Shown: in pieces, positions 1 to 27,086 of the stretch
Layout: each line of letters opens with the position of its first letter
Numbering within the stretch: the first letter of the stretch is position 1
Virus record (IMG/VR): IMGVR_UViG_3300017971_000680
Span: 1-27,086 of that record
Strand: one strand, 5' to 3'
DNA from: a virus
Length of the DNA: 27,086 nucleotides
Position numbers and translations under genes: made by a program
The notes under the pieces: model-generated
Database searches by the model: none
The model's input: the letters and a program-made list of their open reading frames with translations, nothing else
Told to the model about the DNA's origin: nothing

Positions 1-2
1 AA

Positions 3-335
3 GATGTGGCTGCGAACATGGCGGCGGCGTTGGGTGGGTTGAGAGCGGTCGAAGCGGTGAACGTCGCGAACGATAAAGTGACCCGGGCCGAACCGTTGGA
101 AGCGATAATCGAGCATGGCCGGTTCCACGTGTTACGCGCTCCCTGGAACGACATATTTTACGAGCAGATGTCGCAGTTTCCGAGCAGCAACGTGCATGAC
201 GACGCGATAGACGTGGTCTCTGGCGGGTACCATATGTTGGCGGCGATACACGGTGTCGAAGGGAAAGAGGAACCGGTGTTCAACGCGTATAGCCGGTACG
301 GTGGGTTGATACCGGAAGTCGGCGAGTTCTGGTAG
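3..335 (+). CDS. terL: Terminase large subunit, C-terminal fragment
   Basis: The reading frame is open from the left edge, so only the last 110 or so residues are present. This is the end of the nuclease half of the phage DNA-packaging motor, which cuts concatemeric DNA at the portal. Seen: a K-x-x-R-A-E-P-L stretch, then a W-N-D-x-F block, then F-P-x-S-N-V-H-D-D-A-I-D, the usual last acidic motif of TerL nuclease domains followed by a small helical tail. The portal gene starts 13 bases downstream, the standard packaging-module order. The GTG at 6 is not a real start, since the frame continues upstream. Confidence 0.88.
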   Translation, partial: DVAANMAAALGGLRAVEAVNVANDKVTRAEPLEAIIEHGRFHVLRAPWNDIFYEQMSQFPSSNVHDDAIDVVSGGYHMLAAIHGVEGKEEPVFNAYSRYGGLIPEVGEFW

Positions 336-348
336 AGAGGATACGAAT

Positions 349-1842
349 ATGGACGAGGACAAAGAAACGCAGTTCGTGCTGGAAGATATAGCCGTTGACT
401 TGAATCGGCTGATGGAAGCCCGGGCAGTAGCGCTTGGGTTGCGGGAATCGACGCTAACACCGGCAGAGCTTATACTCCGGGAGCAAGATCGCGGCTACAT
501 AAAATGTGGTGCGGGTGACAGCGCTCTCGATATGTCCGCCACCGACCGGAACCGGATGGTCAGAATGGCCAGGATTTACGGCCAGCACGACTCGCTCTCG
601 AAACAGATTGTTCGGCTATACACGGCGTACACGTTTGCCGGGGCCGGGTTGACCTATAGCGCGGAGAAACATCCGAGGTCACAGGAAGTGATCGACCGGT
701 TCTGGAAATCGAGGGCTAACCGGTGGGCGTTCTCGGGTCAAGGGCAGTGGCGGTTGAGCGACCGGTTACAGATCGACGGTGAGCTGTTCTTGGTATTGTT
801 CGTCGGGTCGAAACCTGGCGACGTGAAAGTCCGGCAGATAGACCCGTTACAGATCGTCGATATTGCGACGGATCCGGATGACGAGATCACCCCGAGGTAC
901 TACATCCGCAAATGGACCGACCGGAAAGGGACACAGCGGCGGCGGGTCTACCGTGATTGGACGAACCTGAACAACGAGGACGGTGCCGATGCCGAGGGGA
1001 ATATCATCAACGCGCAAGACAGAGACCTCCAGCTCGATCCGGTGATCTACCATGTGACGATCAACTCGTTGGGGTTACGAGGGAACACCCAGTTGTCGAC
1101 GGTGATGCAATGGAGCAAAGCGCACCGCCAGTTTATCCGTGCGCGGTTGGCCTACGAGCTCGCCTTGACGATGTTCGCCTGGGACAAGGAAGTGGCTGGT
1201 GGTCAGAAAGCGGTTGATACGATTATCGCGAAATACCAGAGCACCTACGGGTCAAGCGGTGAAGAGGACAGGCCTCCGCCAGCGCCTGGGTCGACCTACG
1301 TCCACAATCCGCGGACAGCGTTAAAGCCGCACCATTATACGAGCGGTGCGGGTGACGCGCAGACGGATGCGAACATGTTGATCATGATGGTAGGTGTCGG
1401 CGCGTGCGTGTTCCCGCACTATCTCGGGGCAGGCGAAGCCTTCCGGCTGGCCACAGCCAAAGCGATGGAAGCGCCGATGCTGAAAAACTTCCTCGGGTAT
1501 CGCCGGTTGTGGATTGACACCTTCGAGGACGTTTTCGGGTTTGTGCTCGAACGCGGGAACGTGCCTGAGACGGACCGGTACTTCGACGTGTCGTTACCGC
1601 CGATCATGCCGGAGGATATTGTCGCGATGGCGACCGTGTTCGAGAAGTTGCGTACAGCGACACCTGACGTGTTCGAAACCGAATCGGTCCAGAAACGGGC
1701 GCTCGGGCTGCTCGGCATCAAAGACGTGGACGAGGTGTTGAAGCAGATCAGTGGTGACGGGAAGGAACCTGTCGGAGAGAGTGCGGTTGCCCGACTACTT
1801 GCGCGGGAGTTGAACCGAATGAGGGCCGAGGTTCGCTCATGA
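349..1842 (+). CDS. Portal protein
   Basis: 497 residues, normal for a siphophage portal. It forms the dodecameric ring at the capsid vertex through which DNA enters and to which the terminase and neck dock. Seen: an N-terminal region with DSLSKQIVRLYTAY-like helices, a central beta-rich wing with VRQIDPLQIVDI (portals often have a D-P-x-x-v motif here), a helical stem (residues about 250-300), and a Pro/Gly-rich loop followed by a long C-terminal crown helix ending in basic residues. The ATG has an AGAGAGGA SD 9-15 bases upstream. It follows TerL and overlaps the MuF-like gene by ATGA. Family assigned from order and general pattern, not alignment. Confidence 0.88.
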   Translation: MDEDKETQFVLEDIAVDLNRLMEARAVALGLRESTLTPAELILREQDRGYIKCGAGDSALDMSATDRNRMVRMARIYGQHDSLSKQIVRLYTAYTFAGAGLTYSAEKHPRSQEVIDRFWKSRANRWAFSGQGQWRLSDRLQIDGELFLVLFVGSKPGDVKVRQIDPLQIVDIATDPDDEITPRYYIRKWTDRKGTQRRRVYRDWTNLNNEDGADAEGNIINAQDRDLQLDPVIYHVTINSLGLRGNTQLSTVMQWSKAHRQFIRARLAYELALTMFAWDKEVAGGQKAVDTIIAKYQSTYGSSGEEDRPPPAPGSTYVHNPRTALKPHHYTSGAGDAQTDANMLIMMVGVGACVFPHYLGAGEAFRLATAKAMEAPMLKNFLGYRRLWIDTFEDVFGFVLERGNVPETDRYFDVSLPPIMPEDIVAMATVFEKLRTATPDVFETESVQKRALGLLGIKDVDEVLKQISGDGKEPVGESAVARLLARELNRMRAEVRS

Positions 1843-2708
1843 GCGAGCTCACGAACGATTGGATTGAAAAGGTGACCGCTGAGTTGTTGGCCGCTGCCCG
1901 AGGTGGAGTCTTTTCGCCTGAAGCACAACGTCATGCTGCTCGGTTGACACGGAAGCTCCAGTCGTATTTTCGCCGTATCCGGTCGACGTTCCCGATGGAC
2001 ATGGTCATGCAGAGGGCGAGACAGCATCTGGCCACCATGCAGGAAGCCATGACGCCGGTCGAGGAGGAGTTTTACGTTTCGCTGGCAGAATGGTCGGCAG
2101 GTGAACGGGAAGTGTTGGACGTCATGTTCATCGAGTCGATCAACGGTACTACCAGGGACGGGTACGCTATCAAGACAACCGAGTACGCGGATATGTATGG
2201 GTTGCCGGTGCCGCAGAATATCAACGCGATGGTGCCGAACCGTGTGCTCGAGTGGGTGCCCGGTCATAGCGCAACGTTGGTCAAAGGTATCACCGAGACG
2301 ACCAGGAAACAGTTGGCCGGGGTGATAGCGACAGGTCTGAAAGAACAGTTGTCGCCACCACAGATCGCAAAGGAGATCGGCGCCAAGTTTCGGGAGTACA
2401 GCGAACGACGGTGTGAGTTGATAGCGTTGACTGAGACGCACAACGCGTTGGCCGAAGGGTCGTGGAGGGCAGCAGACGATGTGGGCTCACAGGAGAAGAG
2501 CTCGATCACGACTGGTTTGGCGAACGTCTGCGACGTCTGTCTGGATAACGCGGCGGAAGGATGGATCAGTATTGATGACGAGTTTCCGAGCGGTCATGTA
2601 CACAACCCGTTTCATCCTGGCTGCCACTGTGACGTGCTGTATCGGGGCGCGACGAAATCGAGTGTGGAGGACCAGATTGCGGGGCTAGTTGCAGCCCTAG
2701 GCGGATGA
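1839..2708 (+). CDS. MuF-like minor head (head morphogenesis) protein
   Basis: 289 residues. MuF-like proteins sit inside or at the portal vertex and help head assembly. Seen: an N-terminal helical region, then a C-terminal half with the MuF signature: R-C-E-L-I-A-L-T-E-T-H-N-A at about 196-208, then a cysteine pair (V-C-D-V-C) and a closing H-P-x-C-H-C-D motif, the typical end of this fold. The start overlaps the portal stop as ATGA, and its own stop overlaps the next small gene the same way, so translation is probably coupled. No toxin domain is attached, unlike some MuF proteins. Confidence 0.85.
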   Translation: MSELTNDWIEKVTAELLAAARGGVFSPEAQRHAARLTRKLQSYFRRIRSTFPMDMVMQRARQHLATMQEAMTPVEEEFYVSLAEWSAGEREVLDVMFIESINGTTRDGYAIKTTEYADMYGLPVPQNINAMVPNRVLEWVPGHSATLVKGITETTRKQLAGVIATGLKEQLSPPQIAKEIGAKFREYSERRCELIALTETHNALAEGSWRAADDVGSQEKSSITTGLANVCDVCLDNAAEGWISIDDEFPSGHVHNPFHPGCHCDVLYRGATKSSVEDQIAGLVAALGG

Positions 2709-2911
2709 ATCTGAAGCCGACACGAGAGCATACGGGTAGCGGCATGAAAAAGGTTGGCGAGGCGACGGTGAAAGTGGCCCTCGAGGTGACCGATAATTTT
2801 TTGCTTGCAGAACGGCAATCGATTCTGATAAAATTAGGGGCGGTCGAAGAAGAACTGATTCGGCGAGGCAGGTTGAGACAACGGAGCGTGACGCCCAAGA
2901 GGAAACGATGA
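2705..2911 (+). CDS. Small hypothetical protein (68 aa)
   Basis: Not recognised. 68 residues, mixed charge, with no signal peptide, membrane segment or cysteine motif. The central part is likely helical (a V-K-V-A-L-E-V-T-D run, then E-E-E-L-I-R-R) and the end is very basic, P-K-R-K-R. It is held in place by ATGA overlaps with the MuF gene before it and the next gene after it. Its last codons (AAGAGGAAACGATGA) also carry the SD for the next gene, which may explain the basic tail. Confidence 0.6.
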   Translation: MNLKPTREHTGSGMKKVGEATVKVALEVTDNFLLAERQSILIKLGAVEEELIRRGRLRQRSVTPKRKR

Positions 2912-3117
2912 GCGGCTTGTGGTTGGTGGGGAAGTTCATAGCTGAGACACCGGACGGGAACGTTTGGGACTTCCAGGGTATCTTCACCACGAAAAAGAAG
3001 GCAATCGCTGCATGTAAAGAGCAATCGTATTTCGTCGCACCGGTGGAACCTAATGAAGAGCTACGAGACGAGACAATGGCTTTCCCGAAAGCGGAGTACC
3101 CGAAGAGGAAACGATGA
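2908..3117 (+). CDS. Small hypothetical protein (69 aa)
   Basis: Not recognised. Residues 1-45 look like a small beta-rich domain (W-L-V-G-K-F, then a D-G-N-V-W-D-F-Q-G-I-F run, then T-T-K-K-K-A-I-A-A-C), resembling small phage proteins with a strand-strand-helix layout. The C-terminus is P-K-R-K-R, identical to that of the preceding unrelated gene, because both end with the same SD-bearing sequence. It overlaps by ATGA at both ends. Confidence 0.6.
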   Translation: MSGLWLVGKFIAETPDGNVWDFQGIFTTKKKAIAACKEQSYFVAPVEPNEELRDETMAFPKAEYPKRKR

Positions 3118-3527
3118 AAGTGTTGGGATGGTTGTTCCGATGCGTGGAACGTGTGGTTCGGCAGTTTGTCGAGCCATGTCCAATATGCGGGAGCAAACCA
3201 GAGGTAGCCTTTTTCAAGAGGGACTATACGATCTTCGCGCATGAACCAGATCAGGCCTTGTATCGTTGCCGGATACTGTGTCGGGCCTGTGGTATCAAGA
3301 CGATTCCGGAACCCGTCTCTACTTTACGGCTCGCCATTCATGAATCATTGTCAGCATGGAACTCAGCGGATGGTAGAGATGAAGCGCAGCGATCTTATGC
3401 CCAGAATGCTGACATCCTTGATACGAAAGCGATTCCGGCAAATGTTGAACTGGCGCCGGGGATCGTCTGCTACAAACCGTATGCTCGGGCAATGGCGGAG
3501 AAAATCAAAGCGATCATAGCGAAATAA
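3114..3527 (+). CDS. Lar-like zinc-ribbon protein (putative restriction alleviation)
   Basis: 137 residues. Seen: C22-P-I-C25-G-S near the start, then C56-x-x-C59-G, then A-W-N at 81-83. This C-P-x-C-G-S ... C-x-x-C-G ... x-W-N pattern is the hallmark of Lar-type restriction-alleviation proteins, whose Rac prophage member modifies type I restriction activity. Many Lar-like phage proteins have unknown roles, so the function is inferred. The C-terminal 50 residues lie beyond the usual Lar length and are not recognised. It is the last gene of a coupled block (MuF, two small genes, this gene), and a terminator follows within 30 bases. Confidence 0.6.
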   Translation: MKVLGWLFRCVERVVRQFVEPCPICGSKPEVAFFKRDYTIFAHEPDQALYRCRILCRACGIKTIPEPVSTLRLAIHESLSAWNSADGRDEAQRSYAQNADILDTKAIPANVELAPGIVCYKPYARAMAEKIKAIIAK

Positions 3528-3553
3528 CAACATAGCCACCGGGTCGTAGACTC

Positions 3554-3618
3554 AGCGGCGCATCAGACAGACTAGCGGGAATCACTCGCCGGTCTATTTG
3601 GTGCGCCGCTTTTTGTTT
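3554..3618 (+). terminator. Probable rho-independent terminator after the Lar-like gene
   Basis: AGCGGCGCA (3554-3562) pairs perfectly with TGCGCCGCT (3602-3610), followed by TTTTGTTT. A smaller inner stem (AGAC with GTCT) lies in the 39-base loop. The stem-plus-T-run is typical of an intrinsic terminator. It may partly insulate the packaging block from the protease/capsid genes. Confidence 0.7.
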
Positions 3619-3641
3619 GTGCTCCGGGAGATCGAGACGAA

Positions 3642-5594
3642 ATGCCGTACACACCTAACAGCGCGAACCTACCAAAAAACGTGAGGAACGAACCGGAACC
3701 GGTACGTCGGCAGTGGTGCGCTGTCTGGAACAGCGAATACGAGAAGAGACGGAAGGAAGGGATGTCGCACAAGGACGCCGAGGCTCGAGCGTTCCAGCTA
3801 GCCAATGGAGTGTTGAAAAAGATGCAGCAGTCACGAGGTGAAGGACAAGGGGTCGGTGGGCCGAGACAAGGGGACGGTGGTGCGGACATTTGTGTCTGCC
3901 CGAAATGCGGCTATGAGACCGAGCACGACCGAGGCACTCCCTGTACGGAGATCAAGTGTGCCAAATGCGGCACGCCGATGACCGGCAAGACGACAGTAAA
4001 GGAGTCGGCTCTCATGGACGTGATGGATCAGTTGTTGCTCGAATCGGGCCAGCGAGAAGTCTCGGAAGAGACGTTGGCCGAGTTGAACCGGATAGTGGAC
4101 GAGTCCGCTGCCGATACGCCGTCATCCAATCTCGAGGACCGTGCGGACCAGTTGTTAGTCGAGATACGGGAGGCGCGGTTACTCAAGAGCGAAGAGGGTG
4201 GCGTGAAGTTGCCCAAGGAGGCTTACGCTTACGTTGGCGATCCGGAGAAGGTGACCACGTGGAAGCTGCCGTTATGGGAGGGCACGGAGAAGAAGGTCAC
4301 GAAAGCGAAGCTCGGCCAGGCGGCAGCGGCTTTAACGTCGGGCGGGTTCCGAGGGCAGACGGTGAAACTGCCGAAAGCGGCTATACCAGCGGTGAAAGCG
4401 CGTATCCGCCGCGAGTACCGGAAGCTCGGCGTGCCGGTGGAGAAGATGCCCCGGTCGCTCCGGGAATCGATCTCGAGGTCGTTGCTCGAGCACATAACGG
4501 GGATCGAAATCACCGAATCTGTGGCAGACCAGATCGCCAAAGGTATCGTGCCGGTCCGGGTGATCAAGCCCGGCTGGAATTGGGACAAGACGTTTTACTA
4601 CACGGCAGAGGCGCTGGCAGATATCGCACAGAAGTTCGAGGGGATCAAGATGTACTGCGATCATCCGCGACCGTCTGATGACCGGGAGCTACCCGAACGG
4701 TCTGTCCGGGATTGGGTGGCGGTGCTCAGAAACTGCAAGGTGGCTAGGAGCGGCGCGGTAGTCGGCGAGGCGCATATACACGCCGCTTGGTTCAAGGAGT
4801 TGCTGGCAGGCATGGCGGAAGCTGGCACGTTGAACGAGATGGGCGTATCCGTTGTCGGTGTCGCGGCGGGCGCACGAGGGAGGGTTGAAGGACACGACAC
4901 CGTGATTGTCGAGTCGGTTGAGAAAGCCAGATGCTGCGATTTCGTCACAGAACCAGGGGCGGGCGGCGGAGTTGGGTTCACTGAGAGCAGACGGGCCGAG
5001 CTCTACGAGCTAGAGAACGACCTCGATCTGGTCGGTGAAAGCGACCTGCGCGAACGCAGACCGGACCTCGTGACGGAGATCGAAGCGAAAGCGGTCAGAG
5101 AAGCGAAACAGAAGAAGGAGGAAAGGAAGATGGATTTGGAACAGGAACTCCGGGAAGTGAAGGAGTCGCTTGCGGCCGCCGAGAAGGAGAACGAGCGGTT
5201 GAAAGGCGAGCTCGAGGCTGCCCAGACGAAGATGAAAGAGTCTGAGGGCAAGCTGGCCGAGTATCAGAAGAAAGAGGCTCAGGTCGAAGTCCAGAAAGAG
5301 GTCGACACCATCCTCGAAAGCGAGAAGTACAAGGGGATGCCGGAAGAGACCAAGAGACGGGTCAAGGCGCAGTTTGCCGAGTCAACCTCGAAAGAGGGTA
5401 TCGCGGAAGCTGTTGAGGAAGAGCGGCTCTACCTTGTGGAACTGAGCAAGGGCGGCGTCGTGAAGGACCTCGGGGCCAGCGGGCCGCCTGACGCCGATCC
5501 GGAGAAGGTGGAAGCTGAACTCCGGGAATCGTTCAAGCGGTTGCATCCCGAGTATACGGACGAACAGCTTGAGGTGGCGGTCCGAGGTCGGTAG
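3642..5594 (+). CDS. Prohead protease with ChaB-like N-terminus and C-terminal scaffold domain
   Basis: 650 residues, long for a prohead protease, and apparently modular. Residues 1-62 look like ChaB (MPYTPNSANLPKNV start, W-x-x-x-W-N core). A zinc ribbon follows (C86/C89, C106/C109). Residues 188-263 hold a K-L-P-K-E-A-Y-A-Y-V ... R-G-Q-T-V-K-L-P domain often seen in phage head proteins. Residues 300-445 resemble a Mu-I/S78-like serine protease, with possible His341 (Y-C-D-H-P) and Ser403 (M-G-V-S-V-V-G) and a closing D-F-V-T-E-P-G-A-G-G block. From about 480 it is charged coiled coil, the expected scaffold. It sits just before decoration and major capsid genes. Catalytic residues are proposed from pattern only. 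Confidence 0.75.
   Translation: MPYTPNSANLPKNVRNEPEPVRRQWCAVWNSEYEKRRKEGMSHKDAEARAFQLANGVLKKMQQSRGEGQGVGGPRQGDGGADICVCPKCGYETEHDRGTPCTEIKCAKCGTPMTGKTTVKESALMDVMDQLLLESGQREVSEETLAELNRIVDESAADTPSSNLEDRADQLLVEIREARLLKSEEGGVKLPKEAYAYVGDPEKVTTWKLPLWEGTEKKVTKAKLGQAAAALTSGGFRGQTVKLPKAAIPAVKARIRREYRKLGVPVEKMPRSLRESISRSLLEHITGIEITESVADQIAKGIVPVRVIKPGWNWDKTFYYTAEALADIAQKFEGIKMYCDHPRPSDDRELPERSVRDWVAVLRNCKVARSGAVVGEAHIHAAWFKELLAGMAEAGTLNEMGVSVVGVAAGARGRVEGHDTVIVESVEKARCCDFVTEPGAGGGVGFTESRRAELYELENDLDLVGESDLRERRPDLVTEIEAKAVREAKQKKEERKMDLEQELREVKESLAAAEKENERLKGELEAAQTKMKESEGKLAEYQKKEAQVEVQKEVDTILESEKYKGMPEETKRRVKAQFAESTSKEGIAEAVEEERLYLVELSKGGVVKDLGASGPPDADPEKVEAELRESFKRLHPEYTDEQLEVAVRGR
5130..5594 (+). 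CDS. Nested in-frame scaffold protein (internal start)
   Basis: An ATG at 5130, codon 497 of the protease gene, is preceded by AAGGAGGA (5115-5122) at ideal spacing. Starting there gives a 154-residue protein made almost only of the Glu/Lys-rich coiled coil and the C-terminal helical segment. This matches the lambda C/Nu3 arrangement, where the scaffold is translated from inside the protease gene in the same frame. The position right at the protease-to-coiled-coil junction supports a real start. The SD could instead be a by-product of Lys/Glu codons (AAG AAG GAG GAA). Confidence 0.55.
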   Translation: MDLEQELREVKESLAAAEKENERLKGELEAAQTKMKESEGKLAEYQKKEAQVEVQKEVDTILESEKYKGMPEETKRRVKAQFAESTSKEGIAEAVEEERLYLVELSKGGVVKDLGASGPPDADPEKVEAELRESFKRLHPEYTDEQLEVAVRGR

Positions 5595-5654
5595 CGGCAG
5601 AACAAACGTGTCCAGTCTCGCAAAAAGCGGACAGGATAACAGGAGGAACCAAGG

Positions 5655-6464
5655 ATGTGTGGAAACTATGAAAGCGGAAGAACGTCACCTGGCGAGGCGA
5701 GCTCTACTTACGAAGGCCGGATAATTACGGTCCTCGAAAGTGAGATAACGCACCCGACCCATGATGACGGTCTGGTGGACAAGTACGACCCGGTGATGGT
5801 CGGGGACAGCATTGTCGGTGTCGCGATGTCGAGCGCTGCCGCCGCTACTGACCTGATCGCAGTTGACACGGAGGACATCTGGTATCTGCCGGTTAATGGG
5901 ACGGACGAAAGCGGGGACGTTGCGGTTGCTCCGGGAGACGTGATCTGGATATCGAGCGCGTGCGCCTTGAGCAAAGACAGCAGCGGCCGTCCGTTCGGTT
6001 GGGCTCTCGGCACTGTGGCGTCTGGTGCTTCCGGAACGTACATTGCCGTGAAAGTCCACGGCAATCAAGGTCAGGGGTTTAAGGTGGTCGATTTCATCAG
6101 CCAGACGGTTGCTATCGGCGACTTTACTGACAACACGGACGCGACCGGTTACGTCGATCTGACACCGACATTGCCGGCCGGGGCGATGCCGCTCGGATGC
6201 AAGTTCGTGGTGGCCACCGGGTTCACAGGCGATACGACAGCGGTTGTACAGGCTGGTGTCGCAGGGGATCTGGACCGGTTCACGGCAGATACCGCCCAGA
6301 GCGTGCTTGCAGCAGCGACAGTCGGATCGCTGGCTATTGCAGCGGACGCGTGTGACGGGATCAATGCAGCGGCCACAGTTCGTGTCACGGTAACTGGGGC
6401 AGCGGATTTTGGGAATATCAGTGCTGGCCAGATGACGGTGTACGTGTATTTCGTGAGAACGTAG
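5655..6464 (+). CDS. Head decoration protein (DUF2190-like) with extra C-terminal domain
   Basis: 269 residues, Ala/Gly/Thr/Val-rich and beta-like, with no transmembrane segment. Residues about 20-140 match the DUF2190 capsid-decoration pattern: an early G-D-S-I-V-G-V-A stretch, A-V-D-T-E-D-I-W-Y-L-P-V-N-G, then a V-A-P-G-D-V-I-W-I turn, ending in I-A-V-K-V-H. Residues about 143-269 are a second, separate beta-rich domain ending in V-Y-V-Y-F-V-R-T, probably the exposed knob. The strong AGGAGG SD lies 6-12 bases before the ATG. Its place between scaffold and major capsid is the usual one. Confidence 0.7.
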   Translation: MCGNYESGRTSPGEASSTYEGRIITVLESEITHPTHDDGLVDKYDPVMVGDSIVGVAMSSAAAATDLIAVDTEDIWYLPVNGTDESGDVAVAPGDVIWISSACALSKDSSGRPFGWALGTVASGASGTYIAVKVHGNQGQGFKVVDFISQTVAIGDFTDNTDATGYVDLTPTLPAGAMPLGCKFVVATGFTGDTTAVVQAGVAGDLDRFTADTAQSVLAAATVGSLAIAADACDGINAAATVRVTVTGAADFGNISAGQMTVYVYFVRT

Positions 6465-6512
6465 GCCGGGGCAACCTGACCATTGAGAACGGAAACGAGG
6501 AGGACCAAAGCA

Positions 6513-7655
6513 ATGGGTAAAGACGTGTTGCAGACTTTAGAGGGATGGGACGGTTTCTTCGCTGTCTCTGAGGCGAGGCGGCCTGCGGACTATCCTATAC
6601 GGATGAAGGAGACGATCGATCTCCTGACGAACGCGAGAGGGTTGGCACCGCATCGGGCAGAGTTTCTCATGCGAGAAGCCATGACGTCCGACGATTTCCC
6701 GTACCTGTTCGGAGACGTGCTCGATCGGCAAATGCTGGCTGCGTACAAGGCGGTTCAACCTGTCTGGCGGAACTTCGTCAGGTTCGACACGGTGAACAGG
6801 CTCTATCCGCTCGTTGGCGGTCGGCGGTTTGCGATGTCCGGCGGCGACCAGCTTCTGCCTGAAATCGCTGAGAAGGGCGAGTACCCGGCTTCGGATCGGG
6901 AGGAGACCAAGTACGACGTGTACGCCCGGGTGTACGGCCGTCAGTTCGATATTTCGTGGCGGACATTGTACAACAACGCGGGTGTCAAAGCGCTAAAAGA
7001 TACCCCGGAACAGTTTGGACGAGCGGCTGCGCGGACGGAACACCGGCTCGTGACGGCGACGTATGCCGGGGATGTCGGGACACACGCTGGCGGCAACCTG
7101 TACGAAGTGGGGGTCAACGCAAGCGCGAATGCGCTCACGATCGCGAACTTGTCAACGGGGATCGCCACAATGAACCAGTTGACGGATGCGAACGGTGAAC
7201 CGATAGAGAATACGCCGGTCCATCTGGTGGTCTGTCCGTCGCTGGAGGATACCGCCTGGGAAATCACGACAAGTCTGATCATGCAGTGGTTAGCTGATGC
7301 GGATGACGTGACACCGCCCGCGCCGTATGCGACAGCGAACCCGATCCCGAGACGAAAGTTGAAGGTCTGGGTGGACAAGTATCTTCCGATTGTTGACACG
7401 GTAAGCGACGACGAGGCGTGGTACCTGTTCAGCGATCCGAACGATATCGCGGCTATCGAGGTCGATTACGCTGAGGGACACGAGAGACCGGAAATCTGCA
7501 TGAAGGCGAGCAACAAGGTTGCCGTGAACGGCGGGACGATCAGTCCGTTCGAGGGCGATTTCGCTACGGACAACGTGTTTTACCGTGTTCGGCTGTGTTT
7601 CGGCGCGAACAAGCTCGATTGGCGAGCGACGTACATGGGCGGTTACCAGGGCTAG
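6513..7655 (+). CDS. Major capsid protein (HK97-fold, Mu gpT-like)
   Basis: 380 residues, normal for an HK97-fold shell protein. Seen: G-W-D-G-F-F-A-V-S-E-A-R near the N-terminus, a long helical segment with F-L-M-R-E-A-M-T-S-D-D-F-P, an R-R-F-A-M-S-G-G-D loop, an E-K-G-E-Y-P-A-S stretch, then Y-G-R-Q-F-D-I-S-W and the R-T-E-H-R helix, all resembling Mu gpT-like capsid proteins. A TTG at 6483 is in frame but weak. The ATG at 6513 has GAGGAGGA 9-16 bases upstream and was chosen. Hundreds of copies form the icosahedral shell, probably after scaffold removal by the protease two genes upstream. Confidence 0.85.
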   Translation: MGKDVLQTLEGWDGFFAVSEARRPADYPIRMKETIDLLTNARGLAPHRAEFLMREAMTSDDFPYLFGDVLDRQMLAAYKAVQPVWRNFVRFDTVNRLYPLVGGRRFAMSGGDQLLPEIAEKGEYPASDREETKYDVYARVYGRQFDISWRTLYNNAGVKALKDTPEQFGRAAARTEHRLVTATYAGDVGTHAGGNLYEVGVNASANALTIANLSTGIATMNQLTDANGEPIENTPVHLVVCPSLEDTAWEITTSLIMQWLADADDVTPPAPYATANPIPRRKLKVWVDKYLPIVDTVSDDEAWYLFSDPNDIAAIEVDYAEGHERPEICMKASNKVAVNGGTISPFEGDFATDNVFYRVRLCFGANKLDWRATYMGGYQG

Positions 7656-7702
7656 TGCGGTAGCTGATAAAGACCCTCGGCCATTCGGGGGACGCAGACA
7701 AA

Positions 7703-7733
7703 GGGGCGGTAGTCCGGCTGCTGCTACCGCTCC
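7703..7733 (+). other. Intergenic hairpin after the capsid gene
   Basis: GGGGCGGTAG (7703-7712) pairs with CTACCGCTCC (7724-7733) around an 11-base loop, with one G-T pair. A second smaller stem (CCCTCG with CGGGGG) lies just upstream. There is no T-run, so it is not a classic terminator. It could lower read-through from the very highly expressed capsid gene or protect its mRNA 3' end. Confidence 0.45.
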
Positions 7734-7751
7734 CGAGAACAGGAGCTCGAG

Positions 7752-8099
7752 ATGACAGACGTCGAGTTTGTCAGGTTACGGATCGGCGACGTTGCGAAAA
7801 CGATCTTCCCGAACGATACGGACATCCAGGCGTTCATAGACGCGAACAGCGGTGACCTCTGGTTAGCCGCTGCGGACGCGTGTATGGCGATCGCTGCCGA
7901 TGCTGGCAAGTACGCCAAAGTCCAGCGGATCGGCGAGTACGAGATCGACCGGACGAAAGTGCCAGGGATCATGATGAAACTGGCCCAAGAGTACCGGAAG
8001 ATGTCCGCTGAACAACCGGCAGACGGGTACTACGAACAGTCGCTGACTGACTGGAACGTGAACGAGATCATTTACAACGAGGCGTTGCGACAGTCGTGA
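7752..8099 (+). CDS. Head-tail connector (gp6/adaptor-like)
   Basis: 115 residues, mostly helical. It starts with a short acidic helix (T-D-V-E-F-V-R-L-R-I-G-D), followed by F-P-N-D-T-D-I-Q-A-F-I-D-A-N and an A-A-A-D-A-C-M-A-I-A-A-D helix. This pattern and size fit HK97 gp6/SPP1 gp15-like adaptors, which bind under the portal. The ATG has AACAGGAG upstream. The stop overlaps the next start as GTGA. Assigned mainly from position and helical content. Confidence 0.65.
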   Translation: MTDVEFVRLRIGDVAKTIFPNDTDIQAFIDANSGDLWLAAADACMAIAADAGKYAKVQRIGEYEIDRTKVPGIMMKLAQEYRKMSAEQPADGYYEQSLTDWNVNEIIYNEALRQS

Positions 8100-8455
8100 G
8101 TTATGCGGACGTGATAGCGACCGAGTACGAGATGGACTTGCCGCACACCTGCACGATCCGGGAGTACACGGTAGTCGGTCGTGATAGCCGGAACCAGGAG
8201 ATCAAAGACTGGACTGACCTGGCGACGGACGTCAAGTGCCGGTTCGAATGGCCGTATGGTACGGAACTCCAGGCTTCCGTCCCGGCAGTGGTGATGTACC
8301 CGCGATGCTGGTTCAAACCGGACCAGACCATCACGAGCGACCATCGGGTCGTATACGACGGCCAGACGTTTGAGGTCAAAGTGGTGAGAGATGGTACCGG
8401 CGAGTCGGCCTTGGTCTACAAACTGGCCGAGCTCGTAAGAGCAGGGAAGGAATAA
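8096..8455 (+). CDS. Head closure / head-tail connector protein
   Basis: 119 residues, starting at GTG 8096 overlapping the previous stop (GTGA). Beta-rich with no membrane segment. It resembles the SPP1 gp16/HK97 gp7-like stopper family: C-T-I-R-E-Y near the start, an R-D-S-R-N-Q-E-I-K-D-W turn, V-K-C-R-F-E-W, and a closing V-V-Y-D-G-Q-T-F-E-V-K strand pair. Such proteins plug the portal channel after packaging. The neighbouring genes (adaptor before, gp10-like after) support this. Confidence 0.65.
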   Translation: MSYADVIATEYEMDLPHTCTIREYTVVGRDSRNQEIKDWTDLATDVKCRFEWPYGTELQASVPAVVMYPRCWFKPDQTITSDHRVVYDGQTFEVKVVRDGTGESALVYKLAELVRAGKE

Positions 8456-8460
8456 CACCG

Positions 8461-8895
8461 GTGGCACGAGCGAACGTAGAGGTCGAGATTCGGATGCACC
8501 CGGACGCGCTGGACCAGATAGTGCGGAAAACTCTTGTCGCGATCGAACGGGCCGGTCAGGAAGGTATGAACGTCGCAAAACAGGAGTCGCCCAAACGTAC
8601 TGGCCACAATATGCGGAGTATCAGTTACGAGGTTCAGGTGGACGGCGTGGACGTCCGGCTGATCGTCTCCACGGCGTCCGGGTACGGCGGCTGGCTGGCT
8701 ATCGGTACCGGGATATACGGGCCGCGCGGCCAGCCTATCCGACCGAAACGAGCGAAAGTGCTCGCGTGGAAAGGTGAGGACGGCAAGGTGCATTTCGCGA
8801 AAGAGGTGAAAGGGTTCCCGCCCGACCCGTACATGAACATTGCGTACGAGGCTACCAAGAAAGCGTTGGTGCGGGAGCTCGAGGGGAGCGTATGA
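8461..8895 (+). CDS. HK97 gp10-like tail completion / neck protein
   Basis: 144 residues. Seen: an N-terminal helix, then S-P-K-R-T-G-H-N-M-R-S-I, a strand region, then Y-G-G-W-L-A-I-G-T-G and R-P-K-R-A-K-V-L-A-W, ending with an F-P-P-D-P-Y-M helix. This R-T-G-x-L-r-S ... E-x-G-T ... P-A-x-P-f pattern is the HK97 gp10/SPP1 gp16.1-like family, which joins the neck to the tail. The start is GTG with GGAAGGA upstream. The stop overlaps the next gene as ATGA. Confidence 0.75.
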   Translation: MARANVEVEIRMHPDALDQIVRKTLVAIERAGQEGMNVAKQESPKRTGHNMRSISYEVQVDGVDVRLIVSTASGYGGWLAIGTGIYGPRGQPIRPKRAKVLAWKGEDGKVHFAKEVKGFPPDPYMNIAYEATKKALVRELEGSV

Positions 8896-9548
8896 CCGAG
8901 ATTCTGGACATAGACCCGGGGGCGATCCTGATGGATTGGTTGATGGAATCTGTCGCGTCATCGGCGACCGGGAGCTTGGCGGCGGGGATAGCGAAGACCG
9001 ACCTGACGTTTTCTGTCGGTGCAGGCGAAGGAACATCCTTCCCGAAGAAACGGAGTTTCGTAGTGAAGATCGATAGCGAGCTTGTCAAGGTGACACGGTC
9101 CACGGACACGTTCACGGTAGACGGTCGGCGTGGCGCGTTCGGTACGACAGCGGCCAGCCACGTTCTTGGGGCAACCGTAAGCCTGGCCAACTTCTCGGTG
9201 GTCGTCGGACAGAAAGAAAAGAGCCCGCAAGCTGACGACGATTTCGAGAACAAAGAACCGGCAGTCGTGTTCTGGATACGTGGCGGTGACGTCCGTATCC
9301 GGTCGTCCACAGTAAGCCCATCGTTCCAGGTGGAATGTTTCGGCGGGAGCGACGATCCGATAGATGCTATGGCGGTGTACCGTGCGTTACGGGGACGGTT
9401 ACAAGGGCGGACGGGCGAAGACACGGATCACGGCGAGTTGCTGTCTGCAACCGAGGAAGGGCATGGCCAGGAGCTTATCGATCCGGTGACCGCATGGCGG
9501 AAAGTGTTGACGTATTACACGGTCCACAGTGGGCCGTTGGATGGCTGA
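8892..9548 (+). CDS. Tail terminator protein with an inserted beta domain
   Basis: 218 residues, longer than a usual tail terminator (about 130-150). Residues 1-22 and about 100-218 look like the terminator core, which caps the tail tube and meets the neck. Between them, about 24-98, is an extra domain with the pattern L-T-F-S-V-G ... S-F-V-V-K-I-D-S-E-L-V-K-V-T-R ... F-T-V-D-G-R-R-G-A-F-G-T-T-A-A-S-H. A matching domain occurs at the start of the fibre-like protein at 14306. Position between the gp10-like gene and the tail tube, with the ATGA overlap, supports the call. Confidence 0.6.
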   Translation: MTEILDIDPGAILMDWLMESVASSATGSLAAGIAKTDLTFSVGAGEGTSFPKKRSFVVKIDSELVKVTRSTDTFTVDGRRGAFGTTAASHVLGATVSLANFSVVVGQKEKSPQADDDFENKEPAVVFWIRGGDVRIRSSTVSPSFQVECFGGSDDPIDAMAVYRALRGRLQGRTGEDTDHGELLSATEEGHGQELIDPVTAWRKVLTYYTVHSGPLDG

Positions 9549-9572
9549 AGAAATGGATGGAGGTAACGGACA

Positions 9573-10442
9573 ATGGCTAAAGAACGAGAAGTAGTGATAT
9601 CGCCTGAAAAGGTTCTGTTGAACCTGGAAGGGTCAGGTATCCCGACAGTTGGCGCAAGCATGAGTTGGGGCGGAAGCGCGAACGAGGTGCAGACGCTCAG
9701 CGTGACGGGCACACCCACTGCCGGGACGTTCAAACTCAGGTACATGGGCTATCCGGGGGCTGAAACGGACGAGACGACAACTGCGCTTACCTTCGACGAG
9801 GCATCGGCAGACGTTGATGCGGCGCTCGAGGCGCTCACAAGCATCGGTGTTGCGGACGTTGCGTGCGCTGGCGGTCCGTTGCCAGGGACGCCTATCACAA
9901 TAACGTTTGAGACGTTGCTGGCAGCAAAACCGATCTACCCGCTGCAGCTAACTGCGATTGCTCTCACAGGCGGTACAGAACCGGCCCCGAGCATTGCGAG
10001 AACGACACGCGGTTGGTCGGCATGGACGGAACTGCCGACGCTGGACGAGGAAGGCGTCGAGCTCACGTTGCTCACGGAAGGCGATCCGATCACCCCGGCA
10101 GGTGCGAAGATGCCGACTGAGGAACCTATCGTCAAGCGGGGCGTCTCAAAAATCCTGGTGCATTGTCACGGGTCACACAGCGATGTGTTGAAGTACGCAA
10201 TCGCTGACGTGTACGACGGGACGACCTACCTTGAAAGCGGTGCCGACCGGGTCTACTACGCGCTTGCAGTCAAGACGCGCAACTCGGTCTGGCAGGTATA
10301 CAAAGTGTCGCCAAGCGGGAACGTCCCGTTGAGTTGGGCGAACTCGAGCGGCGGTCTTGTCGCTTTCGAGTTCATCTGTTACGAAGAGAAGTATGGCGCA
10401 CGCGGCGCGTCCAACTATCGGCGAACCAAGATCGAAGTGTGA
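9573..10442 (+). CDS. Major tail (tube) protein with inserted NEVQT-type domain
   Basis: 289 residues. The tail tube protein stacks as hexameric rings around the tape measure. Core segments are about 1-32 (V-L-L-N-L-E-G-S-G-I-P) and about 147-289 (G-W-S-A-W-T-E-L-P onward). Inserted at about 36-145 is a domain with N-E-V-Q-T-L-S-V-T-G-T-P-T-A-G-T-F-K-L, a helix D-V-D-A-A-L-E-A-L-T-S-I, then G-G-P-L-P-G-T-P-I-T-I-T-F and A-L-T-G-G-T-E, the widespread NEVQT repeat of phage virion proteins. It is followed by the tail chaperone and tape measure. The insert probably projects from the tube surface. Confidence 0.7.
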   Translation: MAKEREVVISPEKVLLNLEGSGIPTVGASMSWGGSANEVQTLSVTGTPTAGTFKLRYMGYPGAETDETTTALTFDEASADVDAALEALTSIGVADVACAGGPLPGTPITITFETLLAAKPIYPLQLTAIALTGGTEPAPSIARTTRGWSAWTELPTLDEEGVELTLLTEGDPITPAGAKMPTEEPIVKRGVSKILVHCHGSHSDVLKYAIADVYDGTTYLESGADRVYYALAVKTRNSVWQVYKVSPSGNVPLSWANSSGGLVAFEFICYEEKYGARGASNYRRTKIEV

Positions 10443-10491
10443 CAACCAGTAGGGGATTGACCGGTGCACGTCCACGGGAAAGGAGGTCGTC

Positions 10492-11070
10492 ATGGGTAAC
10501 TCGCGGTCGTTTGAACGGAAGAACAAGCCGGAACGTGTCCAGACGCGGACCGAAGCGCAGGTGTTCAGCCGGGAACCTATCAAGGTGACGCTAGGCGACC
10601 GGCAGTTCACGATCCGGCCGCAAGCGGTACGCCAGGGCCGGAAGTTCCGGCAAGCATTCGCAAAAGCTACCGAGAGCCTGGACGAGATGATGGTTCTGGC
10701 GGTAGCTGCGGCGGACGAGACCGGCCAGGTGAACATGAAACACGCCGATGCCGTCAGGATCATGAGGATGACCGTGACATCGAGTTACGACGATCTCCTA
10801 GACTGTCTGTACGAGTACGACCCGTCACTGAAACAGCATAAAGACTACATCGAACAGCACGCGACAGACGAGCAGGTGCTGGACGGTGTGGTGGCGATCA
10901 CGAGGTTAGTTAGCGGCCCTTTTTTGGGGAAGGTCGCGAGCATCATGGCGGCGGGGATGGGGATGACAGAAGCTCAGGTCCTGCAACAATCCGGCCAGAA
11001 CGAGATGTCGACTATCAACGAGCAGACCTCTACAGCCGATGTCTCCAGCAATGGCATGGAGTCAGCCTGA
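10492..11070 (+). CDS. Tail assembly chaperone (gpG-like)
   Basis: 192 residues, mostly helical, with a D-R-Q-F-T-I-R-P-Q start to its core and long helices about residues 45-145. It sits between tail tube and tape measure, the invariant place for the G/GT chaperone pair, and has a very strong AAGGAGGT SD. Codons 143-145 contain a T-TTT-TTG slippery site, after which an open -1 frame runs to 11216. These proteins coat the tape measure during assembly and are absent from the finished tail. The zero-frame tail after the slip site is about 47 residues, Gln/Ser/Thr-rich at the end. Confidence 0.7.
   Translation: MGNSRSFERKNKPERVQTRTEAQVFSREPIKVTLGDRQFTIRPQAVRQGRKFRQAFAKATESLDEMMVLAVAAADETGQVNMKHADAVRIMRMTVTSSYDDLLDCLYEYDPSLKQHKDYIEQHATDEQVLDGVVAITRLVSGPFLGKVASIMAAGMGMTEAQVLQQSGQNEMSTINEQTSTADVSSNGMESA
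10920..10926 (+). other. Putative -1 ribosomal frameshift slippery site T-TTT-TTG
   Basis: The heptamer fits X-XXY-YYZ in the register of the upstream gene, whose zero-frame codons here are TTT TTG (Phe-Leu). Slipping back one base leads into a frame that stays open to TAG at 11214-11216. Lambda-type tail chaperones use the same kind of site at the same place in the gene order. Confidence 0.6.
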
Positions 11071-11216
11071 CAGAGATCGAGACTGTCTGGACGGACGAGA
11101 TGTTGCATCTTATGGCGGACGCTCTGGTCCGGTCAATCGAGCGGGACAGCAGGTCGTACCGTGAGGCCGGTCAAACCTACATGACGGAAGAGGAAGCGAT
11201 CGATGCAGGGTGGTAG
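10926..11216 (+). CDS. Tail chaperone T-like extension, made by -1 frameshift
   Basis: This -1 frame has no stop from the slippery site at 10920-10926 to TAG at 11214. The first 47 codons are low-complexity. From 11067 the peptide becomes protein-like: L-T-E-I-E-T-V-W-T-D-E-M-L-H-L-M, then V-R-S-I-E-R-D-S-R-S-Y, ending with E-E-A-I-D-A-G-W. It would be joined to the G protein to give about 241 residues. It has no good start of its own. The tape measure gene starts 4 bases after its stop. Alternative: independent reinitiation near 11067-11100. Confidence 0.5.
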   Translation, partial: GEGREHHGGGDGDDRSSGPATIRPERDVDYQRADLYSRCLQQWHGVSLTEIETVWTDEMLHLMADALVRSIERDSRSYREAGQTYMTEEEAIDAGW

Positions 11217-11219
11217 CCC

Positions 11220-13493
11220 ATGGCGATAGAAATTGGTGACGGCGTCATCCGGTTCCGGGGAGATTATTCCCAGGTCCAGTCGAGCTTGCAGAAGGCGGCG
11301 CCAGCTATGCGGCAGGTGGGTGTTGTCGCTGCAGCGGCTGGTGCTGCGATTACTGCTGGTATCGGTGTTGCCGTAAAACAGGCTGGATCGTTCGAGCAGG
11401 CGATCACCAACGCGGCCAGTGTGACCGGGAAGTCGGGTGCGGAGTTTGAAGCTGCCCGGGACAAGATGTCGGATCTCGCCTTGACGCTCGGCCGTACCAC
11501 GGTGTTCTCGGCTAGAGAGTGTGCTGACGCTTTCTACGATCTGTCCAGTAAAGGGTTCGACGTCGCGGCCATGAGCGTCGAAGAGCTCAAACCGATGATG
11601 GACCTGGCCGCAGCGACACAGTCCGATCTGACGTTCTCGACAGAGACAGTGACGGCGACGTTACGAGCGTTTGGGATGGAGAACAAAGAGACCACCCGGA
11701 TCGCCGACGTGTTCACCAAAGCTATCGGGACGAGCGCAGCGAAAGTCGATATCCTGCGTGAGTCGATGAAGTATGTCGCGCCGGTAGCCAAAGCTGCGGG
11801 GGTCTCGTTCGAGGAAACAACGTCTCTCGTTTCGCAACTGGCGAACGTCGGGTACGAAGGCTCTATGGCGGGGACAGCGTTACGTCGGGCGTTCTCGGAG
11901 CTCATGTCGCCAAGCGACAAGCTGGTCAAGACTCTGGACCGGCTCGGGCTAACTGTTGACGATGTCAACCTCAAAAATCATACGTTCGCCGAAGTGCTCG
12001 GCAAACTGAAACAGGCCGGGTTCACTGCAGCGGACGCGATGGACATCTTCGGCCAACGTGCCGGGCCAACGGTCGCATCGTTGCTCGAGGTAGGCGACCA
12101 GGCGGTCAAGTCGTTCACGGAATCGTTGAACAGCGCCGGTGGGACGGCAGCGACTGTCGCCGAACAGCAGCTACAGACGTTTGAAGGGCAGATGAAACTG
12201 TTGAAGTCGGCGATTGAAGGGTTCCTCATACCAGTTGGCAAGGCGCTATTGCCAGCGCTCACACAGCTTGCGACTAAGGTGTCCGAAGTCTTCCAGGCGT
12301 TGGCCCGATGGACAGAAGCGCATCCCGGTCTCACGAAAGTCATTGTTGCGACGGCAGGGGCGATCGGCGGGTTGTTACTTGTGGGCGGGTCGCTCTTATT
12401 GCTTGCAAGTCAACTGATAATCGCGTTCGTCGGGTTGAGTACGTTGCTCGGCGGGGCTGCCGGAGTCGCGGGTGCGGCAGGTGCAGCGGGGTTCAGCCTG
12501 ACAGCGTTAGCCGGGACGTTGGGGACGTTCCTGTTGGGCGCGGCGGGTGTAGCGGTCGGGATAGTGCTGATCTGGAAGATCATACATGCCTTTGTCGAAT
12601 GGCGCCGTGCCGAAAACGAGTTGGCCGAATCCGAGCAGCGGCTCACTGAACAACGCAAGCGGCTGAAAGAGCAGGAAGAACGGCTGCTCGACGATGAGAT
12701 GCACCAGCGGACAGGGTTCTCCGAGCGGGCGATTGGCCTGATCCACGAGCAGGTGGAGGCTGAGAGCGGCGCCCAGATCGATAGGGAGAAACTTGTCGAG
12801 CGTATCAAGGAACTGAACGCCGACCATTCGATGTCTGTGACGGACATGGTGAATACCATCGCGGGAGAACTCCAACAGCAAAAGGGGGATATCAAGGAGA
12901 CAGAAAGCGTGTGGTCTGGCGCTATGGCCGGGATGCAGGAGACGACCCGGCAATATTCTGAGACGACGATCATGCACATCAGCCATGTGCGGGATCAGAT
13001 ATACGCGCTCAGGTTAGAGGTGAACGCAATGGGCGGCCATTCGTGGTGGGTCGACGCTTTCAACCGGATGGCTGCAGCGACAACGACATGGCGAAAAGGG
13101 TTTGAGGGTCACATGCAGGCCGCGACACACCGTATCGTGCAGCTCGGAAGCGTAACGCGAAGTCTTGGTATCGGCTGGCTTGGCAGAGGTGGCGAATCGA
13201 GTTATATGAACACGTTCCGGTCGATGCCCGATTTCACGGCTGGTCGCGGGTTCGGCATAATGGAGGTCCCGTCCCAAGTGGACATAAGTAAGCTCGGTGG
13301 TGGCGGCGGTGCGAGCGGCGGTGGCAACCCGGTCGGTAGCGGCAACCCGTGGCAGCCGAACGTGACGGTGAGTGGCAACACGTTTGTTGTGCGGACTGAG
13401 GACGATGTCGACGCGATCAATAAAGGGTTAGCCGAACAGATCAGAGAAGCCTTACGACAATCAGGACAACGGCTCTCGACGTCGAGGGTATGA
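11220..13493 (+). CDS. Tape measure protein
   Basis: 757 residues, the longest gene here. Its length sets tail length, about 110 nm if 0.15 nm per residue holds. Residues about 30-330 carry the TP901/TIGR01760-type core: F-E-Q-A-I-T-N-A-A-S-V-T-G, a T-F-S-A-R-E-C-A-D-A-F-Y-D-L-S-S-K-G-F run, and helical repeats with F-E-E-T-T-S-L-V. Two long hydrophobic stretches (about 375-415 and 425-460) suit membrane insertion during DNA ejection. A charged coiled coil follows (E-Q-R-L-T-E-Q-R-K-R-L-K-E), and the C-terminus is Gly-rich. It directly follows the chaperone and overlaps Dit. Confidence 0.9.
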   Translation: MAIEIGDGVIRFRGDYSQVQSSLQKAAPAMRQVGVVAAAAGAAITAGIGVAVKQAGSFEQAITNAASVTGKSGAEFEAARDKMSDLALTLGRTTVFSARECADAFYDLSSKGFDVAAMSVEELKPMMDLAAATQSDLTFSTETVTATLRAFGMENKETTRIADVFTKAIGTSAAKVDILRESMKYVAPVAKAAGVSFEETTSLVSQLANVGYEGSMAGTALRRAFSELMSPSDKLVKTLDRLGLTVDDVNLKNHTFAEVLGKLKQAGFTAADAMDIFGQRAGPTVASLLEVGDQAVKSFTESLNSAGGTAATVAEQQLQTFEGQMKLLKSAIEGFLIPVGKALLPALTQLATKVSEVFQALARWTEAHPGLTKVIVATAGAIGGLLLVGGSLLLLASQLIIAFVGLSTLLGGAAGVAGAAGAAGFSLTALAGTLGTFLLGAAGVAVGIVLIWKIIHAFVEWRRAENELAESEQRLTEQRKRLKEQEERLLDDEMHQRTGFSERAIGLIHEQVEAESGAQIDREKLVERIKELNADHSMSVTDMVNTIAGELQQQKGDIKETESVWSGAMAGMQETTRQYSETTIMHISHVRDQIYALRLEVNAMGGHSWWVDAFNRMAAATTTWRKGFEGHMQAATHRIVQLGSVTRSLGIGWLGRGGESSYMNTFRSMPDFTAGRGFGIMEVPSQVDISKLGGGGGASGGGNPVGSGNPWQPNVTVSGNTFVVRTEDDVDAINKGLAEQIREALRQSGQRLSTSRV

Positions 13494-14302
13494 TGGACAG
13501 TATCATTTACAACGGGGTCGACCTTTCAGGAGCGAATTACGGGATAGTGCTCGAAGGTCATCCGGTCCCGGCCATAATGAGCCCGGACGTTGACGTCCAG
13601 GAAGTAGCGCACGGTGGCGGGATCAGCCAGGGCAAAACCTACAGGCCGATAGTGTTCGGTGCGACGGTCGCCGTCCGAGGCGCGAGCCCGTCCGATCTGC
13701 GGCAGAAAATCGAAGCGATGCATACCCTGTTCGATGTCGAGAGCGACAAGACGTTGGTGTTCGACATTGCGGGGTGGCGGCATAAACGGTGGAACGCTCG
13801 GTTGTACCGGCCGTCGTTAGACCAGGTGATAAACGACCGGACAGTCCGGTTGACCCTGGCGTTCATCTGTGCGAACCCGATAGCCGAAAGCACGGAGTTG
13901 TTGACGGAGAATTATACGCCCACCAGCAACGCGTTCACGTTCTACGTACCGGACGATGTGGCAGCGACAGTTGGCGGGAACTGTTTCGCCACGCCAGTCT
14001 ATACGATCAAAGCTACTGCCGGTGGGACTGAGTCCACGGTGAAGGTCAAGAACGTGACGCGGGATGAAGAGATCGTCTACAACGTGGCCTTAGCGGATGG
14101 TCACTGGTTGCGGATCAACACGGCGTTGATGAGCGTCCAGAAAAGTACCGATAGCGGTACCACATGGACGAACGTTATCGGCAGTTGCGATACCGGCCCG
14201 TTTCCTGTGCTCACCGCAGGTGTCCGGAACGAGATGTTGTTGACAGGTGCGGACAACTCGACGCTCGAAGTGGAGTACCGACGCCGGTATCTTGGAGGAT
14301 GA
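13490..14302 (+). CDS. Distal tail protein (Dit)
   Basis: 270 residues. Dit forms the hexameric hub at the tail tip that joins the tube to the adhesion device. Seen: I-I-Y-N-G-V-D-L-S at the start, a G-K-T-Y-R-P-I-V-F-G-A-T-V-A stretch, L-R-Q-K-I-E-A-M-H-T-L-F, and an L-V-F-D-I-A-G strand block, all usual for siphophage Dit. The C-terminal part (about 145-270) is a beta-sandwich-like extension. It overlaps the tape measure stop by ATGA. A second ATG follows 3 bases later, so the first residue is uncertain by one. Confidence 0.8.
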   Translation: MMDSIIYNGVDLSGANYGIVLEGHPVPAIMSPDVDVQEVAHGGGISQGKTYRPIVFGATVAVRGASPSDLRQKIEAMHTLFDVESDKTLVFDIAGWRHKRWNARLYRPSLDQVINDRTVRLTLAFICANPIAESTELLTENYTPTSNAFTFYVPDDVAATVGGNCFATPVYTIKATAGGTESTVKVKNVTRDEEIVYNVALADGHWLRINTALMSVQKSTDSGTTWTNVIGSCDTGPFPVLTAGVRNEMLLTGADNSTLEVEYRRRYLGG

Positions 14303-14305
14303 CAG

Positions 14306-15829
14306 ATGGGGACAACGTTTTGGAGTAAAGCCAACCGGGCGAAAGCGACGTTGGATAGTGCGATAAACGATACGCAGACCACGTTCGACGTGACCACGGT
14401 GAGCGGGTATAACGATCTGCCGTCGTCCGGTACGTTCGCGGTCCAGGTCGGGGATAGCGCTCAGGGGTACGAGATCATGACCGCGACCAGGTCCGGTGCG
14501 ACCCTGACCGTCACACGCGCTCAGGAAGGGACGTCAGCGTTACCGTTTGATGCCGGCACTATCGTTGACCATCTGCCGACAGCGGGTGCCTCGCAACAAC
14601 TCGAGACGGCGATCAACCAACGGGTGGAAGGACCGGCCAGCGCGACAGATCATGCTATCGTCCGGTTCGACGGGACGGACGGGAAGAAAGTCCAGAACAG
14701 CCTGCCGACAATAGACGATAGCGGTAACGTAGTGTTTCCCGGTAACGTCCAGTTAGGCGATAACGCAGCAGACGTCGTGAAGGCTCACGGCATGATTGGC
14801 GATCTCGGCAGTAACGTTCCGAGCCGGTTGTTCCGGGCAGCGAACCCGAAGAACCTGATAGCGAACGGCGATTTCGAGACGTGGCTTGGCGGAACCTCAG
14901 CGCTGCCGACTGGATGGGGTCAAATATCAAGTCCAACCGTCGCGAAGGAAACGACAACGATCAAACGCGGCAAAGCGTCCGCGAAAATCACGGGTAAGAC
15001 CGACAGTACGGTGTACGTGACGCAAATCTCTCCGATAACACCGACACTATCGAGAAACCGTACATGGACGTTCGGAACGTGGGTCTGGGCGGATGCCGCG
15101 AACAAAGCGCGTCTTACGGTAGCCTATGGCACAACACCGTCTTATGCCACCAAATACCACACCGGGAGTTCGTCATGGGAACTGCTAACGCTCGCTATCG
15201 GCCAGACAAGTAATGCGACAAATTTCGCTATGTATCTGGCTATTGACGCGAACGATCCTGCTGTGACCGCCTATTTTGACGGAGCATTTATAGTAGAGGG
15301 CCCGGAAGAGTGGGCGTTTGAATCGGGCGATGATCGGCTTGGCAATATCAACTTGCCGCTCGCCGGATGGTGGGATTATACCGATACCGAATGTCTTGAC
15401 GTTGCCGATACCGATCCAGCGCTTGGGACTCGGATGATTTCCTGGACAGACGCTGACACCGACCAGATCGCGACGTCTGCCGTCATCCCGTCCGATTACG
15501 ATAGTGACGCGAACTTGTGTTGGTTCATCGCGTACTACAGTCTTGGGGCCGCCCAAGACAATGTCACGCTCGATCTCGAGACATTCAAGCATCGCGTGGG
15601 CGCTGGGTTTGACAACACGCCTACCACCTATGATCATACCGCCGATCCTGTAAACGTGAGCGAGATATGGAACGGCGATTCGACAACGAACATTCGACGT
15701 GTCGTGTACAAGCTCACAGAAACTTTGCAAGCTCATGACGTGCTTGATTTGGTGATCACCCGGGTTGACGACGGTGTAGCTGACGCGACGCTGCATCTTG
15801 CTGGTACACAGCTTATGTACGTGAAATGA
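14306..15829 (+). CDS. Tail fibre/baseplate-like protein with carbohydrate-binding-like module
   Basis: 507 residues, beta-rich. Residues about 14-90 form a small domain (T-F-D-V-T-T-V-S ... F-A-V-Q-V-G-D ... T-L-T-V-T-R-A-Q-E-G-T) like the insert in the tail terminator. Residues about 108-150 carry A-I-V-R-F-D-G-T-D-G-K-K-V-Q-N-S and D-D-S-G-N-V-V-F-P, common in tail fibres. Residues about 183-335 (N-L-I-A-N-G-D-F-E-T-W start) resemble CBM4/9-type sugar-binding modules. The rest is a separate beta-rich domain. Likely binds host or extracellular glycans, inferred. Strong GGAGG SD. Confidence 0.6.
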   Translation: MGTTFWSKANRAKATLDSAINDTQTTFDVTTVSGYNDLPSSGTFAVQVGDSAQGYEIMTATRSGATLTVTRAQEGTSALPFDAGTIVDHLPTAGASQQLETAINQRVEGPASATDHAIVRFDGTDGKKVQNSLPTIDDSGNVVFPGNVQLGDNAADVVKAHGMIGDLGSNVPSRLFRAANPKNLIANGDFETWLGGTSALPTGWGQISSPTVAKETTTIKRGKASAKITGKTDSTVYVTQISPITPTLSRNRTWTFGTWVWADAANKARLTVAYGTTPSYATKYHTGSSSWELLTLAIGQTSNATNFAMYLAIDANDPAVTAYFDGAFIVEGPEEWAFESGDDRLGNINLPLAGWWDYTDTECLDVADTDPALGTRMISWTDADTDQIATSAVIPSDYDSDANLCWFIAYYSLGAAQDNVTLDLETFKHRVGAGFDNTPTTYDHTADPVNVSEIWNGDSTTNIRRVVYKLTETLQAHDVLDLVITRVDDGVADATLHLAGTQLMYVK

Positions 15830-15843
15830 TAGAGGAGAAACCG

Positions 15844-16098
15844 ATGGCGATAGAGGCTGCTGCAGAAGAAATCACGCTTGTAACGAGATGGGTACATCAG
15901 CATCCGGACAAAGTTGTCGGTCGGATACTGAGCTCAGGGAACGAGACCGTCTGGAACATACTGTTGAACACAGCGAAAGGCGAGTTTGTCAAAGCGGAAG
16001 TGGTAGCGGTGCTCGAACGGTTGGACCGGTTGAACATCGATCCGACGTTGACGTTGGCAGAGCTCGCTCAGTCGGTAGGATGGGAACCGGAAGGGTAG
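15844..16098 (+). CDS. Small hypothetical tail-region protein (84 aa)
   Basis: Not recognised. All-helical, acidic, with no membrane segment. The in-frame ATG at 15826 overlaps the previous stop (ATGA) and would add six residues. The ATG at 15844 has AGAGGAG 6-12 bases upstream and is preferred. Placement between a fibre-like protein and the tail endopeptidase suggests a tail-assembly or adaptor role, but no motif proves it. Confidence 0.55.
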   Translation: MAIEAAAEEITLVTRWVHQHPDKVVGRILSSGNETVWNILLNTAKGEFVKAEVVAVLERLDRLNIDPTLTLAELAQSVGWEPEG

Positions 16099-16107
16099 GG
16101 AGTACCC

Positions 16108-16716
16108 GTGTACGCGGAACGTCTGTATGCAGAAGGGTTGTACGCGCACGGCGTAGCCGCGGTGACCGTTGCGTACCGGACGGTCGAGTACCACTTGGAG
16201 CTCCGGTCCAAAACCGGCACGCTGTTAGCGCATCTGCCCTGGTGGGATAAAGCCGTCTGGACACAGGAGACAAACGTTCCGGACCGGTTGGAGTTCACGT
16301 ATCCGGCATGGGACGAGGTGTGTGCCGATCTCGAGACGCCGAACCAGGTCTGGTTACGCGATAGCGCTCATGAGTACGAGCTCCTGCAGAAGTTCCGTAT
16401 CCAGGTGGTGAAACAGGTCTCGGAAAAGAACGAATACGTTGCGGTGACCTGCGAAGATTTGTTGTGCCAGCTTGCCGACGAATGGATCGACGAGTACGAA
16501 GGTGGCCCAACAGATACTGTCGCGGACGCTCTCTCGGACTGGTTTGGCCGACAGGTGAACAGCCCGAAACTGTCAAGGTACCTGGTATCGTCGGGTATAG
16601 CGAACGAGCAGATGGAGATCAGCGTGGTGAACCAGTCGGTGCTGGCAGCTATCCGGAACCTGCAAGAGAAGCTCGGGGGGTATATGCGGGTGAGTCCCGC
16701 TCGGCGGTTCACCTGA
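16108..16716 (+). CDS. Tail-associated endopeptidase family protein, N-terminal part (ends at in-frame TGA)
   Basis: 202 residues from GTG 16108 (GGGAG upstream) to TGA 16714-16716. It resembles the first half of the phage tail endopeptidase/Tal family (PF06605-like): paired beta segments such as W-T-Q-E-T-N-V-P-D-R-L-E-F-T-Y-P, C-E-D-L-L-C-Q-L, a D-T-V-A-D-A-L helix and L-G-G-Y-M-R-V. The frame after TGA continues unbroken with T-T-S-I-G-K-N-I-G-Q-Q-I-R and the rest of the family. The stop therefore falls inside one gene, at a place where homologues usually have Trp. It is either a nonsense mutation, an error, or a read-through site. Confidence 0.6.
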   Translation: MYAERLYAEGLYAHGVAAVTVAYRTVEYHLELRSKTGTLLAHLPWWDKAVWTQETNVPDRLEFTYPAWDEVCADLETPNQVWLRDSAHEYELLQKFRIQVVKQVSEKNEYVAVTCEDLLCQLADEWIDEYEGGPTDTVADALSDWFGRQVNSPKLSRYLVSSGIANEQMEISVVNQSVLAAIRNLQEKLGGYMRVSPARRFT

Positions 16717-16803
16717 ACCACCAGTATCGGGAAGAATATCGGGCAGCAGATCCGACGTGGGAAAAACCTGAAAGGTATCGAGGTCGAACGCGATTTCACG
16801 GAG

Positions 16804-17484
16804 ATGACAAACCGGTTGTACGCTTATGGAGCAGGGCAGAACCGGGACAGCCGGTTGACGTTGAAAGATGCTGGTGAATCTCACGAATATCTTGATGACA
16901 GTTCGTCTCAATCGACCTGGGGCCGGATAGTCTGCGGGGTGTATCACAACTCCGAGATCACCGATGCCTCAACGTTGAAGAAGGTTGCTCAGAAAATCTT
17001 GGCGGCAGAATCCGACCCGCGTATTGATTACCTGGTGGACATACCCGATCTGAGCCAGGACGCCAACGCGCCACGCGATTTCGAGCATATCGAGTTGGGC
17101 GCCCGGATAGTGTTGATCGACGAGAAACTTGGTATCTCGACGACACAGCACGTGGTCAAGGTCGAACGTGACCTCCGGAAAAAGCTGAACATCACGGTCG
17201 GGTTGTCGAACAAGAAACAGTTGCTCGGCCATTTGATCGCTGAACTCATACAGAAACAGAAAGAGCTCGACTTGGGCGATGTCGAGACGTCGGAGCTTGA
17301 CCCGGAAGATATCGGGACAGCAGCAGACCCTGGCAGTACGGGCGAGTTCGCGGACGCTGGACATAGGCACAAAGGGTTGACGGTCTATACGAGCAATCCG
17401 GAGCCGTTGGGAACGGCTAGTCCTGGCGATTCGGGTTTCGCATCGGACGGGAAGCATGTGCATCCGATCCCGAAATATACATAG
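16804..17484 (+). CDS. Tail-associated endopeptidase family protein, C-terminal part
   Basis: In the same frame as the previous gene; the open frame begins at 16717. Without read-through the first ATG is 16804 with a poor SD. Codons 16717-16803 encode the family's G-K-N-L-K-G-I-E-V-E-R-D-F block, which then continues into T-E-M-T-N-R-L-Y-A-Y-G, a very typical tail-endopeptidase match. A middle region follows, and then two His-rich motifs at the end (G-H-R-H and D-G-K-H-V-H-P-I-P), a pattern seen in fibre and spike tips that bind metal or join to the next protein. With the first part it would be about 458 residues. Confidence 0.65.
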   Translation: MTNRLYAYGAGQNRDSRLTLKDAGESHEYLDDSSSQSTWGRIVCGVYHNSEITDASTLKKVAQKILAAESDPRIDYLVDIPDLSQDANAPRDFEHIELGARIVLIDEKLGISTTQHVVKVERDLRKKLNITVGLSNKKQLLGHLIAELIQKQKELDLGDVETSELDPEDIGTAADPGSTGEFADAGHRHKGLTVYTSNPEPLGTASPGDSGFASDGKHVHPIPKYT

Positions 17485-17491
17485 GTGAAGT

Positions 17492-18508
17492 ATGGCTTGG
17501 ATTCACGGGAACAATCCGGTAGGCGTGGATTACAATACGGGGCGGATTCTGTGTGAAGCGATGTATGCGATCAACGAGAAGGAGGCTGCGATTGGGATAG
17601 CGGCGACCGTCTGGAGCTATGTCGGTTCCTACCCGGCTGTAAACGCGCTCACTCCGTTTGATGCGGATATCACACACCATCAGACCCTGATCACGGAAAT
17701 GCGCGGAGCTATCGAATGGATCACCGCAATGTCAGGCGTGGGTGTGCCGTACTATGTGAATGCGGGATATGTCGCCTATGACAAGGCGGGCCTGCTCACT
17801 GAGGCGTTCGGCGCTGCCGATTGGTGTAGTCTCGCGGGTAAAGGGATCGACGATGTAGAGCCGGTCTCCGAAATCCTGAAGGCAGCGGAGCTGCTGTTTC
17901 GGATAGAAAATACCGGGACGGAAACTAATAATGATGATAGGTATAAAATATGGTGGATTGGCCCGGGACAACCAACACGGATTGCTGCACGGGCAGCCGC
18001 TGATGCGCTTCCTCAATCGGGCTTCCCACGGCCATACGGCGGCTGGTATGAAGTGAGCAACTGGAATGTGGCGCCCTCATTGTATTACCGCTATCTCCTA
18101 GTTGAATACTATACGGAAGTTACCTTTAATGGTTTACCCGCAGCGTTGACACCACTAGATATTCGGATACGGGGAACCACTTTTGCGGGGGGGGGTGTAG
18201 GGACGGTATATGGTCAGGCCTCCCCACGTTATTTTCAGATTACAGCCGCGCAGTTTGCCGCACCTACATGGGGCGATATCGGAACACAACGCCACACCTT
18301 TGTCTTGCCAGCCGCACCAGCTGCTTGGTCAAATTGGTTTGATGATCCGAGTTTTGTTGTTGGTGGGACGGATATCTATTATTTCAAGGTCAGGCAACCC
18401 GTTCTGTGTCCTTGGCCGTCTGATACGGTTAGTTACGGAATATCAATGTTCATTAACGGTACGCCCCAATATACGATCTATTATACTGTGCCGATGACCT
18501 ACAACTGA
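17492..18508 (+). CDS. Putative receptor-binding / tail tip protein with G9 tract
   Basis: 338 residues, family not recognised. The N-terminal third (about 1-110) is GC-rich like the rest of the phage and helical (Y-N-T-G-R-I-L-C-E-A-M-Y, H-H-Q-T-L-I-T-E-M). From about 17910 the composition becomes AT-richer and the protein beta-rich with many Tyr/Trp/Phe, as in swapped receptor-binding tips. A run of nine G bases (18187-18195) encodes A-G-G-G-V-G. It is the last gene before lysis, the usual place for adhesins. Function inferred from position, composition and aromatic content. Confidence 0.5.
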   Translation: MAWIHGNNPVGVDYNTGRILCEAMYAINEKEAAIGIAATVWSYVGSYPAVNALTPFDADITHHQTLITEMRGAIEWITAMSGVGVPYYVNAGYVAYDKAGLLTEAFGAADWCSLAGKGIDDVEPVSEILKAAELLFRIENTGTETNNDDRYKIWWIGPGQPTRIAARAAADALPQSGFPRPYGGWYEVSNWNVAPSLYYRYLLVEYYTEVTFNGLPAALTPLDIRIRGTTFAGGGVGTVYGQASPRYFQITAAQFAAPTWGDIGTQRHTFVLPAAPAAWSNWFDDPSFVVGGTDIYYFKVRQPVLCPWPSDTVSYGISMFINGTPQYTIYYTVPMTYN

Positions 18509-18520
18509 ACGAGCGGACGA

Positions 18521-18718
18521 ATGGCGAACGATAAGTGTACACAAGGAGCCCGGTTAGAACAGCGCGCGATTGATACGGAAAGGTGGGTGAAGATAGTGGA
18601 GGACCGGGTTGTAAGGGTAGAGCAGAACCTCGGGAGACTCCCGTGGATTCTGGTTGGTGTCGTGTTGAACCTGGTCGGTACGATCATCGCAATAGCGATG
18701 TTCTGGAATGGCAAATAA
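18521..18718 (+). CDS. XhlA-like small membrane protein
   Basis: 65 residues: a charged N-terminal coiled coil (E-D-R-V-V-R-V-E-Q-N-L) then one membrane segment (about 42-62, W-I-L-V-G-V-V-L-N-L-V-G-T-I). This layout matches haemolysin XhlA-like proteins that help phage lysis by membrane association. It opens the lysis region, just before the M15 peptidase. The SD is weak. Confidence 0.6.
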   Translation: MANDKCTQGARLEQRAIDTERWVKIVEDRVVRVEQNLGRLPWILVGVVLNLVGTIIAIAMFWNGK

Positions 18719-18732
18719 GGTGGTGGCTGGAC

Positions 18733-19236
18733 GTGCCAGAACGACGGAACGATATCCGGTTGTGGACGGAGATCGACGGGGCGCTCGTATCTCATTTTCG
18801 GTTGTGGGAGTTCGAGAGCCGCTCGACGGGGTTGGTCTGTGTAGACCCGACCCTGCTCCGATCGCTCGAACGGTTGCGGCTCAATCTCTCACAATACGAA
18901 CATGAGGAGGTTGAGGTTATCGTCACGTGCGGTACGCGGTTGGACTCGGAGAACGAAGCGCTTGCGGCTCGGTTAGGCTGGACGGATGAAGGTGGTGAGG
19001 TGAGTCGCAACTCGCGGCATCTGCCTCGGTACGGCGGTATCGCTGCGGACTTCTGGGCGCGGTACAAGATTCGGCGGTTCCGGTTATACGAGGGCGGTCA
19101 TGGTAGGTTACCGCCGATACAGGTGCACAACGCAGCGAAACAGGTATTTGACTGGACGAAACTGTATGCAGATGGTCACGTCCACGGCGACAACCGGGAC
19201 GGTGGACTGAAACTGAAAACATGGGAAAGGAGGTGA
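18733..19236 (+). CDS. Endolysin, peptidase M15-like (D-Ala-D-Ala / L-Ala-D-Glu family)
   Basis: 167 residues from GTG 18733, with AAGGTGG upstream. The longer in-frame start at 18583 overlaps another gene and is rejected. Likely a zinc peptidase that cuts cell-wall cross-links. Seen: H21-F-R-L-W-E-F near the start, then S-R-H96-L-P-R-Y-G-G-I-A-A-D106 and H149-V-H151-G-D-N-R-D near the end, the classic M15A zinc ligands. It has no signal peptide, so it needs a holin, and a membrane gene directly follows. The long spacer before H96 is normal for this family. Confidence 0.8.
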   Translation: MPERRNDIRLWTEIDGALVSHFRLWEFESRSTGLVCVDPTLLRSLERLRLNLSQYEHEEVEVIVTCGTRLDSENEALAARLGWTDEGGEVSRNSRHLPRYGGIAADFWARYKIRRFRLYEGGHGRLPPIQVHNAAKQVFDWTKLYADGHVHGDNRDGGLKLKTWERR

Positions 19237-19241
19237 GAGAC

Positions 19242-19496
19242 GTGTTCGCGTGGCTGAAACAGAGTCGGAAGGCAAAGTTGGCAGTGACAGTCGTGTTGTT
19301 CTTGGCGATAGTCGGGGGCTACCTCCTGGCCCAGGTCAACGAAGAGATGACGCCAGAAGAGTTCGAGGCAACCATTAGCCAAATCGTCACGATAGCCAAG
19401 CAGATCGCGGCGGTGATCGCCGTGCTCATTGCAGCTATCGCCGGCGAGGATATGGCAAAGTTTATCCGAGGGATGAAGGTTGGACCTTCTAAGTAG
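19242..19496 (+). CDS. Holin-like small membrane protein
   Basis: 84 residues from GTG 19242, chosen because AAAGGAGGTGAG lies about 8 bases upstream. The ATG at 19221 would place the SD inside the gene. Two hydrophobic segments (about 12-31, V-T-V-V-L-F-L-A-I-V-G-G-Y; about 53-70, I-A-A-V-I-A-V-L-I-A-A-I-A) with a short charged loop and a basic end fit a class II-like holin. It overlaps neither endolysin nor next gene much and is the best holin candidate here. Confidence 0.6.
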   Translation: MFAWLKQSRKAKLAVTVVLFLAIVGGYLLAQVNEEMTPEEFEATISQIVTIAKQIAAVIAVLIAAIAGEDMAKFIRGMKVGPSK

Positions 19497-19671
19497 CGTA
19501 TTGAGCATCGCGCTCATCGTGGCACCGTTTATTATACAAATTATCCGGCGACGGTGGGCCGCACAGGAAGAACAGGAGAAACCGACAAGTGAGAAAATGG
19601 GCGAAGCTCTCGCTGGTAGGGATACTGCTCGTATCAGCGATCTGCTTGACGACATGCTCGATGCGGATTAG
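19480..19671 (+). CDS. Small membrane protein, possible i-spanin or second holin
   Basis: 63 residues from TTG 19480 (SD GAGGGA about 6 bases before). One N-terminal membrane segment (about 6-22), then a basic turn R-R-R-W and a charged helix ending D-D-M-L-D-A-D. Its second half overlaps a signal-peptide-like gene in another frame, the layout of many Rz/Rz1 spanin pairs. Short for an i-spanin, so the call is weak. Confidence 0.45.
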   Translation: MDLLSSVLSIALIVAPFIIQIIRRRWAAQEEQEKPTSEKMGEALAGRDTARISDLLDDMLDAD

Positions 19672-19897
19672 GTACGTGTACCGGCCAGCGTCGGACCAGA
19701 TTTTTCTTGTGCCAGCTGGTAGCGAAATCACGGCACCTGACGGCGGCAAGATTATCACGGACGGCGCGGCTGGTCGGATAACCGTGGACGCGATATGTGT
19801 CCCAGTGCCGAGCGTACTTTTGAGTGAGGACCGGTTCCTTCGACTCTACCGGGAAGCTATTGGTGAGCCGTACCCGGATGGGCAGAGCTCGACATAA
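19589..19897 (+). CDS. Putative lipoprotein, possible o-spanin
   Basis: 102 residues from GTG 19589, embedded out of frame in the end of the previous gene. N-terminus: basic M-R-K-W-A-K, hydrophobic V-G-I-L-L-V-S-A-I-C, then L-T-T-C23, a possible lipobox, though Thr at -1 is unusual. The mature part is a small beta-rich domain (F-L-V-P-A-G-S-E-I, then D-G-G-K-I-I-T-D-G-A-A-G). If lipidated, the gene arrangement fits a spanin pair linking inner and outer membranes. It could instead be an unrelated secreted protein. Confidence 0.5.
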   Translation: MRKWAKLSLVGILLVSAICLTTCSMRIRYVYRPASDQIFLVPAGSEITAPDGGKIITDGAAGRITVDAICVPVPSVLLSEDRFLRLYREAIGEPYPDGQSST

Positions 19898-19942
19898 TTC
19901 ACGGACGAACAGGGGCTATCCTGTCCTGACGGGTACGGTTCT

Positions 19943-20016
19943 GAAAAACACGGCTGGCATCGTCTCATGTCTAGGCAACAGCTTCCTTTCCCAAACCCCG
20001 ACAGACGGTGCCAGCC
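19943..20016 (-). terminator. Intrinsic terminator of the minus-strand small-gene unit
   Basis: A 14-bp stem, 19952-19965 with 20003-20016 (one mismatch that is G-U in + strand RNA and A-C in minus RNA), closes a 37-base loop. On the minus strand it is followed by GTGTTTTT. It sits 30 bases after the stop of the zinc-ribbon membrane gene at 20046, so it most likely ends that transcript and separates it from the convergent lysis genes. Confidence 0.6.
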
Positions 20017-20045
20017 TTGTATCGAGGTCTCGGGAACGACGCGGG

Positions 20046-20279
20046 TCACGGTAACTGGTAGGTTGATCGGTGCTCGATCTGTCTGTCGTACCGTTCGAAC
20101 CCATAATGCAACGCCCAACAGACCAGACTGCCGACGATCACCATGATCACAATCGCTTTACAGATTGCCCGGTTCTCTCTGGCTTTTGAGAAGAACCTGG
20201 TCCCGCAACCTGGACATCGGTCTGCGTCAGGGTCAACCTCGACATGGCAGAGTTGACATTCGACAAGTTTTCTGGACAT
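20046..20279 (-). CDS. Zinc-ribbon membrane protein (77 aa)
   Basis: 77 residues. N-terminal zinc ribbon C8-x-x-C11 ... C22-P-G-C25-G, then a basic region and one membrane segment (about 39-58, rich in I/V/L). The ribbon would lie in the cytoplasm. Similar short ribbon-plus-membrane proteins occur in bacteria and phages, often with unknown role. SD AGGTGA lies about 6 bases upstream. The start overlaps the stop of the upstream minus gene (TGATG), so the two are coupled. Function unknown; its isolated location suggests a lysogeny-expressed cargo gene. Confidence 0.7.
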   Translation of the reverse strand: MSRKLVECQLCHVEVDPDADRCPGCGTRFFSKARENRAICKAIVIMVIVGSLVCWALHYGFERYDRQIEHRSTYQLP

Positions 20280-20440
20280 CAGTCGTCACCTGTTTCGTCA
20301 GGAGCTAGGAGAAGATCGCGGGACGGCTCATTTGCTACACGCCAGATGAGGTACAAGGTCAGCGGGAATAGAATGATCGCCAGGACAAGACACACGAGCC
20401 CCATGCCGATGAAACCGAGAACCTGAGCAGCGCGGATCAT
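20279..20440 (-). CDS. Small membrane protein (53 aa)
   Basis: 53 residues. Most of it is one long hydrophobic segment (about 8-34, with G-M-G-L-V-C-L-V-L-A-I-I-L-F) followed by an acidic tail ending E-T-G-D-D. Its stop and the next gene's start share a base (TGATG), which supports a real gene. An SD-like GAAAGGGG is 5-12 bases before the ATG, and a good promoter lies further upstream. Not recognised as a family. With the downstream ribbon-membrane protein it may act at the membrane during lysogeny, for example in superinfection exclusion, which is only a guess. Confidence 0.65.
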   Translation of the reverse strand: MIRAAQVLGFIGMGLVCLVLAIILFPLTLYLIWRVANEPSRDLLLAPDETGDD

Positions 20441-20465
20441 ACGATACCCCTTTCCCTTGCCGAAT

Positions 20466-20495
20466 AGGATAGCATCGGCACCTGGTATAAGTCAA
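20466..20495 (-). promoter_or_regulatory. Sigma70-like promoter for the two small membrane genes
   Basis: On the minus strand, TTGACT (20495-20490) is separated by 18 bases from TATCCT (20471-20466), which is about 26 bases before the ATG at 20440. Five of six -35 bases and four of six -10 bases match consensus. Confidence 0.6.
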
Positions 20496-20533
20496 GTGGG
20501 TTCGGCGTTTCGGCAACGTGAAAAAAGCACGGC

Positions 20534-20547
20534 ACCGAAATGTCACC
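20534..20547 (+). repeat. Direct repeat CCGAAATGTCACCG, copy 1
   Basis: Exact 14-base match to 20734-20747. The pair flanks the tRNA-like core, so they could be integrase arm-type sites. Confidence 0.55.
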
Positions 20548-20585
20548 GACCGACCGGCAGGCTAGGACAGATAACGGGTTGGTAA

Positions 20586-20604
20586 CGAATCCCCTCTTCG
20601 GCAC
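20586..20604 (+). other. attP: Putative attP core matching a tRNA-Leu 3' end
   Basis: CGAATCCCCTCTTCGGCAC equals the end of a tRNA: T-loop part CGAAT, T-stem CCCCT, acceptor CTTCGGC, then A-C. The implied acceptor 5' strand GCCGAAG is typical of bacterial leucine tRNAs such as E. coli leuX. The rest of the tRNA is absent, as expected of an attP that restores the 3' end of its target. It lies about 300 bases past the integrase stop. Confidence 0.55.
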
Positions 20605-20733
20605 TACCCCTTTTCCGCAAGTCGCAACACGCTACCAGTTTACACGTTAAGACCTTCTGTCGGCCAGTGTTAGCGCGGCCAAACCCGCGCCGATTGAGTA
20701 GGAACGAAGCGAACGAAACCGAACGAGTCGGGA

Positions 20734-20747
20734 GCCGAAATGTCACC
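20734..20747 (+). repeat. Direct repeat CCGAAATGTCACCG, copy 2
   Basis: Second copy, 200 bases from the first. Its end also forms the left arm of the GTCACCG ... CGGTGAC inverted repeat at 20742-20765. Confidence 0.55.
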
Positions 20748-20897
20748 GTTTTGGGCACCGGTGACGGTGGTGACTCTATCAGGTCGATCATGGCGTACCT
20801 GAAGCCGAAACGGTACCACCATGGCAAGAACGATACGGCAGACCATAAATCATACGTCGAAGCAGACAAAATCGATTCTGAAGGCATTTCGGCAGTC

Positions 20898-21923
20898 TCA
20901 CAGCAAATCCAGCTTCGCAATAGCAGATCCGACGTGTTCGGCCTCGAGATGGGCGTATCGCATGGTCGTCTCAATGTCACGGTGGCCGAGGATGTCCTGG
21001 ACGGTACGGAGCGGGACGCCAGCCATGACGAGATGTGACGCGCAGGTGTGCCGTAACGTGTGGATTGACGCGCCGTCGATCCCCGCCTTCTGACAGCAGC
21101 GCTTGAAGTTCCGGTCAAAATGGCGTAAGCGGCCGCCGCTCCTGGTAGCGAACACGAGCCGGTCAGATCGGTGTGGGACGTTTTTCAGGACCGGTTTCAG
21201 GTCAGGATGTAACGGGATACCTCGAGCTTCCCGACCTTTCGGCTGGAAATCTTGCCGGACCCGGACGGTGATGAGGTTCCGTTTGAAATCGATGTCGCGC
21301 CATTCGAGGTTCTCGAGCTCGCCGCGCCGCATCCCGGTCAGGAGGTAGGTGGTCCAGACTGCCCGTTCGTACTCTGAGGAAACGTCGAGCAGCCGGCGAA
21401 TTTCGTCACCGGTCAGGTACCGGGGCGTCGTGTACCGACGTTTGGGCCGATGGACTTTGGCGACCGGGTTGTCCGTGAGGTACCCCATCTGGATCGCCGT
21501 GTTGAAAAAGACGTTCAGGATCGTGAGCTCGTGCGCAACGGTGTTGGGTGCAATATGTTTCGACCGTTCAGCTTTGTACTGTTCGAGATGTTCCGGTTTG
21601 ATATCGCGCAGCAACGAGAAGCGGCGAGCACTACAGAAGTACCGGAAATGACGCGCGACTTCGATGTACCGTTGCGCCGTCCGCGGCGACCGGTTGCGCT
21701 CAACCCAGTCAAGCCAGAAATCGAAATAGTCCGCTACCTTGACCGGGGCCCGATGACCAGGCAGATCGTCCAGCCGGTCGAGCTCGAGTGTGGCTTCGAC
21801 TTTTGCCAGGACACGTTCGGCCTCTTTGCGGTCGTGGGAAACCGCACGTCGGACACGTTTCCCGGCGACAGAATACGAGATATACCACATCTGCCGGTCA
21901 GACCGGTAGTAGATGGTCGCCAT
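20898..21923 (-). CDS. int: Tyrosine integrase
   Basis: 341 residues. An N-terminal arm-binding region (about 1-55) and a SAM-like core-binding domain (about 60-155) are followed by the catalytic domain. All tyrosine-recombinase residues are visible: R199 (T-G-M-R-R-G-E-L), K229, H288 and R291 (H-T-L-R-H-T), H314 (L-G-H) and Y323 (M-R-Y-A-H-L). It would join attP to the host site, here probably a leucine tRNA gene. The ATG directly follows the stop of the small membrane gene on the same strand, so the repressor, membrane gene and integrase probably share a transcript. Confidence 0.95.
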   Translation of the reverse strand: MATIYYRSDRQMWYISYSVAGKRVRRAVSHDRKEAERVLAKVEATLELDRLDDLPGHRAPVKVADYFDFWLDWVERNRSPRTAQRYIEVARHFRYFCSARRFSLLRDIKPEHLEQYKAERSKHIAPNTVAHELTILNVFFNTAIQMGYLTDNPVAKVHRPKRRYTTPRYLTGDEIRRLLDVSSEYERAVWTTYLLTGMRRGELENLEWRDIDFKRNLITVRVRQDFQPKGREARGIPLHPDLKPVLKNVPHRSDRLVFATRSGGRLRHFDRNFKRCCQKAGIDGASIHTLRHTCASHLVMAGVPLRTVQDILGHRDIETTMRYAHLEAEHVGSAIAKLDLL

Positions 21924-22274
21924 TCATGTGTCTCCCTGTTTTCCTAAGCGACACCGCTCAATGATGCGGGTATCCTTGTCGAAAACGAAGGTGACATCGG
22001 CCTTTTCGTACCAGACCCATCCTTTTGAATTATCTGTATTGCTCGTGAAAATTCCTTTGCCGTATTCAATCTCGAGGTGCTGCTCATACCAGGGCTTGCC
22101 GACCCAATATGTCACACCTTTTTCCCATAGGTGCTGTTCCTCGGCTGTTCTGCCCGGTATCAGTGCGATAACCACAAGGATCAGGGTGATTACCAGAAAA
22201 ATCAGCCCGACACAGCCGAGGCCCTTTAGCGTTACTGGTTTTCTTTTCTTGTCTTGTGGGGTCTTATTTTTCAT
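21924..22274 (-). CDS. Single-span membrane protein, possible superinfection-exclusion protein
   Basis: 116 residues. A very basic N-terminus (K-N-K-T-P-Q-D-K-K-R-K), one membrane segment (about 19-41, V-G-L-I-F-L-V-I-T-L-I-L-V-V-I-A-L-I), then a 75-residue outside domain with several Trp/Tyr residues. No family recognised. It lies between repressor and integrase, where many prophages keep a lysogeny-expressed membrane protein that blocks related phages. The role is inferred from position and topology only. It is AT-richer than the structural genes. Confidence 0.65.
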   Translation of the reverse strand: MKNKTPQDKKRKPVTLKGLGCVGLIFLVITLILVVIALIPGRTAEEQHLWEKGVTYWVGKPWYEQHLEIEYGKGIFTSNTDNSKGWVWYEKADVTFVFDKDTRIIERCRLGKQGDT

Positions 22275-22277
22275 CGT

Positions 22278-23045
22278 TCAACCCTCCCATTTTGACCAGG
22301 ACCACGCCACAACTCCAATGACGGGGTTTTCATCCTCTTCTGGACGAATACAGAAACAACGGTACTCTGGATTTTCAGGTCGTAAGAGGAGGCCTGATTC
22401 GGGATCGATGCCTTCGAGCCACTTGACCGTGACACCGCCCTCATGCCGGACGGCAACGATCCGTTTCTGGCTATGCCCGACCAAATGCTCGGCATCCGCC
22501 TCTTTGGTGTCGATGCACACGACGCTGCCAGACGGGAGAATCGGCTCCATCGAGTCGCCTGTAATCTCGACACAGACATACCGGTTCGGCTCTTTAACCC
22601 AGTCCGAGTAAATCAGGGCATAGTTTCGTGTCTCGTGCTCTGCATAGACCGAACGCGGAGCGCCGGCGGCGACGGATTCCTCGAGGACAGGGATAGCCGT
22701 GTACCGCTCTGTTTCGTTAGCGAGCCGTTTTCTCGCCTCTCTTGACGGGCTGACAACGACAAACTGGGCCGGTTCTCTCTCCAGGTCTATTCCGACATCG
22801 TAACCGAGCTCATGAAGCAAAACCGCAAGAGGCAGACCCATACCGCGTGCAAGCAAGACCACCTTCTCGATCCCCGGATTGCCCGTGCTACCGGAGATGA
22901 TATCAGTGACATATCCGGTGGTCAGCTTGTTCCCGCTTGCCGCGATGATCTGCTGATGGGTTAGGCCAACCCGTTCGATCAACGCTTCCATGCGCTGCGC
23001 CAGCTCTTTATTCTCGGGGGGTATCTTACGCCGCTTCTTCTTCAC
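22278..23045 (-). CDS. CI-like repressor with S24 autoprotease domain
   Basis: 255 residues from GTG 23045 (GGGAG upstream; the ATG one base earlier in another frame meets a stop at once). An N-terminal HTH (about 12-75) is followed by a LexA/CI-type peptidase domain. Visible: cleavage site A127-G128 (V-A-A-G-A-P), nucleophile S165 (G-D-S-M-E-P) and K208 (V-T-V-K-W-L). It should hold the lytic genes off and self-cleave after DNA damage. It is divergent from the early operon, with the control region at 23046-23170 between them. Confidence 0.9.
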   Translation of the reverse strand: MKKKRRKIPPENKELAQRMEALIERVGLTHQQIIAASGNKLTTGYVTDIISGSTGNPGIEKVVLLARGMGLPLAVLLHELGYDVGIDLEREPAQFVVVSPSREARKRLANETERYTAIPVLEESVAAGAPRSVYAEHETRNYALIYSDWVKEPNRYVCVEITGDSMEPILPSGSVVCIDTKEADAEHLVGHSQKRIVAVRHEGGVTVKWLEGIDPESGLLLRPENPEYRCFCIRPEEDENPVIGVVAWSWSKWEG

Positions 23046-23094
23046 ATGCCTAACTCCCTATTTTCCAACGCCTTACCAAACATGAATTTTTCGC

Positions 23095-23123
23095 TTGACA
23101 AATAAGCCAGACTGTGATAGGAT
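23095..23123 (+). promoter_or_regulatory. Early rightward promoter
   Basis: A perfect TTGACA (23095-23100), a 17-base spacer and TAGGAT (23118-23123). It drives the excisionase-like gene and the early operon. On the other strand a TTGTCA overlaps this -35 (23094-23099), which could belong to a weak repressor promoter. Confidence 0.7.
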
Positions 23124-23131
23124 AAAACCGA

Positions 23132-23146
23132 ATTAACGAGGTTAAT
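23132..23146. promoter_or_regulatory. Putative operator, inverted repeat ATTAAC-GAG-GTTAAT
   Basis: A perfect 6+3+6 inverted repeat just after the -10 box, over the expected start of transcription. It is a good site for the CI-like repressor or the excisionase-like HTH to block this promoter. No second identical copy was seen nearby. Confidence 0.6.
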
Positions 23147-23170
23147 ATCCGATGAGGAGGAACTGGACGA

Positions 23171-23458
23171 ATGAGCCAGATCACACGGTCTTCCGGTAAA
23201 CGGTTCTTGACGGTTGGAGAAGCGGCAGAGATATGTCGGGTCTGCCGCGACACTATCAGGGCAGAAATTGAGCGGGGGCATTTGGCCGCCACCCGGATCG
23301 GTTTACGGCGTATCGTGATCCAACGCGAAGAGCTCGAACGGTACATAGAAACACGAACCCCAAACCCGAACGGTGCAAGCAACATCACGTCCGAGATTAT
23401 AGACGAGGCCGGGCAGATTTGTCAAGAGAAAAGGGTAGGGGGGCGCGGAGTCCGCTGA
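23171..23458 (+). CDS. Excisionase-like HTH DNA-binding protein
   Basis: 95 residues with GAGGAGGA upstream. Residues 10-60 form a winged HTH of the excisionase/MerR type: F-L-T-V-G-E-A-A-E-I-C-R-V-C-R-D-T-I, then G-H-L-A-A-T-R-I-G-L-R-R-I-V-I-Q-R-E-E-L-E-R-Y. It is the first gene after the divergent promoter. It may act as Xis for the tyrosine integrase or as a Cro-like early regulator. The C-terminal 25 residues are polar and not recognised. Confidence 0.75.
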   Translation: MSQITRSSGKRFLTVGEAAEICRVCRDTIRAEIERGHLAATRIGLRRIVIQREELERYIETRTPNPNGASNITSEIIDEAGQICQEKRVGGRGVR

Positions 23459-23522
23459 AAACTCAAACGGCCCGGCGTTGATCTCCGACGTCCCCCGATA
23501 CCAAAAAGGGAGGGAAGGTACC

Positions 23523-23735
23523 ATGCCAAACGATCTAATGCAGACGATAGTCAGAACCATTGGTGACGCTATGGCGGACACGCAACGGCAGGTCCGGCAG
23601 ATAACCGACCAGACGGTTGTCGGGTGGAAGTACGAGAGCGAGGACAATTCTGTCAACCCGATCTATCTGCACGAGCTCGCGCCGTACTTTCAGCAGCTTA
23701 TCCGAGACGGCCACCAGAAACGGGTTGGCCAGTAG
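23523..23735 (+). CDS. Small hypothetical early protein (70 aa)
   Basis: Not recognised. Start ATG 23523 was chosen because AAAGGGAGGGAAGG lies just upstream; the in-frame start at 23478 would put this SD inside the gene. A helical N-terminus (T-I-V-R-T-I-G-D-A-M-A) is followed by a Y-L-H-E-L-A-P-Y-F-Q-Q-L-I-R segment. The next gene has nearly the same leader sequence. Confidence 0.6.
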   Translation: MPNDLMQTIVRTIGDAMADTQRQVRQITDQTVVGWKYESEDNSVNPIYLHELAPYFQQLIRDGHQKRVGQ

Positions 23736-23783
23736 CGTCCCGTCAGAACGGGGTTGAACGGTACAAAAAAGGAGGGAAGGTCG

Positions 23784-24764
23784 ATGAACACGTCCACAGC
23801 ACTTACCGAGACGGCGCAACGGCAACCGCCGTCGCATCCGAGCGAGATTACAGCTATCCGAGGGATAACCGACCGGATACAGTTGCCGCGGTCGGGGTTC
23901 CTGCGGCTCGGCGAACCGATGGAAGGGCGGCAGTATCCGAAAGCGTTGGATCATTTCCGGCCGGATATCGAGTCGCCGTCGTTGGCCGAAGCGTTCAGAG
24001 AACGGTACGGTGACAAACCGAAAGAGGTGCCGTTTGTGTTCCCGCATCCGCAGTTTGGTGTGGTGGCGGCGCAAGCATACCGGTACTATCGCGGTTCCAA
24101 AGTCGCGCCGACCGAAGGCAAACGGCGGGGTATCCTCGCGTGTAAAGGTGAAGGCCGGACCGGATGGGCGACACGTCGGACAGATGACGGTACCTGGGAG
24201 ACGATTGAATGTCCCGGGGCTGAGGAGTGCGCTTATTGCCGGAGCGATACGAACAGCCAACCGAAATGTGTCCGGTCGATGTTCATGTTGATCTTACCGT
24301 ACGAGCTCCCGACCTGGACGGTCCTGCAGGTCAACACGACGTCGCGCCATTCGATGAACAACGTCAATGCTGCGCTCGTGACGTTACAACGGACACGCGG
24401 CCAGATAGATTTTATCCGGTGTGTGCTCCGGTTGGTACCACAGCAGGTGATGTTCCCGGACAAAAATGGCGTGTTCAAAGCGACGAACGCTCACGTCTTA
24501 CAGATCGATATCGGTGAACCGTTGACCGAGTTTGTGAAAGCGCCGCCGTTGATCGGGGGGTACGAAGTCCAGGTGGCGCCGCCTGACGATGACGAATGTC
24601 CGGCAGACGATCTGTACGGGCCGCAGTATATGAACGACGAAGAAACTCAGGAAACCGCCGAGACCGACCCGGTTAATCCTAAAGGCGCTAATTCCGCACC
24701 ATCAGCGCCACCTTCCCCCCGTAATCCGGGTCGGTCCGGCGATTCTAAGGAGTGGTTCTTCTGA
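23784..24764 (+). CDS. Recombination directionality factor-like (Gp3-like) protein
   Basis: 326 residues from ATG 23784 (AAAGGAGGGAAGG upstream). It resembles the phage family often named Gp3-like/recombination directionality factor-like: a cysteine cluster (C120, C143, C149, C152, C162) around C-P-G-A-E-E-C, followed by M-F-M-L-I-L-P, a T-T-S-R-H-S-M-N-N-V segment, then L-R-L-V-P-Q-Q-V-M-F. The C-terminal 60 residues are acidic and Pro-rich, ending K-E-W-F-F, a possible docking tail like those of single-strand-binding proteins. The true role is unclear because this phage has a tyrosine, not serine, integrase. Confidence 0.55.
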   Translation: MNTSTALTETAQRQPPSHPSEITAIRGITDRIQLPRSGFLRLGEPMEGRQYPKALDHFRPDIESPSLAEAFRERYGDKPKEVPFVFPHPQFGVVAAQAYRYYRGSKVAPTEGKRRGILACKGEGRTGWATRRTDDGTWETIECPGAEECAYCRSDTNSQPKCVRSMFMLILPYELPTWTVLQVNTTSRHSMNNVNAALVTLQRTRGQIDFIRCVLRLVPQQVMFPDKNGVFKATNAHVLQIDIGEPLTEFVKAPPLIGGYEVQVAPPDDDECPADDLYGPQYMNDEETQETAETDPVNPKGANSAPSAPPSPRNPGRSGDSKEWFF

Positions 24765-24765
24765 A

Positions 24766-24990
24766 ATGGAAATAGGAACACGAATAAAACTCAGAATGGA
24801 CGACGCGAACGTGAGGCATACGCGGTTCACGGTGTTCGAGGATGGGGCCAGTTGCGGCCAGTTGACCATGACCACAATGGGGTTTCAGCGTCTGGTGATA
24901 GCGTTAAAACACGACCATGTGCAGTCACTGATACGTGAATGCAGTGTGACAGTTGGACTGGAGATAATCCGGAAGGCACAGGGGTTTTAG
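24766..24990 (+). CDS. Small hypothetical early protein (74 aa)
   Basis: Not recognised. Beta strands first (T-R-I-K-L-R-M, R-F-T-V-F-E-D-G), then a G-Q-L-T-M-T-x-M-G-F-Q-R-L-V-I-A-L helix. No cysteine ribbon and no membrane segment. It starts two bases after the previous stop, with AAGGAG about 13 bases upstream. This strand-strand-helix pattern is common among small early phage proteins of unknown role. Confidence 0.55.
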   Translation: MEIGTRIKLRMDDANVRHTRFTVFEDGASCGQLTMTTMGFQRLVIALKHDHVQSLIRECSVTVGLEIIRKAQGF

Positions 24991-25007
24991 GGAAAGGAGA
25001 GAAGGCC

Positions 25008-26105
25008 ATGCAGTTACGGTTACCGATCCACGTGACGGATGTGCAGAAGTACAAGCGGTGCCCGAAGATGTTCGCGGCGGAGGTCGAGAAACGGTACCGC
25101 CAGCCCGAAGGACATCTCTCGCACCTAGGAGTGCTGGTCCATAGCGTGATCGCTGAGTATCTGCGATGGTGCCGGGCGAACGGTCAGCAGACGGATTACG
25201 ACCGGTTGCCGGTTATCTTGAACGACAAACATCGGGAGTCGGGTATGGCGCCCGAAACATGGGATGAGGCGTACGAAATCTGTGACACGTTCGCTCGATC
25301 ACATCTTGTACCACAAGGCCACGTCATGATCGAGGGGACGATCAAAGTTGACCGGGAAGGTCGGCTCGTACATGACGATAGTCCGCTCGGCTGGCTGGAA
25401 GGCACACCGGATTTTGTCGATTACGAACGGGACGACCGGGTGACGATTGTCGACTGGAAGTCGGGGTACGCCAGCGAACCTGACTGGTTCCAGTTGGAAA
25501 CTTACGCCTGGCTGGTGGCCGAGACTATCAGTATGACGGCACGACCGGCCGAGTACGAGCTCGTGTACGACTATGTCCGGTGGAACGTCGTGAAATCCAA
25601 GATCGTCACAGCAGACGATCTGCCTCGTATCGAGAAACGGTTACGGCGGATAACCGACCTGATGGAGAAGGATACGGAGTGGAAAGCGACCCCCGGTACC
25701 GGGTGCTCGTTCTGTACGGAAGAGTGTTCGGTGGAAGTCCGGCCATACGTGTGCCGGATAGAGGATGAAGCGGTCGAGATGGCCCGGGCGCTGATACTTG
25801 CGGAGAAAGAGAAGAAGCGGATCGAAGGGTATCTGAAACCGTACATAGCAGAACACGGCAACGTGACGGTGAACGGTATCGAGGTGGGGTACAAACGGTC
25901 AGGCGATCTAGTATGGCCCGATGTCGACACGTTCAAACGGGCCTGTCTGGACGCCGGGGTGAACCCTGTCGAATACCTGAAAGTGGATACACGGCAGGTG
26001 AACAAAGAGTTGCGGGACAACGGCGAGTTGCCGGGTTGGTTGGTGGCGATAGGCGAGAGCGGTGCGACGTTGCGGTTTGGGACGCGCAAAGCGAAAGGGG
26101 GGTGA
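25008..26105 (+). CDS. Cas4/RecB-like PD-(D/E)XK nuclease with Fe-S cysteines
   Basis: 365 residues from ATG 25008, chosen by the AAAGGAGAG SD 15-7 bases upstream. PD-(D/E)XK motifs: H45 (G-V-L-V-H-S), E109, D135 (G-T-P-D-F-V), D149-W-K151, and Q162/Y166. Cysteines C18 and C233, C236, C240 form the pattern of the Fe-S cluster found in Cas4 and AddB. Such phage nucleases process DNA ends in replication or recombination. The gene directly precedes a Rad50-like ATPase, a common functional pairing. Confidence 0.8.
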   Translation: MQLRLPIHVTDVQKYKRCPKMFAAEVEKRYRQPEGHLSHLGVLVHSVIAEYLRWCRANGQQTDYDRLPVILNDKHRESGMAPETWDEAYEICDTFARSHLVPQGHVMIEGTIKVDREGRLVHDDSPLGWLEGTPDFVDYERDDRVTIVDWKSGYASEPDWFQLETYAWLVAETISMTARPAEYELVYDYVRWNVVKSKIVTADDLPRIEKRLRRITDLMEKDTEWKATPGTGCSFCTEECSVEVRPYVCRIEDEAVEMARALILAEKEKKRIEGYLKPYIAEHGNVTVNGIEVGYKRSGDLVWPDVDTFKRACLDAGVNPVEYLKVDTRQVNKELRDNGELPGWLVAIGESGATLRFGTRKAKGG

Positions 26106-26109
26106 AGGG

Positions 26110-27086
26110 ATGAAAGTCGAACGGTTGACCATCGAGAACTTCCGGGGTGTGGAGAAAGCGGATCTCGATCTGTCCCGGCCGGTCACCATGATCGTCGGCG
26201 AGAACGGTGTCGGCAAAAGTACGGTGGCTGACGCGCTCGAGTTTGTCCTGACAGGGAAGTGTCGGAACACTACCAGGAGCGGTGCGGGTGCCAGCGACCT
26301 TATCCGGCAAGGCTCTAAATCGGCCTCTATCGCGGCCACGGTCCGGACCCCTACCAAAACCCTACAGGTGGCCCGGAAGATCGACCACAAAGGCGTTTCG
26401 CTTGAAATAGAGGGGTACCAGGGGAACAAAACCGAGCTCGAGACGTTGTTGTTCCGAGACCTCGGGGTGTCGCCGGACGTGCTCGGCGCGTCGTTACGGG
26501 TGAGCCAGTTTATCGAGGACCCGAAATCCCGGTTACAGATACTGGCGGATGTTGCTGGTGTGGAGTTTGACCAGACCTCTATCGGTGCGGCAATCGAGGA
26601 CGAGCACCTGAAAACGTTCCTGGAAGAACAACTGTCGATGACGGCTCAGACTGTGGGGATGACCTCGCTCGATGCTGTGACTAAGCTCGGCCAGATTGCC
26701 GAGAAGATGCGGCGTGACGCGAACCGGAAAGTCGACAAAGCGCTCGGGGTACTGGACCAGAACAAGACGGCAGTCCAGATACCGGCGACGGCGTCCGGCA
26801 AAGTGTTCACGGTCAAGGAAACGGAGCAAGTGGAGGACGCGTTAGCGTCGCTCAAAACCAAACGGGACGGGTTGTTCGAGGAATTGGGCAAACTCGAAGG
26901 GGACAAGACCAAAGGGAACGGTCGAGACGAGACCATCGGTCGGTACAAGACCATGATCGCCGAGATGGAGAAATCTATCGCAGAGAAACGCGCGGAACAA
27001 GACCGGGTCGACCAGATGGAACGGTGTCCGACCTGCGACCAGAAGTTGACCAAGACCGCGCGGAAACGTATCGCGAAAGGGTTGCC
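26110..27086 (+). CDS. Rad50/SMC-like ATPase, N-terminal part (runs off the window)
   Basis: 325 residues are visible and the frame is open at the right edge. Seen: M-K-V-E-R-L-T-I-E-N-F-R-G at the start, Walker A G30-E-N-G-V-G-K-S-T, a Q-F-I-E-D-P-K-S-R-L-Q-I-L stretch (Q-loop region), then long charged coiled coil, and C306-P-T-C309, like the zinc hook of Rad50. It probably works with the preceding nuclease on DNA ends or recombination. The signature and Walker B motifs would lie past the edge. Confidence 0.85.
   Translation, partial: MKVERLTIENFRGVEKADLDLSRPVTMIVGENGVGKSTVADALEFVLTGKCRNTTRSGAGASDLIRQGSKSASIAATVRTPTKTLQVARKIDHKGVSLEIEGYQGNKTELETLLFRDLGVSPDVLGASLRVSQFIEDPKSRLQILADVAGVEFDQTSIGAAIEDEHLKTFLEEQLSMTAQTVGMTSLDAVTKLGQIAEKMRRDANRKVDKALGVLDQNKTAVQIPATASGKVFTVKETEQVEDALASLKTKRDGLFEELGKLEGDKTKGNGRDETIGRYKTMIAEMEKSIAEKRAEQDRVDQMERCPTCDQKLTKTARKRIAKGL

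Follow-up and report, generated by a model that had tools for sequence, protein, structure and literature searches.

Does the in-frame TGA at positions 16714-16716 of this phage DNA separate two tail-tip proteins, is it decoded as an amino acid, or does it interrupt one ordinary gene? The window, i.e. the whole stretch analysed, spans an entire IMG/VR record (27,086 bases, no N). It is a fragment of a temperate siphophage, with the end of the terminase, capsid, tape measure, Dit, integrase, and S24 repressor genes. The features that bear on the question are:

11220-13493: tape measure, identified by PF10145
13490-14302: Dit, identified by phrog_33
16108-16713, plus strand: 5' part of the tail-tip gene (Tal-like, PF06605/TIGR01665), with a GTG start and 202 codons, from the ORF and profile matches
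16714-16716, plus strand: in-frame TGA, codon 203, which is TGG in 26 of 26 close relatives, from the sequence and the alignment of the relatives
16717-17481, plus strand: 3' part of the same gene, 255 stop-free codons with most of the PF06605 match, from the profile and conservation
16804-16806, plus strand: first ATG, GTG or TTG downstream of the TGA, an ATG inside the PF06605 domain, from an ORF scan
16703-16722, no strand assigned: inverted repeat GGCGGTTCA-CC-TGAACCACC with 8 of 9 pairs and a 2-nt loop, from a repeat scan

As the first-pass annotation had stated, the two parts share a single frame, which runs from the GTG at 16108 to the TAG at 17482-17484 that closes the 3' part, with the TGA as its sole interruption (16705-16722 reads CGGTTCACCTGAACCACC). 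The stretch 16108-17484 encodes 458 aa if the TGA is counted as a residue; if it is kept as a stop, there is a 202-aa ORF with 255 open codons behind it. The GTG start agrees with L128, the full-length relative nearest to the window protein: its alignment begins at residue 1 (residues 1-458, 38% identity), it has one open frame, and it shares the end motif HPIPxYT with the window protein. The ATG at 16804 is located 29 codons past the TGA, well within the PF06605 domain, and a GGAG directly abuts it, which, judging from the sequence, leaves no usable Shine-Dalgarno spacing. Since this first candidate start lies inside the domain and touches the GGAG, a separate gene starting after the TGA appears unlikely.

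The read-through product matches PF06605 (Prophage_tail) over residues 167-378 (6.5e-28, 98.5 bits, cut-off 31.3) and TIGR01665 (phage tail spike protein, put_anti_recept) over residues 53-356 (71.4 bits, cut-off 26.75), both far above cut-off. Taken by itself, the sequence behind the stop matches PF06605 at 4e-24. Given these spans, the TGA falls within the domain. The matches bear out the tail-tip identity assigned earlier, the endopeptidase activity being predicted. The gene also lies downstream of the tape measure and Dit, as PF06605 genes do in siphophage tail modules. Named members of these families include gene BhaS171_00024 of Bacillus phage vB_BhaS-171 and the solved protein gp18 (3GS9). 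A profile search against solved structures found 3GS9 and two others, a direct sequence search against them gave nothing useful, and AlphaFold2 applied to the read-through protein without an alignment reached a pLDDT of 34. From these similarities, the gene would be a PF06605/TIGR01665 member by descent whose copy in this record is interrupted: one in-frame TGA breaks its frame through the PF06605 domain, whereas the homologues are open at codon 203.

Close relatives of the tail genes are few, unlike those of the major capsid protein of the same phage (6483-7655), whose identity reaches 62% with relatives from many IMG/VR contigs and is 51-59% with loci from MAGs of Dehalococcoidia and others. 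A search for close relatives in genomes gave matches in 2 of the 393 genomes from the class of a Dehalococcoidales MAG, and a single PF06605 match among 400 genomes from its phylum.

To which residue does codon 203 correspond in relatives? An alignment with two Dehalococcoidia homologues led to 19 IMG/VR relatives, and a second scan, whose query was the part after the stop only, added 7 more that cover the site; codon 203 was absent from this second query, which excludes a bias of that search towards Trp. The codon is TGG in all 26 of these close relatives, at least two of which are near-duplicates of others. The 14 more distant homologues, which come from cultured phages and genomes, carry Leu (7), Trp (2), Phe (2), Tyr (2) or Ile (1) at the aligned position. 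This distant set alone pointed to Trp being atypical, an impression that the closer relatives corrected. The description of this site as a usual Trp position is accordingly right for the close subfamily and does not extend to the distant homologues, and the claim that the gene is one base away from being intact agrees with the TGG of the close relatives. The protein alignment proposed in the first-pass annotation shows homologues reading open across codon 203: a stop at this codon is found in none of the 26 close and none of the 14 distant homologues, and no relative examined ends there with a downstream gene having its own start, the pattern named earlier as evidence against a split gene.

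The part after the stop shows no decay and is conserved no less than the 5' part. Its identity to L128 is 42-44%, compared to 36% for the 5' part. Of 33 positions without variation among seven other aligned relatives, the 3' part retains 27, a score equal to that of the intact gene of L115, the least similar intact member. An undecayed 3' part suggests that the stop is very recent, is absent from the real phage, or is bypassed.

A different interruption of this protein occurs in about half of the close relatives, which divide it into two genes about 100 residues before codon 203. The junction is located at about residue 103-107 (window numbering) in L109, L110, L111, L113, L117, L122, L123, L125, L126, and L127, with a 4-nt ATGA overlap in nine of these ten and a TAA followed by a new ATG in L117. 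In L130 and L132 the reading frame changes at this junction, and the window protein and L128 are fused across it. We also observe about 80-250 extra residues after residue ~250 in L117, L119, and L122-L127.

The TGA is the ordinary stop of this phage, and the commonest: it ends 20 of the 33 other listed genes, eight of them through a 4-nt ATGA or GTGA overlap onto the next gene. This usage contradicts a reassignment of TGA to tryptophan in the phage or its host, which would account for the Trp match at one codon; no tRNA gene was found in the window either, and we give this reading next to no credence. Selenocysteine insertion is just as hard to credit: it would fit an in-frame TGA, but the relatives show Trp or other hydrophobic residues and never Cys, and an Rfam scan at the site gave no match, SECIS included. 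Programmed UGA read-through, yielding 202-aa and 458-aa tail-tip proteins, was one of the options raised by the first-pass annotation. The 255 open codons with their strong domain match speak for it, and the intact 3' part is likewise expected if a read-through product is in use. Nevertheless, the stop is conserved in no homologue, close or distant, the RNA around and downstream of the TGA folds no better than shuffled sequences (z = 0.27), the Rfam scan offers no element, and the TGA cuts inside PF06605, away from the boundary at residue ~105 where relatives split the protein. We therefore find this option unsupported and highly improbable.

Another reading is a stop that is simply leaky. Through misreading, a UGA in place of Trp is tolerated more readily than any other stop, and the copy number of tail-tip proteins per virion is generally low. 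A real nonsense mutation could leave the phage viable if the host tRNA-Trp misread UGA at a few per cent and restored the conserved Trp, since few copies would suffice. In phage Qbeta, the UGA of the coat gene is misread as Trp about once in 15 times (PMC8067240), and both systems have a UGA where read-through would give Trp, followed by an open in-frame extension. This precedent and the undecayed 3' part are in favour of a leaky stop. However, the Qbeta stop follows a complete coat protein and is built into the system, whereas the stop in the window cuts a domain and is absent in relatives. The stimulating context looked for in RNA folding and Rfam was not found either, truncated chains would far outnumber complete ones and could interfere with assembly, and the propagation of a phage with exactly this sequence is an assumption. 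We consider a viable phage with a leaky stop unlikely. Still further from what we expect, and very improbable, is that a temperate phage keeps UGA at a conserved Trp codon of a few-copy tail-tip protein so that tail completion is tied to the host's decoding accuracy through tRNA-Trp misreading. Low-level read-through by tRNA-Trp, of the kind known from Qbeta, may occur, but nothing points to selection for it.

The preferred reading, a single-base change in an ordinary gene, draws attention to the surroundings of the TGA, which forms the start of the right arm of the inverted repeat at 16703-16722. With TGA the arms pair at 8 of 9 positions; every other single-base alternative at the codon lowers this to 7 of 9, the ancestral base being unobserved. 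Arms of 6 bp with loops of up to 2 nt comprise 0.7% of the window bases, a post hoc figure. Short inverted repeats are also able to cause library and assembly artefacts. Template switching at such repeats has two known products, spacer inversion and arm homogenisation (PMC8604942), and in this phage a spacer is inverted at 10340-10373, while the arm improved by the TGA might reflect homogenisation. Because the repeat is short and the ancestral base in this phage unobserved, a link of the TGA to template switching is only suggestive. A flip of the hairpin acting as an on/off switch was rejected, as the inverted form, worked out by hand, still has TGA at codon 203.

The spacer inversion was seen by comparison with L014, a contig from another metagenome, 3300028840, that covers 7725-16704 at 99.8% identity: the 18-nt spacer between GAACTCGA and TCGAGTTC, within the gene at 9573-10442, is inverted in L014 (2616-2649), altering about 7 residues near the protein end. 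A second contig, L028, also from another metagenome, 3300017963, covers 1-10068 at 99.93% identity. L014 stops 10 bases before the TGA and L028 at 10068, so that no second assembly crosses the codon. We considered whether the end of L014 marks an insertion or a hidden variant, but an assembly effect is enough, given that this end lies in an arm of the 16703-16722 repeat and that each of the three known contig ends has an inverted repeat no more than about 11 nt away, as does about 11% of the window. Leaving out the inversion at 10340, all five independent differences among these assemblies change amino acids, the outcome to be expected from errors or from recent changes free of selection, and nonsense changes make up about 3.7% of random substitutions in these genes. 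In the gene at 8892-9548, L014 and L028 have the same bases at 9201 and 9215-9220, and the window departs from both; all five changes in this cluster are to A (AAC GTG TGG in L014 and L028, AAA GAA AAG in the window), and no nearby template for them was found.

Taken together, the locus is very probably a single ordinary siphophage tail-tip (Tal-like) gene in which one apparently record-specific base change turned a conserved Trp codon into TGA, either by a real and very recent nonsense mutation or by a consensus error. The uniform TGG of close relatives, the open homologues, the conserved 3' part, and the lack of a start near the stop all lead to this reading, as do the amino-acid-changing contig differences, the tight repeat that the TGA improves, and the spacer inversion elsewhere. 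Simple mutation or sequence error is also the best fit among the options raised earlier. That the TGA is a real variant we hold to be about evenly balanced; it would then have arisen very recently, and unselected, from a conserved Trp codon in the sampled phage or prophage population and, unless suppressed or leakily decoded, would leave a truncated, non-functional 202-aa chain. That it is a sequence error is possible but doubtful; the base would then be a consensus error at the hairpin. Tight inverted repeats like this one are sites both of template switching, which would make the TGA a real mutation guided by the hairpin, and of sequencing artefacts.

The change itself is an ordinary nonsense change. 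What our analysis adds is that close relatives uniformly carry TGG at this codon and that, in many of them, the protein is encoded by two genes divided at about residue 105. In practice, it warns against annotating two proteins at 16108-17484. Were read-through to be demonstrated, this gene would be an equivalent of Qbeta A1 in a DNA phage, involving a structural tail protein.

Follow-up and report, generated by a model that had tools for sequence, protein, structure and literature searches.

The window, meaning the whole stretch of DNA analysed here, is a 27,086-base linear virus record from IMG/VR (IMGVR_UViG_3300017971_000680) with a G+C content of 57%, and it carries an uncultured temperate tailed phage of bacteria. 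Its left part encodes, in order, the end of a terminase, a portal protein (phrog_10963), a capsid protein (PF25209), a tape measure protein, and tail proteins. These are followed by an integrase, an S24-type repressor, an HTH_17 protein, a Gp3-like protein, a PD-(D/E)XK nuclease, and an SbcC-like gene. A second IMG/VR contig, 3300017963_001095, comes from the same phage (99.93% identity over 10,068 bp); it reaches 4.4 kb further left and includes the terminase, and it does not contain the attachment site described below.

The lysogeny genes begin with the integrase gene (20898–21923, minus strand) and the gene for a CI/LexA-like repressor with a Peptidase_S24 domain (22278–23045, minus strand). 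On the plus strand lie the genes for the HTH_17 protein, a candidate excisionase (phrog_66; 23171–23458), and for the Gp3-like protein (23754–24764), whose Pfam description is recombination directionality factor-like. Such Gp3-like proteins are presumably partners of serine integrases; here the gene sits in a phage with a tyrosine integrase, and a relative is also present in the G003 prophage discussed at the end of this text. Elsewhere in the window, a tail-spike-like gene (16108–17484; TIGR01665 in its second half) is interrupted by one in-frame TGA (16714–16716), after which the same frame resumes; the TGA may be a nonsense mutation, a sequencing error, or a case of recoding. The SbcC-like ATPase gene (26062–27084) is cut off at the window end and resembles several defence ATPases, weakly only.

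The integrase is a 341-residue tyrosine recombinase with PF00589 and SAM-like domains. The catalytic residues R, H-x-x-R, H, and Y are all present, within the motifs TGMRRGEL, HTLRHT, LGHRD, and MRYAH (at 196, 288, 312, and 321), and R199, R291, and H314 are invariant across the integrase alignment. Structure prediction, of moderate quality (mean pLDDT 77.6, pTM 0.52), places three strands (residues 2–7, 12–19, and 22–29) and a helix (32–49) at the N terminus, giving a predicted beta-beta-beta-alpha arm-binding domain, and the top PDB fold match is full-length lambda Int (1z1b, 353 columns). The protein is predicted to be a lambda-type (heterobivalent), three-domain integrase, an architecture that uses arm sites. 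In a tree with 69 relatives it forms a lone, long, and deep branch. When 50 IMG/VR records with related capsids were searched for the integrase, two weak matches were found; hence, this capsid family is mostly without this integrase in its IMG/VR fragments. No convincing gene was seen in the gap past the integrase gene.

A tRNA-Leu 3′ end beyond the integrase gene

The gap contains a 19-nt sequence, CGAATCCCCTCTTCGGCAC (20586–20604, plus strand), that is identical to tRNA-Leu genes from T-loop position 56 through position 74. This putative attP core sits 293 bp beyond the 3′ end of the integrase gene, and its tRNA 3′ end faces the integrase 3′ end, so that the two are convergent. The first base identical with the tRNA is C56, in the T loop, the phage having AA in place of T54 and T55 (AACGAAT in the phage, TTCGAAT in the tRNA), and the last is C74, one base into the CCA. 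The core is single-copy in the window even when up to three mismatches are allowed. It is also the sole window match longer than 14 nt to a yardstick set of 78 distinct tRNAs covering 16 isotypes (Phe, Tyr, Trp, Ile, and Asn are among the isotypes absent), the runner-up anywhere in the window being 14 nt long.

Nearly all tRNAs carry GGTT in front of this part of the T loop. A 22-mer consisting of this GGTT and the core minus its final C was therefore used as a probe against the approximately 85,000 species genomes of GTDB, where it occurs at 25 places in 23 genomes. The complete 19-mer is present at 23 of these places, and 18 of its 19 bases at the other two (L030 and L031). ARAGORN identifies 24 of the 25 as tRNA-Leu, 11 with anticodon CAG and 13 with GAG; the remaining one, a tRNA-Leu fragment, marks the far end of a prophage of 42 kb. 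An earlier sequence-only reading of this DNA had guessed the leucine identity from consensus and had proposed a search for tRNA-Leu genes with this 3′ end; such genes exist, and the guess was right. Within the viral_contigs collection, neither the 19-mer nor a 20-mer with the phage AA in front and the final C dropped was found in any other record.

A chance match between phage DNA and a rare tRNA 3′ end is very improbable. The rarity of the 22-mer speaks in its favour; however, only about 0.0003–0.001 matches of 18–19 nt are expected between a 455-bp region and 100,000 distinct tRNA ends (an assumed number), and the 19-mer sits at the very place expected for an attP. Still harder to credit is the idea that the contig is an integrated prophage and the stretch an attL or attR, as might be entertained because the record is linear and IMG/VR also contains proviruses. 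A tRNA gene search of the window found none, and tRNA-Leu similarity upstream of the core is at shuffle level, with 282 of 500 shuffles scoring equally well; a degenerate tRNA-Leu upstream of the core was rejected on this ground. Phage genes flank the stretch on both sides, unlike attL or attR, and since both flanks look phage-derived, the contig would come from free, excised, or concatemeric phage DNA. An attP is thus indicated by a core that matches the 3′ portion of a tRNA gene exactly and extends to the end of that gene, that adjoins an integrase gene, and that has phage DNA on either side.

A point of strand exchange can also be predicted. Lambda-type cores with a 7-bp overlap are described in a review (PMC8371274). 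If the overlap has to be identical in phage and tRNA, it cannot be the 7-bp T loop, given the phage differences at T54 and T55. The symmetric element CGAA-TCCCCTC-TTCG (20586–20600) would supply a lambda-like 7-bp spacer instead: the predicted crossover is TCCCCTC (20590–20596, plus strand), between the inverted half-sites CGAA (20586–20589) and TTCG (20597–20600). The pattern CGAA-N7-TTCG occurs twice in the window.

Repeats and candidate arm sites around the core

Two identical 14-bp direct repeats, CCGAAATGTCACCG, flank the core on the plus strand and are candidate P-arm (20535–20548) and P′-arm (20735–20748) sites. The core is off-centre between them, 37 bp from the left copy and 130 bp from the right. 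In 5000 first-order Markov versions of 20443–20897, a direct repeat that reaches 14 bp or more is rare (p = 0.0008). The whole 27 kb holds 15 repeated 14-mers in 10 families, and the repeat therefore matters only through its location. The right copy overlaps an inverted repeat, GTCACCG-N10-CGGTGAC (20742–20748/20759–20765), which is at chance level: some 7-bp inverted repeat within 60 bp is expected in the 232-bp stretch with p = 0.43 under the same model, and it carries no weight by itself.

The motif RCCGAAAYG extends the set of candidate arm sites. Five of its seven window copies fall at 20506–20893, and they include GCCGAAACG at 20506–20514 (minus strand) and again at 20804–20812 (plus strand), as well as GCCGAAATG at 20885–20893 (minus strand), just past the integrase stop. 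Perfect 9-nt inverted pairs are formed by the copies at 20506 and 20804 and by those at 20734 and 20885. Five-member clusters of similar 9-mers arise in 15 of 20 simulated sequences of equal length, and hence this wider arm-site set, backed mainly by its location, is rated as suggestive. The hexamer GCCGAA is likewise found seven times in 435 bp, where 0.75 occurrences per 600 bp would be expected; in a genome-wide comparison, a more extreme hexamer cluster appears somewhere in at least 10 of 60 simulations, so that this clustering is unexceptional genome-wide and serves as a local argument only.

Core, direct repeats, and inverted repeat all lie where the sequence-only reading had placed them, with fair coordinates, though the core is not central. 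The weight that it gave to the inverted repeat was misplaced, and its description of the attP as compact does not suit candidate arm sites that span 20506 to 20893. Its reading of the stretch as the attP of a tyrosine integrase fits well by position at the integrase 3′ end, by orientation, and by the predicted lambda-Int-like fold.

The stretch is thus, with little doubt, the attP of a temperate tailed phage whose lambda-type Int would act between the 19-bp core and the 3′ end of a tRNA-Leu gene (GAG or CAG) in the host. The N-terminal domain of Int would bind arm sites to the left and right of the core, the 14-bp repeats at a minimum and probably other RCCGAAAYG copies within 20506–20893, and the catalytic domain would bind the core. 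By bridging arm sites and core, Int would then exchange strands with the tRNA-Leu attB, the core recombining with the identical 3′ end of the host gene if the site is used in this way in a living host. Because the phage carries T-loop position 56 to position 74, integration would leave a whole tRNA-Leu gene at attL, adjoining int and converging on it. This restored tRNA would end in ...GGCACTA, the encoded CCA becoming CTA, and would thus need post-transcriptional addition of CCA.

Candidate hosts and integrase relatives

The gene into which the phage very probably inserts is a tRNA-Leu gene, and at this level the earlier prediction of the host integration gene (tRNA-Leu, GAG or CAG) held; it did not extend to the organism. 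Genomes with the site are labelled Nitrospirota/Thermodesulfovibrionia, Latescibacterota, Thermoanaerobacterales/Tepidanaerobacteraceae, Cloacimonadota, Gemmatimonadota, Syntrophobacteria, or simply 'bacterium'. Host candidates include Latescibacterota, Thermodesulfovibrionia, and a small Syntrophobacteria-labelled class (G013, G014, and G022); since the 22-mer is so rare, any particular host is unproven.

Among the 23 site-bearing genomes there is no close relative of the capsid, and one genome (G003) matches distantly. The capsid has no match at E 1e-20 in 64 Latescibacterota genomes and three genomes of the G014 class, and the terminase gives six matches in 395 genomes of the G014 phylum, the best by E-value having 36% identity over 461 residues. 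No lysogen, attL, or attR of the window phage was found among the genomes searched, nor any integrase match above 45% over more than 100 residues (best E 3.3e-51, 35%). One site-bearing genome, G012, has an integrase match of 57%–60% at a contig edge; this was rejected as a lysogen, as it covers only 52–54 conserved C-terminal residues and lies beside a tRNA-Val. Tetranucleotide composition did not single out a host: in a comparison of the window with 98 loci, the candidates are scattered over ranks 7 to 96 (Nitrospirota 7–27, the class of G013, G014, and G022 36–96, and Latescibacterota 67–93). In the Syntrophobacteria-labelled genome G022, two contigs (L043, 1–512, and L044, 4949–5089) have precisely 141 bp in common, a stretch that ends at the CCA of a tRNA-Leu(GAG). 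One contig stops at the CCA, and the other continues into a 119-residue C-terminal integrase remnant 11 bp beyond the tRNA. Such an assembly branch at the CCA is as expected from a partly occupied site, which it may reflect; other repeats could also give it.

For comparison with relatives, 71 integrase loci were collected (12 from one search, 29 further from 35 places, and 30 from about 120 places), and 69 were retained, the other two covering at most 60% of the query. Of the 69, 44 (41 under a stricter distance rule) have a tRNA gene no more than 300 bp from the integrase 3′ end, and three have one that close to the 5′ end. The window core is on the same side as these 44 and shares the convergent orientation that 32 of them show. 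In 12 of the 69 (L211, L232, L234, L208, L214, L222, and others), the tRNA at the integrase 3′ end runs in the same direction as the integrase and faces it with its own 5′ end; integration on the 5′ side is possible in these relatives.

The tRNA concerned varies (Arg, Gly, Glu, Ala, Lys, Leu, and others). L171, the top match of one search (39% identity), lies 6 bp from a convergent tRNA-Leu(CAG); the best match overall, L298 (the 35% match above), adjoins tRNA-Arg and tRNA-Pro; and L301 (45% over 180 aa) adjoins tRNA-Thr. A second copy of part of the tRNA was sought in 13 relatives and G003; G433 and G498 were excluded because their contigs end within 4.4 kb, leaving 12 elements (11 and G003), with G159, the genome of L171, outside this comparison. 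The copy begins at the anticodon loop in nine of the 12 and at the T loop in none. Three have no copy: G276 and G405, where the contigs end (25 kb and 9 kb read), and G469. The window core thus appears, by sequence, to differ in tRNA subsite from its integrase relatives. The sequence-only reading had named related prophages with a different core as evidence against it, and this is the case in part: relatives do use other tRNAs and the anticodon loop, yet they are only about 30%–45% identical to the window integrase.

These relatives raise the unlikely alternative that the 19-mer survives as a fossil from an earlier integration site or recombination, with the working core elsewhere, for example, nearer int and of the anticodon type. 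Their tRNA genes are close to int (9–165 bp in the listed relatives, against 293 bp from the int stop to the window core), and their repeats start from the anticodon loop. However, apart from the core, 20280–21000 has no match above 10 nt to the 78 tRNAs of the yardstick set, with its 16 isotypes, and Rfam models give no tRNA match in 20250–21000; moreover, a fossil need not stay exactly identical all the way from T loop to gene end. Since the integrase branches deeply and alone, little can be learned about it from its relatives, and a difference in subsite does not contradict the preferred reading of the 19-mer as the working attP core.

A fuller history can be offered tentatively, as a possibility that is somewhat doubtful. 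The lone deep-branch integrase may have switched from the anticodon-loop subsite to the T-stem/acceptor junction of tRNA-Leu, its arm sites coming to occupy about 390 bp and its core moving to 293 bp from int, in a host among the uncultured lineages with this tRNA end (Latescibacterota, Thermodesulfovibrionia, and the small class with the Syntrophobacteria-labelled genome). For an orphan phage contig, the attP core provides a clue to the host, in the form of a short list, together with a testable integration site, and one integrase lineage whose tRNA subsite is unlike that of its sequence relatives is a small data point on the evolution of subsite choice.

Known systems and other users of the same tRNA end

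The arrangement of a core beside an integrase gene is well known and ordinary, and the window is a new example of it. The Islander study distinguishes the anticodon loop, the T loop, and the T/acceptor junction as tRNA subsites and counts 2083 islands that are anticodon-centred and 1836 at T-stem-region sites (PMC4383910). As the classes are set out there, the window core fits the combined T-loop/junction class J and its tested sequence relatives fit class A. Among T-loop cases, mycobacteriophage Ms6 has been studied; its 26-base core lies in tRNA-Ala, and its integration depends on core identity (PMC1762012). Both cores match a tRNA gene at its 3′ end and take in T-loop bases; the Ms6 core contains the whole T loop (PMC1762012), whereas that of the window differs at two T-loop bases, and its crossover must therefore be further 3′.

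Pseudomonas phage D3 (AF165214) is among the top 20 matches in a phage collection and is the one that was opened. It has a lambda-type Int (30% identity), and an AttP is annotated directly beyond the 3′ end of its int gene, lying between int and the lysis side. On the strand opposite int, this AttP reads by eye like the 3′ portion of a tRNA whose variable arm is long. The D3 AttP is about 61 bp long, starts at the anticodon arm (again by eye), and lies 5 bp from int, whereas the window core is 19 bp long, starts in the T loop, and lies 293 bp from int.

A parallel in site is found in G003 (DUMA01000024.1, Thermoanaerobacterales). There, a convergent integrase gene comes after a tRNA-Leu(CAG) that has the same 19-mer, and a 57-bp copy of the 3′ part of the tRNA recurs 42 kb away. 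Between these repeats lie genes for terminase, portal, capsid, sheath, tape measure, and endolysin; this 42-kb element (L181/L277/L182) is a myoprophage sitting in tRNA-Leu(CAG). A second tyrosine integrase gene is located near its far end (L182, 10535–11539). The G003 prophage shares with the window phage the tRNA-Leu 3′ end, an integrase convergent with the tRNA, a distantly related capsid (24% identity), and the Gp3-like gene (27%); it differs in its contractile tail, in a 57-bp repeat that starts from the anticodon loop, and in having two integrases.
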